Origin: Phormidium sp. FACHB-1136
Lineage (GTDB): Bacteria > Cyanobacteriota > Cyanobacteriia > Phormidesmidales > Phormidesmidaceae
Direction of reading: 5' to 3'
Assembly (NCBI RefSeq): GCF_014697375.1
Contig: NZ_JACJRS010000003.1
Span: 1-64,000 of the forward strand
Length of the DNA stretch: 64,000 nt
Shown here in pieces: positions 1-64,000 of the stretch (positions are counted from its first letter, which is position 1; each line of letters opens with the position of its first letter). Below the pieces are notes generated by a model, which searched no databases, was not told the DNA's origin, and saw only the letters and a list, made by a program, of their open reading frames with translations. The translations under genes were made by a program, and so were the position numbers.

Positions 1-368
1 GTCTCTTTCTCAAGATGAGATGCCAATCTCTCGGCGGTCCATGTCCCAAACGCATAACCGTAATCTTGAGGCTCTTTATCAATGACTTCTATCAGTAAGT
101 CAATATACTCATCCGTTGCCTTATGATAGTTGCCTTTCATTCGGTCATCGATCAAACTATCTAACTTGCTCGGATCTCCATGGGTGCTCCAGTAGGCCAC
201 CTTCCGCAAGGAGCATCCGATTAAGTCCGCGATCTCTTGTTGAGTCCTGCCGTCATTGCGCAGTAGTAGTATTAGAATGCGCTCTCGAATGTCAGGGTGT
301 TCATGGAACTTCAACTGCTTCTGAAGCTCTTGCTTTTCCTCTGACGTTAGATAGTTTCTGACTCCCAT
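1..368 (-). mobile_element. IS630-type transposase, N-terminal part, cut by window edge
   Basis: An open reading frame on the reverse strand starts with ATG at 368 and is still open at base 1, so about 122 residues are visible. The N-terminus (MGVRNYLTSEEKQEL) and the helix-turn-helix region around residues 30-60 (RTQQEIADLIGCSLRKVAYW) are typical of the winged-helix DNA-binding half of IS630/Tc1-like transposases; the DDE catalytic half would lie outside the window. The terminal inverted repeat should lie in the AT-rich stretch just right of 368, but it cannot be proven without the other end. Family assignment is by pattern only; an orphan HTH protein is the main alternative. Confidence 0.7.
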
Positions 369-756
369 GGCTTATTCCAGAATTTTAATGTATTATACGC
401 AGTTTAGATGACTAACAGCTTACTGAGAGTTCCCTTCGTAATTATTTCCTAGACTCATCCCTAACCATGTCCCGCAATATTTCTCTGGTATTTTCATCCT
501 TAAATTCGCTACGATCTTGAAACAGGTTGGTCATTTTAGCCGTTTTTGTGAGTGATTAGTCAGTCAATGTAAATCTTTGAATCAGGTTTTTAAGCCAGAT
601 TTAGTTTGACTAGGCTTGATGCGCTCATAGCATAAAAATTTAGTATTGGGCTAACCCAATATTCTATTCGGCAATGAAAGTCTCCATTTTGATGGCTTTC
701 ACCATAGTTCTATGGCGAGATGTATCTCATTGACGAATTATGGAAACTTAAAGCTC
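369..756. other. AT-rich intergenic stretch beside the IS element
   Basis: No convincing gene. A 30-codon reverse-strand frame at 442-534 (MTNLFQDRSEFKDEN...) has no clear ribosome binding site and may be a remnant of a gene disturbed by the transposon. The composition is clearly more AT-rich than the genes to the right, in keeping with the transposon border. Confidence 0.4.
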
Positions 757-1386
757 ATGCATAATAAGCATCTATTCGTGATCCTAGGGATCATCGGTGG
801 CTTTTCCGTGACCCTAGGAGGCTGCTTGGAAACGCCTCCAGCGACTCAAGGTTCAAACCACAGCCAGATCAGCCCCACACCCACAGATACTGAGGCAGTC
901 GATCCATTAGACAATCCACCAGTGCCTATCGTCGCAAACTTAGGTGTTGAGAATGGCCATGATGGCCCCCTAACGGCGGTTCAAAATGGCCTAGCTATCC
1001 GGGTAAATGGTAGTGTCTCTATGGATGTTATTCAACGCGATAAAACCCACTTCACTCAATTCGTAGATGCTGGAAACGAGGGTAAATTCATTGTTGTTTA
1101 TATTACCCTAAAAAACATGAATATCAATTCTAATCAGCTCTCTTCCCTAGAGATTCATCTACGAGATAACCAAGGTAGAATGTTTGAACGAGTGCAGACC
1201 ATTCATGAGGATTTTATTATCAGTTTGTGGGCTGAGGATAGAGGGTTGTTTAACCCTAGAGATCTGATTCCCCCTAAGACCTCGGTAGAGACGGTAATAG
1301 TTTTCCGAGCGATCCCTGATGTCCAACCATGGGAAATGCTGGTCGGCGATCAGGTTTTTCCGATCAACCCAAGTCCCGCGCCCTGA
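757..1386 (+). CDS. predicted lipoprotein, DUF4352-like
   Basis: The upstream ATG at 712 would put 15 polar residues before the signal peptide, so I prefer the ATG at 757, which gives MHNKHLFVILGIIGGFSVTLGGC, a lipoprotein signal with lipobox LGGC. The mature part begins with a Thr/Pro/Ser-rich linker, then a beta-rich domain of about 130 residues (IRVNGSVSMDVIQRD, FIVVYITLKNMNINSNQLSS, a C-terminal VIVFRAIPD strand) that has the look of the DUF4352/Telomere-repeat-binding-factor-like immunoglobulin fold found in bacterial lipoproteins. Function unknown; probably anchored in a membrane and facing the periplasm. It stands alone beside the IS element. Confidence 0.6.
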   Translation: MHNKHLFVILGIIGGFSVTLGGCLETPPATQGSNHSQISPTPTDTEAVDPLDNPPVPIVANLGVENGHDGPLTAVQNGLAIRVNGSVSMDVIQRDKTHFTQFVDAGNEGKFIVVYITLKNMNINSNQLSSLEIHLRDNQGRMFERVQTIHEDFIISLWAEDRGLFNPRDLIPPKTSVETVIVFRAIPDVQPWEMLVGDQVFPINPSPAP

Positions 1387-1500
1387 CTAACCTCCCTGAG
1401 GCCGGGATCGGAATAATAGGATCAGTAGCTTTGGAGAGGGCTGATTTTGTCTAGCTTTGCCGCCATTGCCACCACCCCTACGGGATTGCCGAATTTAGGG

Positions 1501-2562
1501 TTATCCGTCATCCCGGTTTTGCCGACGGCTGTGGTCATAGATAAAGGATTCCACCAGGGCCACGTCTTCGGTGCTGCCGATGATCAGCGGGGTACGCTGG
1601 TGCAGTTCCGTGGGTACGACATCCAGGATGGGCTGAATTCCGGTGCTGGCACGGCCTCCAGCCTGTTCAATCAGCATGGCAAGGGGGGCACTTTCGTAGA
1701 GCAGCCGCAGCTTGCCCTCCGGTTTTTTGACGGTGCCGGGGTAGAGGAACACACCGCCCTGGAGCAAAATCCGGTGAAAATCCGCCACCAGTGCCCCACT
1801 GTAGCGGGCCGAATAGCCCTCATGGCGGTGGACATAGCGGGTGAAGTCGCGGATGGCGTCGTCCCACTGCCAGAAGTTGCCTTCGTTGACGCTGTAGGTG
1901 GGGCCGTGGCTGGGAACCCTAATATTCTCTGCGGCAAGAATAAATTCCCCTAGGCTCGGATCGAGGGTAAAAGCATGAACGCCCTGGCCGAGGGTATACA
2001 CCAGCATCGTGCTAGGGCCATAGAGAATGTAGCCCGCCGCCAATTGCTGATGGCCATCCTGCAAGAGATCCTGGGCGGATTGGTCGAGATCGTCTCCGGT
2101 CTGGCGACGGATGGAGAAAATAGACCCAATGCTCAAATCAATGTCGATATTCGAGGATCCATCGATGGGGTCGTAGAGCAGGGTGTAGCGGCCAATGGGG
2201 CAGTTTTCGGGGATGTAGTAGGGCTGATCCATCTCCTCCGAAGCCAGCCGACAGACCAGGCCGCTTTGTTTGAACACCGAAATAAAGACGTTGTTGGCGT
2301 AGACATCCATCTTTTTGACGGCCTCGCCCTGCACGTTGGTCTCTCCGGTAAAGCCCAAGACCGATTCCATCAGCCCCGCCCGACTGAGGTGGCGGGCAAT
2401 CAGCTTTCCGGCCAGGGCAATGCGATTCATCAGGGCGCTGAGATCCTGGGCATCGGGGCTGAAGCTCTGCAACTGCTCTAGGACGTGGCGGGACAGGGTT
2501 TTGCAATCCCGATCCACCGCAAAGGCCGCATCGGTGGGTTGATAGTCCGTCATGTCCGTCAT
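1501..2562 (-). CDS. fbp: class I fructose-1,6-bisphosphatase
   Basis: Hydrolyses fructose-1,6-bisphosphate to fructose-6-phosphate in the Calvin cycle and gluconeogenesis, in the cytoplasm. From the ATG at 2562 the protein has 353 residues, normal for the family. The metal-binding and catalytic signature [10 protein letters not shown] lies at residues 131-140, with the upstream acidic pair in LASEEMD (about 107-112) and the C-terminal sugar-phosphate region [20 protein letters not shown]. An ATG 19 codons earlier (2619) is also in frame, but those residues are not typical of the family. This is the F-I type; cyanobacteria usually also have a separate GlpX-like FBPase/SBPase for the Calvin cycle, so this copy may serve mainly sugar synthesis. 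It is a single gene on its strand. Confidence 0.95.
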
Positions 2563-2838
2563 GGGTATACCTTGGTAAGTCGGAAACAGGGCCAGAAGAG
2601 GGATCGGTTCGGGCTCCAAACGCCTCTTCCCTAGCCTTTACCCATGGTAGGAAGCCCCAGGCCCAACTATCCTCAACCTTTAGACTGGCTTCACAAGTTG
2701 GCTTGTTCATCACCCGTCCCCAGCCACCACGCCTCATCCTAGGCAAGAGAACCAGGCGTCCATAGGAGGCCGCGCCGCCCATGCCCCAACGGGTCGAGGT
2801 GTGGATCGGGCGTCCGGTTGGGTGATCCAAACCCTTGG

Positions 2839-3447
2839 TCAGCGCTGTTCGGGGCCGAACTCTTGCACCATGGCCCGCATTTCGTCGGTGTTGACGGGGT
2901 AGCGGTTGGCATCTGTCCAGGTCACCACTTGGTAATAGTGCTCCCCCATTTCAACGGTGGTATGGAGGTAGGCCACGGCTTGCCCCCGCACATCGGCCTG
3001 GAGGGCGTACTGCACCGCCGGATAGTTGCTGATTTGGCTGATCTGCGTGCGCGATTCCGGGCTAGTGACTCGGTCAAAGCTGAGTCGCATCAGTTGTAGG
3101 TATTGAATGGCCTGTTGTTCCAGCGTTCCGGGGGGAACGTTCGCCTTGCTTTCCGCCAGCACCACCACAAAAATGGCCTGTCCGGGGTGATAGGCTTGCA
3201 GGTCGGAACTGGGGTGGAGGGAAGGAAAGGGGGCGGGTTGCCAGCCTCGCCGCAGGCCCAAACTGGCGGGAACGTTGCGGCTAACGAGTCGGTTGCCTCG
3301 CACCGAACGGCTGACGTACTGGTTGCCCGTTTCCGTATCGGCATCGGGGGAAGACCCGGCTAGACCCAGGGTTTGACACCCCGACAGCAGCACCCCTAGC
3401 CCCAGCCCTAGGCTAATCCACCCCGCCCGCCACCTTGCCCTCACCAT
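2839..3447 (-). CDS. hypothetical lipoprotein
   Basis: 202 residues beginning with an arginine-rich n-region, a hydrophobic stretch (ISLGLGLGVLLSGC) and a lipobox LSGC, so it should be a lipid-anchored export protein. The mature part starts with a low-complexity Asp/Thr/Ser linker, then RSVRGNRLVSRNVPAS and a C-terminal alpha/beta domain (FVVVLAESKANVPPG, AVQYALQADVRGQ, EHYYQVVTWTDANRYP). The overall layout resembles small PsbP/Mog1-fold-like secreted domains, but that is only an impression. No function can be assigned. It is a single gene lying between fbp and the divergent ychF. Confidence 0.65.
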   Translation of the reverse strand: MVRARWRAGWISLGLGLGVLLSGCQTLGLAGSSPDADTETGNQYVSRSVRGNRLVSRNVPASLGLRRGWQPAPFPSLHPSSDLQAYHPGQAIFVVVLAESKANVPPGTLEQQAIQYLQLMRLSFDRVTSPESRTQISQISNYPAVQYALQADVRGQAVAYLHTTVEMGEHYYQVVTWTDANRYPVNTDEMRAMVQEFGPEQR

Positions 3448-3621
3448 TGCGCCTGTCCTCCCCTACCCACGTTGTCTCCAGGCCATTGCTTAAGACCTAT
3501 GTCGTTCTAAGGGTATAGCAACCCTCGGCGCTTGCAACAGGTAGCTGAATTGGGGGCGTCCTCCCCTATGCTGAAGGGGTATGATGGTATGCCTTGCCCC
3601 TTTATTTGACGACCTAAACCC

Positions 3622-4713
3622 ATGCTACGAGCCGGAATTGTGGGCCTGCCCAACGTTGGAAAATCGACCCTCTTCAATGCCGTGGTTGCCAACGCCAAGG
3701 CCCAAGCCGCCAACTTTCCCTTCTGCACCATCGAGCCCAACGTGGGGGTCGTGGCGGTGCCCGATCCTCGGCTTCAGGTGTTGGCCGACCTCTCCAGTTC
3801 CGACGACATTGTGCCCGCCCGCGTAGAATTTGTGGACATTGCCGGACTGGTGAAAGGAGCCAGCCAAGGGGAAGGCTTGGGCAACCAGTTCCTCGCCAAT
3901 ATCCGCGAAGTCGATGCCATCGTCCATGTGGTGCGCTGCTTTGAGGACGATGACATTATCCATGTGTCCGGTTCCGTAGACCCCGTGCGCGACATGGAGG
4001 TGATTAACCTGGAACTGGCCCTAGCGGATTTGGCCCAGCTAGAGCGTCGGGTGGATCGAGTCCGCAAGCTGGCCCGCGCCGACAAAGAGGCCCAGGCGGA
4101 GTTAGCTATCCTGGAAAAAATCCTGCCCGTCCTCAACGAGGGCAAAACCGCCCGCCAGGTAGAACTCGACGAAGAGGCCGAGGCCATCATCAAACCCCTC
4201 GGTCTGCTCACCCGCAAGCCCGTTATCTACGCCACCAATGTCTCCGAAGATGACCTCGCCAGCGGCAACGCCTGGGTGGAACAGGTGCGCGAAGTGGCGG
4301 CTCAGGAAGGGGCGCAAGTGGTGGTGATTTCGGCCCAGGTGGAATCGGAGCTAATCGACCTCAACGACGAAGAACGGCGGGACTTTTTGGATGCCCTAGG
4401 CGTCACCGAAGGGGGGCTGATGACCCTGATTCGCGCCACCTACGAACTGCTGGGCCTGCGGACGTACTTCACCACTGGCCCCAAGGAAACCCGCGCCTGG
4501 ACAATCAAAGCCGGAATGCTGGCCCCTCAGGCGGCGGGCGTCATCCACACCGACTTTGAGCGCGGTTTCATTCGGGCCGAAACCGTCGCCTACCAAGACC
4601 TGGTGGACAACGGATCGATGCCAGCGGCGAAGGAAAAGGGCTTGGTCCGCAGCGAGGGCAAAGAATATGTGGTGCAGGAGGGCGACGTGATGCTCTTCCG
4701 CTTTAACGTATAG
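3622..4713 (+). CDS. ychF: Obg-family nucleotide-hydrolysing protein YchF
   Basis: 363 residues, the standard length. Residues 1-280 carry the TRAFAC-class nucleotide-binding domain: P-loop GLPNVGKST (residues 7-15), switch motif [13 protein letters not shown], and a coiled-coil insertion around [22 protein letters not shown]. The last 80 residues form the TGS domain ([24 protein letters not shown]). YchF/OLA1 proteins bind ATP in preference to GTP and associate with ribosomes and the oxidative stress response. Single gene; the AT-poor upstream region offers no clear regulatory site. Confidence 0.96.
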
Positions 4714-4790
4714 GGCACTGGAATCGACTGACACGGGGGCCACCCTTTGCGGGTAGGCTGGTAGGAGTCTGACGCCATCCATCTCACCCT

Positions 4791-5897
4791 ATGGGACAGC
4801 GCTTTCGTTTTGCCATCGTCAGCGACCCCCACGTCGCCCTCCCAGAAACCATCCCCGACCACCCCCACCGCTTTCATTTGGTTGAGGTCAGTATTCCGGG
4901 GTTAGAGCAAATTTTTGCCCACCTGGAAACCCTGGATTTAGACTTTCTGCTGCTGCCGGGAGACCTGACCCAGCATGGGGAATGGGAAAACCACGATTGG
5001 CTGATCCAGCGGCTCAAGCGCCTCCCCTTTCCGGCCTACGTGGTTCCCGGCAACCACGACATCATTGCCCACGACGCCAGCCCCCAGGCCATTGGCTTAG
5101 CCGATTTTCCCCGCCTCTACCAGGGGTTTGGCTACGATGGCCCCGCCCCCTACTATCACCGGGAGATTCTCCCCGGCATCCATTTGCTTGGCCTCAATTC
5201 CAACGCCTTTGATGGGGCGGGGCGGCAATTGGGGGTGGGCTATGTGGATGATCAACAACTGGCCTGGTTGGCGGATCTGCTGCCCCGTCTACAAGGCGAC
5301 CTAGTGCTGGTGATGCTGCACCACAACGTCTTAGAACACCTGTGGGGACAGGCCCAAAGCCCCCTGGGCCAGCGCTACATGGTGCATAATCGGCAGGCTT
5401 TGATCCAGCCTTTAGCCGCCGCCCAGGTGCCGCTGCTGTTCACCGGGCACCTCCATGTGCAAAACATTGCCCGCCAGGGTTCGCTCTGTGAAGTGTTGAC
5501 GGGTTCCCTGGTCAGCTATCCCCATCCCTACCGAGTGCTGGAGGGGAACTGGGAGCGGGGCCAATCCCTGCGGCTGGCGGTGCAATCCCATCGGCTGCTG
5601 GCGGTCAACCCCTGGGATGATCTGCAAACCATGTCCTACGCATGGATGTGCGACCGGGCTGGGGTGTTTATGGCCAAGTTTCTGGCGGCTCCGCCCATTA
5701 ACCTCTCCCAGGCCGAGGCCGAAGCCCTTGCCCCCAGCCTCAGCCACTTTTGGCCCACCATTGCCAACGGCGATCCCCAGTTTGACTTTTCCTACCTGCC
5801 CCCGGCGGTGCGGCCCATCCTAGAGCGGTTCAATGCCGTGGATGCCCAGGGCCAACCCGAAACCCTGGACAATGCCACCACCCTCCTTTGGCCCTAG
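4791..5897 (+). CDS. metallophosphoesterase, calcineurin-like
   Basis: 368 residues with the five metal-binding blocks of the calcineurin-like phosphoesterase superfamily in order: IVSDPHVALP (Asp and His near residue 11), LLPGDLTQHGEW, VVPGNHDIIAHD, MLHHNVLEHLW and FTGHLHVQN. The spacing resembles the CpdA/Icc cyclic-nucleotide phosphodiesterase group, but the long C-terminal region (after residue 245) is not part of the minimal domain. No signal peptide, so a cytoplasmic enzyme; the real substrate (cAMP, another phosphodiester or a phosphoprotein) is not shown. It follows ychF by 77 bases on the same strand. Confidence 0.85.
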   Translation: MGQRFRFAIVSDPHVALPETIPDHPHRFHLVEVSIPGLEQIFAHLETLDLDFLLLPGDLTQHGEWENHDWLIQRLKRLPFPAYVVPGNHDIIAHDASPQAIGLADFPRLYQGFGYDGPAPYYHREILPGIHLLGLNSNAFDGAGRQLGVGYVDDQQLAWLADLLPRLQGDLVLVMLHHNVLEHLWGQAQSPLGQRYMVHNRQALIQPLAAAQVPLLFTGHLHVQNIARQGSLCEVLTGSLVSYPHPYRVLEGNWERGQSLRLAVQSHRLLAVNPWDDLQTMSYAWMCDRAGVFMAKFLAAPPINLSQAEAEALAPSLSHFWPTIANGDPQFDFSYLPPAVRPILERFNAVDAQGQPETLDNATTLLWP

Positions 5898-6447
5898 CCC
5901 CCGCTGATCCAGAAATCTCGATTTCGCCTTGCGCTGAGGGTTGATCCCCCCTAGCCCCCCTTGGGAAGGGGGGAACTGGATTCAAAGTCCCCCTTGGAAA
6001 GGGGGATTTAGGGGGATCTCCCAGGCGCTCAAGGATAGCGATGAAATGTGTACAAGCCGTAGTTTGGCCCTAGGGGTAGCCCAAGGTCTGGGCGCTTGGC
6101 CCGCTGGCCCGGTTCGCGATCCGACGATCTGCGATGCCTCAGTAATTCCCTAGGGCTGGGACAAGGCATCGCTTCCGTAAAAGCCCTAACAACCTTAAAT
6201 AAAATGTGATCGATAAGACGATTTGATTCCTTATACGTAAAGATAGGAGTAGCCATGGTTACCTCTATCAGCGCTTGATGCTTTTCTTAAGTAAGGTTAA
6301 AGAACGGCGGCTTAGGTTGTGGTTATCCCCTCGGAATGGGCACACAAAGATTAGAGATGAGTGGTTAATCTTGCCTTTATCTGAGGGCAAGGGTTGTGTA
6401 GTGCATCATTTTTTTCTGTGCTCCCGTTTTGTTCCTAAGGTGATGTT
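5898..6447. other. intergenic region with inverted-repeat element and GGDEF-gene leader
   Basis: A 550-base stretch without a convincing gene. 5943-6018 holds a composite palindromic repeat (own entry). The right half (about 6180-6430) is AT-richer and probably contains the promoter of the following signalling gene. Short frames on both strands here have no coding look. Confidence 0.5.
5943..6018. repeat. composite inverted repeat, copy 1 (GATCCCCC...GGGGGATC)
   Basis: Two head-to-head units. The left one reads gatcccccctagcccccct followed by a hairpin cccccc-ttgggaa-gggggg; the right one is the mirror image with agtcccccttggaaaggggg and ends tagggggatc. A similar composite lies at 35388-35496, and a single unit in inverse orientation is inside the response regulator gene at 24771-24801. 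This is a cyanobacterial-style dispersed palindrome, probably non-coding and passively mobile. Confidence 0.8.
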
Positions 6448-9400
6448 GTGGCTGGTGAGAGCATATGGACGGATAGCCCTAGCGTAAATCTACTGGGGTT
6501 CTCAACCGAGTCTATGGTGAGCCCTGCGGAAACCATGGACGCCCTGCGGGCACAGGTAATGGCGTTAAACCGGGCTAACCAATCTCTGCGAGAGCAACTG
6601 GTGGCCGAGCAAGCCACGGTACGGCGCTGGCAAATGGCCCTAGAGAGCACCGGAGATGGCCTATGGGATTGGAACCCGATCACCAATGAGGTTTTTTTCT
6701 CGGCCCAGTGGAAAATGATGTTGGGCTACGACGACCACGAGATCAGCAATCGGCTAGAGGAATGGGACAGCCGGGTGCATCCCTACGATAAGGCCCAGTG
6801 CTACGCTGACCTAGAAGCTCACCTGCGCGGGGAAGCCCCGATTTACCAAAACGAACACCGGATGCGCTGCAAGGACGGCAGCTATAAGTGGATCCTTGAC
6901 CGGGGCCAGGTGATTGAATGGAATGCCGAGGGCCAGCCCCAGCGGTTGATTGGCACCCATACCGACATCAGCGAACGTAAGCGGGAGGAAATGCAGCGGC
7001 AGCAGATGGAAATTATTCTGCGCCAAAGCGAGGCCACCAACCAGGCGATTCTGTCGGCCATGCCGGATTTATTGCTGCGGGTGGGGCGCGATGGCACCTG
7101 CTTTATGGTGTTGCCGCCCAAGGATGAGACCTCCAGCAGTTTTTTGCCGATTCAGCGCCATCTCTCGGAGGTGCTGCCCCTCGATATTCTGCACTACCAG
7201 CTCCAGCGCATTGACCAAGCCCTGGCCACGGGGCAGCTTCAGGTGTGGGAACAGCAGGTGCCCAAGCATGGCAAAATCTGCTACGAAGAGGTGCGTCTGG
7301 TGCCCTGTAGCGATGAAGAATGCCTGGTAATTGTGCGGGACATTACCGAGCGCAAACAGACGGAACTGGCCCTCAAAACCAAAATTGATGAGTTGGATCG
7401 GTTCTTTTCGGTCTCCCTGGATTTGCTCTGCATTGCCGACACCGATGGCTACTTTCGCCGCCTCAACTGCGCCTGGGAAAGAACCCTGGGCTACTCCCTA
7501 GAGGAGCTAGAGGGCCAACCCTTTATGAACTACGTCCATCCCGACGATGTAGAAGCCACCACCGCCACGCTAGCCACCCTTTCGGATCAGCAGGAAATCC
7601 TTAATTTCGTCAACCGCTACCGCTGCCGGGATGGTTCCTACCGCTGGATTGAGTGGCGATCTGTTCCGGTGGGTACGGTGGTCTATGCCGCCGCCCGCGA
7701 TATCACCCATCGGCGACAATCTGAGATGGATCTCAAGTCCACCAAGGAACAGCTCGAACTAGTTCTCCAAGCCTCCTCCGAGGGCTTTTCGGACTGGAAT
7801 TTACTCACCAACGAAATCTACTTTTCCCCCCGATGGAAGGCCATTCTCGGCTACGAAGACCACGAACTGGAAAACTCTCTGGCCATGTGGGAGTCGGTGG
7901 TGTTTGAGGCGGATCGCCAACGCTCCCAGCGGCTCACGGAGGACTACAACGCGGGACGCACCGATCACTTTTCCCTCGTGCAGTGCTATCGTCACAAAAA
8001 CGGGTCAACGGTGCATATGCTGACCCGCCTGCTCCATGTGGTGGATGACGAAGGGCGGGTGGTGCGGATGGTGGGGAGCCACCTGGATGTAACCTCCACG
8101 GTGGAAATGCAGGCGGCACTGCAAACCTCAGAAATGCAACTTAGCGGCGTCTTAAATAGCTCTCTCGATGGCATCATGGCCTTTCGGTCGGTGCGCGAGG
8201 ATAACCTGGTGATCGACTTTGAATGGCTGCTGTGCAATCCCACTGCGGCCAAACTTCTAGACCAGGATCCCCAAGTCATCCTGGGACGACGGTTGCTGGA
8301 TATTCGCCCCCATCGCCATATCGATACCCTCTTTGCCCTCTGTCAGCAGGTGGTGAGTACAAAACAGCCCGCCCAGCAGTCGGTTCACTATCGCCATCAA
8401 GACCAAGACTTTTGGCTGGAGGTGACCGCCGTGATACTGGGGGATGGGCTGGCGGTCACCTGTCGAGATATCACCCCCCTGAAGCGGTCGGAGTTGGCCC
8501 TGCATCAATCGAACCAGAAATTGCAGGACAACGTGGAGGATTTACAACAGCGCCAGGAGGAAATGCTGCGCCTGGGCGAAATGAACGAGTTCATCCAGTC
8601 CTGCCTGACGGTGCAGGAAGCCTACGAGGCCATGGCCACCCTGGTGGCTCCGATGTTCCCCAACTGCTGCGGTAGCCTTTTCATCATCAATGCCTCCCGC
8701 AACTACGCGGAACTGGTGGCCACCTGGGGCCAACATCTCACCTCCATGACCGAGTTTCATCCCCAAGACTGCTGGGCCTTGCGGCGGGGCCGCAGCCACC
8801 TGATAGACCCTGATCAAGCAGGGCTGCGCTGCCATCACAGCCATGCCCCGGACTCCGCCATCACCCTATGTTTGCCCATGCAGGCCCAAGGGGAAATCCT
8901 GGGCTTGTTCTACCTCTGTGCCGAGACCCCCGCCCACTTCCCGGAGGCCAAGCGACAACTGGCCCGCACCGTGGCCGAGCAATTATCCTTGGCCATCGCC
9001 AACCTGCACCTGCGCGAAACCCTCCAGCACCAAAGCATTCGAGACCCCCTGACAAGCCTATTTAACCGCCGCTACCTAGAGGAATCCCTGCATCAGGAAA
9101 TCCAGCGAGCCCAGCGCCACAACCATCCCATCGGGGTGATTATGCTGGATATTGACTACTTTAAGACCGTCAACGACACCTACGGCCACGATGCCGGGGA
9201 TCTGGCCCTTCAGGCGGTGGGCAAAATTCTGCGGGAACGGGTGCGCGGGTCGGATATTGCCTGCCGCTACGGGGGCGAGGAAATGACTCTGATTTTGCCC
9301 GAATCGACCCTGGCGGTGACGGAGATGCGGGCCGAGGCCATTCGCCTCGAAATCGAACGCCTGCGGGTGAACTACCAGGGCATCACCATGAAACCCTTTA

Positions 9401-9528
9401 CCACCTCCCTGGGGGTGGCCTGCTTCCCCAACCATGGAGCCACAACCAGCGCCCTGATTAAAGCCGCCGATGCCGCCCTCTACCAAGCCAAAGCCAAAGG
9501 CCGCAACCGAGTTGAGATTGCCCCCTAG
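6448..9528 (+). CDS. multi-PAS/GAF diguanylate cyclase
   Basis: 1026 residues, starting at GTG 6448 with a possible Shine-Dalgarno sequence taagg eight bases upstream. No signal or membrane segment, so a cytoplasmic sensor. The first 45 residues form a short helix. About five PAS/PAC repeats follow (roughly residues 65-180, 190-300, 305-430, 440-555 and 560-680, each closing with a motif such as DISERK, DITERK or DITHRR), then a coiled coil, a GAF domain (about 715-860) and a GGDEF domain (about 870-1026). The active-site loop is GGEEM (942-946) rather than GGDEF; GGEEF-type loops are active, the final Met is unusual. An RxxD product-inhibition site (RGSD) lies five residues before it. It should make cyclic di-GMP in response to light, redox or a small ligand; the signal is unknown. 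Confidence 0.92.
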   Translation: MAGESIWTDSPSVNLLGFSTESMVSPAETMDALRAQVMALNRANQSLREQLVAEQATVRRWQMALESTGDGLWDWNPITNEVFFSAQWKMMLGYDDHEISNRLEEWDSRVHPYDKAQCYADLEAHLRGEAPIYQNEHRMRCKDGSYKWILDRGQVIEWNAEGQPQRLIGTHTDISERKREEMQRQQMEIILRQSEATNQAILSAMPDLLLRVGRDGTCFMVLPPKDETSSSFLPIQRHLSEVLPLDILHYQLQRIDQALATGQLQVWEQQVPKHGKICYEEVRLVPCSDEECLVIVRDITERKQTELALKTKIDELDRFFSVSLDLLCIADTDGYFRRLNCAWERTLGYSLEELEGQPFMNYVHPDDVEATTATLATLSDQQEILNFVNRYRCRDGSYRWIEWRSVPVGTVVYAAARDITHRRQSEMDLKSTKEQLELVLQASSEGFSDWNLLTNEIYFSPRWKAILGYEDHELENSLAMWESVVFEADRQRSQRLTEDYNAGRTDHFSLVQCYRHKNGSTVHMLTRLLHVVDDEGRVVRMVGSHLDVTSTVEMQAALQTSEMQLSGVLNSSLDGIMAFRSVREDNLVIDFEWLLCNPTAAKLLDQDPQVILGRRLLDIRPHRHIDTLFALCQQVVSTKQPAQQSVHYRHQDQDFWLEVTAVILGDGLAVTCRDITPLKRSELALHQSNQKLQDNVEDLQQRQEEMLRLGEMNEFIQSCLTVQEAYEAMATLVAPMFPNCCGSLFIINASRNYAELVATWGQHLTSMTEFHPQDCWALRRGRSHLIDPDQAGLRCHHSHAPDSAITLCLPMQAQGEILGLFYLCAETPAHFPEAKRQLARTVAEQLSLAIANLHLRETLQHQSIRDPLTSLFNRRYLEESLHQEIQRAQRHNHPIGVIMLDIDYFKTVNDTYGHDAGDLALQAVGKILRERVRGSDIACRYGGEEMTLILPESTLAVTEMRAEAIRLEIERLRVNYQGITMKPFTTSLGVACFPNHGATTSALIKAADAALYQAKAKGRNRVEIAP

Positions 9529-9831
9529 GCATTGCCCCCTAGCCATTGCCCCCTAGCCATTGCCCCCCTATCAACTGCCCCCTAGCAACGGCCCTCTGAA
9601 TGTCTGGATTGGTACCTGGGTTGATGCCGCTATCGTGCCTGTGGGCAAACTGTCCTAACCGCCTGGAATAACGACCCTTGACCAGGGTTATCCTGACCCT
9701 AGGAGAATAGGGGTGTAAACCCTATCCAATCGCGGTTCCCCCAGTTAACCCGATCCTCCGTTACCCAGATTGCACTTCGCCCCTACTCTCCCCTCCCCTC
9801 CCCTCTCCTCATCCCCGTCAACCCTATCGCT
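9529..9831. other. intergenic with short tandem repeat
   Basis: Begins with about four imperfect copies of a 14-15 base unit CCATTGCCCCCTAG directly behind the GGDEF stop codon (about 9518-9590). The remainder is C-rich with no gene; the promoter of the downstream protease gene is presumably here, but no clear boxes are seen. Confidence 0.6.
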
Positions 9832-11289
<1,458 letters not shown>

Positions 11290-11394
11290 ACTAAGTTCGG
11301 TCTACAGAACCGACAGCGACACCAACGGAACACAGATCAACCGATCAAGCGTGGGTAAGCTGACATGATCAGGTCAGGAAAGCAGGGGGAGAGG

Positions 11395-11970
11395 ATGAGG
11401 CACAGCCTAAATCGACGGTGGTTCATGGTGCCCTTGGCGGCGGTGCTGTCCTTGGTGGGTGGATTGCGCCCCTGGGCTCCCCTGGCCCAGGCCCAAGATA
11501 CCATCACCCTGAGATCCGACATCCAGGAAGCTAACACCAACACGGGCGTCATCACGGCGCGGGGCAACGTGCAAATTGACTATCCCTCCCAGCAAATTCG
11601 GGCCACCTCTGCCCAGGCCGACTACTACAGCAACGAGCAGCGCATCGTCCTCAGTGGCAATGTGTTGGTTACCCAGGAGGGCAATATCCTGCGGGCCGAA
11701 GTGGTCACCTACCTGATCGACGAAGGACGCTTTGTGGCGGCCCCCCGCCCCAGGGAACAGGTGGAAACCATTTACCAAATTCCGGCCTCCCAGGCTCCAG
11801 CCATGGCCGTTCCCGCACCCACTCCCCCCCGCGTGTCGCCCACGCCGCCCGCCGCCGTACTCGAGGTGAACCCCGTGGATCAGCGCGGCAACCGAGAGCC
11901 CACCTCCCCAGACCAGACCCCCAACCCCGGCAACTCAGACAACTCAAACAGTGAGCCCCTCCGGCCTTAG
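11395..11970 (+). CDS. lptA: LptA/OstA-like periplasmic LPS-bridge protein
   Basis: An ATG at 11365 exists, but a purine-rich ribosome site (agggggagagg) sits right before the ATG at 11395, which also begins a standard signal peptide (RRWFMVPLAAVLSLVGG, cleavage near AQA). The mature domain shows the OstA/LptA jelly-roll pattern: ITLRSDIQEANTNTGVITAR, GNVQIDYPSQQIRATSAQADYY, RIVLSGNVLVTQEGNILRAE. The last 50 residues are a Pro/Asn-rich tail without recognisable fold. LptA forms the periplasmic bridge that carries lipopolysaccharide to the outer membrane. lptB follows by 96 bases and an LptF/G permease comes next, so the three likely form one transport operon. 191 residues from this start. Confidence 0.85.
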   Translation: MRHSLNRRWFMVPLAAVLSLVGGLRPWAPLAQAQDTITLRSDIQEANTNTGVITARGNVQIDYPSQQIRATSAQADYYSNEQRIVLSGNVLVTQEGNILRAEVVTYLIDEGRFVAAPRPREQVETIYQIPASQAPAMAVPAPTPPRVSPTPPAAVLEVNPVDQRGNREPTSPDQTPNPGNSDNSNSEPLRP

Positions 11971-12066
11971 CGGGACTCCGGGGTTGAGGTCGCCCTACAC
12001 CCATGGCTAGGGGGCGTTTGATACAATCACTCCAGCGCTGTTTGCCCTTTACTTGCCCAGGCTCCC

Positions 12067-12795
12067 TTGAAAATTGTTTTGGATAACGTACAAAAAACCT
12101 ACGGGAAGCGCCAGGTGGTGAACCGGGTGAGCTTGTCCGTGGCCCAGGGGGAAATTGTCGGCCTGCTGGGGCCAAACGGGGCCGGGAAAACCACTACTTT
12201 CTACATGGCCACCGGATTAGAGCGCCCTGACCGAGGGAAAGTCTGCCTCGACCAAATTGATATTACCGACCTGCCCATGCATCAGCGGGCTCGGTTGGGG
12301 ATCGGTTACCTAGCCCAGGAGGCCAGTATTTTCCGTAACCTCTCCGTGGCCGATAACATTCGCCTGGTGCTTCAGCAAACCCGCGTGCCCGTGGAGGAAC
12401 ACGAAGATCGGTTGCACCACCTGCTGAAGGAATTTCGGCTGGAGCGGGTGGCCAACACCCTGGGTATTCAGGTTTCCGGGGGCGAGCGACGGCGGACGGA
12501 ACTGGCCCGATCCCTAGCATCGGGGACGGATGGGCCAAGGTTTCTCTTCCTCGATGAACCCTTTGCCGGGGTAGACCCCATCGCCGTGGCGGAAATTCAG
12601 GACATTGTGGCCAAACTGCGGGATCGGGACATGGGCATTCTGATTACCGACCACAATGTGCGCGAAACCCTGCGGATTATCGACCGGGCTTACATTATGA
12701 GCGACGGCCAGATTCTCGCCTCCGGCAGTGCCGACGATCTCTACCAAAATCCCCTGGTGCGGGAACATTATCTGGGCCAAGACTTTTCCCTCTAG
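12067..12795 (+). CDS. lptB: LPS export ABC transporter ATP-binding protein
   Basis: 242 residues beginning at a TTG codon. Walker A GPNGAGKTT (about residues 35-43), Q-loop YLAQEASIFRNL, a variant ABC signature SGGERRRTELARSL, Walker B FLFLDEPFAGVDP and the H-loop in ITDHNVRETL, all typical of LptB. In the inner-membrane LptB2FG complex it drives extraction of lipopolysaccharide. The gene sits between lptA and the LptF/G permease. No ATG is available near the conserved N-terminus, so the TTG start is accepted. Confidence 0.95.
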   Translation: MKIVLDNVQKTYGKRQVVNRVSLSVAQGEIVGLLGPNGAGKTTTFYMATGLERPDRGKVCLDQIDITDLPMHQRARLGIGYLAQEASIFRNLSVADNIRLVLQQTRVPVEEHEDRLHHLLKEFRLERVANTLGIQVSGGERRRTELARSLASGTDGPRFLFLDEPFAGVDPIAVAEIQDIVAKLRDRDMGILITDHNVRETLRIIDRAYIMSDGQILASGSADDLYQNPLVREHYLGQDFSL

Positions 12796-12909
12796 GGGGC
12801 CTCTGGACTAGCCCCGCCCCTTGGCCCACTCCGTATCTTTAGCTTGATTTCATTGATTGATTTCGCCGCCCGATTTTTCCCTGACGTTCTCGGTCTTGAT
12901 CTCCCTACC

Positions 12910-14085
12910 ATGGCAACGGTCTCTTCTCCCGCTCAGCGCCTATCTCGGCCTCGCCCTTGGTGGCCCAGCATCGCCGTGATGGATCGCTACATCGCCAAGG
13001 AACTCACCCTACCGTTTTTGTTTGGGGTGGGGGCATTTTCCTCCATTGGCATTTCCGTGGGGGCATTGTTTGAGCTAATTCGTCGCATCACCGAGTCGGG
13101 CCTCTCCATCACCCTGGCGGGCCAAATTTTCCTGCTCAAACTGCCGGAATTTATCGTGCTGGCCTTTCCCATGTCTACCTTGCTGGCCACCATGATGACC
13201 TACAGCCGCTTCTCCAGTGATAGCGAGTTGATTGCCCTCCAGGGGGTGGGGGTGAGCATTCGGCGGATTATTGCCCCGGCCATGGTGCTCAGCCTGCTGG
13301 TCACGGGGCTGACGTTTTTGTTCAACGAGCTGATTACCCCCGCCGCCAACTACCGAGCCGCCGTTACCCTAGAGCAGGCGTTGAACTCCGAGCGCCCTCC
13401 CTTCCAAGAGCGCAACATTTTCTACCAAGAATTTCAGCCCGCCGCCGATGACCCCGAAGCCCAGGAACTCAAGCGCCAGTTCTATGCCCGCCGCTTTGAC
13501 GGCACTACCATGCATGGCCTCACGATTCTCGATTTTTCCCAGGTGGGGCTAAACCAGGTGGTGAGTGCCGAGAGCGCCGTTTGGGATGTCAAAAATAATG
13601 TGTGGACCTTCTACAACGGCACCATCTACGTAGTTGCCCCCGATGGCTCCTTCCGTAATATTGTCACCTTTGAAACCCAGGCGTTACAACTGCCCCGCAC
13701 CCCCCTAGACCTAGCCAGCCGTACCAAAAACGACACCGAAATGAACATTGCCGAGGCTACCCAGCAGCTCGCCCTGGTGCGCCAAAGCGGCGACGAAAAG
13801 AAAATCCGTCGCTGGCAAATTCGGATTCAGCAGAAATACGCCCTGCCCTTCGTCTGCGTGGTGTTTGGGTTGGTGGGTTCCTCCATTGGGGTGCTGCCCC
13901 AGCGCACCAGCCGCGCCACCAGCTTCGGCATCAGCATCGTCATTATCTTTGGCTACTATCTGCTGTCCTTTATCACCAATGCCATGGGCGAGGTGGGTCT
14001 GGTATCTCCCTTTGCCGCCGCCTGGATTCCCACCTTCCTAGGCTTGGCCATCGGACTCTATCTGCTCCTGCGGGCCTCCCGCTGA
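12910..14085 (+). CDS. LptF/LptG family permease
   Basis: Membrane partner of LptB. The conserved N-terminus MDRYIAKELTLPFLFG begins at 12979; I start at the ATG at 12910 because it reads in frame, but 12979 is equally possible, and a TTG at 12844 would only add residues not typical of the family. Transmembrane helices are visible near the N-terminus (FLFGVGAFSSIGISVGALF, FIVLAFPMSTLLATMMT, IIAPAMVLSLLVTGLTFLF) and three at the C-terminus (PFVCVVFGLVGSSIGVL, FGISIVIIFGYYLLSF, PFAAAWIPTFLGLAIGLYL), with a large periplasmic jelly-roll domain in between. Enteric bacteria have separate LptF and LptG; only one such gene is here, as commonly seen in cyanobacteria. Confidence 0.92.
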   Translation: MATVSSPAQRLSRPRPWWPSIAVMDRYIAKELTLPFLFGVGAFSSIGISVGALFELIRRITESGLSITLAGQIFLLKLPEFIVLAFPMSTLLATMMTYSRFSSDSELIALQGVGVSIRRIIAPAMVLSLLVTGLTFLFNELITPAANYRAAVTLEQALNSERPPFQERNIFYQEFQPAADDPEAQELKRQFYARRFDGTTMHGLTILDFSQVGLNQVVSAESAVWDVKNNVWTFYNGTIYVVAPDGSFRNIVTFETQALQLPRTPLDLASRTKNDTEMNIAEATQQLALVRQSGDEKKIRRWQIRIQQKYALPFVCVVFGLVGSSIGVLPQRTSRATSFGISIVIIFGYYLLSFITNAMGEVGLVSPFAAAWIPTFLGLAIGLYLLLRASR

Positions 14086-14391
14086 GGGCCAGACTAGGGA
14101 CAGATCTAGCCTCCTGCTGGGTGACGCCTATAGGGCGTTGGGCTCACGGCAGCGCCTTCCATTGCACCGAAAAAGCGGCGGGCTAGGGTTGGGCTCTACG
14201 TAATCTTGCGTAGAATTATGGGGGTGCCTATTTCGGTAAATCCTTAGGTGATCAGTTCTGAAAAGCTAGAGAAACCCTGATTGAATTAGAAAGAGAAGCC
14301 TTTACTGTATAGGGTATAGGCCAGTTTTCCCCTCACCATATACTGGAATCATCTACGCTCCCACCCTGAGAATCCCATTGAGGACCTACTG
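14086..14391. other. intergenic, 306 bases
   Basis: Contains small inverted repeats (acgcc-tatag-ggcgt near 14125 and ctacg...cgtag near 14199) that could help end transcription of the lpt operon, and an AT-rich stretch at about 14280-14345 (with ctgtatagggtata) that may be a promoter for the next gene. No gene seen. Confidence 0.4.
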
Positions 14392-14883
14392 ATGACTCGC
14401 CCCACCATCCAATCTGCCCCCCAACCCACCCAACCCACCATTGTGGACTATGCCTTCGCTCGTATGGATCCAGAAATAGCGGCTTCCTTCAGCGAAAACC
14501 AGCGCCAAGCCCTCGCAACGGTCTTGGCCCCCCGTCGCCATGCCGTCAACCTGCGGCTTTCCTTCCCCTATGGTTTTGGGCGTGGCTATCTAGTGGTTTT
14601 GGCAGGTCAAGAACATCGCGACAGCCTCCGCCATCCTGAAACTGCACCCCATCCCCTGTGGACGCCCCTCGCCCTCGCCATTTTGTTGGGAGTCATGGGG
14701 TCTGGCATTGCTGTGTTCATGGGGCTACTCCAGGTCAACGAGAAGCAGTTGTCTAAGCTGGTGACTCCCTCGGTGGCTCCAGCGGCCATCCCCTTCAAGG
14801 CCGATGCCGAAAGCTGCCGGGAAAGCGGTCGGATCTGGCAAGATAATCACTGCCTCGACTACGACCACGACGCTACGTTTTAA
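14392..14883 (+). CDS. hypothetical membrane-anchored protein
   Basis: 163 residues. The first 90 residues are soluble and begin with a Pro/Gln/Thr-rich tail, then YAFARMDPEIAASFSENQRQALATVL, followed by a beta-like stretch (HAVNLRLSFPYGFGRGYLVVLAG). One hydrophobic helix at about residues 97-117 (TPLALAILLGVMGSGIAVFMGLL) precedes a C-terminal tail with two cysteines (ESCRESGRIWQDNHC). The layout suggests a single-pass protein whose short Cys-containing tail is outside the membrane. I do not recognise the family; cyanobacterial proteins with a small N-terminal DNA-independent domain and one helix of this kind are common and uncharacterised. Confidence 0.6.
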   Translation: MTRPTIQSAPQPTQPTIVDYAFARMDPEIAASFSENQRQALATVLAPRRHAVNLRLSFPYGFGRGYLVVLAGQEHRDSLRHPETAPHPLWTPLALAILLGVMGSGIAVFMGLLQVNEKQLSKLVTPSVAPAAIPFKADAESCRESGRIWQDNHCLDYDHDATF

Positions 14884-15289
14884 TTGGATCAGTTGAATGT
14901 GCTGTGCTAGCCTGTCATCGTGAAACCCCGTCATCGCGAAGGCTTAGAGTATGCCCACTAACGCGATGGACAACTAATCCAGCCGGGGAATCACTGAGTA
15001 ATAATACTGCTGAGTCGATAATTACTCCATTTCTGAAACCCTTTGATAGCAAGGTTTTCATCTCTTGACTCAGACGATTCACAAGAACAAATAAACGTCA
15101 ACCTGCGGAATGTCGGTTCTAGTTATTGATCAAGCCGCTAGGGCAAGCTTCGTCTGAGATTCAGTCTGTTTTAGCGGCACGCGAACAAACTGAGCTAGAA
15201 GCAAATCTAAGTTCAGAGGTCGTTGCACGTCTTCAAACACGAATCCAAACGGGAGCGTGAACTGGCCCGATTGCAAAGCCACCCTGGCA
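14884..15289. other. intergenic with a possible gene remnant
   Basis: Mostly non-coding. One forward frame, 15126-15260 starting at TTG, gives 44 residues with a natural-looking amphipathic helix (SEIQSVLAAREQTELEANLS). It has no ATG and no clear ribosome site, so a decayed C-terminal piece of a larger gene is more likely than an intact gene. Confidence 0.35.
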
Positions 15290-16675
15290 CTACTCCCACA
15301 CATTGCCTCGTAGGCCATCGGGAGGGGTAATGCCGTAGCGGCGCAGCAGGGTGGGCAGCACGTCGTAGAGTTGTGCGCTTTCCATCACCCGACCGTTTTG
15401 GGGCTGGGCGGGGTCGTGGAAAATGGCGAGGCCGAAGGGGGCGTGGTTGGCGTCGTCGGGGCCAGTGTCGTTTTCTACGGCGTAGAGGCTGTTGAGGCCC
15501 ACGCTGCCGACGGAACGCCAAGCTAGATCGTCGAAGTACACAATCAAATCAGGAGCCCGTCCGCGTACCTTTTGGTAGATGTCCTGGGGTTTGAAGACCT
15601 TGATGGGCAGGGGATTACCGCTGGGGTCGGTCAGGGTTTTGAGCTTTTCGGTGAGTTCCTGGCGCAGGGCGTCGTAGTCGGCCATGGCCACGGTGCCCTC
15701 GGGTTCGCGGCCCTTAACGTTGAAGAAAATGCGGGCATAGTAGCCCCCGGCTCCCCACACCTGGGTTTGGCCCCAATCCACCGCCGCCTGGTCGAGGGGG
15801 ATCACCTGGTCGGGGGATTCTTTTAGGGTGAGGTAGCCTTGGGCGATCAGCCATTCGTTGATGCAAATGCCGCCCATCAAGGGTTGCGCCCCGTGGTCGG
15901 ACACCACCAATACCGCAGTCTCGTCGTCGCAATGGGTCAGCAACTCGCCCACCCGTTTGTCCACATGGACGTAGTAGTCGTGGATGGCGGTGGCAAAGGG
16001 GGAATCGGCCTCGTACTGGGGATGGCGCGGATCCATCGGTTTCCAAAAGGCGTGGTGCAGACGGTCTACGCCCATATCCACCAGCATCAGGAAGTCGGGC
16101 TGATCCCGGTTGATCAGTTTCTCAGCCAGCGTAAAGCGCTGGTCGCACAGGCTGTAGAGGTTTCCTAAGATGCGGTCTTTTTCGTCGGAGCGAAAGTTGG
16201 GCACATCCATCATGAAGTCTGGCATCCAGGCTTTAATCTGGTCGCCCAGTTCCGGCGGATAGGTGAAGGGCACTTCCGTGCTAGGGGTGAGAAAGCAAGA
16301 CAGCAGGGAACCGTTGACGGCGTAGGGGGGCGAAGTTCCCGGCACACTCAGCACCGCCACCGACCAGCCTGCCTCTCCCAAAATGTCCCACAGACGGGGA
16401 AACTTCACGGCCCGCCCGTCAGAAATCGCCATGGAGTGATAGTCCCGATCCCGCCGATTGCGAAAACCGTAGATGCCCAGTTCTCCGGGATCGCGCCCCG
16501 TCATCATACAGCTCCAGGCGGGTACGGTGATGGCAGGAATGCTGCTCTCCATGCGGCCATACATGCCCTGGGCCATCAGCCGACTCAGGTTCGGCAAATC
16601 CTCCCGCCACTGCTCGAACACCAGAGACGGCTCCATGCAGTCGAGGCCAATAATAATCAGGCGGGGCGTAGGCAT
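15290..16675 (-). CDS. alkaline phosphatase superfamily phosphodiesterase
   Basis: From the ATG at 16675 the product begins MPTPRLIIIGLDCMEPSL and has 461 residues; the upstream in-frame codons are not conserved-looking. Motifs of the type I phosphodiesterase/nucleotide pyrophosphatase group are in order: metal site IIGLDC, nucleophile region ITVPAWSCMMTGRDPGELGIYGF, MLVDMGVDRLHHAFWK (Asp/His pair), VLVVSDHGAQPLMGG and a C-terminal HAPFGLAIF/YDVLPTLL. No signal peptide, so probably cytoplasmic. Members cleave nucleotide pyrophosphates or phosphodiesters; the substrate is unknown. The gene for the MPBQ/MSBQ methyltransferase lies upstream on the same strand with 95 bases between, so they may be co-transcribed. 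Confidence 0.88.
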   Translation of the reverse strand: MPTPRLIIIGLDCMEPSLVFEQWREDLPNLSRLMAQGMYGRMESSIPAITVPAWSCMMTGRDPGELGIYGFRNRRDRDYHSMAISDGRAVKFPRLWDILGEAGWSVAVLSVPGTSPPYAVNGSLLSCFLTPSTEVPFTYPPELGDQIKAWMPDFMMDVPNFRSDEKDRILGNLYSLCDQRFTLAEKLINRDQPDFLMLVDMGVDRLHHAFWKPMDPRHPQYEADSPFATAIHDYYVHVDKRVGELLTHCDDETAVLVVSDHGAQPLMGGICINEWLIAQGYLTLKESPDQVIPLDQAAVDWGQTQVWGAGGYYARIFFNVKGREPEGTVAMADYDALRQELTEKLKTLTDPSGNPLPIKVFKPQDIYQKVRGRAPDLIVYFDDLAWRSVGSVGLNSLYAVENDTGPDDANHAPFGLAIFHDPAQPQNGRVMESAQLYDVLPTLLRRYGITPPDGLRGNVWE

Positions 16676-16770
16676 GGCAAAGCTTTTAGGACACATCCTG
16701 GACGCTTCCATTGTACGGGCGCATCTGTGCGGACGCACAACCCTATCCCCGACTCCCGATGCCCGACTCC

Positions 16771-17706
16771 CTAACCCCGCACCGCACGAAACATGCCAAA
16801 CCGACACAGCCCTGCCCCAAAGGCCAACCGCATCAGCAGAATGGTGGGCACTTCGCGTAGGGATTTGATGAAGCCGGAGAAGCCGAATTTAATTAATCCC
16901 TTGGGCCGCACGATGCCCTGCCAGATGGAATCGAGCCAGGAGGGCAGGGTTTCCTTCGACCAGTCAGCGGTGGTGACGGTGCCATCAACGAGGCCCGTGG
17001 CTTCTAGGTGTTCGGAGAAGCCTTCGATGCTGGCGAACTGAGGGTGTGCCCATTGATCTAGCAATTGCCGCATGACGGGCTTTTCCCAGGTATTCAGGGG
17101 CTTTCTACGGTCGTCCCGCTGGTTCCAATCGGCCACGACGAGAAGGCCACCGGGCTTCAGCACCCGCATCAGTTCTTTGGCAAAGATGGCCTTATCGGGC
17201 ATGTGGGGGCCAGCCTCCACCGACCACACCACATCAAAGCTAGCGTCGGGGAAGGAGAGATTCATGGCGTCATCCACCTGGAACTGGGCGGTGACTCCGG
17301 CGGGGGTGAGTTCCGTGGCCCGCTGCACCTGCTGGGGGCTGATAGTGACGCCTGTGACCGCAAAGCCATAGTCCCGGGCCAGAATTCGGGCGCTGCCGCC
17401 AATGCCGCAACCCACATCCAGCACCGTCGTCCCGGCGGGCAAGCGATCCAACCCGCCCCAGCGCACCATTTCGTGGACAAAATCCGCCTTGGCGGCCAAA
17501 AACGGCTTGCGACGCGGCGGCGACCCGTAGTGCCCTAGGTGAATATGTTCGCCCCAGTAAAATTCGAGGATGCCGTCCTGGGTCCATTGGTCGTAGGCAT
17601 TGGCTACGGAATTAGACGACTGGTAGCGGCGGGCAGTGAAGAAATAAACTACTAAGCCTAGCCCCAGCAGCCCCACGAGAAGCCCCAGAATCGACAGAAA
17701 TCCCAT
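16771..17706 (-). CDS. MPBQ/MSBQ methyltransferase (tocopherol and plastoquinone pathway)
   Basis: Methylates 2-methyl-6-phytyl- and 2-methyl-6-solanyl-benzoquinol with S-adenosylmethionine, a step to tocopherols and plastoquinone. 311 residues from ATG 17706. An N-terminal membrane helix (LSILGLLVGLLGLGLVVYFF) is followed by the signature stretch ANAYDQWTQDGILEFYWGEH, then the SAM-binding motif VLDVGCGIGGSARILA, the motif-II region FDVVWSVEAGPHMPDK and a post-motif LLVVADWNQRDDR. The whole protein reads very like Synechocystis Sll0418, including the long C-terminal part ending REVPTILLMRLAFGAGLCRFGMF. A gamma-tocopherol methyltransferase is the nearest alternative but usually lacks the N-terminal helix. 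Works in the same pathway as the cyclase gene at 18961. Confidence 0.92.
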   Translation of the reverse strand: MGFLSILGLLVGLLGLGLVVYFFTARRYQSSNSVANAYDQWTQDGILEFYWGEHIHLGHYGSPPRRKPFLAAKADFVHEMVRWGGLDRLPAGTTVLDVGCGIGGSARILARDYGFAVTGVTISPQQVQRATELTPAGVTAQFQVDDAMNLSFPDASFDVVWSVEAGPHMPDKAIFAKELMRVLKPGGLLVVADWNQRDDRRKPLNTWEKPVMRQLLDQWAHPQFASIEGFSEHLEATGLVDGTVTTADWSKETLPSWLDSIWQGIVRPKGLIKFGFSGFIKSLREVPTILLMRLAFGAGLCRFGMFRAVRG

Positions 17707-17783
17707 ACTAGAAATGTTTCCAACACTTAACAATCTTGCCTTTCATTGTGGCAAGGTTGGGGGATCGGCGCAACGATGCGGGG

Positions 17784-17963
17784 CTAGGGCTGGGACGGAG
17801 CCGACACCCAAAGGCACAATTCCGCCGGGGGCGCGGAGGACGGGGCCAATCCGTGGGCGGGAATCTGAGCATGGGCGACACCGTTCAGCAAGACGGTATT
17901 CAGCAGCACGGCCAAACCGCCCGATACGGCCATTAACCCAAGCCACTCGACGTAATCTCTCAT
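17784..17963 (-). CDS. small putative secreted protein
   Basis: 59 codons from ATG 17963 (a TTG start at 17975 would add four). The N-terminal half is a plausible signal peptide or membrane helix (YVEWLGLMAVSGGLAVLLNTVLL) ending in AHAQ, a good signal-peptidase site; the remaining 25 residues are Pro/Ala/Ser-rich. It lies 77 bases upstream of the methyltransferase gene on the same strand. I recognise no family; the frame could also be chance in GC-rich DNA. Confidence 0.35.
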   Translation of the reverse strand: MRDYVEWLGLMAVSGGLAVLLNTVLLNGVAHAQIPAHGLAPSSAPPAELCLWVSAPSQP

Positions 17964-17975
17964 GCGCGTGTTCAA

Positions 17976-18410
17976 CCTAACTAATGTCTAGGGGGCAGGG
18001 CATTGGCCCAGGGGTTACATGTTTGGGAAAGCCCCCCGTCAAACCCATACCATCATAGGACGGTGCTGGCCGTTGCGACCTGTCTTTGTGCCCGCTGAAG
18101 CGACTGTCTAGGGGAACAACGCCCAAAAAAATCCCCCAGTAAACCACCGGGGAATCCCATCAGGAGACGCCTATCTGACGCGTAAGCTCAAAGGCTAAGC
18201 CGCCCTTTCAACGTTTCACCGTAGCTTAACGAAAGACGTGAGCTTAGGACTAAAAAGACCGTGGTTTTACGGAAATGACACAATGGTCTTTAAAGTTTGT
18301 AAAGCCGTAGGTGAGGATGGCTAAGAACGCACTGTTTTAGGGCCAACCGTTGCCCTAACGCGGTGCCAGGAAGCCTGCCTAGGCCACCCTAGGAGTAGCC
18401 TAAAACGAAC
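17976..18410. other. intergenic, no gene seen
   Basis: About 430 bases without a plausible reading frame. A C-rich left part and a purine/AT-rich right part (18180-18330) are visible. A small RNA is conceivable, but I see no family motif. Confidence 0.4.
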
Positions 18411-18436
18411 AAAGGCGCAGTCTGAGCTGCGCCTTT
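18411..18436 (-). terminator. hairpin terminator behind the DUF2949 gene
   Basis: Perfect 10-base inverted repeat AAAGGCGCAG / CTGCGCCTTT with a six-base loop, 30 bases past the stop codon of the reverse-strand DUF2949 gene. The outer A/T pairs give the transcript a short U-run. Confidence 0.8.
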
Positions 18437-18466
18437 GACCATCGGCCTAGAACGGCTAGGCGGACA

Positions 18467-18658
18467 TCAGGCGGCTTCCATCCAGTCATAGATTTGCTCA
18501 AGTTGCTCTAGGGTAACTAAACCGTATTGCCATAGGATCATCGGCAGTGGCCCTGGATCCTGTTCACTGTGCTTGAGGGCTACCTGCAACGAAGCCGTTG
18601 AAATGGCTAAATCATCTTGCAGGAATTGCAGCAAGTTTGGGGTCGTATTAACCGTCAT
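18467..18658 (-). CDS. DUF2949 protein
   Basis: 63 residues. The start is set by a very strong ribosome site AAGGAGGTGA (18664-18673) five bases before ATG 18658; the longer in-frame extension to 18721 is discarded. The sequence (LLQFLQDDLAIS, then EQDPGPLPMILWQYGLVTLEQLEQIYDWME) matches the small cyanobacterial DUF2949 family as I know it. All alpha-helical, no signal peptide; function unknown. It has its own terminator and looks like a well expressed single-gene unit. Confidence 0.88.
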   Translation of the reverse strand: MTVNTTPNLLQFLQDDLAISTASLQVALKHSEQDPGPLPMILWQYGLVTLEQLEQIYDWMEAA

Positions 18659-18960
18659 TTTTATCACCTCCTTAGTTGAATCACGATAGGGTGGCAGGAT
18701 GTTGCCCACGATTGTACACAAGGATGCCCACTTGGCAACATCAATTTTTGATTAGGGTAGCGAATGTTTGATGTCCCGCCCACTTTTTGGGAAAGATTAC
18801 GCCCATAGACATAGAAATGGGCGGTTGGAGGGCAGGGCAACCTTCGTTCTCAGGGGCTTCGCCTCAATGTAGATCACCGCGATCCCCATTGTCCTGGTTA
18901 GATCAACGGGTTAACCCGCCTTTGGCATGGGGAATATCCCCCCTTCTTGCCCCAACCGCC

Positions 18961-20975
<2,015 letters not shown>

Positions 20976-21002
20976 GCCAATGGCCCGATCACGTTGCCTG
21001 TT

Positions 21003-21458
21003 TTATCCTACGGTTTCTATACTACGGTGGTCGAGAAACGAGAGCAAAATTTCTTGGTGAGGACGCCCTATCGGACGCACCTGCCCCGCCCGTTCCGAAT
21101 AGCGCTGGCCCTGGCGAATCTCCTCCACCGTCCACAGGCCCAAATCCCAGCCCTCCATCAGATCCAGGGAGTCCACCGCCACGGACAACGGCCCATAGAA
21201 TACATGGCGCACCACATAATCCATCTCCATCCGCTGAAACAGATCGAGATCGGAGGGAGTGTAGCCAATTTCCTCCAGTAGCTCTCGCCGCATGGCCGTG
21301 GGCGGGTCTTCCCCTGGTTCGATATGGCCGCCAAAAAAGCCCCAGTGCCCAGGATAGAGAATGCCGGGAATGTCATCCCGCAGTTGCAGCAAAAAGCGAT
21401 CCCCTTGGTACAGAATGGCCACCGCCACTTCAGGTTTTTCTGCCGTTTGGTCTGTCAT
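21003..21458 (-). CDS. Nudix hydrolase
   Basis: 151 residues. Complete Nudix box GHIEPGEDPPTAMRRELLEEIG around residues 44-66 (GX5EX7REUXEEXGU). The upstream strand ILYQGDRFLLQLRDD and PGHWGFFGG are as in small MutT-like enzymes that hydrolyse nucleoside diphosphates linked to another group. Cytoplasmic; substrate unknown. It lies 28 bases upstream of the YgjP-type gene on the same strand, so it may begin a Nudix - metallopeptidase - cyclase operon. Confidence 0.92.
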   Translation of the reverse strand: MTDQTAEKPEVAVAILYQGDRFLLQLRDDIPGILYPGHWGFFGGHIEPGEDPPTAMRRELLEEIGYTPSDLDLFQRMEMDYVVRHVFYGPLSVAVDSLDLMEGWDLGLWTVEEIRQGQRYSERAGQVRPIGRPHQEILLSFLDHRSIETVG

Positions 21459-21821
21459 GGCCGTCTGCTACAGATACTGGGCTGCTGGGCTGCTGGGCCA
21501 GAGATAGGGCGAGACCATCGCCACCACCTACTCCCAAAGACGAGCCCTCTGAGTTATACCAAGTTGGCCCAGGAACGGCAAACCCTGAATCCCTTGCGCC
21601 CGTCTCACGATTGAACGCCAGCCAAATCCATGCTCCTGGCCCAAGATCCAATCATACTAAATCCGGCTTGTTGGCCCCCGGTATCAGCGGGCGAGGAGAC
21701 CTCACCCCTAGGGTTTGCTGGGCTGGGAATCGGGGTTATCCGTTATCCAATTAGGATTTGTATGAGTCGTCGATCCGCTTTGATCGTTAGCCGGGCTAGA
21801 TAGTCAAGACCCTGGTGAAAG
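21459..21821. other. intergenic with dispersed repeat copy
   Basis: No gene. There is a short tandem run of gggctgct near 21480-21496, and at 21656-21713 a copy of the AAATCCGGCTT...GGGCGAGGAGACCT repeat described in its own entries. Confidence 0.6.
21656..21713. repeat. dispersed repeat, GGCGAGGAGACCT type, copy 1
   Basis: Reads actaaatccggcttgttggc, then cccccggtatcagcgggcga and ggagacctcacccctaggg. The core is an imperfect palindrome GGGCGAGG.AGA.CCTCACCC. Related copies are at about 27300, 40160, 41971 and 43987. Confidence 0.65.
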
Positions 21822-22400
21822 TTACGATAACTCCAGCCTTTTTAGATCGGGCATGAACTGCCGAAAAGCTACGCCTCGGTGGCTGTGGATCGCTTTTTCG
21901 GTGGGGGAGAGTTCCGCAAAGGATCGCCCCAGTTCCGGCACATAAAAAATCGGGTCATAGCCAAAGCCGCCATCGCCCTTGGGATCGGTGAGAATTTCGC
22001 CCCGGCAGATGCCTAGGGTTTCTAGGGCAATTGTGCCATTGGGACGGGCCAGGGCCAGGGCACAGACAAATTGCGCTCCCCGGTTGGGCTGTCCTTCCAG
22101 TTCCCGCAGCACTCGTTCAATCCGGGCCTGGTCGGTATCGGCATAGCGGGCGGAATATAGGCCAGGGGCACCGTCTAGGGCATCCACCTCTAGGCCAGAA
22201 TCATCGGCGATGGCCCATTGTCCCAACGCCTTAGCCACCTCTGAGGCTTTCAGTCGGGCATTTTCCAGAAACGTTATCCCTGTTTCGTCAACCTCTAATG
22301 CATCGGGCTTAAGCTGCAAATCCCAGGCCAGATCGCCTAGGTAGGCTTGCATTTCCTTTAATTTACCGGGATTTCCGGTGGCAACAACAACGGTAGGCAT
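21822..22400 (-). CDS. rdgB: RdgB/HAM1 non-canonical purine NTP pyrophosphatase
   Basis: Cleans the nucleotide pool by converting ITP, dITP and XTP to the monophosphates. 192 residues, the normal length. N-terminal VVVATGNPGKLKEMQAYL (substrate-binding SxNxxK-like motif, here TGNPGK), DETGITFLENARLKA, WAIADDSGLEVDAL, PGLYSARYA and the C-terminal GFGYDPIFYVPE and KAIHSHRGVAFR are all family blocks. Single gene. Confidence 0.95.
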   Translation of the reverse strand: MPTVVVATGNPGKLKEMQAYLGDLAWDLQLKPDALEVDETGITFLENARLKASEVAKALGQWAIADDSGLEVDALDGAPGLYSARYADTDQARIERVLRELEGQPNRGAQFVCALALARPNGTIALETLGICRGEILTDPKGDGGFGYDPIFYVPELGRSFAELSPTEKAIHSHRGVAFRQFMPDLKRLELS

Positions 22401-22615
22401 GGGGGTTTCGTCGCGGTTAGACGTGGGCTTGTATCAAATCAGTTAGATGACGTATGCCGCCATTGTCCTGGGCCGTCACGCCGACCCAGCCGTGGGAACC
22501 AGGTCGAAGATCCTGAGTGTGTTCCCACGGGGCATCGTGTAGCGTCGGGTCATCATGGTTGAGTCAGGTGGGTTTGATCATGGCCTTCCCACTGTATCTC
22601 AATGGATGACACACC

Positions 22616-23884
22616 CTAGAGTTGGAGCGTCGGCTTAGGACAATGGGTAGCTGTCAACCGCGCCGGAATCCAGGGTAGACGCACGGTAAAGGTGGTGCCT
22701 TGGCCCTGGCGACTGGTGACGCCAATGGTGCCGTTTTGCAGATCCACAAATTGTTTCACGATGCTCAGCCCTAGCCCGGTGCCGGGGATGTTGCTGACAT
22801 TGCGACCCCGATGAAAGGGTTTGAACAGGTCGCGACGGTCGCTGAGGGGAATGCCCATGCCTGCATCCTGCACCCGAAAGGTGAGCGTGTTTTGCCGTCG
22901 CGAGATCTTCAGCGTAATAACACCGGAGGGCGGCGTATAGCGGATGGCGTTGGACAATAGGTTGCCCAAAATCGACCGCAACAGCCGTTCATCCACCTCG
23001 GCCCACAGGTGTTTTGATCGGCAGGCGAACTGAATGGGATCCAGGGGGCGGCGATAGTCCGGCTCCGCCAGCAGCCTTTGGCAAAAGGCCACCAAATCTA
23101 GCGGCTGCGGGTTCACCTCCAGCACCTTGGCTTCAATTTTGCCAATCACCAGAATGTCGTCGATCATCTGGGTCATGCGTTCCACATTGGTGTTAATGGC
23201 CCGCAGGTAGTCAGTCTTTTCCTCTGGGCGCAGTTGGGTGTCGTAGCGGTTGAGGGAGGACACCGACAGGGCAATGGTGTTCAGCGGGTTGCGAAATTCG
23301 TGGCACACCATGGAGACAAAGCGGGAACGCATCTCGCTGAGTTGCTGAAGCTGTTGGTTGGCGGCCTGCAATTCGGCAGTGCGCTCCTGCACCTTTTGCT
23401 CTAGTTCCTCGTTGGCCCGTTGGAGAATCTGCTCAGCCCAGCGCCGTTGAGTAATGTCCCGAAAGGTGACCACTGTGCCGATGAGCCGCCCCTCCTCATC
23501 GCGCATGGGCGTACTGATGTATTCCACCGGAAAACTGGTGCCATCCTTGCGCCAAAACACTTCATTGGTGATGCGCCGCACGCTGCCATCCTGAAACGCC
23601 GCATAAATGGGGCAATCCTCCCGCTGGTAGGGCTGGCCGTCCTCGCGGGAATGGTGCATTACCGCGTGCATAGATTGGCCGATTAAATCCTCCACCGACC
23701 AGCCGATCATCTCCGCCGCCGCTGGGTTCACAAAGGTAACGTTACCCGCCAAATCTAGGCCATAGATCCCCTCACCCACGGCATTGAGGATGAGGTGATG
23801 CTGGCGGCGCAAATGCTCTAGCTCTTGGCCTAGGGGAGCGGCGGTGGGAACCGTGCGGGACGGCAACCAATAGGTTTGGGTCAT
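22616..23884 (-). CDS. PAS-domain sensor histidine kinase
   Basis: 422 residues, no membrane segment. PAS domain at about residues 28-145 ending in the PAC block DEEGRLIGTVVTFRDITQRR; a coiled coil at about 148-188; HisKA dimerisation domain with the phosphorylated His195 (SMVCHEFRNP); HATPase_c domain with N-box NLLSNAIRYTPPSG, G1 DAGMGIP and G2 GTGLGLSIVK. It is transcribed away from the response regulator gene at 24341 with 456 bases in between, so the two are probably partners. The signal sensed by the PAS domain is unknown. Confidence 0.93.
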   Translation of the reverse strand: MTQTYWLPSRTVPTAAPLGQELEHLRRQHHLILNAVGEGIYGLDLAGNVTFVNPAAAEMIGWSVEDLIGQSMHAVMHHSREDGQPYQREDCPIYAAFQDGSVRRITNEVFWRKDGTSFPVEYISTPMRDEEGRLIGTVVTFRDITQRRWAEQILQRANEELEQKVQERTAELQAANQQLQQLSEMRSRFVSMVCHEFRNPLNTIALSVSSLNRYDTQLRPEEKTDYLRAINTNVERMTQMIDDILVIGKIEAKVLEVNPQPLDLVAFCQRLLAEPDYRRPLDPIQFACRSKHLWAEVDERLLRSILGNLLSNAIRYTPPSGVITLKISRRQNTLTFRVQDAGMGIPLSDRRDLFKPFHRGRNVSNIPGTGLGLSIVKQFVDLQNGTIGVTSRQGQGTTFTVRLPWIPARLTATHCPKPTLQL

Positions 23885-24340
23885 CGGAATTCTAGATGAA
23901 TGCAGCAGCAGATCGAGGCCGCAGGGCCGGGACGGGAAGCGGGGGAATGTATCACCTTACACAACGGGGAAACGGTTTAAGGTTTACTAAAGAATAGTGA
24001 AACAAATCGTTCTATCTGTTTCAAATTCCGATTAATCAAGATAGACCATGGTCAGCAAGGTCGTTGAAAACAAGATTAATGTAGCACAGGTCACCGTTCG
24101 ATCTTGATTTGCCATGGATGTTACTAAAACCTCGTTAAAAACCTAACTAGGAGGGAATTAGGGCCGCACATCCCAATAACGTAGCGGAACCATGATTGCT
24201 GTAGGGTGTATTTGCGAAGCAAGGCACCCATCAAAACGATCATCATCGCTATCTGATTGCGTTGCGAATCCCTTCATTATCCCCGTCATACCTTGTTGAT
24301 TTGCGATGGGTAGCCGTGCTGGATGACATTAGGAAAGTTC
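23885..24340. promoter_or_regulatory. divergent promoter region of the kinase and regulator genes
   Basis: AT-rich region between two divergent signalling genes. It contains a perfect 9-base inverted repeat AATCAAGAT (24034-24042) / ATCTTGATT (24101-24109) and, next to the left arm, the perfect palindrome GACCATGGTC (24044-24053). These are candidate binding sites, perhaps for the response regulator itself. Confidence 0.45.
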
Positions 24341-25183
24341 ATGCCTGCAAAAACGATCTTAGTGATTGAAGATGAGGTTCAAACGCGCAACATTTTTCTA
24401 AGGTGTTTGGAGTTTGAAGGCTTCCAAGCCGTGGGGGCCAGTGACGGCACCACCGGGGTAGCCATGGCCCAACAGCACCAGCCCGACCTCGTGGTGTGCG
24501 ACATCATGATGCCCGACATGGACGGCTATGCCGTGCTATCTACCCTGCGAAAGGTTCCCCAAACGGCGGGGATTCCGCTGATTTTCCTCACTGCCAAGGT
24601 CGCCATGGCCGACCTGCGCCGGGGCATGGATCTGGGGGCCGACGACTACCTCACCAAACCCTGCACCGTGGAGCAGTTCCTCGCCGCCATCAACACCCGA
24701 TTGCACCGCCAGGAACAGCTTTCCGCCCTGTTGAACGCTGGCAAAACCTCCCCCCCAGGGCAACTCAACACCCCCCTTCCCAAGGGGGGCAGGGGGGATC
24801 CCACCGAGGCTTCCGGCCCCGAAAACCAGCCCGACTTTTTTCCCACTGACCCCAAACTGGCCCCAGTGTTTCAGTTCATCGAGGCCCATTATCAGCGACC
24901 CATCGGCCTGAACGATGTGGCCCAGGCCGCAGGCTATTCCCCCGCCTATTTGACCAACCTGGTGCAAACTCACACCGGACGCACCGTGAAGCAGTGGATC
25001 ATTGAGCGGCGCATGGCCCAAGCCCGACAGTTATTAGCCCAGACCAATCAGTCGATTCGTACCGTGGCGGCGACGGTGGGCTATGGCGACGCGGGCTATT
25101 TTACGCGGCAGTTTCGCCAATGTCATGGCGTTTCTCCACAGCTTTGGAGACAGGAATCTGTAACAGAAATAACAAAAATATAA
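24341..25183 (+). CDS. response regulator with AraC-type DNA-binding domain
   Basis: 280 residues from ATG 24341 (an ATG at 24323 is also in frame but adds only six residues). Receiver domain at residues 1-120 with phospho-acceptor Asp54 (VVCDIMMPDMDGY), Thr85 and Lys106 (YLTKP). A linker at about 125-175 contains a dispersed palindromic DNA repeat read in frame (residues about 144-155, NTPLPKGGRGDP). The C-terminal 100 residues hold two AraC/XylS helix-turn-helix motifs (IGLNDVAQAAGYSPAYLTNLV and IRTVAATVGYGDAGYFTRQFRQCHGVSP). A transcription factor, cytoplasmic, likely partner of the divergent kinase. It ends 392 bases before the cyanate transporter genes, so those are possible targets, which is only inference. 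Confidence 0.93.
   Translation: MPAKTILVIEDEVQTRNIFLRCLEFEGFQAVGASDGTTGVAMAQQHQPDLVVCDIMMPDMDGYAVLSTLRKVPQTAGIPLIFLTAKVAMADLRRGMDLGADDYLTKPCTVEQFLAAINTRLHRQEQLSALLNAGKTSPPGQLNTPLPKGGRGDPTEASGPENQPDFFPTDPKLAPVFQFIEAHYQRPIGLNDVAQAAGYSPAYLTNLVQTHTGRTVKQWIIERRMAQARQLLAQTNQSIRTVAATVGYGDAGYFTRQFRQCHGVSPQLWRQESVTEITKI
24771..24801. repeat. palindromic repeat unit inside the response regulator gene
   Basis: Reads ccccccttcccaaggggggc, then aggggggatc. In reverse complement it differs only at one or two bases from the left unit of the repeat at 5943-5974. Its length keeps the reading frame open and it falls in the linker between the two domains. Confidence 0.8.
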
Positions 25184-25575
25184 ACTATATCATCTACATC
25201 GACTTCACAGGAGTTCGGAAAGAATCTGTAGCTAATCCAACAAAATAGGGGTGAATTTAATGGAATAGAATTATTCCTAAAGAAAGTCCCATAAACTCCC
25301 AAAAACGATCCCATCGGATTTTTGTCAGAGCTTGATAGGCTTAAATAAAGCGAGATTAAAGCGAGATCTCGTGAATTTAGGACAGCCGATGTGCACAGGC
25401 ATTCTAAACAGGATGGGAAAGGGTTGACTTTGATAAAGGATTTGAGTTAGGCAGTCTGAGTTTTAACGTTTAGCCCTAACCTCTACTCCACGGTCGTCCA
25501 CTGTCCACTTCAACGTTAATTGCGCCCTTGGGCGGATTGGGAACAGGTTTTTGTCGCGTTCAATGGATTTCTTCT
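25184..25575. promoter_or_regulatory. upstream region of the cyanate transport operon
   Basis: 392 bases, AT-rich on the left. There is a direct repeat aaagcgagat / palindrome cgagatctcg near 25350-25371. Two degenerate NtcA-like sites TGTA-N8-AACA occur at 25159-25174 (inside the end of the regulator gene) and 25227-25242; neither has the full GTA-N8-TAC. No clear sigma-70 promoter is seen. Confidence 0.4.
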
Positions 25576-27213
25576 ATGGTGATTTCAGCCGTTGCAAAGT
25601 CGCTCAGTGATTGGGGACGCCTAAGCGGTGCGGCCCCTGGTTTGATGGGGTTAGGACAGCCCTGCCGCACCTGTGGCACGGTACATTTTTCCGCCGATCA
25701 CTCGTCGTTTATGGCCACCATGCCCCAAGATCCGGTGGATATGGTGGATGACCTGGTGAAGATGGGCCTTTACAAGGAAAACCAGCTCCGGGCTGCCGAT
25801 GCCGTAAACGCCTACGAACTGCGGAAGGCGCTATTCCTGAAGCGGGTGGGCCGTAATGACCCCCAGCGAGAAAAGCTGATCCTGGCCCTGTGTAAACAGG
25901 CAGGCGGATTAGAAAACGCCTTTGCCGCCGCCTTTGGGCCTCAGGCGGGCCTGTTCTTTGCCGATTCCGTGCGCAATAGCGGCGCGACTCGACGGGAGTT
26001 TCTGCGGAACATGGCGGTGGGGGCCGCGTTGGTGACCCTGGCCAGTTGCGCGGGGGGCGGTGGCCCAGCGGAGGATGCGGCTGAAGCACCCGTGGACACC
26101 AGCAGCCTAGAGAAAACCGACATTCGGGTGGGTTTTATCCCCATCACCTGCGCCACACCAATCATCATGTCTCAGCCCCTGGGCTTCTACGAAAAGTACG
26201 GCTTTAACGCCGAAGTAGTGAAGATGCCGAGCTGGGGTGCGGTGCGCGATTCCGCCATTGCTGGGGAACTCGACGCTTACCACATGCTGGCTCCCATGCC
26301 CATCGCCATGACCCTCGGCCTCGGTTCCGCCGCCTTTGGAGTGAAGCTGGCCAGCATTGAGAACATCAACGGGCAAGCCATCACCATCGCCGAGCGCCAC
26401 AAGGGCAACGTCAACGGCCCCGCCGACTTCAAGGGTTTTGTGATTGGCGTGCCCTTCCCCTACTCCATGCACAACCTGCTGATTCGCTACTACCTGGCCT
26501 CCGGTGGGCTCAACCCAGATACCGATGTGCAAATCCGCCCGGTGCCGCCTCCGGACAGCATCGCCCAGTTGATTGCGGGGGATATCGACGCCATGCTGAT
26601 GCCCGATCCCTTTAACCAGCGGGCGGTCTACGAAGGGGCGGGCTACATCCATATGTTGACCAAAGAGTTATGGGACGGCCACCCCTGCTGTGCCTTCGCC
26701 GCCAGCGACACCTGGATTGATACTAACCCCAATTCCTTCCGAGCGCTGAACAAGGCCATCATCGAAGCGACGGGCTATGCCCAAGACCCGGCTAACCGCC
26801 TTGAAATTGCGGCGGCGATCTCCGACCGGGCCTTCCTTAACCAGCCCACCGAAGTGGTGGAAGCGGTTCTGACTGGAAACTTTGAGGACGGCCAAGGCAA
26901 CACCCTCAGCGTGCCCGACCGGATCGGCTTCGACCCCTACCCCTGGCAGAGCTTTGCCAAGTGGATTTCGTCGCAGCTCGTGCGCTGGGACTTGCAGGGG
27001 GATGGCAAGGCCGCCCAGGAATTGAACGACGACACCTTTGCCAGCGTGGGCGAGAGCATCTTTTTGACCGATCTGGCGCGGGAACTGGCCCAGGAGTTGG
27101 GACAAAATCCCCCCACCGAAACGGTTCGCGTAGAAAAGTTGGCCTTCGATACCTTTGATCCCGCCGATCCTGGGGCCTACGTCAAAGCTCAGATTGAGAA
27201 GTTTGGATTCTAG
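25576..27213 (+). CDS. cynA: cyanate-type ABC transporter substrate-binding protein with N-terminal extension
   Basis: 545 residues from ATG 25576. The last 385 residues are a NrtA/CmpA/CynA-like periplasmic binding protein (DIRVGFIPITCATPIIMS, GELDAYHMLAPMPIAM, NLLIRYYLASGG, HPCCAFAAS). The exported part is preceded by a twin-arginine lipoprotein-type signal TRREFLRNMAVGAALVTLASC (Arg139-Arg140, Cys158), so it is placed well inside the chain. Residues 1-138 are an extension with Cys30, Cys33, His37 and His42 (CX2CX3HX4H) and a helical part (MPQDPVDMVDDLVKMGLY...). The same layout occurs in the paralogue at 30138. The downstream cynB, cynD and cynS define the likely substrate as cyanate; nitrate, bicarbonate or taurine-like substrates are family alternatives. 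Confidence 0.88.
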   Translation: MVISAVAKSLSDWGRLSGAAPGLMGLGQPCRTCGTVHFSADHSSFMATMPQDPVDMVDDLVKMGLYKENQLRAADAVNAYELRKALFLKRVGRNDPQREKLILALCKQAGGLENAFAAAFGPQAGLFFADSVRNSGATRREFLRNMAVGAALVTLASCAGGGGPAEDAAEAPVDTSSLEKTDIRVGFIPITCATPIIMSQPLGFYEKYGFNAEVVKMPSWGAVRDSAIAGELDAYHMLAPMPIAMTLGLGSAAFGVKLASIENINGQAITIAERHKGNVNGPADFKGFVIGVPFPYSMHNLLIRYYLASGGLNPDTDVQIRPVPPPDSIAQLIAGDIDAMLMPDPFNQRAVYEGAGYIHMLTKELWDGHPCCAFAASDTWIDTNPNSFRALNKAIIEATGYAQDPANRLEIAAAISDRAFLNQPTEVVEAVLTGNFEDGQGNTLSVPDRIGFDPYPWQSFAKWISSQLVRWDLQGDGKAAQELNDDTFASVGESIFLTDLARELAQELGQNPPTETVRVEKLAFDTFDPADPGAYVKAQIEKFGF

Positions 27214-27299
27214 GAACGGCTAAATGGGATCGGTTCTGATGCGTTGCCCTAACACTTTGATCGCATTCGGTGTTCGGCTAGATGTCCCCCAATTCAGAA

Positions 27300-27317
27300 G
27301 GGCGAGGAGATCTCGCC
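27300..27317. repeat. dispersed repeat, GGCGAGGAGATCTCGCC type, copy 2
   Basis: A hairpin with arms GGCGAG / CTCGCC between cynA and cynB. Its core matches the copies at 21656, 41971 and 43987. It could also act as an attenuator or RNA stabiliser between these operon genes. Confidence 0.55.
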
Positions 27318-27429
27318 ACTACGGATTAAATTCCTGGACATTAGGAGCATTGACTTCGGACTGGATACCCATCAACGATGATCGCCCATCGACAACAATC
27401 GCTCTGAACAATAATGTGAGATCTTCACC

Positions 27430-28272
27430 ATGGCATTGAGTCAATCAACCCCAGTGGGCCTTGCCCCCACCGTGAAAAAGGATCCCTGGTGGCAAAACGA
27501 AAACCTTAAGGCAGCGGCCCTGTTTGCCCTTTCCCTGGGCATCTTTCTGCTGTTTTGGGAAATTGGTGCGAGGGCAGGCTGGTTTGTGAAGGGCGTGCCC
27601 ACCGCCACCGAAACCATTGGAGAATTTTGGTGGTGGGTAACCAACCCATTTTATAACAATGGCCCCAACGATTTAGGCATCGGCTGGAACCTGTTGATCA
27701 GCCTCCGGCGGGTGGCAATTGGCTACATTTTAGCCTCCCTAGTGGCGGTTCCCGTGGGGATTCTAATTGGCATGTCGCCCGTGGCCTACAAAGCCTTTAA
27801 TCCCTATGTGCAGTTACTGAAGCCCGTCTCGCCTTTGGCCTGGTTACCCCTAGGTCTTTACCTGCTGCGGGATTCCGAAAAAACTGGGATCTTCATCATT
27901 TTTATCTCCAGTATTTGGCCCACGTTGATCAACACCACCTTTGGGGTGGCCAATGTCAATCAGGACTATTTGGATGTCGCCAACACCCTAGGAGCTTCCA
28001 GACTTCGCACGATTTGGAAAGTGATTATTCCCGCTGCATTGCCCAATATTGTGTCGGGTTTGCGGATCAGCATGGGCATTGCTTGGCTGGTGATTGTGGC
28101 GGCGGAAATGCTGCTGGGTACTGGGTTAGGCTATTTCATTTGGAATGAGTGGAACAACCTCTCCATCGCCAATATCCTCGTCGCCATCTTTATTATCGGA
28201 CTCGTCGGCTTGTTATTGGATAGCCTATTTGCCGCTCTGGAAAAATTTGTTGCCTTTGGTCGAAACTCATGA
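27430..28272 (+). CDS. cynB: cyanate-type ABC transporter permease
   Basis: 280 residues with about six membrane helices ([95 protein letters not shown]) and the cytoplasmic EAA-type loop ([24 protein letters not shown]). This is the NrtB/CmpB/CynB/SsuC family of inner-membrane permeases. It lies 216 bases after cynA and overlaps the ATPase gene by four bases (ATGA), so both are coupled. Confidence 0.93.
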
Positions 28273-29153
28273 GAACAGCCCCTGTGAACAGTTATCTCTC
28301 AGCGGATGCGCCCTCAGATACGGCTCAATTATCCATCCGCCAAGTCTCTAAAGTATTTCCCGGTAAGCGGGGCTTAATTAACAAGCTCTCCGGCAAAACC
28401 AGCCGCGATTTTGTCGCCATCCAAGACATTAACTTGGAGATCGAACCCAATACCTTTGTGTCGATTATTGGCCCCTCCGGCTGCGGTAAATCTACCCTGC
28501 TGAACATGATCGCGGGTCTCAGCCCCATCAGCGGCGGCGAAATTTTGCTCAATGGTCATCCCATCACCGGGCCAGGGCCAGACCGGGGTATGGTCTTCCA
28601 AAACTACGCCCTGATGCCCTGGATGACCGTGGAGGAAAACCTACGTTTTGCCGTCGAAACCGTTGACCCCAAAATCTCCGACAAAAAGCGCGACCGCATC
28701 ATCAAGGAATACATTCAACTTGTGGGCCTGGTGGGGGCCGAACGCAAACATCCCCACGAACTTTCCGGCGGAATGCGGCAGCGGGTCGGCATTGCCCGCG
28801 CCCTGGCCATCGACCCGCAAATTCTGCTGATGGATGAACCCTTCGGTGCCCTCGATGCCCTGACGCGCGGCTTCTTGCAGGAGGAGGTCGAGCGGATTTG
28901 GGAGCAGCAGCGCAAAACGGTGATTATGATTACCCACAGCATCGAAGAAGCTCTGTTGCTCTCCGACCGCATTGTGATGATGACCCGTGGCCCCGCCGCC
29001 CGCATTGATGAAATCCTGGAGGTGCCCTTCCCCCGCCCCCGCAACCGCGAAACCATCGAGCAACACCCCGCCTACCACACCCTCAAGGCCGAAATGGAAA
29101 GCCACCTCTACCGCGAAACCCGCGCCGTAGAAGAGGCCCGAATTCAAAGATAG
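28269..29153 (+). CDS. cynD: cyanate-type ABC transporter ATP-binding protein
   Basis: 294 residues: Walker [11 protein letters not shown]-loop [11 protein letters not shown], signature [15 protein letters not shown], Walker [13 protein letters not shown] and H-loop ITHSIEEA. It belongs to the NrtD/CmpD/CynD/SsuB ATPases. The N-terminal extension includes a short basic insertion ([18 protein letters not shown]) between the first strands, common in the nitrate/cyanate subgroup. Co-expressed with cynB through a four-base overlap. Confidence 0.94.
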
Positions 29154-29248
29154 CCCTCACCCTAAATCCCTCTCCCTGTGGGAGAGAGACTTTGAAAAAA
29201 GTCCATTCCGGTTCCCCTCTCCCAGCGGGAGGAGCTGGGGGTGAGGGC
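29153..29248. repeat. inverted-repeat element between cynD and cynS
   Basis: Outer perfect 10-base arms GCCCTCACCC (29153-29162) and GGGTGAGGGC (29239-29248) enclose two smaller hairpins (tctccc-tgt-gggaga and ctccc...gggag). It begins at the last base of the cynD stop codon. It looks like a miniature mobile element sitting inside the operon. Confidence 0.8.
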
Positions 29249-29294
29249 CAGCATTTCAACGTAATTTATTCGACATCATTAAGAGGTTCTTGTC

Positions 29295-29738
29295 ATGACT
29301 ATTTCTGCCATTACCGAAACGCTGTTAGCGGCTAAGAAAGCGGCTGGTTTGAGCTTTGCCGATCTGGAAGCTAAAACGGGTTACGACGAGGTATGGATTG
29401 CCTCGGTTTTCTATCGTCAGGCCAGCACTTCGGTGGAAGAAGCCACCCAACTGATTGAAGCCATCGGAGCCGATGCCTCCCTCATCGACGCCCTGGCTGA
29501 TTTTCCGGTGAAAGGTAGCCTTGACCCGGTAATTCCCACCGACCCCCTGATCTATCGCTTCTACGAAATCATGCAGGTCTACGGAATGCCCATGAAGGCA
29601 GTCATCCACGAAAAATTTGGCGATGGCATCATGAGCGCCATTGATTTCACCCTGGATGTCGAAAAGGTTGAAGACCCCAAGGGAGATCGGGTCAAGGTGG
29701 TGATGTGCGGCAAATTCCTGCCCTACAAGAAGTGGTAA
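29295..29738 (+). CDS. cynS: cyanate hydratase (cyanase)
   Basis: Converts cyanate and bicarbonate to ammonia and two carbon dioxide, giving nitrogen and carbon at once. 147 residues, the typical length. N-terminal helical domain and a C-terminal domain with the catalytic triad Arg88, Glu91 (YRFYEIMQ) and Ser114 (GIMSAIDF); the spacing is the same as in the Escherichia coli enzyme (96, 99, 122). Forms decamers in the cytoplasm. Preceded by an AGAGGTTCTTGTC ribosome site region. Last gene of the cynABDS operon, closed by the terminator at 29820. Confidence 0.97.
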
Positions 29739-29819
29739 AAAGCGACTACTCAACGGGTTCTCAGCCCTAGACTGCGCCCAGATTTCCCTCGACATTCCTC
29801 CGACTGACTTAACCCATTG

Positions 29820-29862
29820 ACGGACATCAGGAACCATTACGGTTATCGGGTGTCCGTTTTTT
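29820..29862 (+). terminator. rho-independent terminator behind cynS
   Basis: Stem ACGGACA / TGTCCGT with inner pairs AACC / GGTT, followed by a run of six T. Ends the cyn operon. Confidence 0.85.
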
Positions 29863-29881
29863 GGCCGGAAATCGAGGAAAA

Positions 29882-29895
29882 GTATATCCCATTAC
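29882..29895. promoter_or_regulatory. NtcA-type box GTA-N8-TAC upstream of second binding protein
   Basis: gtatatcccattac is a perfect GTA-N8-TAC. A hexamer TCTAAT (one base from TATAAT) lies 22 bases downstream at 29918-29923, the spacing of NtcA-activated promoters. The next gene starts 242 bases further on. Confidence 0.6.
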
Positions 29896-29901
29896 AAAAA
29901 A

Positions 29902-29925
29902 CTATTAGAATAAACATTCTAATAG
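29902..29925. promoter_or_regulatory. perfect AT-rich palindrome overlapping the presumed -10 box
   Basis: CTATTAGAAT - aaac - ATTCTAATAG: 10-base arms without mismatch. It begins seven bases after the NtcA box and covers the TCTAAT hexamer. Such a dyad suits a TetR-type or other dimeric repressor; a TetR gene lies at 34718-35326. Confidence 0.55.
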
Positions 29926-30137
29926 AGACAGGAAAATAAAACCTTGGCAAAAGCATGAAGAATTCATCTCTGAATTAAGCCTGCAATGGAGCTTAGAGAG
30001 ATTCGTTTTTTATGGGTGGTGTTGCTTCCCCACGGGGGATAACCCATGGGAATCTGAGGCAATACCTATCCTGGATAGAAACAATGGCTAGGGAAGAACT
30101 TTCTGGCTTAATTTGAATGTCATCATGAGGGAAATCT

Positions 30138-31748
30138 ATGGCTTATCGTTCGGTCTCTCTGGCTAGTCCAGTCCAAAGAACTTATTCCTTGGGTGGAAAT
30201 AGTGTTTTGAGTACGCCCTGTTCAATGTGCGGGCGCGTTCATTCTGCCTCTGATCATGCCAATGTCATGGTGGATATGCCCCAGGATCCGGCAGATCTGA
30301 TCGCAGATTTAACCCAAATGGGATTCTATCGTCCTCAGACTTTGGCGGTGGCAGAGGCCATGAGTCAGGCGGAGGTACGCACGGCCTTGTTTGTAAAAAT
30401 GGCGGGCCAAAATGATCCCAAACGGGAGCGTCTTGTCCTAGATTTAATCAAGTTAGCGGGGGGATTAGATCAGGCTTTTTCTGCTACCTTTGGGCCAAAA
30501 GCAGGCGAGTTTTTTGCCGACGCTCAAATTAAAAGCCAGTTTACTCGGCGCAAGTTTTTACAGAACGTGGCGGTGGGTGCAGCCCTAGTCACCCTAGCCA
30601 ACTGTGCCCAACAACCGGATCAGGAGGCCACCGAAGAATCCACCTCTAGCGGCACCAGGGAACTAGAAAAAACCGATCTCAGCATTGCCTTTTTGCCGAT
30701 TACCTGCGCCACGCCAATCATTATGTCTAAGCCCCTGGGCTTCTATGAGCGCCAGGGACTCAATGTAACGCTGATGAAATATGCGAGTTGGGCACTGGTG
30801 CGAGATGCTGCCATTGCCGGGGAACTGGATGCCTATCACATGCTAGCGCCCATGCCAATTTCGATCTCCCTTGGGTTAGGATCAACCGCCTTTCCGCTTA
30901 AGTTAGCCAGCATTGAAAATAACAACGGCCAGGGAATCGTTGTCGCGAAAAAGCACCTAGGTAAGGTGAATGGCCCTGCTGATTTTGCAGGCATGAGTAT
31001 TGCCATTCCCTTTGATTATTCCAATCATAACTTGCTGATTCGCTACTATCTGGCTTCGGGTGGACTCGATCCCGATAAAGATGTGCGGTTGTTAGTTACG
31101 CCGCCCCCAGATGCCATTGCACAAATGTCGGCAGGCCAAATTGATGCCTTTATTCTGCCAGATAATTTTGGCCAGCGAGCTGTTTTTGAGGATATCGGCT
31201 TTATCCACATGTTGACCAAAGATCTGTGGCCCGGTCATCCCTGCTGTGCTTTTGCCGCCTCTCAGAATTGGATTGATCAACATCCGAATACTTTCCGTGC
31301 GGTCAATAAGGCCATTATTGACGGAGCTAATTACGCTAACGATCCAGCCAATCGGGCGGAAGTTGCCGCCGCCATTGCTCCCCGCGAATACCTCAACCAA
31401 CCCGTTGAAGTGCTGGAAGCGGTGATGACGGGCAACTTTGACGATGGCCAAGGTAACAGTTTGGAAGTGCCGGATCGGATTTACTTTGATCCCTACCCCT
31501 GGAAGAGTTTTTCTGGTTGGATCTCCACCCAACTAGTGCGGTGGGGCTATATGCCTACGGATCAGGCCAACTACGATGAAATCGCTGAACAAGTGTTTCT
31601 CACGGACTTAGCGCGAGAACTATCGGAGGAATTAGGTGTGGATGCCCCCCAGGAATTAACCCGCGTTGAAAACCTAAAAACGGCTCCCTTCGATCCCGCC
31701 GATCCTGAAGGCTACCTCAAGGCTCAGGTGGATAAGTTTGGTCGTTAG
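30138..31748 (+). CDS. second cyanate-type substrate-binding protein with N-terminal extension
   Basis: 536 residues; the ATG has a good ribosome site (gaggga). Very similar to the cynA product throughout: N-terminal Cys28, Cys31, His35, His40 (CX2CX3HX4H), the helical block MPQDPADLIADLTQMGFY, internal twin-arginine lipoprotein-type signal TRRKFLQNVAVGAALVTLANC (Arg137-Arg138, Cys156) and a binding-protein domain (ITCATPIIMSKPLGFYE, ELDAYHMLAPMPI, GHPCCAFAAS). It has no permease or ATPase of its own, so it probably feeds CynB/CynD with a related ligand or under another condition. The start of this gene confirms that the long extension is real and not a misplaced start. Confidence 0.88.
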   Translation: MAYRSVSLASPVQRTYSLGGNSVLSTPCSMCGRVHSASDHANVMVDMPQDPADLIADLTQMGFYRPQTLAVAEAMSQAEVRTALFVKMAGQNDPKRERLVLDLIKLAGGLDQAFSATFGPKAGEFFADAQIKSQFTRRKFLQNVAVGAALVTLANCAQQPDQEATEESTSSGTRELEKTDLSIAFLPITCATPIIMSKPLGFYERQGLNVTLMKYASWALVRDAAIAGELDAYHMLAPMPISISLGLGSTAFPLKLASIENNNGQGIVVAKKHLGKVNGPADFAGMSIAIPFDYSNHNLLIRYYLASGGLDPDKDVRLLVTPPPDAIAQMSAGQIDAFILPDNFGQRAVFEDIGFIHMLTKDLWPGHPCCAFAASQNWIDQHPNTFRAVNKAIIDGANYANDPANRAEVAAAIAPREYLNQPVEVLEAVMTGNFDDGQGNSLEVPDRIYFDPYPWKSFSGWISTQLVRWGYMPTDQANYDEIAEQVFLTDLARELSEELGVDAPQELTRVENLKTAPFDPADPEGYLKAQVDKFGR

Positions 31749-31850
31749 GAAATCCTAGACAAGAAAATCCCCGTAGATTGGGTATAGCAAGGCGGAACCT
31801 AACCGTACCCTAAACTTGGGTTCCGCAATTTATCTATTGGAGGTATGGTG

Positions 31851-32369
31851 ATGTCCGACAGTCGATATCGCTTTGAGTTGGCACGTTCTACCCAAGAGGT
31901 CACCAGCTATTATCAGCTTAGAAAGGCTATTTTCTGTGAAGAGCAAGGGCTTTTTGCGGGGAATGATGAGGATGATTTGGACTCCGTTTCCTATCCCATT
32001 ATTGCCATTGATACCGAGGTTCCGGCGAGTCAAAATGTGGTCGGCGTTGTGCGTATTTACGAAAATCAACCTCGTCTTTGGTATGGTGGACGCCTAGGGG
32101 TTCATCCCGATTATCGACGGGTGGGGCGTATTGGCAAAGGGTTGATTCACAAAGCGGTGACTACCGCCAACGGCTGGGGCTGCGACCGATTTTTGGCCAC
32201 GGTGCAGCTTCAAAATGTTCGGTTCTTTCAGCGGTTGCATTGGGCTAGCATTGATGAAATTCAGGTGCGCGATCATCCCCATCACCTGATGGAAGCTGAC
32301 CTGGAATTCTATCCCCCTAGTGACGAAAGGCGTCCTGCCCTGGCAATGTCTGCGCGTCAGGTGTCCTAA
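31851..32369 (+). CDS. GNAT acetyltransferase, MSMEG_0567/Sll0786 family
   Basis: 172 residues. The ribosome site GGAGGT (31839-31844) touches the ATG at 31845, so the ATG at 31851, six bases further, is the better start. The acetyl-CoA loop is visible around RLGVHPDYRRVGRIGKGLI, after the family opening YYQLRKAIFCEEQGLF; the C-terminal ATVQLQNVRFFQRLHW is also typical. It belongs to the set of proteins that travel with Nit1C clusters (nitrilase, radical SAM, AIR-synthase-like, glycosyltransferase), linked to cyanide or nitrile assimilation. Reaction unknown. The AIR-synthase-like gene follows by 13 bases. Confidence 0.85.
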   Translation: MSDSRYRFELARSTQEVTSYYQLRKAIFCEEQGLFAGNDEDDLDSVSYPIIAIDTEVPASQNVVGVVRIYENQPRLWYGGRLGVHPDYRRVGRIGKGLIHKAVTTANGWGCDRFLATVQLQNVRFFQRLHWASIDEIQVRDHPHHLMEADLEFYPPSDERRPALAMSARQVS

Positions 32370-32382
32370 CGAAACTTCGCCC

Positions 32383-33372
32383 ATGTTAACCGAGTTGATC
32401 GCCCAAATTCTTCCAGCCCTGGGGCTGGCACAAAAGCAGGATATTCAGATCGCTGCCCGTCATTTAGGGCAATTTGTGCCGCACAATCAAACCAGCGAAC
32501 CCATTGCTTTGGGGGACGACTGTGCCGCCATTCCCGATGGCGAGGGCTATCTGCTGCTGGCGGCGGAGGGGCTGTGGCCGCCCCTGGTGGAAGCTGACCC
32601 GTGGTTTGCGGGCTGGTCGGCGGTGCTGGTGAATGTGAGCGACATTTACGCTATGGGGGGCCGTCCCTTGGCGGTGGTGGATGCTCTGTGGAGTCCGACT
32701 ACGGATCATGCGGATGCGATTTGGCAAGGTATGCTGGCCGCCTCTCAGGCCTTTAATGTCCCGATTGTGGGGGGGCATACCAATTGCCACAGCCCCTACA
32801 ATGCGCTGTCTGTGGCGATTTTGGGACGGGCCAACCAGCTCATTTCCAGTTTCGCGGCCCAGCCCAGTCAGATGCTCGTGCTGGCCACTCAGCTCAACGG
32901 GCAACTCCATCCTCAGTATCCCTTTTGGGATGGAGCCACCCAGGCTGACCCAGCAGAGTTGCAGCGTCAATTGGCGGTGCTGCCCGCCATCGCCGACCAA
33001 GGACTCTGTTCGGCAGGTAAAGATGTCAGTATGGGCGGCATTTTGGGCACCACGCTGATGCTGCTGGAAACCTCCGGCTGTGGAGCGGTGGTGGATGTGG
33101 CGGCAATTCCTTGTCCTGACTCGGTGCCTTTGGAAACCTGGCTGCGGTGCTTCCCCAGCTACGGCTTTTTATTGACGGTTGAACCCCAGGATTTCGCCCC
33201 CGTTCAACAACAATTCCAGGCAGTGGGCATCACCTGTGTGGCTATGGGAAAAATTGTGGCGGCCCCCCAGTTGACGCTCACCTACGGCGACGAAACCGCT
33301 GTTTTCTGGGACTTCTCCACCCAGCCCCTCACCGGATTCTCTCCCTCAAATGCTGCCATCACCGAGCCTTAA
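32383..33372 (+). CDS. AIR synthase-related protein, Sll0787 family
   Basis: 329 residues from ATG 32383. The PurM/ThiL-type N-terminal domain has ALGDDCAAIPDGEGYLLLAAEG and the metal/ATP strand VNVSDIYAMGGRPLAVVDAL; the C-terminal domain has GHTNCHSPYNALSVAILG and CSAGKDVSMGGILGTTLMLLE. Related enzymes use ATP to phosphorylate or cyclise small substrates. In Nit1C clusters this protein is constant, but its reaction is not known to me. It directly follows the GNAT gene and precedes the glycosyltransferase remnant, as in other genomes. Confidence 0.88.
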   Translation: MLTELIAQILPALGLAQKQDIQIAARHLGQFVPHNQTSEPIALGDDCAAIPDGEGYLLLAAEGLWPPLVEADPWFAGWSAVLVNVSDIYAMGGRPLAVVDALWSPTTDHADAIWQGMLAASQAFNVPIVGGHTNCHSPYNALSVAILGRANQLISSFAAQPSQMLVLATQLNGQLHPQYPFWDGATQADPAELQRQLAVLPAIADQGLCSAGKDVSMGGILGTTLMLLETSGCGAVVDVAAIPCPDSVPLETWLRCFPSYGFLLTVEPQDFAPVQQQFQAVGITCVAMGKIVAAPQLTLTYGDETAVFWDFSTQPLTGFSPSNAAITEP

Positions 33373-33496
33373 CCCCTCTTCAGCCCATCCTAGGACATCC
33401 CCATGACCAGACGGGGACAGACATCATGATGACCTTACTCATCACGCTTCAACCTTCTCAAACTCTAGAATTTGTCGTGATACGTGGCCTCATAGG

Positions 33497-33988
33497 ATGA
33501 AAATTGCGCTGCTGACCTACTCCACCAAACCCCGTGGCAGCGTCTCAGGCCGCAGGGCAAGGTGCTCCCATGTGGTGCGTACGGTTCACCATGTGGAGGA
33601 CTACGCCAGCCCCTACCTACGCCAGTGTCAGGACAACCTGCCGGGGATCGTTCCCGATGCCGACCTAACGGGGTTGTACCGCTGTACCGCTGTGTTTTGC
33701 TTTCCTTCTGTGAAAGGGGGCTGGGGGCTGGTGGTGTTGGAAGCCATTGCGGCGGGGTTGCCCGTCATCACCGCCGACCAACCGCCCTTTACCGAATTTC
33801 TGACACCCAATCAAGCACTGTTGATACCGCCAGAATCCGTTACAGATTTGACCCAGGCGATGCTCGCCGCCGCCCAGCCTGACTAAGCCCAAACCCTAGT
33901 GCAAAATAGTCAAACAATTTTGTCTCAATACACCTGGCAAATCTCCGCCCAGCAACACCTCGCGGCCTACCGTTCTTTGCTGGATTAG
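33497..33988 (+). pseudogene. decayed glycosyltransferase, MSMEG_0565 family
   Basis: The start MKIALLTYSTKPRG is that of the Nit1C-linked glycosyltransferases of roughly 340-390 residues, but the frame then jumps to a middle piece (TVHHVEDYASPYLRQCQ) and to the C-terminal nucleotide-sugar domain (CFPSVKGGWGLVVLEAIAAG, PFTEFL). A TAA at 33884-33886 ends the frame at 129 residues, yet the same frame continues with a natural C-terminus (QYTWQISAQQHLAAYRSLLD) to a TAG at 33986-33988. So the gene has at least two internal deletions and one premature stop. It is unlikely to encode an active enzyme. Confidence 0.85.
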
Positions 33989-33997
33989 GGCTGTTGA

Positions 33998-34666
33998 TTA
34001 CCAGGCCTTGGGTTCAAAGCTAGCGTCGTTAAGAATTTGCATGGTTTCCCCCGACTGGGCTAATACAAATAACCCCTGACGATAGGCATAGCGATCTGCG
34101 CCTTGGTCAAAGGCAATGCCAGCTACCGCGCCATAGAGTTGTCGGTCGGCATGTTCTGGAAAGAACTGATGGAATCGCTGCAAATCCTCTACAAATTCCT
34201 TGATGTCATCAACGCTGAGGCTGCTTTTTACTTCTACCGCCAGAACGTGGTTTTGGTTCTGCACCAGCACATCCACTTCCATCGTGTCGCCATCACGAAT
34301 AACTTGTACTCGTTGGCTAACTCGATGGACAGGAATACCCCGATCGAGAAACAACGTTTTGCAGGCCGGAGCCACCATATTTTCCACAAACAGCCCCCAT
34401 TTGCCGCCCAAGGCTCCGAGTTGCTGGTTCAACTGACGGTTAGATTCCGCCATATCCCGCCGCGTTTCCGCAATGACCCGACCCAGTTCCTGGCGCGACT
34501 CCTGGATCTTACGATCCGACTCCTGAAACTTGCGGTCGGTCTCCTGGAACCGACGGTCTGTTTCCTGGAATCGACGGTCGGTCTCCTGGAACATTTGTTT
34601 CGTTTCTTTTTGCGCCTCTGCCAGTTCGGCCAGGAGTCGCCATACGTCGTCCGCTGTGGTAGTCAT
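33998..34666 (-). CDS. coiled-coil protein with PD-(D/E)XK nuclease-like domain (DUF3782-like)
   Basis: 222 residues. Residues 20-95 are a coiled coil built on a 7-residue repeat (QETDRRF, QETDRRF, QETDRKF, QESDRKI, QESRQEL), coded by a visible 21-base DNA repeat. The C-terminal part has the core of a PD-(D/E)XK nuclease fold: EVDVLV followed by AVEVKSSL, with YGAVAGIAFDQGADRYA near the end. Such proteins are frequent in cyanobacteria and of unknown role. It is read opposite to the glycosyltransferase remnant and splits the Nit1C gene set. Confidence 0.75.
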   Translation of the reverse strand: MTTTADDVWRLLAELAEAQKETKQMFQETDRRFQETDRRFQETDRKFQESDRKIQESRQELGRVIAETRRDMAESNRQLNQQLGALGGKWGLFVENMVAPACKTLFLDRGIPVHRVSQRVQVIRDGDTMEVDVLVQNQNHVLAVEVKSSLSVDDIKEFVEDLQRFHQFFPEHADRQLYGAVAGIAFDQGADRYAYRQGLFVLAQSGETMQILNDASFEPKAW

Positions 34667-34717
34667 CGGTCTATCTGATATCGCCTACTCTGCCTCTATT
34701 GTAAAACGACTGAAGCC

Positions 34718-35326
34718 TTAGAAAGGCTCGACGGTTTGGAGGGCAAGGGTGATGAGATGACGGGCCACGTCAAACCCCTGGCGCAGGCGGTCGGTGTCTT
34801 GGTAGAGTTTGCCCATCAGCATGGCCCCCTCTAGGACGGTCATAATTTGGCTCGCCAGAATTTGCGGATCAACCCTCGGTTTGAGGTGTCCCTGATCCTG
34901 CGCCTGGGTTAAGCGTTCGGCAATGGCCCCTTCCCACTGGCTAAAAATCTGGGCGAGGTGTTCCCGAAAGCTGGGATCTTGTTCAGCTAAATCAACAATT
35001 AAATTGCCCAGCAAACATCCACCACAGAAGGGTTCTTTATGCTGTTTTTTCTCTAGAACATCTATAATCCAAAGTAGTTGATCAATAGGGGAATCACTCT
35101 GTTGGTGTGAAGGCTCAAGAATGTTAGTTTTCAACTTTTCCCACTCAAAATCAATGAGGGCATGGCCAAGCTCTTGTTTGGAGGAAAAGTAGTTATAAAA
35201 ACTGCCCGACGATGCCCCACTGAGGTCAAACAGTTTACTCAATCCCGTAGCTGTTAACCCATTGCGATGAACGGTGTTGATCACCGATTCTAGAATATCT
35301 TCCCGTGTACGCTTGAGGTTTACCAT
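34718..35326 (-). CDS. TetR/AcrR family repressor
   Basis: 202 residues. N-terminal helix-turn-helix with GLTATGLSKLFDLSGASSGSFYNYFSSKQELGHALI, as in TetR proteins; the ligand domain includes FCGGCLLGNLIVDLAEQD, a block found in the LmrA/YxaF/AcuR-like branch. The two close cysteines could sense a reactive compound, which is a guess. No gene for its own efflux pump or enzyme is obviously paired. The genes around it belong to the Nit1C set, and the palindrome at 29902 is a possible operator. Confidence 0.9.
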   Translation of the reverse strand: MVNLKRTREDILESVINTVHRNGLTATGLSKLFDLSGASSGSFYNYFSSKQELGHALIDFEWEKLKTNILEPSHQQSDSPIDQLLWIIDVLEKKQHKEPFCGGCLLGNLIVDLAEQDPSFREHLAQIFSQWEGAIAERLTQAQDQGHLKPRVDPQILASQIMTVLEGAMLMGKLYQDTDRLRQGFDVARHLITLALQTVEPF

Positions 35327-35387
35327 AGTTCACCCGATACAACGTCGGTTTCGCTTAACGATATCCTAAATTCAACAACACCCCGGA

Positions 35388-35496
35388 GATCCCCCTAAAT
35401 CCCCCTTGGCAAGGGGGACTTTGACTCCGATTTCCCCCTTAGCCAAAGGGACTTTGCTTCCGATTCCCCCCTTGATAAGGGGGGCTAGGGGGGATC
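35388..35496. repeat. composite inverted repeat, copy 2 (GATCCCCC...GGGGGATC)
   Basis: Left unit gatccccctaaatccccctt with hairpin, a middle fragment tttcccccttagccaaaggg, and a mirror-image right unit ending ggggggctaggggggatc. Same family as 5943-6018. It lies between the TetR and radical SAM genes. Confidence 0.8.
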
Positions 35497-35526
35497 AAGC
35501 CCCGCCAAATGGGCATCACCAGATAA

Positions 35527-36615
35527 CTAGGAACGCTCGAAGGTGGATAGGGCGGAACAAGCTCCACATTTGGCGCAGCCCGCGCTGATGGTGTCCGAGG
35601 TCATCCCGGCAGCTTGGAGCATGTCGCCTACCCGTTGATAGAGGGCAAACATGAAGTCGGCGCTGGGGGCGGGGTGGTGGGCCAAGGGCGTTTCGGAGAT
35701 GGGCACAAAGGGCACCACAAAGGGGTAGACCCCCAGGCGAATCAGGCGTTCGCTGGTGTTCACCAGAGTTTCCAGGCTGTCTCCCAAACCCGCCAGTAGG
35801 TAGGTGCTGACCTGGCCCCAGCCAAAGACCTTCACAGCGGCCTCAAAGGCTTCAAAGTAGTAGGATACGGGCACCTCGGCCTTACCGGGCATGATCCGCG
35901 CCCGCACGGATTCCTCCACCGCCTCTAGGTGCATTCCCAGGCTGTCGATACCTGCGTCCTTCATGCGTTGGAACCAGGCAAAATCGTCGGGGGGTTCGCA
36001 CTGGGCCTGGATGGGCAGGGGCACACGGGCTTTGATGGCACGGGCGCATTCGCTCAAATAAGCGGCTCCGCGATCCCTGGAATTGGGCGTTCCGGTGGTC
36101 ATAATCATGTGCGTCGCCCCGTCCAATCGCACGGCGGCTTCGGCCACTTCCGCCAGTTGGTCGGGGGTTTTGCGGGCAATGGTGCGGTCTCCCGCCAGGG
36201 ATTTTTCGATGGCACAAAACTGGCAGGCGGTGGTTTCATCCCGGTAGCGCATACAGGTTTGCTGGACGGTGGTGGCCAGCACATCATGGCTGTGGAGCAG
36301 GGCAATTTTCCAGTAGGGGATGCCATCGGCGGTGGAAAGGCCGTAGAACTGGGGCACTTTGGGAAAGGAAATCGACCCAATGGGCTGATGATCGTAGGTC
36401 AAATTTTCTTGATCTGGCCCGCAGGTTTCCACCGCATAGGGCGACTGGTGAGCCGTATCCGTGTAGATCGGCACCATGATCGTGCGGCCATCAATGGTTA
36501 CGGCCCGGTGATCCGATGGCCCTGCGCCGCCTTTACGTCCGGCCACACCGGGAGTTTGGTCGGGCAATTTTAGGCCACGGGTTTGAAGTTCCGTCATTAA
36601 CCGTTGGGGTTCCAT
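35527..36615 (-). CDS. radical SAM protein, MSMEG_0568/Sll0785 family
   Basis: 362 residues from ATG 36615. The cysteines around residues 121-134 (CMRYRDETTACQFC) are spaced CX9CX2C rather than the common CX3CX2C, and a second cluster GCAKCGACS closes the protein. Other family blocks are HMIMTTGTPNSRDRG, PIQAQCEPPDD, GIDSLGMHLEAV and the C-terminal FVVPFVPISETPLAHHP. It accompanies the nitrilase in Nit1C clusters; its reaction is unknown. The nitrilase gene lies upstream on the same strand with 155 bases and a repeat in between, so the two form a reverse-strand unit driven from the region near 37812-38207. Confidence 0.88.
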   Translation of the reverse strand: MEPQRLMTELQTRGLKLPDQTPGVAGRKGGAGPSDHRAVTIDGRTIMVPIYTDTAHQSPYAVETCGPDQENLTYDHQPIGSISFPKVPQFYGLSTADGIPYWKIALLHSHDVLATTVQQTCMRYRDETTACQFCAIEKSLAGDRTIARKTPDQLAEVAEAAVRLDGATHMIMTTGTPNSRDRGAAYLSECARAIKARVPLPIQAQCEPPDDFAWFQRMKDAGIDSLGMHLEAVEESVRARIMPGKAEVPVSYYFEAFEAAVKVFGWGQVSTYLLAGLGDSLETLVNTSERLIRLGVYPFVVPFVPISETPLAHHPAPSADFMFALYQRVGDMLQAAGMTSDTISAGCAKCGACSALSTFERS

Positions 36616-36681
36616 GGGGATCACAAAAAATGAATAAAACGATTCTGAAATAGCTGACGTAATACAAAAAATGAATCTTTC

Positions 36682-36765
36682 GTAGGTTGGGTGGCGCGAT
36701 AGTAGAACCCAACAAGCCCAATGTGTCAGTGAGTGTTGGGTTTCGCTTCGCTGCACCCAACCTAC
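36682..36765. repeat. inverted-repeat element GTAGGTTGGGT...ACCCAACCTAC
   Basis: Perfect 11-base outer arms, with inner arms CCCAACA / TGTTGGG. Sits between the nitrilase and radical SAM genes. The GTAGGTTGGGT...TTTCGCTTCGCTGCACCCAACC pattern is a common cyanobacterial dispersed repeat. Confidence 0.8.
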
Positions 36766-36770
36766 ATTGG

Positions 36771-37811
36771 TTAAGACTCAGGAGAAATAGATTCCGGCAG
36801 CGGGAACGGCACTATGGATGCAGGGACTTCTGAAGAATTATGTTCGGAAGAATTGGTCACAACAAAATCTAGCGATTGGGCCATGGGCTGCATAACTGAC
36901 CAGGCTTTTTGATTCACCTGAAGCTGAAGCAAATCGGGGCGGGCATAGTGGCCAACGGAGTCCATCATGCGCTTGCGTACCCAAATGTCACGCAGGTCTA
37001 AATCGGCAATTACTAAGCCTTCTCCTTCGGTTAAGGGGGTGCCCATGATTTCGCCTTTGGGGTTAATAATGGCCGTAAAACAGCCGCCACTTAGGGCTTT
37101 GTGGTAAGCCTCATCGGCGGTGATTTGCTGCTTTTGTTCCGGTGTTAGCCAGCCCGTGGCATTCACTACAAAACAACCCGACTCTAGGGCATGGTGGCGA
37201 ATGGTGACTTCCATTTGGTCGGCAAAAATTTGGCCCACCATTGACCCCGGAAACTGGCTACAGTGGATTTGCTCCTGCTGGGCCATCAGACTATAGCGGG
37301 CCAGGGGATTGTAATGCTCCCAGCAGGCCAAAGCACCGACTCGTCCCACGACGGTATCCACGGTGCGCAACCCGGCCCCATCGCCATTGCCCCACACCAT
37401 GCGTTCGTGATAGGTCGGGGTGATTTTGCGCCGCTTTAGCAACAGGGTGCCATCGGCATCAAAAATTAATTGGGTGTTGTAAATCGAGCCACCCTCCCGT
37501 TCGTTTACCCCTAGCACCACCACCATATTGTAGGAACGCGCTGCCCGACTGACCGCGTCCACCACTGGCCCTGGTACCGTTACCGCTTCTTCGTAGAGTT
37601 TGAGGTGAGCGGCACCCATTTTCATTGGCGGTTCAATGAAGGAAAAATAGGGGTAATAGGGAATAAAGGTTTCTGGAAAAACAATCAGTTGAACGCCCTC
37701 TTTCGCCGCCAAAGCAATGGCATCCAGAACCTTCTCCGTCGTCCCTTCTCGGCTGAATAATACGGGGCTAATTTGCGCGGCAGCGGCCCGAACCGTTTGG
37801 GAATAATCCAT
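36771..37811 (-). CDS. nitrilase, Sll0784 (Nit1) family
   Basis: 346 residues. Catalytic triad Glu47 ([12 protein letters not shown]), Lys129 ([14 protein letters not shown]) and Cys163 ([11 protein letters not shown]), as in aliphatic and aromatic nitrilases, which turn a nitrile into an acid and ammonia. This branch is the constant member of Nit1C clusters, linked to growth on cyanide or nitriles as nitrogen source; in Synechocystis the neighbouring genes sll0783-sll0787 respond to nitrogen starvation. The last 25 residues are a Ser/Pro tail. It is divergent to the OsmC gene at 38208, and the shared 396-base region holds an NtcA box. The Sll0783-like member is not in this window. Confidence 0.93.
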
Positions 37812-38132
37812 AGCTTATCAATACCTGTGAACAGCAATGCCCTAGGGAAATAGGCAAGTTGGCAAAATATTTGGAACCATCACCACAGCTCGACACGCTT
37901 CCCATTGAGCGAGCCGTGGGTTGCCAATTCAGAACCTTAATGCAGGGCTTAATGCAGGGCTAGTCGTCATCTATGACCAGTATCCAACGGCTAACCCGAC
38001 TCAGCGATAAACAAACACGCCTGACCCCAAAAATATCTGCCCCATGAACAGCCCACCAGGCCAAAACCGTGACGTTCCCATACTCAGTAACGTCTTGATA
38101 TAGGACATTACCCCTCCGATACCGTTGAATTC
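37812..38132. other. divergent intergenic region, left part
   Basis: No gene. A direct repeat cttaatgcaggg occurs twice near 37937-37963, and an inverted repeat GACGTT / AACGTC spans about 38070-38093. The promoter of the nitrilase must be here, but its position is not obvious. Confidence 0.4.
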
Positions 38133-38174
38133 GTATCTAGGAATACAGTTTATCGGAGATGGGTTGCCTAAATT
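38133..38174 (+). promoter_or_regulatory. NtcA-activated promoter before the OsmC gene
   Basis: GTA (38133-38135), eight bases, TAC (38144-38146), exactly 22 bases, then TAAATT (38169-38174), which fits GTA-N8-TAC-N22-TAN3T. The expected start of transcription is near 38181 and the ATG is at 38208. NtcA is the global nitrogen regulator of cyanobacteria. Confidence 0.8.
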
Positions 38175-38207
38175 TGATTTAGATAGACTTTTCTATTTGG
38201 TAGAGCT

Positions 38208-38729
38208 ATGTCAGACGTAACAACGACCCTCGCGCCCATTTCCGTAGACGGTTTGAAGGAACTGGGGGAAAAAAATCGGGCCAACCCCGCCGACAAGACC
38301 CTGAAGGTGAAAACCGTTTGCGAAGGCAAGTTCCGCAGCCTAAACTATGCCCGCGACCTAGACGCCTTTGTGGTTGACGAACCCCCCGGTCTGCTGGGCG
38401 ACAACACCGCCCCCAACCCCTCGGAAATTGTGTTAGGAGCCTTTGGATCTTGCTTGGCGGTGGGTCTTCAGGCCAACGCAGCGGCGCGGGGCATCACCCT
38501 CACCAAGCTGGAAATTTCCCTGGAAGGCGACATCAACATCACCAGCACCTGGGGCACCGGGGAACTGGCCAAACCCCAAATTGGCTTCACCGATGTGCGC
38601 GTTAAGGTAGACATCGACGGCGATGCTTCCAAGGAAGTGCTGGCGGAAATGGTGGCCCATGCTAACGAGTGGTCGCCCGTTTCGGCCACCCTGCGCAACC
38701 CCATGCCCGTTTCCGTGGAAATGGCCTAG
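38208..38729 (+). CDS. OsmC-family peroxiredoxin-like protein
   Basis: 173 residues. The OsmC/Ohr fold is seen in SLNYARDLDAFVVDEPPGLLGDN, then the helix PSEIVLGAFGSCLAVGLQANAAARG with Cys82 and an earlier Cys38. Classical members reduce organic hydroperoxides with two cysteines; here the two are present but their pairing is unproven, and several OsmC-like proteins are carried by catabolic operons with unrelated roles. First gene behind the NtcA-type promoter, so nitrogen limitation should switch it on together with the flavoprotein that follows after 240 bases. Confidence 0.85.
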   Translation: MSDVTTTLAPISVDGLKELGEKNRANPADKTLKVKTVCEGKFRSLNYARDLDAFVVDEPPGLLGDNTAPNPSEIVLGAFGSCLAVGLQANAAARGITLTKLEISLEGDINITSTWGTGELAKPQIGFTDVRVKVDIDGDASKEVLAEMVAHANEWSPVSATLRNPMPVSVEMA

Positions 38730-38969
38730 GCCAATGGGACTGGCTATGTTGAGACAAAAGAGATGGCCTGACCAGCCTTGTTTCTTTGTCCCAGCTAGCC
38801 TTTGTCCTAGCCAGTCCCCAAACCTTGAACCCCAGCTTGTTTGTGCCCTTGTGCGCTAGCCGCATCCATCCTTCCCTACCCAAACTGTGCGCTAGGAGTC
38901 TGATTTTTATGGACTTTTCGCCTCACAATACGTCACGATAACCTCAGGCCAAAATTATCCTTTTGACCC

Positions 38970-40127
38970 ATGCAAACACTCCAAACCGCACCTTTGAAAA
39001 ACACCTTACTGACCCACGAATCAGCCGTTGCTGCTGTTCGATTAGTGGTTCAGGAAGCTCTAACCCCTAAGGTGCAAGATATTGATCTCAAGGGCGAATA
39101 TCCGGCGGATATTTTGACTCAGTTGGGAGAAGCCGGAGCCTTTGCCCATGCCGTATCTCCTGACTTTGGTGGCACGGGGCTAGGGCTGCGGGCCACCATT
39201 CAAGCTATTGAAGAAGTGTCCAAGGTCTGTGTCTCTACGGGATTTATGACCTGGTGCCAGGTGGCCTGTACCTGGTATTTGCAAAAAACCCACAATACGG
39301 CCCTCGCCTCAACCCTGCTGCCAGATATTGTCACTGGACAGAAACTAGCCGGGACGGGGCTGTCTAACCCGATGAAGCACTTTGCTGACATCGAGAAAAT
39401 TGCCCTGACGGCTGTGCCTGTGGAGGGTGGTTTTGAAATTAGCGGGATGCTGCCCTGGGTCTCTAACCTGGGGCCGGGGCACGAGTTTGGTGTGGCTGCC
39501 AAAATTGCCGACAGCGATGAGTATCTCATGGCAGTGGTGTCCGATGCCCTGGAGGGGCTGACCCTGCGTTGCAACGCCCACTTTATCGCCCTGGAAGGAA
39601 CCGGAACCTATAGCTGTGTGTTCCGCCAGGTGTTTGTGCCCCACGACCGCGTACTGGCCGCCCCCTGCGAAACCTATGTGCGCTGCATTCGTCCTGGGTT
39701 CATCCTCACCCAGGTGGGCATGGGTCTGGGGCTAGTGGATAACTGCATTGAGCTAATCCGCCGTTCCAACCAGCGTCTCGGCCATGTGAATCAATTTTTG
39801 GACGACCAAGCCGACGACCTGGCCCTGGATTTGCAGATGGCCCGTGAGCGTACCTACGCCCTAGCGGATCGCCTCGATGCCTGCACGGGGGCGGTGGAAG
39901 ACATCGCCCTCATCCGTGAAGTGATTCAGGCCCGGATTGCGGGATCAGAACTCTCTCTGCGGACGGCTCAGTCGGCGATGCTCCACGCCGGAGCCCGTGC
40001 CTATGTCCACGGCAGCGCCCCAGAACGCAAACTGCGGGAAGCCTACTTTGTGGCCATCGTTACCCCCGCCCTGAAACAGCTCAAAAAGATGCTCCACGCC
40101 CTACCCGAACCCGCCCTGGTAGCCTAG
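38970..40127 (+). CDS. acyl-CoA dehydrogenase-fold flavoprotein, possible monooxygenase
   Basis: 385 residues in the acyl-CoA dehydrogenase superfamily: N-terminal helices ([32 protein letters not shown]), middle beta domain ([34 protein letters not shown]) and C-terminal helical domain ([55 protein letters not shown]). Many proteins of this fold, such as DszC and SfnC, are FMN-dependent monooxygenases that need a separate flavin reductase, and such a reductase is encoded at 42031. The absence of any other fatty-acid gene supports that reading. A true dehydrogenase remains possible. Confidence 0.8.
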
Positions 40128-40155
40128 TTGGTTGGTAGCCTTGTTGTCCGGCCAG

Positions 40156-40214
40156 CAACATCTCATCCTAAATCCGGCTTACTTACCCCCAGTATCCGGG
40201 GGCCAGGTCTCCTT
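40156..40214. repeat. dispersed repeat, AAATCCGGCTT type, copy 3
   Basis: Reads aacatctcatcctaaatccg, then gcttacttacccccagtatc and cgggggccaggtctcc. It shares the left part and the AGGTCTCC core with the copy at 21656. Confidence 0.5.
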
Positions 40215-40230
40215 ATCCAATACTGTCCCT

Positions 40231-40698
40231 ATGTCTACGCCCCTTGTGCCCCCCTTCACCCATGACATCGCCATCGCCAAAGTCCGCATGGCAGAAGATG
40301 CCTGGAACAGCCGCGACCCCGACCGGGTGGCCCTGGCCTATACGGAAGATAGCCACTGGCGTAATCGGGCCGAAATTTTCCAAGGACGGGAAGCCATCCG
40401 GGCCTTCCTGCGCCGCAAGTGGGATAGGGAACTGGACTATCGCCTAGTGAAGGAACTGTGGGCCTTTGGCGAAAACCGCATTGCCGTGCGCTTTCAGTAC
40501 GAATGGCACGATGATGCGGGGCAGTGGTACCGGGCCTACGGCAACGAAAACTGGGAATTTGCCGAGAATGGTCTAATGCGTCGCCGCGAAGCCAGCATTA
40601 ACGACCGCCCCATTGCCGCCGAAGACCGTCGTTTCTTTTGGGATGCTTCTGGCCCCCGGCCCCAGGATCACCCAGGGTTGATGAACTCGCCGGAATAA
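40231..40698 (+). CDS. DUF1348/SnoaL-like protein
   Basis: 155 residues from ATG 40231; the in-frame upstream part (from 40132) overlaps a repeat and is discarded. NTF2/SnoaL-like cone fold: [45 protein letters not shown], then [14 protein letters not shown]-like strands and a C-terminal tail [16 protein letters not shown]. The family is uncharacterised; related folds are cyclases, isomerases or dehydratases. It lies between the flavoprotein and the transporter genes, in keeping with a side step of the same breakdown route. Confidence 0.88.
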
Positions 40699-40715
40699 CC
40701 ACACTTGGCTAAACG

Positions 40716-40759
40716 GTAGCTTATATTACGGATTCCCCTAGGCACTTATTTGTATACAA
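40716..40759 (+). promoter_or_regulatory. NtcA-type box and -10 region before the ABC transporter genes
   Basis: gtagcttatattac (40716-40729) is a perfect GTA-N8-TAC. A TATACA hexamer begins 23 bases later and is part of the perfect palindrome TTGTATACAA (40750-40759). The GTG start of the binding protein follows at 40825. Confidence 0.6.
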
Positions 40760-40824
40760 GAAGCCTAACTTGTATGCAGTACGCAAACTTCTGTCCCGGC
40801 GTTATCTAGAGAGGTATCCACACC

Positions 40825-41937
40825 GTGAATCATCGGTCGTTACAGCGAGTTTCCCGTCGCTCTGTGTTGGGTGCGGGTTTGTTTTTGGGGGCCAGTTGGG
40901 CGCTGAAGGGCTGCGATGCCTCGGCTCCCCAGGGGGGCACCACCGTGACCGCAGAAAGCGATGTGGCGGGTGAGTTGATCGTGGCCTCCTTCCCTGGCAC
41001 CACGGACAGCCTGTTTCGGGAAGCGTTGGCCCCGGTGGTGGCGGATCAAACTGGGGTGGCCGTCAGCGCCCAACCCCTGCTGGCCTTTGAGCAAATTGCA
41101 CGGGTGAAGGCTTCCCCAGAGAACCCGCCCTTTGACGTGCTGATTTTAGACGATGGGCAGAATGCTGTGGCCATCGCGGAAGACCTGCTCCAGCCCTTCC
41201 CCATGGATAAAAGCCCCAACAGCAGCGATGTGAACCCGGGCTTCCTTAGCGATCAGGGGCTCGCACCGATCTTCTATGCCCAGGGCATTGTGCTGGCCTA
41301 CAACACCGAGCGGGTGCAAACGCCGCCCACCTCCTGGGAAGTCATGCTTGACCCCAATCTGAATGCTCAACTGGGGCTGGTCAGCCTCAACAGCATCTTG
41401 GGTACCTCCTTCATGGTGGAGTTGGCGAAGACCCTGGGGGGCGATGAATCTAACATTGAACCTGCCTTTGAGGCGGTGGCGGAAATGCTGCCCCGTGTGA
41501 ATGGTGTGGCGGCGAACCCTGGGGCATTGCTCACCCTCTTCCAGCAGGGCGAGATTGACGTGTCTCCCATGTGGCACAACGACGCGCTGACCCTGGCGGA
41601 ACGGGGTGTCCCGGTGGGGATTGCATCCCTGGAAACGGGCATTGCCGCCGCCCGCTACAGCCTCAACATTGTGAAAAATCCCTCCGCTGGGTTGGATCGG
41701 GCTGTGGCCTACGTCGATGCCATGCTGAGCGTAGCGGCCCAGGCGCAGGTGGTCGGTGCGCCCTACTTCTATATCCCATCCAACAACACCGTAGACTTCC
41801 CGCCCCAGTTGGCTGCGTCCATGGGGATCGAGTCGGTGGATGACTTCATCGCCATGGCCCACAACCTCGATTGGCCCACCATCAACCCCCAGCGGGCCGA
41901 CTGGATCGAACGGTTCAACCAAACGGTGCAGTCCTAG
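40825..41937 (+). CDS. spermidine/putrescine-type ABC substrate-binding protein, Tat lipoprotein
   Basis: 370 residues from GTG 40825, with a gaggta ribosome site. N-terminal twin-arginine lipoprotein signal SRRSVLGAGLFLGASWALKGC. The mature protein has the PotD/Fe3+-type binding fold: GELIVASFPGTTDSLFREAL, FDVLILDDGQ, FYAQGIVLAYNTERV, PTSWEVMLDPNL, GEIDVSPMWHNDALTLAERG and YSLNIVKNPSA. These systems bind polyamines, thiamine, iron or phosphonate-like ligands; the ligand here is unknown. It is the first transporter gene behind an NtcA-type box and is followed by the flavin reductase, so it probably takes up the substrate of the flavoprotein system. Confidence 0.88.
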   Translation: MNHRSLQRVSRRSVLGAGLFLGASWALKGCDASAPQGGTTVTAESDVAGELIVASFPGTTDSLFREALAPVVADQTGVAVSAQPLLAFEQIARVKASPENPPFDVLILDDGQNAVAIAEDLLQPFPMDKSPNSSDVNPGFLSDQGLAPIFYAQGIVLAYNTERVQTPPTSWEVMLDPNLNAQLGLVSLNSILGTSFMVELAKTLGGDESNIEPAFEAVAEMLPRVNGVAANPGALLTLFQQGEIDVSPMWHNDALTLAERGVPVGIASLETGIAAARYSLNIVKNPSAGLDRAVAYVDAMLSVAAQAQVVGAPYFYIPSNNTVDFPPQLAASMGIESVDDFIAMAHNLDWPTINPQRADWIERFNQTVQS

Positions 41938-41970
41938 GTTAACGTCTAGCCTCCCAATGGATGGATTACA

Positions 41971-41995
41971 CCGTAGGGGCGAGGTCTCCTCGCCC
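41971..41995. repeat. dispersed repeat, GTAGGGGCGAGGTCTCCTCGCCC type, copy 4
   Basis: ccgtaggggcgaggtctcct followed by cgccc, a hairpin with arms GGGCGAGG / CCTCGCCC. Almost the same sequence is at 43987-44012. Confidence 0.8.
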
Positions 41996-42030
41996 TTCTT
42001 CCACATTGAGTCCACAGTGCCCGACCAACC

Positions 42031-42678
42031 ATGCCCGACCTCGATCCCCCGGAGATGATCACCCTGGCCACGGCGGAGATGGCGGTGCCCGCCCCCTATC
42101 ATTTGTTGACCAGCGTGGTGGCCCCGCGCCCCATTGCCTGGGTGTCTACGATCAGCGCCGAGGGCCAGCCTAACCTCGCCCCCTATTCCTTTTTTAATGC
42201 GGTGTCGGGCTTTCCGCCCACACTGATGTTTTCGGTGGCCCTGCGCCGTCGCGAACCCCAGGAAAAGGACACCCTACGCAATGTGCGGGAGGTGGGGGAG
42301 TTTGTCTGCCATGTGGTGGATGAAGCCCTGGCTGAGGCGATGGTGACAACGGCGATGGAACTGCCCCACGGCACCAATGAATTTGAGGTGGCCGGATTAA
42401 AGGCGATTCCGGCCATGGACGTGAAGCCCTTCAGGATTGAGGGTGCCCCGGTGGCGATGGAATGTCGGGTGACGCAGATTGTGCCCGTGGCGGAGGCCAC
42501 CAGCGTCATGGTGCTGGGACAAGTTTTGCGCTTCCATATTCGCAAAGATTTATACAGAAGTCCGTTAGGTCTGGTGGATACAGTACACATGCAGCCCGTC
42601 ACCCGCCTGGGTGGCCCGGTGGAATACACCAAGATTGGCGAACTCATTCATCTTTCCATTCCTACGAACCCAGAGTAG
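42031..42678 (+). CDS. flavin reductase family protein
   Basis: 215 residues. FMN-binding split-barrel fold of the DIM6/NTAB flavin reductases: HLLTSVVAPRPIAWVSTISAEGQPNLAPYSFFNAVSGFPPTLMFSV, then FVCHVVDEALAEAM and a C-terminal CRVTQIVPV strand. These enzymes use NAD(P)H to reduce FMN and hand it to a partner monooxygenase. The gene is enclosed in an ABC transporter operon, which is unusual for a housekeeping reductase and fits a partner role for the flavoprotein at 38970. Confidence 0.9.
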   Translation: MPDLDPPEMITLATAEMAVPAPYHLLTSVVAPRPIAWVSTISAEGQPNLAPYSFFNAVSGFPPTLMFSVALRRREPQEKDTLRNVREVGEFVCHVVDEALAEAMVTTAMELPHGTNEFEVAGLKAIPAMDVKPFRIEGAPVAMECRVTQIVPVAEATSVMVLGQVLRFHIRKDLYRSPLGLVDTVHMQPVTRLGGPVEYTKIGELIHLSIPTNPE

Positions 42679-42740
42679 GGGGCCGTTGCTCCTGCGGCTA
42701 TCGCGTCCGTTCCCGACTATCCATAGCAGAGACAGAACCC

Positions 42741-43880
42741 ATGCAGTCTGTACAAACCACCCCATCGCCCGCCCACCTCGCGGCCACAGCTACCCTAGCC
42801 GATGCGACGGGGCATAGCCTCACCCTGTCCCAGGTCATGCACCAGTTTGGGTCTTTTATGGCGCTGAGGGACATCAACCTGGAGATTCAGCCGGGGGAAT
42901 TTGTGTCGCTGCTGGGGCCAAGCGGCTGCGGCAAAACCACCCTGCTGCGGATTATTTCTGGCTTCCTCGACCCCACGGCGGGCAATGTGCTGATCGATGG
43001 CAAGTCCGTTAAGGGGCTTTCCCCTAGCGAACGGGGCACGGGCATTGTGTTCCAAAACTACGCTCTCTTCCCCCACATGACCGTGTGGGACAACGTCGCC
43101 TACGGGCTGCGGGCGGGGCGGAAAATGTCCCGAGGCCAAGTCGCCAACCGAGTGGGGGACATGCTGGATATGGTGCAGCTCAGCCATTTGGCCAAGCGGG
43201 TACCCAGTGAGCTGTCGGGGGGGCAACAGCAACGGGTGGCCATTGCCCGCGCCCTGGCGGTGGAACCTCGGATTATGCTGCTAGACGAACCCCTCAGCGC
43301 CCTCGACAAAGGGTTGCGCCTGGATATGCAGATTGAAATTCGCCGCATCCTCAGCGCTCGCGGCATTACGGCCATCATGGTCACCCACGACCAGGAGGAG
43401 GCCATGAGCATGTCTGACCGCATTGCCGTCCTCTCTGGGGGCGAAATTCACCAGTTCGACAGCCCCAGCAACCTCTATGACCGTCCCGCCACTCAGTTTG
43501 TCAGCTCCTTTGTGGGCACCTGTAACCACTTGCCTGGGGAAGTGCTGGGTCGGGTGGATAAGGGCTATTTGGTCAAGGTGCCCGGTGGCGAACTAGAGGT
43601 CGCCTCTGACCATGCCCTCACGCCCCAAGGCCAGATCACCGTCGCCATCCGTCCCGAAAACCTGCGGGTACAAAGCCAGTCCCACCGCCACACCCTAGCG
43701 GGCACCGTGGCCATGTGCCTCCCCCTCGGCGCGATGATGACCTACGATGTCGCCCTGGGTTCCGACCTCCACATCAAACTCACCCAGCCCCGCACCCTCG
43801 GCACCCAGCCCCTCGTCCCCGGCGATCAGATTCACCTCGATCTGGTCTCCTCCGACGCCTGTTCCGTCTTCCCCGCCTAG
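42741..43880 (+). CDS. spermidine/putrescine-type ABC transporter ATP-binding protein
   Basis: 379 residues from ATG 42741; an in-frame extension to 42462 overlaps the flavin reductase gene and is rejected. Walker A GPSGCGKTT, Q-loop FQNYALFPHMT, signature LSGGQQQRVAIARAL, Walker B IMLLDEPLSALD, H-loop VTHDQEEA, then a C-terminal TOBE-type domain (VAIRPENLRVQ). PotA-like. The N-terminal 30 residues are a poorly conserved tail. Partner of the permeases at 44267 and 45223. Confidence 0.93.
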   Translation: MQSVQTTPSPAHLAATATLADATGHSLTLSQVMHQFGSFMALRDINLEIQPGEFVSLLGPSGCGKTTLLRIISGFLDPTAGNVLIDGKSVKGLSPSERGTGIVFQNYALFPHMTVWDNVAYGLRAGRKMSRGQVANRVGDMLDMVQLSHLAKRVPSELSGGQQQRVAIARALAVEPRIMLLDEPLSALDKGLRLDMQIEIRRILSARGITAIMVTHDQEEAMSMSDRIAVLSGGEIHQFDSPSNLYDRPATQFVSSFVGTCNHLPGEVLGRVDKGYLVKVPGGELEVASDHALTPQGQITVAIRPENLRVQSQSHRHTLAGTVAMCLPLGAMMTYDVALGSDLHIKLTQPRTLGTQPLVPGDQIHLDLVSSDACSVFPA

Positions 43881-44266
43881 GTCGGTCAATGGAGCGACTC
43901 GGTACACATCAGTCCCAAGCGTGGTCTTTGGGCTCAGGAATGGTGCCTAACCCGATCTAGCACACCCTGATTCCCCAACCAACCAACCGTAGGGGTGAGG
44001 TCTCCTCGCCCATTGGATACCGGGGCATACAGGTCAGATTTGGCACAAGTGTTTGTTGGTTGTTGCTGGAGTTTGATTTCGTGGCGAGATCTAGATCCTT
44101 TCAATTTAGCCGTCGTATTTAGAAAGCCCTCTTCAAAAACCCAGTTTATGGCGCAAACCGACCGTTTTGCGGTGATCACTAAGATTAAACAATCGGGTTT
44201 CTAGCCTAGTCTGCGAAAGTGAGTTTTCAGGATTGTCCGAATGTCCACCCCCACCAGCCATAACCC
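43881..44266. other. intergenic with dispersed repeat copy 5
   Basis: No gene in 386 bases. The repeat ccgtaggggtgaggtctcct plus cgccca lies at 43987-44012. The region from 44040 to 44230 is AT-rich with no reading frame of coding look; a separate promoter for the permeases is possible, but no GTA-N8-TAC box is seen. Confidence 0.55.
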
Positions 44267-45115
44267 ATGAACATCACTCAACTGCTGCGGCCTAAACAGG
44301 ACTTTTTGGCCCTGCCCCTGGCCATTTTTTTGCAGCTTTTCTACATTGTGCCCCTGGTGATTTTGATTGCCTCTAGTTTTCAGGCGGGGGCCGATGGCGG
44401 TATTTCCTTAGATAACTACCTGAAATTCTTTGGCAATGCGGTCAACGTCAAAGCCCTCACCGATACCTTTTGGCTCGGCATTCAAGTCACCATTGCCTGC
44501 CTGATCATTGGCTACCCCGTCGCCTATTTCTATGTGAATGCCCATGCCCGCTGGAAGGGCGTACTCACCTTTTTGATTATGCTGCCCCTGCTCACCAGTG
44601 CCGTGGTGCGTACCTTTGGCTGGGTAGTGATTTTGGGACGGCAGGGGTTAATCAATACGGCTCTCATGAAGCTAGGGCTGATTGAGGAACCCATCCGCCT
44701 GCTGTTCACCCACAACGGGGTGCTGATTGCCCTGACCCAAATTTGGCTACCGATGATGGTGCTGCCCATCGTGGCCTCCCTATCGCAAATTGACTCGCGT
44801 CTGGCGGCGGCCTCTAAAAGCCTGGGCGGTGGGGCATGGCGCACCTTTTGGCAAATCACCTTTCCCCTCACCCTGCCGGGAATGATTTCCGGGGCGCTGC
44901 TGGTGTTTGCTCTCACGGTTAGCTCCTTCGTCACGCCCTCCATCATCGGCGGGGGCCAGCTCATCTATCTGCCGACATTGATTTACCAACAGGGCATTGT
45001 GCTGCTGAACCAGCCCTTCGCCGCCGCCGTGTCCACCCTGCTGCTGATCATGGTGGTAGCTGTAGTGCTGCTCCTAGGAGCCTTTGGCAAGCGCAGCCGC
45101 CGCTATATCCGTTAA
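44267..45115 (+). CDS. spermidine/putrescine-type ABC permease 1
   Basis: 282 residues, PotB-like. Six membrane helices (ALPLAIFLQLFYIVPLVILIASSF, TFWLGIQVTIACLIIGYPVAYFYV, VLTFLIMLPLLTSAVVRTFGWVVIL, MMVLPIVASLS, MISGALLVFALTVSSFVTPSII, TLLLIMVVAVVLLLG) and the EAA loop RLAAASKSLGGGAWRTFWQITFPLTLPG. Works with the permease at 45223, the ATPase at 42741 and the binding protein at 40825. Confidence 0.92.
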   Translation: MNITQLLRPKQDFLALPLAIFLQLFYIVPLVILIASSFQAGADGGISLDNYLKFFGNAVNVKALTDTFWLGIQVTIACLIIGYPVAYFYVNAHARWKGVLTFLIMLPLLTSAVVRTFGWVVILGRQGLINTALMKLGLIEEPIRLLFTHNGVLIALTQIWLPMMVLPIVASLSQIDSRLAAASKSLGGGAWRTFWQITFPLTLPGMISGALLVFALTVSSFVTPSIIGGGQLIYLPTLIYQQGIVLLNQPFAAAVSTLLLIMVVAVVLLLGAFGKRSRRYIR

Positions 45116-45222
45116 CGCAGACCTGTATTGGGCGTAGCGACAGCGGAACCCAGCACCCCGGACTCCGCGCCATGTGATGTCCTCAGCTAGATCACCAAAC
45201 CTCAGACTCCCTAGAAACCGCC

Positions 45223-46092
45223 ATGTCCTCAACTCCCCTCAACCCGCCCACCCAACTGCCCTCAGAGTCGGCCTATTCCCTCCGCAAGCTGGATCAGATG
45301 TCCTTTGCGATGGTGATGCCCATCCTCGCCATCCTGGGCCTGATCATGCTCACAGCCCCCACCATTATTGTGCTGTTGGCCTCCTTCAGTTCCTCGGCCA
45401 CCCTACAATTTCCGCCCCCCGGATTTTCCTTGCAGTGGTATCTGTCGCTGTTTAATTTCCCAGAACTTCGTGCCGCCGCCCTGAATAGCTTCCAGGTGGC
45501 CCTATTCACCGCCATTGTCTGCGTGGTGCTGGGGGTGGCCGCTTGCTTAGCGATGATCAATAGCCGGGGCCGCTGGGTCGCCGTTATGGATGCCCTAGTG
45601 ATGTCGCCCCTGGCCCTGCCCGGTGTGGCCCTAGGTTTGGGGATGATGGCCTTTTTTGCCATGGTGGGGGTACGCCTGTCCCTGTTCACCCTGATCATTG
45701 GCCACATCGTGATTTGTACTCCCTACGTGGTACGGAACGTGCTGGCGAGTTTGACCCAGCTTGGCTCCTCCCTCCAGGAAGCCTCCAGCGCCCTAGGGGC
45801 CAGCCCCACCTACACCTTCTTTAACGTGACATTGCCCTTGATCAAGCCGGGGGTGCTGATTGGAGCGTTCATGGCCTTCCTCACCTCCTTTGATAACGTG
45901 GCCGTGACCCTATTTTTGTCCGATGCCCGCACCGAAATGCTACCCATCCGCATGTGGTCGATGATCGAAAACGACCTGGATGTCCGTGCCGCCGCCATCT
46001 CCGGGGTGCTGATTTTCCTCACCGCCCTGCTAATGATTGCCATGGAACGGTTCTCTGGCCTCTCTAAAGCACTCATCAACGGCAAAGCCTAA
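45223..46092 (+). CDS. spermidine/putrescine-type ABC permease 2
   Basis: 289 residues, PotC-like. Membrane helices PILAILGLIMLTAPTIIVLLASF, FTAIVCVVLGVAACLAMI, LALPGVALGLGMMAFFAMVG and the rest in order; EAA loop SLQEASSALGASPTYTFFNVTLPLIKPG. It lies 108 bases behind the first permease and ends the ABC operon. The N-terminal cytoplasmic stretch of about 25 residues is longer than in PotC. Confidence 0.92.
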   Translation: MSSTPLNPPTQLPSESAYSLRKLDQMSFAMVMPILAILGLIMLTAPTIIVLLASFSSSATLQFPPPGFSLQWYLSLFNFPELRAAALNSFQVALFTAIVCVVLGVAACLAMINSRGRWVAVMDALVMSPLALPGVALGLGMMAFFAMVGVRLSLFTLIIGHIVICTPYVVRNVLASLTQLGSSLQEASSALGASPTYTFFNVTLPLIKPGVLIGAFMAFLTSFDNVAVTLFLSDARTEMLPIRMWSMIENDLDVRAAAISGVLIFLTALLMIAMERFSGLSKALINGKA

Positions 46093-46246
46093 TCCACTCA
46101 ACCTAGGCTATTCCCAGGTCGGGCTATCAGCGCACCATGTCCTCCCTGAGATAGAACCCTGACCCTGCGAATTTCGCTAGGACGACAGAGGTCTTCCCTG
46201 TGCCAAACCCTTAAGGTAAAGCGGTTGATAACTGGATATCCCTACT

Positions 46247-46372
46247 ATGGCGTTCCCTTTGCAAACGCTGGTTCTGCAAATTCCCGACAGCGCTCCCTAC
46301 CTTTCCAGCCTATGGCACCCCGTCAGCCAGATCAACGTCGATCTCGAATCAAGTCCTGGATTACTTGGTTAG
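46247..46372 (+). other. short frame, possibly a gene remnant
   Basis: 41 codons (MAFPLQTLVLQIPDSAPYLS...) with natural-looking composition but overlapping the end of the opposite gene at 46332. No family recognised; could be a truncated N-terminus or chance. Confidence 0.2.
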
Positions 46373-46730
46373 CCGTTTCGTTCCAATCCTGGCCACTGTG
46401 ATTACGGCGATAACTTTGGATCAACCGTTTCGCTGTTGCCCGGTCGTGGGTGTAAACCGTTACCGCTTTGATAGCTGCCTCTGGTATACCGTCTGCCGCC
46501 GCTTGAGGAGTAGGCTTCCGACGCAGATCAATCTTGGGACGGGGTTCTGCCTGGACGGATCGGGGGCGTGGCTGAACGGATTGTGCCTTGGGATAGGCTG
46601 GTTGTCTCGTTGGATACGTGGGCCGGGGTGGGGACTGGACTGGCCGAGAAAGGCGCTGCTTCTGCCATAAGAACACTAGCGCTAGGAGCAAAAAGCCGAA
46701 CAAAAACACGAAAACTAGATTGATTAGCAT
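46332..46730 (-). CDS. hypothetical single-pass membrane protein
   Basis: 132 residues from ATG 46730, where the membrane helix starts (LINLVFVFLFGFLLLALVFLW). A Pro/Arg/Gln-rich linker of about 60 residues follows, then a helical C-terminal domain (ATAKRLIQSYRRNHSGQDWNETANQVIQDL). No family recognised. It lies 33 bases behind the shortened HEPN-like frame on the same strand. Confidence 0.55.
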   Translation of the reverse strand: MLINLVFVFLFGFLLLALVFLWQKQRLSRPVQSPPRPTYPTRQPAYPKAQSVQPRPRSVQAEPRPKIDLRRKPTPQAAADGIPEAAIKAVTVYTHDRATAKRLIQSYRRNHSGQDWNETANQVIQDLIRDRR

Positions 46731-46762
46731 CCTGACTCTCCTAACGCTGCTTAGCCTTGGCA

Positions 46763-46942
46763 CTAGCAATTTAGTTTTCCCCTCAGGGCAACCGTGCTAC
46801 CAACCAACCCATAAGCCTGATCGGCGGGTAAAGGCTCCTGACGGCGACGAGTCCAAATGTTTTCAATCCGCGCCACAACCTGATCCAGTTCAGCCAGTTC
46901 TTGCCAAATGCGGCCCGCCGTGGCCAGATAAGTCCCGTTCAT
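46763..46942 (-). pseudogene. shortened HEPN-like toxin frame
   Basis: Begins with an ATG that overlaps the stop of the nucleotidyltransferase gene by four bases (ATGA), as in many MNT-HEPN toxin-antitoxin pairs. Its 59 residues (RIWQELAELDQVVARIENIWTRRRQ...) resemble the first helices of HepT-like proteins, which normally reach 100-150 residues, and the RX4-6H ribonuclease motif is missing. Probably a truncated toxin; a different small protein cannot be excluded. Confidence 0.5.
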
Positions 46943-47307
46943 AGCGGTTGCCCCTCCATGGCGATCACCGCCGCCAAGCTGGGTTTGCACCGTTCCAGCC
47001 GCACCAAATCGATTTTGAAGGGGGATAGATCTTGTAGTTGAGCCACAGCGGTAAAGTACTCCAGCGAATCCAGTCCCCGCACCGCCAGATCAACATCTGA
47101 GGACAGATGAAACCGCTCCCGGTGTAGTAGCGACCCGAACAGAACCACTTCCTGGGCCTGAAAGTCTTGCTTGAGTAGGGTATTGGCCGCTTGAACGACC
47201 TGCATCGCCGCCTCAAACCGTTGGGCAAGGCGCTGTTGATCCGCTTGCTGGCGCAGGGCCAGATGGTGTCTGAACACCGCCATTTCCTTCGGGCTTATGG
47301 GTTGCAC
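46939..47307 (-). CDS. MNT-type nucleotidyltransferase (antitoxin-like)
   Basis: 122 residues. The nucleotidyltransferase signature is complete: Gly58-Ser59 (VLFGSLLHRERF), Asp71 and Asp73 (SDVDLAV) and the third carboxylate Asp100 (FKIDLV). Minimal nucleotidyltransferases of this kind silence HEPN ribonuclease toxins by AMP-transfer. The partner frame overlaps at the 3 prime end but is short. If the toxin is dead, this would be an orphan antitoxin. Confidence 0.82.
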   Translation of the reverse strand: MQPISPKEMAVFRHHLALRQQADQQRLAQRFEAAMQVVQAANTLLKQDFQAQEVVLFGSLLHRERFHLSSDVDLAVRGLDSLEYFTAVAQLQDLSPFKIDLVRLERCKPSLAAVIAMEGQPL

Positions 47308-47356
47308 AGGGATTTCAGCCCTCCTAGGGTAGGTAAGGAGATGGACTCACAGCCCA

Positions 47357-47926
47357 CTAACGCTTCACAAAAATACGACTGAGGGGGTAGGAAAAATCCG
47401 GCAACAGCGGCGAGGTGAGGCTATCGGTCGATTGTAGGGTCATGGCCAGGGTCAGCACCGCCTGATCGCGACGATAGACCTGCACTTCTCCGAGGGTGTT
47501 GTCCACAATCCAATATTCCTGCACCCCCTGCTGAGAATACAGCTTGAGTTTGAGCTGGCGATCTCGCTGCTCATCTTTTTTGCCGAGGGAGAGCACTTCC
47601 ACCACCAGTTCTGGTGCTCCGGTAAGGTGTTCCGCCTCATCCATCAGGGCATCTAATCGTGCATTGCTGACCCACACCACATCGGGAATCACATTGTCTT
47701 CATCGGTGAAAATAATGCCGGGGTTGATGGCCGTTCGCCCCAGCCCAGTATCTTGGCACCAGTTATCGAGGGCCGCAAAGATTCGGCCAGTCACTTCCTG
47801 ATGACTCCATCTGGGTGCTCTGGTCACGATGAGTTCTCCATCAATAATCTCGTAGCGCCTGTCATCGTCGGGGAACAGCTCTAGATCTGCCGTTGTCCAT
47901 CGAACGCGGTTCGTTGCAGGAGTCAT
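47357..47926 (-). CDS. Uma2 family putative endonuclease
   Basis: 189 residues. Uma2/DUF820 pattern with a PD-(D/E)XK-like core: YEIIDGELIVTRAPRWSHQ, NPGIIFTDEDNVIPDVVWVS (Asp), ELVVEVLSLGKKDEQRD (E-V-L-S) and LYSQQGVQEYWIVD. Cyanobacteria often carry dozens of these genes; function unknown, possibly linked to mobile DNA. Second copy at 53358. Confidence 0.9.
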   Translation of the reverse strand: MTPATNRVRWTTADLELFPDDDRRYEIIDGELIVTRAPRWSHQEVTGRIFAALDNWCQDTGLGRTAINPGIIFTDEDNVIPDVVWVSNARLDALMDEAEHLTGAPELVVEVLSLGKKDEQRDRQLKLKLYSQQGVQEYWIVDNTLGEVQVYRRDQAVLTLAMTLQSTDSLTSPLLPDFSYPLSRIFVKR

Positions 47927-48243
47927 TGCGGAAGCCTCAATGATTGGGCTGTTTTTACCATAGCGAAAACCAGGCCCAGTTCATCCTAGGGGGGTAACCA
48001 TTCAGTTAGGTAGCTTCCCTAAGTAACCATTACTGCCGCCAAGCTAGCACCGTAACGCCGCGTGAACTTCTATAGCCTGGGTACCGGATTGGTTGGATCC
48101 GATGGTAGGATACAGAGAGATTCACCTAAATCCCGACCGACTTACCGGGGTATGCAAGCTCGATTCTCCCTGAAGTTTGGTGGATTTAGGTTATGTCCCT
48201 CGGCCTACGGCCCTGCTCATCACGGTTTACCTTTTCTGCTGCC
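47927..48243. promoter_or_regulatory. leader region of sulfite reductase with inverted repeat
   Basis: A perfect 10-base inverted repeat ACCTAAATCC (48124-48133) / GGATTTAGGT (48182-48191) lies 50 to 120 bases before the ATG. Otherwise no gene. Confidence 0.5.
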
Positions 48244-50184
48244 ATGGTTCAGACTCCTCTCAAGCCCGCCCAATCCGGCCCCAATCCTGCTTCGGCCAAG
48301 CGTTCTAAGGTTGAAGACATCAAGGAAAACAGCAACTTTCTGCGCGAGCCTTTGGCCAGCGAGCTGTTGACCGATACCAATTTCTTCTCGGAAGCGGCGA
48401 TTCAAATCCTCAAGTTCCACGGGTCTTATCAGCAGGACAACCGCGATACCCGCACCAAGGGCCAGGAGAAGGATTATCAGATGATGTTGCGTACCCGCAA
48501 TCCGGGGGGCTTCATTGCGCCAGAGTTGTATCTGACTCTGGATAAGCTGTCGGATGAATACGGGAACCATACCCTGCGGGCCACCACCCGTCAGGGCATT
48601 CAGCTCCATGGCGTTCTCAAGAAAAACCTGAAGGCCACCATTGCGGCGATTGTGAAAAACCTAGGATCGACCCTGGGGGCCTGCGGCGATTTGAACCGGA
48701 ATGTGATGGCCCCTCCGGCCCCGTTCAAAAATCGGCCTGAGTACCAGATCGCCCGCGACTACGCCAACCACATCGCCGACCTGCTGCGGCCCCAAACCGA
48801 GGCCTACTACGAAATTTGGCTGGATGGGGAGAAGTTCCTCACTTCTGAGGAGCACCCGGAGGTGGTGGAAGCTCGGCAGCGCAACGTCAACAACACCCTG
48901 TTCCCCGATAGCCCGGAGCCGATCTACGGCACCCACTACATGCCCCGCAAGTTTAAGTGCGCCGTCACGGTGCCGGGGGACAACTCCATTGATGCCTACA
49001 CCCATGACGTGACCCTGGTGGTGATCACCGACAAGGCGGGCAAGCTGAAGGGCTTTAACGTGCTGGCCGGGGGCGGTCTGGGCCGCACTCATAATAAGGA
49101 AGAAACCTTTGCCCGTGTGGCCGATGAGATTGGCTATGTGGATAAGGACGACGTGTTCGACCTGATGAAGGCCATCGTCGCCACCCAGCGGGACTACGGC
49201 GACCGTGTCAATCGCCGCCATTCCCGCATGAAGTACCTGATCCACGATTGGGGTGTGGAGCGCTTCCGACAGCAGGTGGAAACCTACTTTGGCAAGCCCC
49301 TCAAGCCCTTCAAAAAGCTGCCCAAGTGGACGTTCTACGATTACCTGGGCTGGTACGAACAGGGCGACGGCAACTGGTTTGTGGGGGTGCCTATTGAAAA
49401 TGGCCGCATCCTCGACTGTAACGGTCTCCAACTCAAAACCGCCCTGCGGGAAATTGTGCAGACGTTCAACCTGCCCATGCTGGTGACGCCCAACCAAAGC
49501 GTTCTGTTCTACGACATCAAGCCCGAAGACAAGGAGGCGGTGCAAGGAATCCTGACCCGCTGCGGCATCCAAAAGGAAACCGACCTCGATCCCCTGGTGC
49601 GCTACGCCATGGCCTGCCCCGCCCTGCCCCTCTGCGGCTTGGCGATTACCGAATCCGAGCGGATCATGCCCACCATCCTGGGCCGAGTTCGCTCCCTGCT
49701 GACCAAACTGGGCCTGCCCGACGAACACTTTGTGGTGCGGATGACCGGATGCCCCAACGGCTGCGCCCGTCCCTACATGGCGGAACTGGGCTTTGTGGGC
49801 AGTGCGCCCGAATCCTACCAACTGTGGCTGGGCGGTTCCCCCGACCAAACTCGGCTGGCCCGTCCCTACCTGGAGCGGCTGCACGACAACGACCTAGAAA
49901 CCACCCTAGAACCGCTGTTTGTGTTCTTCCGGGATGGCCGCAAGAAGGGCGAAAGCTTCGGGGATTTCTGCGACCGGGTGGGGTTTGAAGCCCTGCGCCA
50001 GTTTGCCGAAACCTACGACCCCCTGCGCTATACCCCCAGCCACACCAAGGAAGGCCGCCATCGCCTCAGTGTGTCCCACGATTTCTTCCTTACCCTGCAA
50101 GCGACGGCGGATAAGGAAGGCCGATCCATGGGGCAAGTAATTGGCGATGCCTTGGCGCTGTATCTGCAACAAACGGCGGAATAA
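48244..50184 (+). CDS. sir: ferredoxin-dependent sulfite reductase
   Basis: Reduces sulfite to sulfide with six electrons from ferredoxin. 646 residues from ATG 48244. The siroheme/4Fe-4S ligands are Cys458 and Cys464 (CPALPLC) and Cys503 and Cys507 (CPNGC). Upstream family blocks are [42 protein letters not shown] and [27 protein letters not shown]. The last 50 residues ([36 protein letters not shown]) extend past the core and look like a small helical ribbon-helix-helix-type tail, which may be specific to cyanobacterial enzymes. Nitrite reductase is the nearest relative but is shorter. Confidence 0.96.
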
Positions 50185-50254
50185 GGCGTCATCAATGCAT
50201 CGGTGCAACGCTCACTGATGCTAGAGGGCGCTGGCCTCTAAAAGGACGCCTTAT
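50181..50254 (+). ncRNA. three-way-junction-like structure overlapping the sir stop codon
   Basis: Closing stem ATAAGGCGTC (50181-50190) with GACGCCTTAT (50245-50254), 10 pairs without mismatch. Inside it are two hairpins: GCATCGGTG / CACTGATGC (50197-50205 with 50213-50221, one G-U pair) and TAGAGG / CCTCTA (50222-50227 with 50235-50240). There is no U-run after it. It may end or protect the sir transcript, be a regulatory RNA, or be a mobile repeat. Confidence 0.5.
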
Positions 50255-50379
50255 CTATGGACACTTGCCAATTCCCGCAGGGTGAAACGGGTAGGAGAAC
50301 TCCCACTTTTACTATCGTCAATCGAGCGTTTCAAACATCTTCCAATGCCTGGTAAACGCGAAGACTTATTGAAGTTTTG

Positions 50380-50429
50380 CCGCTAGCTCGGTGGTGCTAC
50401 CTACAATGGGGCTCAACCTTAGCTAGCGG
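50380..50429 (+). promoter_or_regulatory. leader hairpin before the radical SAM gene
   Basis: Perfect 9-base inverted repeat CCGCTAGCT (50380-50388) / AGCTAGCGG (50421-50429) ending nine bases before the ATG at 50439. It could hide the ribosome site, giving control of translation. Confidence 0.45.
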
Positions 50430-50438
50430 GATGGGCGT

Positions 50439-51581
50439 ATGGACTCTTGGCTGAACCAACTGCGGCTTCGCTGGTTTATGGCCACCAAGGCTCTGGGCTA
50501 CGGCACAGATTTTGTGGAGGTGCTGTACCGCATCTACCTCAACCACAGCAAAATTATTCACTTTCGGGATGGCTATCCGGTCTATTCCCTGTCTACGCCA
50601 GCCCTCTTTAGCAAACCTGCCGCCCACTTCATCGCCCGCACCCTGTATCGAGGCATCCAAAATCGCAATTTGCCGAATTTGATGAGCCTTGCGGTGAACG
50701 ATGCCTGCAATGCCCACTGTGGCCACTGTAGTTTTTACGAGGGCGTGGACAATCCCCACCGCCAGCCCATGACGCTACCTCAGTTTGAGCAGGCGATTGG
50801 TGCGGCCCAGGATTTGGGGGTTTCGGTGATCAATATCGTGGGCGGCGAACCCCTGCTGCGGCCTGACTTGGCGGGGATTATTCGCGCTGTGGATAAGGAT
50901 CGATCCACGGTGTTGCTGTTTACCAATGGCTGGCACTTGGCAGAACGGGCAGCGGAACTGCGGCGGGCTGGGTTGGATAGTGTCTACGTCAGCTTGGATG
51001 CAGCGGATCCCCGTCGCCACGATAGCCTACGACAAACGCCGGGACTGTTTGATCGGGCCGTGGCGGGGGTGAAAACAGCGAAAAAGCTGGGTTTCTCCGT
51101 TGGCATTTCGGCTACGATTACCCCAGAAGCCTACCAATCCGGCGAACTGAAGCGCCTAGTGGAACTGGGCAAGTCCCTTGGGATTCACGAAGTGCTGGTG
51201 TTCGATGCCCTGCCCAGCGGACGCCTTCAGCACCGAGACGACCTCATCGACAATGGCGATTGGGTGGAGGCGATGATCCAATCCGCCGTGCCCTATAACC
51301 AAGATGCCAGCTACCCTGGCGTGGTCTTTTTCGCCTACATGAGCAGCCATCGCAGTGTGGGGTGTTCCTGCGGTACCAGCTATTTTTACCTCTCCCCCTA
51401 CGGCGATGTGATGTCCTGCGACTTTAACCACGCCACCTTTGGCAACGTGTTAGAAGAACCGCTGTGGAAAGTGTGGCAACGACTGAGTAGTAATCCCGAT
51501 TTTGCCCAGGCTAAATGGGGCGGCTGCAAGGTCAAGGATTCAGCATTTCTCCAAAAAGAAACCGTGCAAGTAGGGCATTAA
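50439..51581 (+). CDS. radical SAM protein with SPASM-like tail, unknown function
   Basis: 380 residues. Radical SAM cluster CNAHCGHC (CX3CX2C) near residues 90-97, SAM-binding region INIVGGEPLLRPDL, and strands TVLLFTNGWHL, SVYVSLDAADP and FSVGISATITPEA. The C-terminal part has extra cysteines (VGCSCGTSYFYLSPYGDVMSCDFNHATFGN, then WGGCKVKD), as in SPASM/twitch domains that hold a further iron-sulfur cluster. The N-terminal 90 residues (DFVEVLYRIYLNHSKIIHFRDGYP) belong to the family but have no known role. Similar proteins modify peptides or lipids; no substrate peptide gene is seen nearby. Confidence 0.85.
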   Translation: MDSWLNQLRLRWFMATKALGYGTDFVEVLYRIYLNHSKIIHFRDGYPVYSLSTPALFSKPAAHFIARTLYRGIQNRNLPNLMSLAVNDACNAHCGHCSFYEGVDNPHRQPMTLPQFEQAIGAAQDLGVSVINIVGGEPLLRPDLAGIIRAVDKDRSTVLLFTNGWHLAERAAELRRAGLDSVYVSLDAADPRRHDSLRQTPGLFDRAVAGVKTAKKLGFSVGISATITPEAYQSGELKRLVELGKSLGIHEVLVFDALPSGRLQHRDDLIDNGDWVEAMIQSAVPYNQDASYPGVVFFAYMSSHRSVGCSCGTSYFYLSPYGDVMSCDFNHATFGNVLEEPLWKVWQRLSSNPDFAQAKWGGCKVKDSAFLQKETVQVGH

Positions 51582-51617
51582 GACGACCTACACTGCCGAC
51601 CGACCGACCCAGGACAT

Positions 51618-53069
51618 TTACGACAAGGAGGGACGCTGTTTGTGCCAGTCGGTGGCCTGTTCGTAGGCGTAGCCTACCTCAAACAGCAGGTCTTCCCGCA
51701 GCACGTTGCCGATCAGTTGTAGACCGATGGGCAGGCCCAGGTCATCAAAGCCGCAGGGCAGGCTCATCCCCGGCAGACCCGCCAGGTTTACAGGAATCGT
51801 CATCAGGTCAGAGAGGTACATGCTGAGGGGATCGTCCACCTTGTCCCCGGCTTTGAAGGCGGTGGTGGGGGCGGTGGGGCACACCAGCACATCCACGCTG
51901 GCAAAGGCTTTCTCGAAGTCCTGCTTGATCAGGGTACGCACCTTTTGGGCCTTCAGGTAGTAGGCATCGTAGTAGCCCGCCGATAGGGCGTAGGTGCCAA
52001 TCATAATCCGCCGCTTCACCTCGTCCCCAAAGCCCTCGGCGCGGGTTTTGGTGTACATGGTCATCAGGCTGTCGTTGTCCTTACGGGCACCGTATTTCAC
52101 ACCGTCGTAGCGGGCCAGGTTGGAGGAGGCCTCCGAGGGGGCAATGATGTAGTAAGTGGGCAGGCCGTAGGGAAACTGCGGGCAGGAGATTTCCTGGATC
52201 TCGGCCCCCAGGTCTTTGAGTTGCTGGATGGCCTTTTCCGTGGCGGCCTTCACGGCGGGGTCGATGCCCTCGGCGGCAAAGGTTTCGGTGATGATGCCGA
52301 TTTTGCGGCCCTTCAGGTCAGTTTTGAGGAACTGGGTGTAGTCCGGTACGGGCACATCCAAACTGGTGGAATCGCGCCGATCATGGCCCGCAATCGCCCC
52401 CAGCAGCAGGGCGGCATCCTCCACGGTGGGGGTCAGCGGCCCAATTTGATCCAGCGACGACGCATAGGCCACCAGCCCAAACCGAGACACCAGGCCGTAG
52501 GTCGGCTTTAGGCCCACCACGCCGCAAAAAGAAGCGGGCTGACGAATGGAACCGCCCGTATCCGAGCCTAGGGCCACGGCGCATTCCCCCGCTGCCACCG
52601 CCGCCGCCGACCCGCCAGAGGATCCACCGGGCACCCGTTCCACATCCCAGGGGTTACCCGTGATCTGGTAGGCGGAATTTTCCGTGGAGCTACCCATGGC
52701 AAACTCGTCCAAGTTCGTTTTGCCCAGGGCTACCATCCCGGCCTCTTTCAGCTTTTGGGTAACGGTGGACTCGTAGGGGGGCACAAAATTTTCCAGCACC
52801 TTCGATCCGCAGGTGGTGCGAATGCCCTCGGTACAGAGGTTGTCCTTGAGGCCGATGGGAATCCCCGCCAGGGGGCTAAGCGCTTCTCCAGCGGCAATTT
52901 TGGCATCCACCGCCGCCGCCTGGGCCAGGGCCACATCCGCCGTCACCGTCAAATAGCTACGAAGTTGGGGCTCTAGGGCGGTCATCCGGTCGAGGTAGCC
53001 CTGGGCGATCTCCACCGCAGAGCGCTCTTTGCTGACTAACTGTTGATGCAGTTCGCGGATGACAGACAT
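51618..53069 (-). CDS. gatA: Asp/Glu-tRNA amidotransferase subunit A
   Basis: Glutaminase-type subunit that frees ammonia from glutamine and passes it to misacylated Glu-tRNA(Gln) or Asp-tRNA(Asn). 483 residues from ATG 53069; the extension to 53174 is not family-like. Amidase signature with the Ser-cis-Ser-Lys triad Lys75 (IGLKDNL), Ser150 ([11 protein letters not shown]) and Ser174 ([16 protein letters not shown]). Single gene; gatB and gatC are elsewhere, as is usual in cyanobacteria. Confidence 0.97.
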
Positions 53070-53357
53070 GGAATTCCTCGGATTTGCCACAAACACTAAA
53101 GTACCAGTATAGGCGGGTTCTGGCCCAATCTCTGCCCGGAACTTCGCCAGGGCAACCGTTGCCTGAACGGCCACAGGTTGACTGATCCCTCGCTCCCAAT
53201 TCGTTGTTCACGGTGGCTTTGCGGCCTTACTCCACAGAACGAGGGTGGGGCGATCAGAACCAGAGGCAATTGGGATCAATGATTTGGCTGGGTCGTTCTG
53301 GGCTACCGCCGTTATGGCCTGAGCCGTTAGGATAGGGGCAGGAATTTGGGTTCTGGC

Positions 53358-54038
53358 ATGGTCAATACAGCGTTACGACCCCGGCCCCAGGACATGGAAA
53401 CGGATGTCTGGGTGCCCGCCCGGTGGGAGGACTATGGGGCGATCTGTGATCGACAGCACGATCCTAACGGAGAGGGCCTTGACCTGGAAAAAGCCCGCTA
53501 CTACTACGACAACGGATGGATGCGCATTGAAATGGCAGCACTAGGCCCTGGGCACGGTCGCAGCAATTCCATTGTCTCTAAGGTGATCTCGCTATTTGCC
53601 ACCCTTCGCATGATTCGCATGGTGGAACTGACGAATACCTCCTTTCGCAAACCGGGTGAGCGAGAGGGCCAGCCCGATATCGCCTTTTACCTGGGAAGCC
53701 GCTTTACCCTGCCGCCCCAAAGTAACCAGCCTGTGGATGTTCAGCGCTACGGCGTCCCCCATCTGGTGGTAGAAATAGCGTCAACCACCCTCAGCGATGA
53801 TCTGGGCCAAAAGCGGCTGCTCTACGAACGGCTGGGCGTTCAGGAATATTGGGTCGTCAACGTTGCAGCCCAAACCGTGCTGGCCTTTGCGGTGGAGAAT
53901 GGCGGCAGTCGAGAAATTCGCGAGTCCTTGGTGCTGCCGGGGTTGGTTCTCGATACCGTGGAGGCCGCCATGGCCCGCAGCCAAACTGAGGACGATGGAA
54001 CCATTGCCCGCTGGCTCATCCAAACCTTTCAACCCTAA
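53358..54038 (+). CDS. Uma2 family putative endonuclease, second copy
   Basis: 226 residues from ATG 53358 (a TTG at 53346 is also in frame). Uma2/DUF820 blocks: PARWEDYGAICDRQ, YYDNGWMRIEMAALGPGHG, REGQPDIAFYLG (Asp), HLVVEIASTTLSDDLGQKRLLYERLGVQEYWVV. Same family as 47357-47926 but not a close copy. Function unknown. Confidence 0.9.
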   Translation: MVNTALRPRPQDMETDVWVPARWEDYGAICDRQHDPNGEGLDLEKARYYYDNGWMRIEMAALGPGHGRSNSIVSKVISLFATLRMIRMVELTNTSFRKPGEREGQPDIAFYLGSRFTLPPQSNQPVDVQRYGVPHLVVEIASTTLSDDLGQKRLLYERLGVQEYWVVNVAAQTVLAFAVENGGSREIRESLVLPGLVLDTVEAAMARSQTEDDGTIARWLIQTFQP

Positions 54039-54145
54039 CCTAGCCCCACCACCGCCTGCGACCAAAGCTAATCCTGGACTTGTTTCGGCAGGATAGACAG
54101 GTGGACAATCCCTGGGACGGGATGTTGTCCCATTGAGATTTAGCA

Positions 54146-54182
54146 CCCCCATCACCCCCAGGATGCCTAGGAGTGATGGGGG
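54146..54182. terminator. bidirectional terminator between Uma2 and ftsH
   Basis: Perfect 10-base stem CCCCCATCAC (54146-54155) / GTGATGGGGG (54173-54182) between two convergent genes; outer GTTG / CAAC pairs extend it. Confidence 0.75.
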
Positions 54183-54204
54183 CCAACAACCAGAACCGGG
54201 CGGG

Positions 54205-56103
54205 CTATACCGTAGTCAGTTCTGCGCCGTTGAGGAACTGGGCCTCGCTGGCGGGGATTTGCACCTGTCTGAGTTGTTCCCGTAGGGCTTCCCCTTCAAT
54301 CACCTCGGATTCCAGCAGTTGCTTGGAGAGGGTTTCCAGCAGGTCGCGGTTGTGGCGCAGCACACTGAGGGCGTACTGGTGGCCCGCTTCCACCAGGGCT
54401 TTCACCTCCTCGTCGATGGCCTTGGCGGTGTCTTCGCTGATCGGGCGGCGGGCGCTACCCATGCCGTTGTCGAGGAAGGCGTTCCGCTGGGCGCGGTCGT
54501 AGGCCAGGGGGCCAAGTACCTGGCTCATACCGTAGGAGGTCACCATTTGTTCGGCCAAGTCCGTGGCCCGTTGCAGGTCGTTGGCGGCTCCGGTGGTGAT
54601 GTGGCCAAAGATGATTTCCTCAGCGGAACGCCCCCCCAGCAGGGTGGCAATCTGGCCCTTCAGCTCGGTCTCATCGCGCAGGAAGCGATCTTCGGTGGGC
54701 AGTTGCAGGGTGTAGCCCAAAGCCGCCATACCGCGAGGCACGATGGAGATTTTTTCCACCTCATCCGTTCCCGGCACCACTGACCCCACCAGGGCATGGC
54801 CCACTTCGTGGTAGGCAACGATTTCCTTTTCCTTGTCGTTGAGGACGCGGCTCTTTTTCTCTAGTCCGGCGACGACCCGCTCGATGGCCTCCGCAAAATC
54901 CTGCTGCTCCACCTGGGTACTATTGCGGCGGGCGGCGAGGAGAGCGGCTTCGTTGACCAGGTTGGCCAAGTCGGCTCCGGCAAAGCCGGGAGTACGGGTG
55001 GCAATTTGCTTGAGATCTACCGTGTCCGCCAGTTTTACATCCTTGGCGTGGATATTCAGAATCGCCTCACGCCCTTTCAAATCGGGACGATCTACCAACA
55101 CCTGACGGTCGAAACGGCCCGGACGCAGCAGGGCGGGGTCGAGGGTTTCCGGGCGGTTGGTGGCGGCGAGGACAATCACCGTGGTATCTCCGGCCTCAAA
55201 GCCGTCCATTTCTGTCAGCAACTGGTTGAGGGTTTGCTCCCGTTCGTCGTTGCCGCCATAGAAACTGCTGGAGGCACGGGATTTGCCGATGGCGTCCAAT
55301 TCGTCGATGAAAATAATGCAGGGGGCTTGCTTTTTGGCCTGGTCAAACAGGTCGCGCACGCGGGAGGAACCCACCCCCACAAACAACTCCACAAACTCCG
55401 AGCCGGAAATGCTAAAGAAGGGCACCCCGGCCTCCCCGGCCACGGCCTTGGCCATTAGGGTTTTGCCCGTTCCCGGTGGGCCAACCAACAGCACCCCCTT
55501 GGGAATTTTTGCGCCTAGGTCGGTGAAGCGCTTGGGAGTTTTCAAAAAGTCCACAATTTCCACCAGTTCGGCCTTAGCCTCTTCCACCCCGGCCACATCG
55601 TCGAAGGTGATTTTGCCGTCCTCCCCTTCCACATAGACCTTGGCCTTGCTCTTGCCGATGGACAGCGCTCCCTGGGGGCCACCATTGCCCCGCGCCAAGA
55701 AAAATCGCCACACCGCAATGAAGATAAGCGGCGGAATCACCCAACTCAGCACACTGCCAAACCATTGACCCTTGGGCGGCGGCACGGCGGCAAATTCCAC
55801 CCCGTTATCCTCCAATCGCTGGGGCAGTTGCAGGTCAAAAATAGGCGTGGTGACATACACCTCACCGGGCTGGCCCTCGGCGTCCTTTAACTGATAGCGA
55901 ATTTCATTTTGCCCCACCGAGACCCGCAGCACTTCCTGATCCTGCACTCGATGAATGAACATACTGTAGGGTTCTTTGGCAATTTGGCTACCAAATAAAA
56001 AGGGCGACACTAGGTTGAGAAACAGCAGCCCCGTGGCTACCCACAGCACCACATTGGCCACGATTCGGGCACGGCTAGGTTGGGGATCTTTGTTAACAGG
56101 CAT
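54205..56103 (-). CDS. ftsH: ATP-dependent zinc metalloprotease FtsH
   Basis: Membrane-bound AAA protease for damaged membrane proteins such as photosystem II D1. 632 residues from ATG 56103. Two N-terminal helices ([20 protein letters not shown] and [19 protein letters not shown]) flank a lumenal or periplasmic domain; AAA module with Walker A GPPGTGKT, Walker [12 protein letters not shown] and second-region-of-homology [18 protein letters not shown]; the zinc site is [11 protein letters not shown]. Cyanobacteria have about four FtsH; which one this is cannot be told from motifs alone. Confidence 0.96.
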
Positions 56104-56210
56104 GGTACACAAGGAAAACGTACTAGAAAAATGATACAACGCAAAAAATGGGTGGGCTAGACTAGCTAACCCACCCATCCTTAGGGAACGCGTAGACGAT
56201 GGCCGGGGGC

Positions 56211-56312
56211 TTACTGAAGCACCCGCTTCACGTTGGCGTTTTGCAGGCCGGGGCGCTTCACCTCAGCCAGGGTTTTGTTGACAGCCTCCTTTGGGTTGAT
56301 GGCGTTGATCCG
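56211..56312 (-). pseudogene. possible 3-prime remnant of a gene at the defence-island border
   Basis: 33 codons without a start (INPKEAVNKTLAEVKRPGLQ..., ending at a TAA) that look coding, closed off by an in-frame TAA upstream. It may be the tail of a gene cut when the restriction-modification block came in. Family unknown. Confidence 0.35.
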
Positions 56313-56399
56313 TTACAAGAAGGTGAATCGGCTGTCCTTTTGCGGGCCATCGCTGCCACAATAGGGAACAATCGCCGTCTGTAGCCGCCGAAGGATTGT

Positions 56400-58553
56400 A
56401 TGAGCCCTGCCAACTTCCAATCCCTAGCCAATTTCATTTGGTCGGTGGCCGATCTGCTGCGCGGCCCCTATCGTCCGCCCCAGTACGAGCGGGTGATGCT
56501 GCCGATGACGGTACTGCGGCGGTTTGACGGTGTGCTAGCGTTTTCTAAGGCCCAAGTGCTGAAGAAACACGAGCTGCTTGAGGCCAGCGGCAAAATTAAA
56601 AACGTCGATGCCACGCTGAATGCCGTTGCCAAGGACGAGAACGGCAATTCCCTGGGATTCCACAACCACAGCAAGCTCGATTTTAAGGCGCTAAAGGGCG
56701 ACCCCGACAATGTGGGGCGGCACCTGCAAGACTATATCAACGGCTTCTCGGAGAATATCCGCAAAATTTTTGAGCGCTTCGAGTTTGACAAAGAGATCGA
56801 AAAACTGGAGGAGGCCAACCGACTCTACCTGGTGGTCTCCAGCTTTGCCGAAATCGACCTACACCCCAGCCGGGTCGATAACATCACCATGGGCCTGGTG
56901 TTTGAGGATCTAATTCGGCGGTTTAATGAATTGGCCAACGAAACTGCCGGGGATCACTTCACCCCCCGCGAGGTGATTCACCTGATGGTGAATTTGCTAA
57001 TGGAGCCGGATGGGGAGGTGCTGACCGGGGGTCGCCCTATTGTCACCGTCTGCGACCCGGCCTGTGGCACCGGGGGGATGCTGGCGGAAGCCCAAAACTG
57101 GATTCAATCCCACAATGAAAACGCCATTGTGAAGGTGTTTGGCCAAGACTACAACCCTCGCTCCTACGCCGTGGCGGCCTCGGATCTATTAATTAAAGGC
57201 CACAAAGACAGCCGCATTGAGTTTGGCAATACCCTCACCGCGCCCCCCTTTGAGGATATTGAAGGGTTTGACTATCTGTTGGCGAATCCGCCCTTTGGGG
57301 TGGACTGGAAGGCGGAACAAAAGGAGATTAGCCGCTGGAAGGGTTTCAATGGCTACACGGGCAAGCTGCCCCGCGTGAATGATGGGGCGCTGTTGTTTTT
57401 GCTCTATATGCTCTCGAAGCGGCAGGCGTTTCAACCCTCGGATGACCCCCAGCAAAACCAGCGCGGCACCCGCATTGCCATTGTGTTTAATGGGTCACCG
57501 CTATTTACGGGCGGGGCGGGATCGGGCGAAAGCGAGATTCGTCGCTGGATTATTGAAAACGACTGGCTAGAGGCCATTGTGGCCCTGCCAGAGCAGATGT
57601 TTTACAACACGGGCATTGGCACGTTTATTTGGGTGGTAACGAACCGCAAAACGCCAGAACGCCAGGGTAAAATTCAGCTCATTGATGGTCGCGACCGTTG
57701 GCAACCGATGAAACGCAGCCTGGGAGACAAACGCCGCTACCTGGATGCCGATATTATTGCAACCCTCACCCGTGAGCATGGACAGTTTGCGGAAAGCAAC
57801 ACCAGCAAACTTTTTGACAATGCCGACTTTGGCTATCGCCGCATTACGGTAGAGCGCCCCCTGCGGCTGCGGTTTGAGATTACCGATAGAAACAAGGGTA
57901 AATTCTTAGCGGACTATCCTGAACTAGGCCCAGTCATTTCAGAAATGGAGGCAGAATTAGGCCATGAACCTTACCTAGATTGGAACAAGGCTTGGGAGCT
58001 GGTGCAGTGGGTGTTTAAAGAATCTGAGGTGACTTGGGCCCTGGGGGCAAAGGGCAGCAAGCAGAAAAAGTTCTTCCGCGATTGTTTTACGGTGGTAGAC
58101 CCAGAAGCGGCCCCGGTGATTGCAAAACGGGGGAACCGATCCGGGGTGGTAACGGCGACGGATTTGCCGAATCAAGCATTCCCGAATGACCTGGAGCCAG
58201 CGGAACTAGATCGGGTATTTGGGGTGTTTGCTGACCCAGAGGGCAAGTCTAAAAAAACGGTGGAGTATGAGGTGGATGCCAACTTGCGGGATACGGAAAA
58301 TGTGCCGCTGAAGGAAAGCCTTGTGGATTTCTTTTTGCGAGAGGTGCGGCCCTATGTGGCGGATGCCTGGATTAACCCAGATGCCAAGCTGCGGGATGAG
58401 ATGGATGGCGGCATTGGCAAGGTGGGCTATGAGATTAACTTTAACCGCGAGTTTTTTAAGTATCAGCCACCCAGAAGCCTAAAGGAAATTGATGCAGAAC
58501 TGGCTGAGGTTGAAGGAAACATACTTGCAATCCTAAATCGAATGACAACATGA
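56400..58553 (+). CDS. hsdM: type I restriction-modification DNA methyltransferase
   Basis: Methylates adenine N6 as part of the HsdM2S complex. 717 residues, longer than the common 500-550. N-terminal helical domain (ANFIWSVADLLRGPYRPPQYERVMLPMTVLRRFDGVL) typical of HsdM, then the SAM motif DPACGTGGML (about 219-228) and catalytic NPPF (about 295-298, LLANPPFGVDW). The region after about residue 480 (YRRITVERPLRLRFEITD..., YEVDANLRDTENVPLKESLVDFF) is the extended C-terminal part of the longer HsdM group. Its stop overlaps the start of hsdS (ATGA). Confidence 0.96.
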   Translation: MSPANFQSLANFIWSVADLLRGPYRPPQYERVMLPMTVLRRFDGVLAFSKAQVLKKHELLEASGKIKNVDATLNAVAKDENGNSLGFHNHSKLDFKALKGDPDNVGRHLQDYINGFSENIRKIFERFEFDKEIEKLEEANRLYLVVSSFAEIDLHPSRVDNITMGLVFEDLIRRFNELANETAGDHFTPREVIHLMVNLLMEPDGEVLTGGRPIVTVCDPACGTGGMLAEAQNWIQSHNENAIVKVFGQDYNPRSYAVAASDLLIKGHKDSRIEFGNTLTAPPFEDIEGFDYLLANPPFGVDWKAEQKEISRWKGFNGYTGKLPRVNDGALLFLLYMLSKRQAFQPSDDPQQNQRGTRIAIVFNGSPLFTGGAGSGESEIRRWIIENDWLEAIVALPEQMFYNTGIGTFIWVVTNRKTPERQGKIQLIDGRDRWQPMKRSLGDKRRYLDADIIATLTREHGQFAESNTSKLFDNADFGYRRITVERPLRLRFEITDRNKGKFLADYPELGPVISEMEAELGHEPYLDWNKAWELVQWVFKESEVTWALGAKGSKQKKFFRDCFTVVDPEAAPVIAKRGNRSGVVTATDLPNQAFPNDLEPAELDRVFGVFADPEGKSKKTVEYEVDANLRDTENVPLKESLVDFFLREVRPYVADAWINPDAKLRDEMDGGIGKVGYEINFNREFFKYQPPRSLKEIDAELAEVEGNILAILNRMTT

Positions 58554-59881
58554 GCGAATCAACCTTGAAGACCTCAAACCTTCCTTCTGATTGGCAAACT
58601 ATGCCAATCAAGTTTGTTGCTGAGTATGCAGTTAGCAATGTTGACAAGCACTCAATTGAAAACGAGGAACCAGTCAGGCTGTGCAACTACACAGATGTGT
58701 ACAACAATGAATTTATAACCCTTGACATACCTCTTATGAGAGCAACGGCAACTTTAGATGAGATTTCCAAATTCAATCTAAATGTCAATGATGTCGTCAT
58801 AACGAAAGATTCGGAATCGTGGAACGATATAGCAATACCTGCGTATATAAAAGAGACTGCTGACGATCTAGTTTGTGGTTATCATCTTGCAATTATTCGT
58901 CCGCGATTAGAAAAGCTTGATGGTCATTTTCTGTTTCGTTGCCTTCAATCGAGACCTGTTGCTCTACAGCTAGAACTAGCTTCTACAGGTGTTACTAGAT
59001 ATGGACTTCCTAAAAGTGCGATAGGTAGAACGGTAGTTCCTTTACCTCCTATTGAGGTGCAGACCAAAATTGCTAACTATCTTGATCGCGAAACCGCAGA
59101 GATTGATGCGCTGGTGGCGGAAAAAGAGCGAATGTTGGCCCTGCTAGAAGAAAAGCGCCAAGCCCTGATTAGCCACATCGTTACCCGTGGCCTCGACCCC
59201 AACGCCCCCCTCAAACCCTCCGGCCTCCCCTGGCTCGGCGACATCCCCCAGCATTGGGAAATTCGGCGACTGAAGTTTGTAGCTGATGTGCAAACCGGAT
59301 TAACTCTAGGCAAAACTTATACAGAAAAAGATCTCGCTAGATGTCCATATCTCCGGGTTGCTAATGTACAAGATGGATTTCTAGATCTGAGTCAGATCAC
59401 AGAAATTGAAATTCCTCGACGTGATGTTTCGCGCTACCAACTTAAGTATGGTGATGTACTCATGACTGAAGGAGGTGATTTTGATAAGCTTGGCAGAGGC
59501 TATGTTTGGGAAAGTCAAATAGAAAACTGTCTGCATCAAAACCATATTTATGCAGTCCGCCCTCATACAGAATATCTAGAGCCTCATTTCCTCGCTATTC
59601 TGATGACATCTCATTACGGAAAAGCATACTTCACCAGTATTTCCAGGCAAACAACCAACTTGGCAACCATCAATCAGACTAACTTATTAAACATCTTTCT
59701 GCCAATTCCCCCTGTGTCTGAGCAGAGGGAGATAGCAGCACATCTAGCAAAAATTTCATCAGATAGTGAAAATCTACTGACTTCAATTCAAACTTCAATC
59801 GCTCTTCTCAAAGAACGTCGCTCTGCCCTCATCACCGCCGCTGTTACGGGTCAAATTCCCCTGGAGGAGATGGCAGCATGA
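58550..59881 (+). CDS. hsdS: type I restriction-modification specificity subunit
   Basis: 443 residues with two target-recognition domains and the two conserved spacer helices: IEVQTKIANYLDRETAEIDALVAEKERMLALLEEKRQALISHIVTRGL in the middle and SEQREIAAHLAKISSDSENLLTSIQTSIALLKERRSALITAAVTGQI at the end. Both recognition domains (58550-59060 and 59270-59720) are clearly AT-richer than the spacer regions, so the recognition parts have been exchanged by transfer. Sets the DNA target of the complex with HsdM and HsdR. Confidence 0.95.
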   Translation: MSESTLKTSNLPSDWQTMPIKFVAEYAVSNVDKHSIENEEPVRLCNYTDVYNNEFITLDIPLMRATATLDEISKFNLNVNDVVITKDSESWNDIAIPAYIKETADDLVCGYHLAIIRPRLEKLDGHFLFRCLQSRPVALQLELASTGVTRYGLPKSAIGRTVVPLPPIEVQTKIANYLDRETAEIDALVAEKERMLALLEEKRQALISHIVTRGLDPNAPLKPSGLPWLGDIPQHWEIRRLKFVADVQTGLTLGKTYTEKDLARCPYLRVANVQDGFLDLSQITEIEIPRRDVSRYQLKYGDVLMTEGGDFDKLGRGYVWESQIENCLHQNHIYAVRPHTEYLEPHFLAILMTSHYGKAYFTSISRQTTNLATINQTNLLNIFLPIPPVSEQREIAAHLAKISSDSENLLTSIQTSIALLKERRSALITAAVTGQIPLEEMAA

Positions 59882-59921
59882 GTCGTATATCATTTCTAAA
59901 ACAGAAAGCCAATCTGAAAAA

Positions 59922-60140
59922 ATGCCTAGGAAAATTCGTGAATTGAAAGCAGAGCTTTCTCAAAAAGGATTTATATTTCTCCCCAAACGAGGCAAAGGAA
60001 GTCATGAACGCTGGAAACATCCTTTACTGAATAAAACCTTAACAATCCCTGGCAAAGATGGCGATGATGTCCCCCTTTATTTAGAGAAGCAACTTAAAAA
60101 GCTACTGGTCGAACTAAAAAATTTGGAGCAAGGAGACTAA
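59922..60140 (+). CDS. hicA: HicA-type toxin
   Basis: 72 residues, the normal size. Double-stranded-RNA-binding-like fold with the catalytic His28 (KRGKGSHERWKHP). HicA cleaves mRNA when freed from its antitoxin. It lies 40 bases behind hsdS and two bases before hicB. No strong ribosome site is seen. Placement inside a restriction operon suggests it helps keep the island. Confidence 0.9.
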   Translation: MPRKIRELKAELSQKGFIFLPKRGKGSHERWKHPLLNKTLTIPGKDGDDVPLYLEKQLKKLLVELKNLEQGD

Positions 60141-60142
60141 AA

Positions 60143-60364
60143 ATGAGCCTTTACAGCATGATTCTTGAATGGTCGGAAGATGATCAACTTTTTCTGGTCA
60201 CCGTTCCCGAATTTGCCGATCAGGTTGTGATGCCCTGTACCCACGGCAAAACTCGCGAAGCCGCCATTCGTAACGGCGAGGAAGTCATTGCGATGTATCT
60301 AGAGGCTTGGCAAACTGAAGGAATTCCCATTCCAAAGCCCAAGATTGTCGAAGCTGTAGCCTAG
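60143..60364 (+). CDS. hicB: HicB-type antitoxin
   Basis: 73 residues with the partial RNase-H-like HicB fold (YSMILEWSEDDQLFLVTVPEF, THGKTREAAIRNGEEVIAMYLEAW). Ribosome site aaggaga right before the ATG. It is on the short side and has no C-terminal DNA-binding domain, so it may bind the toxin but not act as a repressor. Confidence 0.9.
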   Translation: MSLYSMILEWSEDDQLFLVTVPEFADQVVMPCTHGKTREAAIRNGEEVIAMYLEAWQTEGIPIPKPKIVEAVA

Positions 60365-60398
60365 TCTGTGTTGTAGGAATGGATAGGGAGAAAAGGTT

Positions 60399-61748
60399 AT
60401 GAGAATTGACCGCATTGAGATCCGCAATTTCAAAAAGTTCTTAGACTTTACCCTTGATCTCCATCCCCAGTTCACCCTGTTGGTGGGCGACAACGGCACG
60501 GGCAAAACCTCCTTGCTCGATGCTTTGGCCATCGCTGCTGGCGTGTGGCTCGTCAACGCCCCAGATACCACCCTATCCAACAGCAAGCGCAACATCCTCA
60601 CCAGCGAAATTCATCTAGAACCCATTGAAGCTGATGGAATTACCCAATTTATTGAACATAAACCTGTCCAAATTAAAGCCGTCGGTTGTCTGGGTGATCA
60701 AGAAGGAATAGAGTGGACAAGGCAAATAAAAGCCAATGGCTCCCGTACCTCAAACACCGAAGCTAAAGCAGCCCTCGACATCATTAGCGATCTGTACCAG
60801 CGTAATCAGGCTGGGGAACAGCTTTGGTTTCCTATCGTGGCCTATTATGGCGCGGGTCGGGCCTGGTTGCCCTCCAACAAAACTACTCCCAAAGCTCAAC
60901 TTAGCAAAGGTATTGCCCGTCGCTGGCACGCCTTTTATGATTGTTTTGAAGAACGCATTCGTATCGCCGATCTACAAACCTGGTTTCAGCGAGAAGCCTT
61001 GGCCTCTCTGCAACGGCAGGGCACCATGAGGAAAAGTTTTCAGGTCGTTAAATACGCCATCTTGCGTTGTATTCCTGGTTCTGATGATCTGTGGTTTGAT
61101 GCTGATCGTTCTGAAATTGTAGTTTCCATTGATCATCAGCCTATTCCCTTTATTAACCTTAGCGCTGGGCAAAAAATGATGGTGGCCTTGATTGCAGATA
61201 TTGCTATCAAAGTTGTCACTCAAAATGCAGCTTTTCTGTCGGAATCTATAGACTTCAGCTCTGATGCCTTGCCTCTAGTTCTAAAAGAGACTACTGGCCT
61301 AATTTTGATTGATGAGATCGATGTACATCTACATCCTAAATGGCAGCGCCAAGTAGTAGATGATCTCAAAAATACTTTTCCCTCTATTCAATTTGTTTGC
61401 ACTACCCACTCACCCTTTATCATTCAATCTATTAGTCAGGGTGAGCTAAGGAGCTTGGATCTTGAAGATATCGATGTTTTAGAATACGAAAATAGATCCA
61501 TTGAGGACATCGCCGAAGACATTCAGCTAGTCGAAGTTCCGCAGCAAAGTCTGAAAGCTCGTGAACTTGCCCAAGCCACAGAGCGATATTTTGAATTACT
61601 CCAAACCTCAGACGATCCAAAATCTGAACAACTGGTAGTCGCAGAGGCAGCCTATCGTCAAGCCGCAGAACCATTTTCAGCTAACCCAGGATTGACGGCT
61701 CTACTGAAACTAGAGGCAATGGCTAAGGCAAAGGAGCAGGCTGAATGA
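60399..61748 (+). CDS. AAA ATPase, PtuA-like (Septu defence)
   Basis: 449 residues. RecF/OLD-like ABC ATPase: Walker A VGDNGTGKTSLLDALA (about residues 29-44), signature region FINLSAGQKMMVALIADIA, and Walker B LILIDEIDVHLHPKWQRQVVDDL with the following TTHSPFIIQS. The next gene, overlapping by four bases, is an HNH nuclease of PtuB type; the pair is the layout of the Septu anti-phage system. A general AbiEii/RecF-like ATPase would be the alternative if the nuclease were absent. Confidence 0.88.
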   Translation: MRIDRIEIRNFKKFLDFTLDLHPQFTLLVGDNGTGKTSLLDALAIAAGVWLVNAPDTTLSNSKRNILTSEIHLEPIEADGITQFIEHKPVQIKAVGCLGDQEGIEWTRQIKANGSRTSNTEAKAALDIISDLYQRNQAGEQLWFPIVAYYGAGRAWLPSNKTTPKAQLSKGIARRWHAFYDCFEERIRIADLQTWFQREALASLQRQGTMRKSFQVVKYAILRCIPGSDDLWFDADRSEIVVSIDHQPIPFINLSAGQKMMVALIADIAIKVVTQNAAFLSESIDFSSDALPLVLKETTGLILIDEIDVHLHPKWQRQVVDDLKNTFPSIQFVCTTHSPFIIQSISQGELRSLDLEDIDVLEYENRSIEDIAEDIQLVEVPQQSLKARELAQATERYFELLQTSDDPKSEQLVVAEAAYRQAAEPFSANPGLTALLKLEAMAKAKEQAE

Positions 61749-62431
61749 GACCCGTCGAACGTGGCCCTGCTCCCCGAACCTACGCAAAATATGGTGATGC
61801 GATTGAGGATTTAGAAGCACGGCTAGATATTTATTGCAGCTACTGCGAACGCCGCCTACCGACCAGTCTTGCTGTTGAGCATGTAGTTCCCAAAGATTTA
61901 AGCCCAAGATTAGAAACGGAGTGGACTAATTTCCTATTGGGCTGTACTAACTGCAATTCAGTTAAAGGAGCTAAACCTGTAGACGTTTCAGACTTCCTTT
62001 GGCCAGACCGAGACAACACATTCCTCGCATTTACATATGTTAAAGGAGGATTCGTTTCTTTGGCAGATAATCTAAGTGAAACACAAAAAGTTCAGGCTCA
62101 AGCACTATTAGATCTTGTTGAATTGCAGAGGCATAAAGCCCCTGGCTGGGGGAATCCTGCTCCACGAGATAAACGCTGGCAACAGCGCGATGAAGTCTGG
62201 GCAGCAGCCGAGAGAAGTTTGGAACTCTTAGAAAAATTAGGTGGTGTGGATGAAGCTGTGGAACAAATCTTAATCGCAGCCAAAGGATATGGTTTCTTTT
62301 CGATATGGATGACAATATTTAATGATTATCCCGATGTCAAAAAAGGTTTAATCCAGAGATTTATTGGTACTGCATCGACCTGTTTTGATCCCGATGGCAA
62401 TCCACTCAACCGACTCGGTGGAAACATTTAG
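61745..62431 (+). CDS. HNH endonuclease, PtuB-like (Septu defence)
   Basis: 228 residues opening MRPVERGPAP as in PtuB/retron-linked nucleases. Zinc-bound HNH core: Cys31 and Cys34 (CSYC), His46 (VEHVVPK), Asn62 (WTNFLLGC), Cys67 and Cys70 (CTNCNSVKG). The C-terminal half is helical. ATGA overlap with the ATPase gene means coupled translation. Likely cuts DNA on ATPase signal from phage infection. hsdR begins 12 bases downstream. Confidence 0.88.
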   Translation: MRPVERGPAPRTYAKYGDAIEDLEARLDIYCSYCERRLPTSLAVEHVVPKDLSPRLETEWTNFLLGCTNCNSVKGAKPVDVSDFLWPDRDNTFLAFTYVKGGFVSLADNLSETQKVQAQALLDLVELQRHKAPGWGNPAPRDKRWQQRDEVWAAAERSLELLEKLGGVDEAVEQILIAAKGYGFFSIWMTIFNDYPDVKKGLIQRFIGTASTCFDPDGNPLNRLGGNI

Positions 62432-62443
62432 GAAGGAATACTG

Positions 62444-64000
62444 ATGAAAACCAAAGCTACCTCTGAAACCGCCTTTGAAGCGGCTATTGAGTCAGTGCTG
62501 CTGGCCTCTGGCTTTGAGCGCCACCCGTCCCCAGAATTTGATCGCGAACTAGCTATTTTCCCCACCGTTGCCCTGCGATTTATCCAAGCCACCCAAAAAC
62601 CTGTGTGGGACAAGCTAGAAGCACTCCACGGAGAAAAGACGGGTGAACGAATCATCGCTGCCCTGTGCAAATGGATGGATACCCACGGCGTACTCACCAC
62701 CCTGCGCCATGGCTTCAAATGCTACGGCAAAACCCTCCGTATTGCCTTCTTTAAACCTGCCCACGGCCTCAATGCTGATCTAGAAGCCCGCTATGCCGCT
62801 AATATTCTGGGCCTCACCCGCCAGCTTCACTTCAGCCCTAAAAGTGAGAAATCTCTCGATGTCACCCTCAGTCTGAATGGCATTCCGCTAATCACTCTAG
62901 AGCTAAAAAATCCCCTCACCGGGCAAACCGTAGCCAATGCGATGCACCAGTATCGCCACGACCGCGACCCCCGCGAAAAACTCTTCACCTTCAAGCAGCG
63001 CACCCTCGTCCATTTTGCCGTCGATACCGAAACCGTCTATATGACCACCCGCTTGGCGGGTTCCGCCACCCATTTTCTGCCCTTCAACCGAGGTGACCAC
63101 GGCGGCGCAGGCAATCCCACCGACCCAGAGGGCCGCAACTACCGCACTGCCTACCTATGGGAAACCGTACTCCAGCCCGATAGCCTGCTGGATCTGCTGG
63201 CCCGGTTTCTGCACCTTCAAGTCGAAGATAAATTTAGCGACGATGGAAAAAAGGTCAAAAAAGAAACCCTGATTTTTCCCCGCTATCACCAATTGCAAGC
63301 GGTACGAAGCCTAGTTACAGCTGCGGCTAAGGAAGGCCCCGGACACAATTATCTTATTGAGCACTCAGCGGGCAGTGGCAAAAGCAACACCATTGGTTGG
63401 CTGGCCCATCGGCTCTCTTCCCTGCACAATGCCAACGATCAGCGAGTCTTTGACAGCGTCATTGTGGTAACGGATCGCGTGGTGTTGGATCGCCAACTGC
63501 AAAATACCATTTACCAATTTGACCATCGCCAAGGCGTCGTACAAAAAATTGAAGAAGACTCCCGGCAATTGGCGGAAGCCCTGGAAAACGCCGTCCCCAT
63601 CATTATCACCACCCTTCAAAAGTTTCCCTTCGTGGCCCAACAACTGGAAAAAATGGCCGCAGAGCGGGGCGACACTGCCAAAGCCACTTTGCCCACTCGC
63701 CACTGTGCGGTAATCATCGACGAAGCCCACAGCTCTCAATCGGGCGAAACCGCCACCGACCTCAAAGAAGTGCTTGGTGGCGAGGCGTTGCGTCAACAGG
63801 CAGAAGCCCTAGCCGCAGAGGAAAACGAGTCTGACCTAGAAAAGCTTTACCGCAGCATGGCCAAACGCGGACACCAGCCCAACCTGAGCTTTTTTGCCTT
63901 TACCGCTACCCCAAAATATAAAACCCTAGCGATTTTTGGCCGTAAGGGTACATCCTTCAGCCGCTACACCATGCGACAGGCGATTGAAGAGGGGTTCATT
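62444..64000 (+). CDS. hsdR: type I restriction endonuclease subunit R, cut by window edge
   Basis: 519 residues are visible from ATG 62444 (ribosome site aggaagga), the frame is still open at the last base. N-terminal PD-(D/E)XK nuclease with LDVTLSLNGIPLITLELKNP (about 139-158); SF2 translocase with Walker A AGSGKSNT (about 308), the DEAH box (about 426-429, VIIDEAHSSQSG) and motif III FTATP. Cuts unmethylated DNA after translocation together with HsdM and HsdS. It is separated from hsdS by the HicAB and Septu-like genes. Confidence 0.96.
   Translation, partial: MKTKATSETAFEAAIESVLLASGFERHPSPEFDRELAIFPTVALRFIQATQKPVWDKLEALHGEKTGERIIAALCKWMDTHGVLTTLRHGFKCYGKTLRIAFFKPAHGLNADLEARYAANILGLTRQLHFSPKSEKSLDVTLSLNGIPLITLELKNPLTGQTVANAMHQYRHDRDPREKLFTFKQRTLVHFAVDTETVYMTTRLAGSATHFLPFNRGDHGGAGNPTDPEGRNYRTAYLWETVLQPDSLLDLLARFLHLQVEDKFSDDGKKVKKETLIFPRYHQLQAVRSLVTAAAKEGPGHNYLIEHSAGSGKSNTIGWLAHRLSSLHNANDQRVFDSVIVVTDRVVLDRQLQNTIYQFDHRQGVVQKIEEDSRQLAEALENAVPIIITTLQKFPFVAQQLEKMAAERGDTAKATLPTRHCAVIIDEAHSSQSGETATDLKEVLGGEALRQQAEALAAEENESDLEKLYRSMAKRGHQPNLSFFAFTATPKYKTLAIFGRKGTSFSRYTMRQAIEEGFI

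Follow-up and report, generated by a model that had tools for sequence, protein, structure and literature searches.

Three described systems come closest to the locus considered here. In the class II promoters of NtcA, the dyad is centered at about -41.5 and the -10 box has the form TAN3T, and, within one group of ChIP targets, the core GTN10AC is highly conserved (available text of PMC3898017). The qdoR promoter contains one operator, which is located downstream of the -10 site (available text of PMC8481877). Finally, the sll0783 operon of Synechocystis has been discussed in the context of nitrogen starvation and is presumed to use unusual nitriles (available text of PMC3901256).

The window, that is, the whole stretch of 64,000 nucleotides of the filamentous cyanobacterium Phormidium sp. 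FACHB-1136 that was analyzed, contains a locus that can be compared with each of these systems. Judging from the pattern of bases, their retention in relatives and the gene setting, we consider it likely that the segment 38133-38174 holds the activator site and -10 box of an NtcA class II promoter, with osmC and probably also the adjacent flavoprotein gene under its control, and that a second, TetR-type input acts at a palindrome. The sequence-only reading that preceded this analysis recognized the NtcA-type promoter, and that part of it stands, but it overlooked both the palindrome over the predicted start and the gene-island setting.

The gene island

Between 25.5 and 46 kb, the window carries a nitrogen-scavenging island (Table 1), whose cyanase, CynS, is the single match found in the whole genome. 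Relatives of the OsmC protein were collected by fetching 71 loci. The 38 cyanobacterial ones and the window together form a set of 39 loci; neighborhoods were counted over 67 loci plus the window (68 in total, with L094-L097 omitted as distant); four loci of the window's genus, L101-L104, with OsmC proteins 61-62% identical, lie outside the 39-locus set and are treated separately; and L128 and L129 were left unused in the counts. Of the 68 loci, 20 encode CynS within the flank fetched around OsmC, 9 of them cyanobacterial and 11 proteobacterial (Thiomicrorhabdus, Hydrogenovibrio and similar), and 5 encode the nitrilase there. The arrangement is uniform in the 11 proteobacterial loci (L068-L070, L073, L077, L081-L083, L085, L088, L089), with cynS on the opposite strand, upstream of the OsmC and flavoprotein genes, and a relative of rubredoxin/pyridine-nucleotide oxidoreductase in 11/11.

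Table 1. Features of the nitrogen-scavenging island, in order of position in the window
Feature	Position	Strand	Basis or remark
Cyanate/nitrate-type ABC transporter: binding protein (NMT1-type), permease (NrtB-like), ATPase (NrtC/D-like)	25528-29153	+	TIGR01183, TIGR01184 over cut-off (permease, ATPase)
Cyanase CynS	29295-29738	+	TIGR00673, 212 bits (cut-off 113.3)
Second GTAN8TAC (29882-29895), N22, TCTAAT	29882-29923	+	before second binding-protein gene
Second NMT1-type binding protein, sll0786-family N-acetyltransferase, sll0787-family AIR-synthase-like protein	30138-33372	+	TIGR04045, TIGR04049 over cut-off
TetR-family regulator, TetR_C_13 and LmrA/YxaF-like C-terminal domains	34718-35326	-	candidate palindrome ligand
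MSMEG_0568 family radical SAM protein	35527-36756	-	TIGR04043, 601.2 bits (cut-off 303.7)
Nit6803 (sll0784) family nitrilase	36771-37811	-	divergent from OsmC; TIGR04048, 564.2 bits (cut-off 502.6)
NtcA-type dyad GTA-N8-TAC, GTATCTAGGAATAC	38133-38146	+	pattern match and conservation
-10 box TAAATT (fits TAN3T)	38169-38174	+	22 bases (38147-38168) after dyad
Predicted transcription start	38181	+	inferred from -10 box and class II rule (available text of PMC3898017)
Palindrome ATAGA-CTTT-TCTAT, proposed TetR-family operator	38183-38196		conserved before OsmC
OsmC-family protein, single-conserved-cysteine subfamily	38208-38729	+	PF02566, 73.6 bits (cut-off 27.5)
Acyl-CoA-dehydrogenase-like flavoprotein, conserved OsmC neighbor	38970-40127	+	match in 67/68 loci
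DUF1348 / NTF2-like protein	40132-40698	+	PF07080, 218.5 bits
Second ABC transporter set and flavin reductase	40825-46092	+	profile matches
Second set: binding protein	40825-41937	+	
Second set: flavin reductase	42031-42678	+	
Second set: ATPase	within 42462-43880	+	true start probably near 42800
Second set: permease	44267-45115	+	
Second set: permease	45223-46092	+	

One relative (locus L131 of genome G007) shares the GTAN8TAC/N22 arrangement of the second binding-protein gene, there some 540 nt ahead of its own gene. In the window, a perfect 10-base inverted repeat, CTATTAGAAT-AAAC-ATTCTAATAG (29902-29925), overlaps the -10 region of the promoter of the second binding-protein gene; the repeat is not perfect in L131, so a second operator is not claimed here. 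Before the cyanate-type binding-protein gene, at 25228-25277, there is a GTN10AC with TAGAAT 24 bases on, and a GGAATA-N4-TATTCC inverted repeat overlaps this site. In loci of the genus (L132-L150, L156-L158), the stretch that precedes the binding-protein match by about 1.3-1.5 kb contains GTAN8TAC in 15/22 and GTATCACCCTATAC in 5, and AAGGTTTACTA follows the GTAN8TAC in all 5 stretches listed. Another GTAN8TAC, at 40716 and ahead of the second set's binding-protein gene, was rejected, having no TAN3T box at N20-24. A short frame at 33497-33886 matches only the C-terminal part of an MSMEG_0565 family glycosyltransferase and is apparently a truncated remnant.

The probable promoter and the palindrome over its predicted start

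On re-reading, GTA-N8-TAC, the spacer of exactly 22 bases and TAAATT were all found where the sequence-only reading had placed them, and its 34 bases between TAAATT and the OsmC ATG had to be corrected to 33 (38175-38207). With transcription starting at the predicted position, the center of the dyad would fall at -41.5.

The palindrome lies at the predicted start site, downstream of the -10 box and ahead of the ATG, and can alternatively be read as TAGA-N8-TCTA (38180 to 38195). It precedes OsmC in 39/39 cyanobacterial loci, 26 times exactly, 6 times with one mismatch and 7 times respaced to N8; the respaced form is that of the 7 Adonisia/Leptothoe-type loci, the arms being exact in 4 of these and substituted in 3. 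Both arms are changed together in L036 and L037, and L101-L104 retain the palindrome, two exactly and two with one mismatch. Elsewhere in the window's genome, exact ATAGA-N4-TCTAT occurs in one place only (L126 position 547, G000:C250). Among the non-cyanobacterial loci, an exact palindrome is present within 300 nt before OsmC in 1/29, and the other 28 show at least 2 mismatches. The single case is Thiomicrorhabdus chilensis (L070), yet a window-type TetR homolog was absent from all three proteobacterial genomes searched at E up to 1e-20, this one included (L066, L070, L076). A structured 5' leader RNA in place of an operator was rejected: the folding z is 0.17, and 108/200 shuffles fold at least as well.

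The ligand of the palindrome is probably the TetR-family protein of the island. A homolog is encoded in the fetched flank of 23/39 cyanobacterial loci, directly before OsmC in L029, L031 and L038, and a whole-genome search of 15 of the 16 remaining (all but L028) detected it in 14/15 at E up to 1e-20, the genome of L059 being the miss. In the Pseudanabaena-type genomes where both genes are visible, TetR adjoins cynS (9/9), and all nine belong to the 14 whole-genome hits; in five of the 14 (L160-L163, L173), the flank fetched, up to 1.5 kb, contained no gene for OsmC, CynS or the flavoprotein. The N-terminal DNA-binding region is highly conserved and includes GSFYNYF or a near form. Solved relatives of the window protein are 3qbm and YxaF (1sgm, 38.3 bits). 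The LmrA/YxaF box, with a TAGA-N4-TCTA core, resembles the palindrome. A usable operator consensus is not given in the available parts of PMC8481877 or PMC8728441.

Conservation of the dyad and the rival readings

A GTAN8TAC followed after 20-24 bases by TAN3T precedes OsmC in 9/38 cyanobacterial relatives: in three (L027, L028, L092) the spacing is N22 and the dyad lies at -75, as in the window, and in six (L048, L053, L054, L055, L056, L058) the spacing is N20. L027 and L092 both belong to the genome of Nodosilinea sp. P-1105, and L028 is a MAG of the window's genus. The second Nodosilinea copy, L092, has only partial nitrilase, radical SAM and OsmC matches and still keeps the dyad, the -10 box and the palindrome. 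Across the window and the three N22 copies, 9/9 specified bases are invariant against 15/33 of the other element positions (Fisher p 0.003), and 4/40 positions of the upstream flank are invariant; in the same-genus copies of the -10 box, TA...T is constant and the middle three bases are AAT, CGC, ACC and ATC. With respect to the palindrome, the strict GTAN8TAC was found within the preceding 200 nt in 12/39 loci (6/17 hand-made groups), always 44-50 nt away, and the relaxed GTN10AC at this distance in 20/39 loci (10/17 groups), with 9 hits elsewhere; in 2000 shuffles of the upstream sequences the maximum was 2 loci (strict) and 5 loci (relaxed), the 44-50 nt band having been set post hoc and same-genus loci, including four Pseudanabaena-type groups, not being independent. 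Further GTAN8TAC within 450 nt before OsmC occur beyond the 200-nt stretch in L042 and L091 and overlapping the palindrome in L061, and L038 and L045 have the dyad and no TAN3T box at N18-26. The strict dyad is absent before the palindrome in 27/39 cyanobacterial loci, among them 7/7 of the Adonisia/Leptothoe group and 6/6 of the Phormidium/Elainella type, and L101-L104 have neither a strict dyad in these 200 nt nor a relaxed one at 44-50 nt (4/4). Given this patchiness and the wider occurrence of the palindrome, NtcA-type control would be a lineage-specific layer on a more conserved operator.

Could the TetR-family operator alone control the promoter, the dyad being bound by some other CRP-family factor or persisting as a weak leftover, and nitrogen being irrelevant? 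This is the order in which the two elements rank by conservation, with the palindrome in 39/39 loci and the strict dyad in 12/39 and in 0/4 of L101-L104, and the genome contains four further CRP-family matches, all under the NtcA cut-off. We nevertheless regard such a scheme as unlikely. The bases and the spacing that are kept are precisely those of the NtcA consensus, and the neighbors of osmC are nitrogen genes. The genome encodes NtcA itself (385.5 bits, cut-off 244.95), with a helix-turn-helix identical to that of the solved NtcA, and the same N22 architecture is present before urtA, the urea-transporter binding protein gene, and glnA, the glutamine synthetase gene, both recognized by HMM on truncated proteins at 365 and 284 bits, which is under the whole-protein cut-offs. 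Other N22 matches in the genome precede a nitrate/taurine-type ABC ATPase, a binding protein and an amidohydrolase. Taken together with the nitrogen-scavenging neighbors, these observations favor the NtcA promoter architecture before the OsmC gene that the sequence-only reading had proposed.

Another possibility is that the dyad serves the divergent operon of the nitrilase and the radical SAM protein, or else both directions, given that GTAN8TAC-N22-TAN3T can be read on the minus strand as well, at 38105-38146, facing the nitrilase, and that sll0783 of Synechocystis and its neighbors, including the nitrile hydrolase sll0784, have been discussed as nitrogen-starvation genes (available text of PMC3901256). 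However, the minus-strand -10 box is not kept in L027, L028 and L092 (read by eye), the leader would be about 290 nt long, and for 8/11 relatives with the strict dyad the fetched flank contains no nitrilase. The lack of conservation in its -10 box led us to set the minus-strand match aside as a nitrilase promoter, and a divergent role appears quite improbable to us.

As to the chance expectation of the element, the bare dyad is expected about once per 16 kb, a rate some three-fold below the once per 5 kb that had been assumed; the window contains 6 GTAN8TAC against 4.1 expected, and at least 6 were found in 17/100 shuffles. Together with TAN3T at N20-24, the dyad at 38133-38146 is the only one in the window, once per direction. 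Simulated windows contain 0.2 such matches on average. In the whole genome (5.98 Mb, 260 contigs), GTAN8TAC-N22-TAN3T gives 21 matches, including 2 at the dyad itself, and the reversed-pattern control 17, so that the 42-base pattern shows no genome-wide enrichment. Of the 21 loci, which served only as calibration, 5 lie inside reading frames of at least 150 codons. Pattern matching alone, therefore, cannot decide, and it is through conservation in relatives that the element stands out beyond chance. A functionless chance match, with which the near-control genome count and the 19/100 simulated windows containing such a match are compatible, is very improbable considering that the specified bases are conserved in diverged copies and that the position is fixed across lineages.

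Predicted dual control and the OsmC-flavoprotein pair

The preferred reading, in which an NtcA class II promoter is subject to a second, TetR-type input, suggests the following course of events, modeled on the known NtcA mechanism. Under nitrogen shortage, NtcA loaded with 2-oxoglutarate would bind the dyad at about -41.5 and recruit RNA polymerase to TAAATT. The TetR-family protein most likely occupies the palindrome and would block transcription until an inducer appears, plausibly one of the compounds that the island handles (cyanate, nitriles or reactive products formed from them). osmC would then be expressed only when nitrogen is short and the substrate is present.

OsmC/Ohr thiol peroxidases carry two catalytic cysteines. 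The relatives of the window protein share one invariant cysteine (C82, 67/67), and no second catalytic cysteine was found in them at its presumed position, which is taken by an invariant Trp-Ser-Pro (66/66), with Tyr-Ser-Pro in 2opl. In view of the single cysteine and the Trp-Ser-Pro, a classical peroxidase role for this protein is doubtful. The usual catalytic-glutamate motif of acyl-CoA dehydrogenases, YEGT, is located near the C-terminus. The flavoprotein, which has an invariant cysteine of its own (C87, 65/65), seems to be devoid of this C-terminal motif.

The combination of a nitrogen-shortage switch, a second switch and neighbors that scavenge cyanate and nitriles indicates that osmC is probably part of the cell's feeding on unusual nitrogen compounds. 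We would go further only tentatively: the OsmC protein and the flavoprotein might jointly perform an undescribed nitrogen-scavenging step, for example, supplying the cyanase with cyanate or removing a reactive nitrile or cyanide product, that is common to cyanobacteria and to sulfur-oxidizing and other Proteobacteria and that, in cyanobacteria, is gated by an undescribed repressor of the TetR family, whose operator is widely conserved, and in several lineages by NtcA too.

If the preferred reading is correct, the promoter represents the usual NtcA switch acting on a new target. The NtcA mechanism as such is already known; osmC as a target and the dual control are apparently undescribed. OsmC, NtcA and cyanobacteria were not found together in the literature searched, a scope that most subscription journals fall outside, and no such dual-control system is among the titles and abstract beginnings in the partial listings of related literature searches. 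Regulation and neighborhood now tie a conserved pair of genes with no known role to cyanate and nitrile use, and a candidate is available for the repressor and a precise one for the operator, so that the substrate of the OsmC-flavoprotein pair becomes testable.

Comparison with known systems

The locus resembles the canonical NtcA class II promoters of urtA, nirA, ntcB and glnA in the GTAN8TAC, the 22 bases, the TAN3T box, the expected center at -41.5 and the nitrogen-scavenging context (available text of PMC3898017). It differs from them in that the target is a pair of osmC and acyl-CoA-dehydrogenase-like genes and that a palindrome covers the predicted start.

As with QdoR/LmrA (YxaF) of Bacillus subtilis, the locus has a putative TetR-family repressor, and this protein is related to YxaF. 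The placement of the palindrome is the same as that of the qdoR operator, downstream of the -10 site (available text of PMC8481877). However, the regulator of the window is only distantly related to QdoR/LmrA, and the operator here is combined with an activator site.

Finally, compared with the sll0783-sll0786 genes of Synechocystis (available text of PMC3901256), the island contains members of the sll0784, MSMEG_0568, sll0786 and sll0787 families, the last of these taken from family names, whereas here they are arranged as two divergent sets and joined to genes for the cyanase, the transporter, the TetR-family regulator and the OsmC protein.
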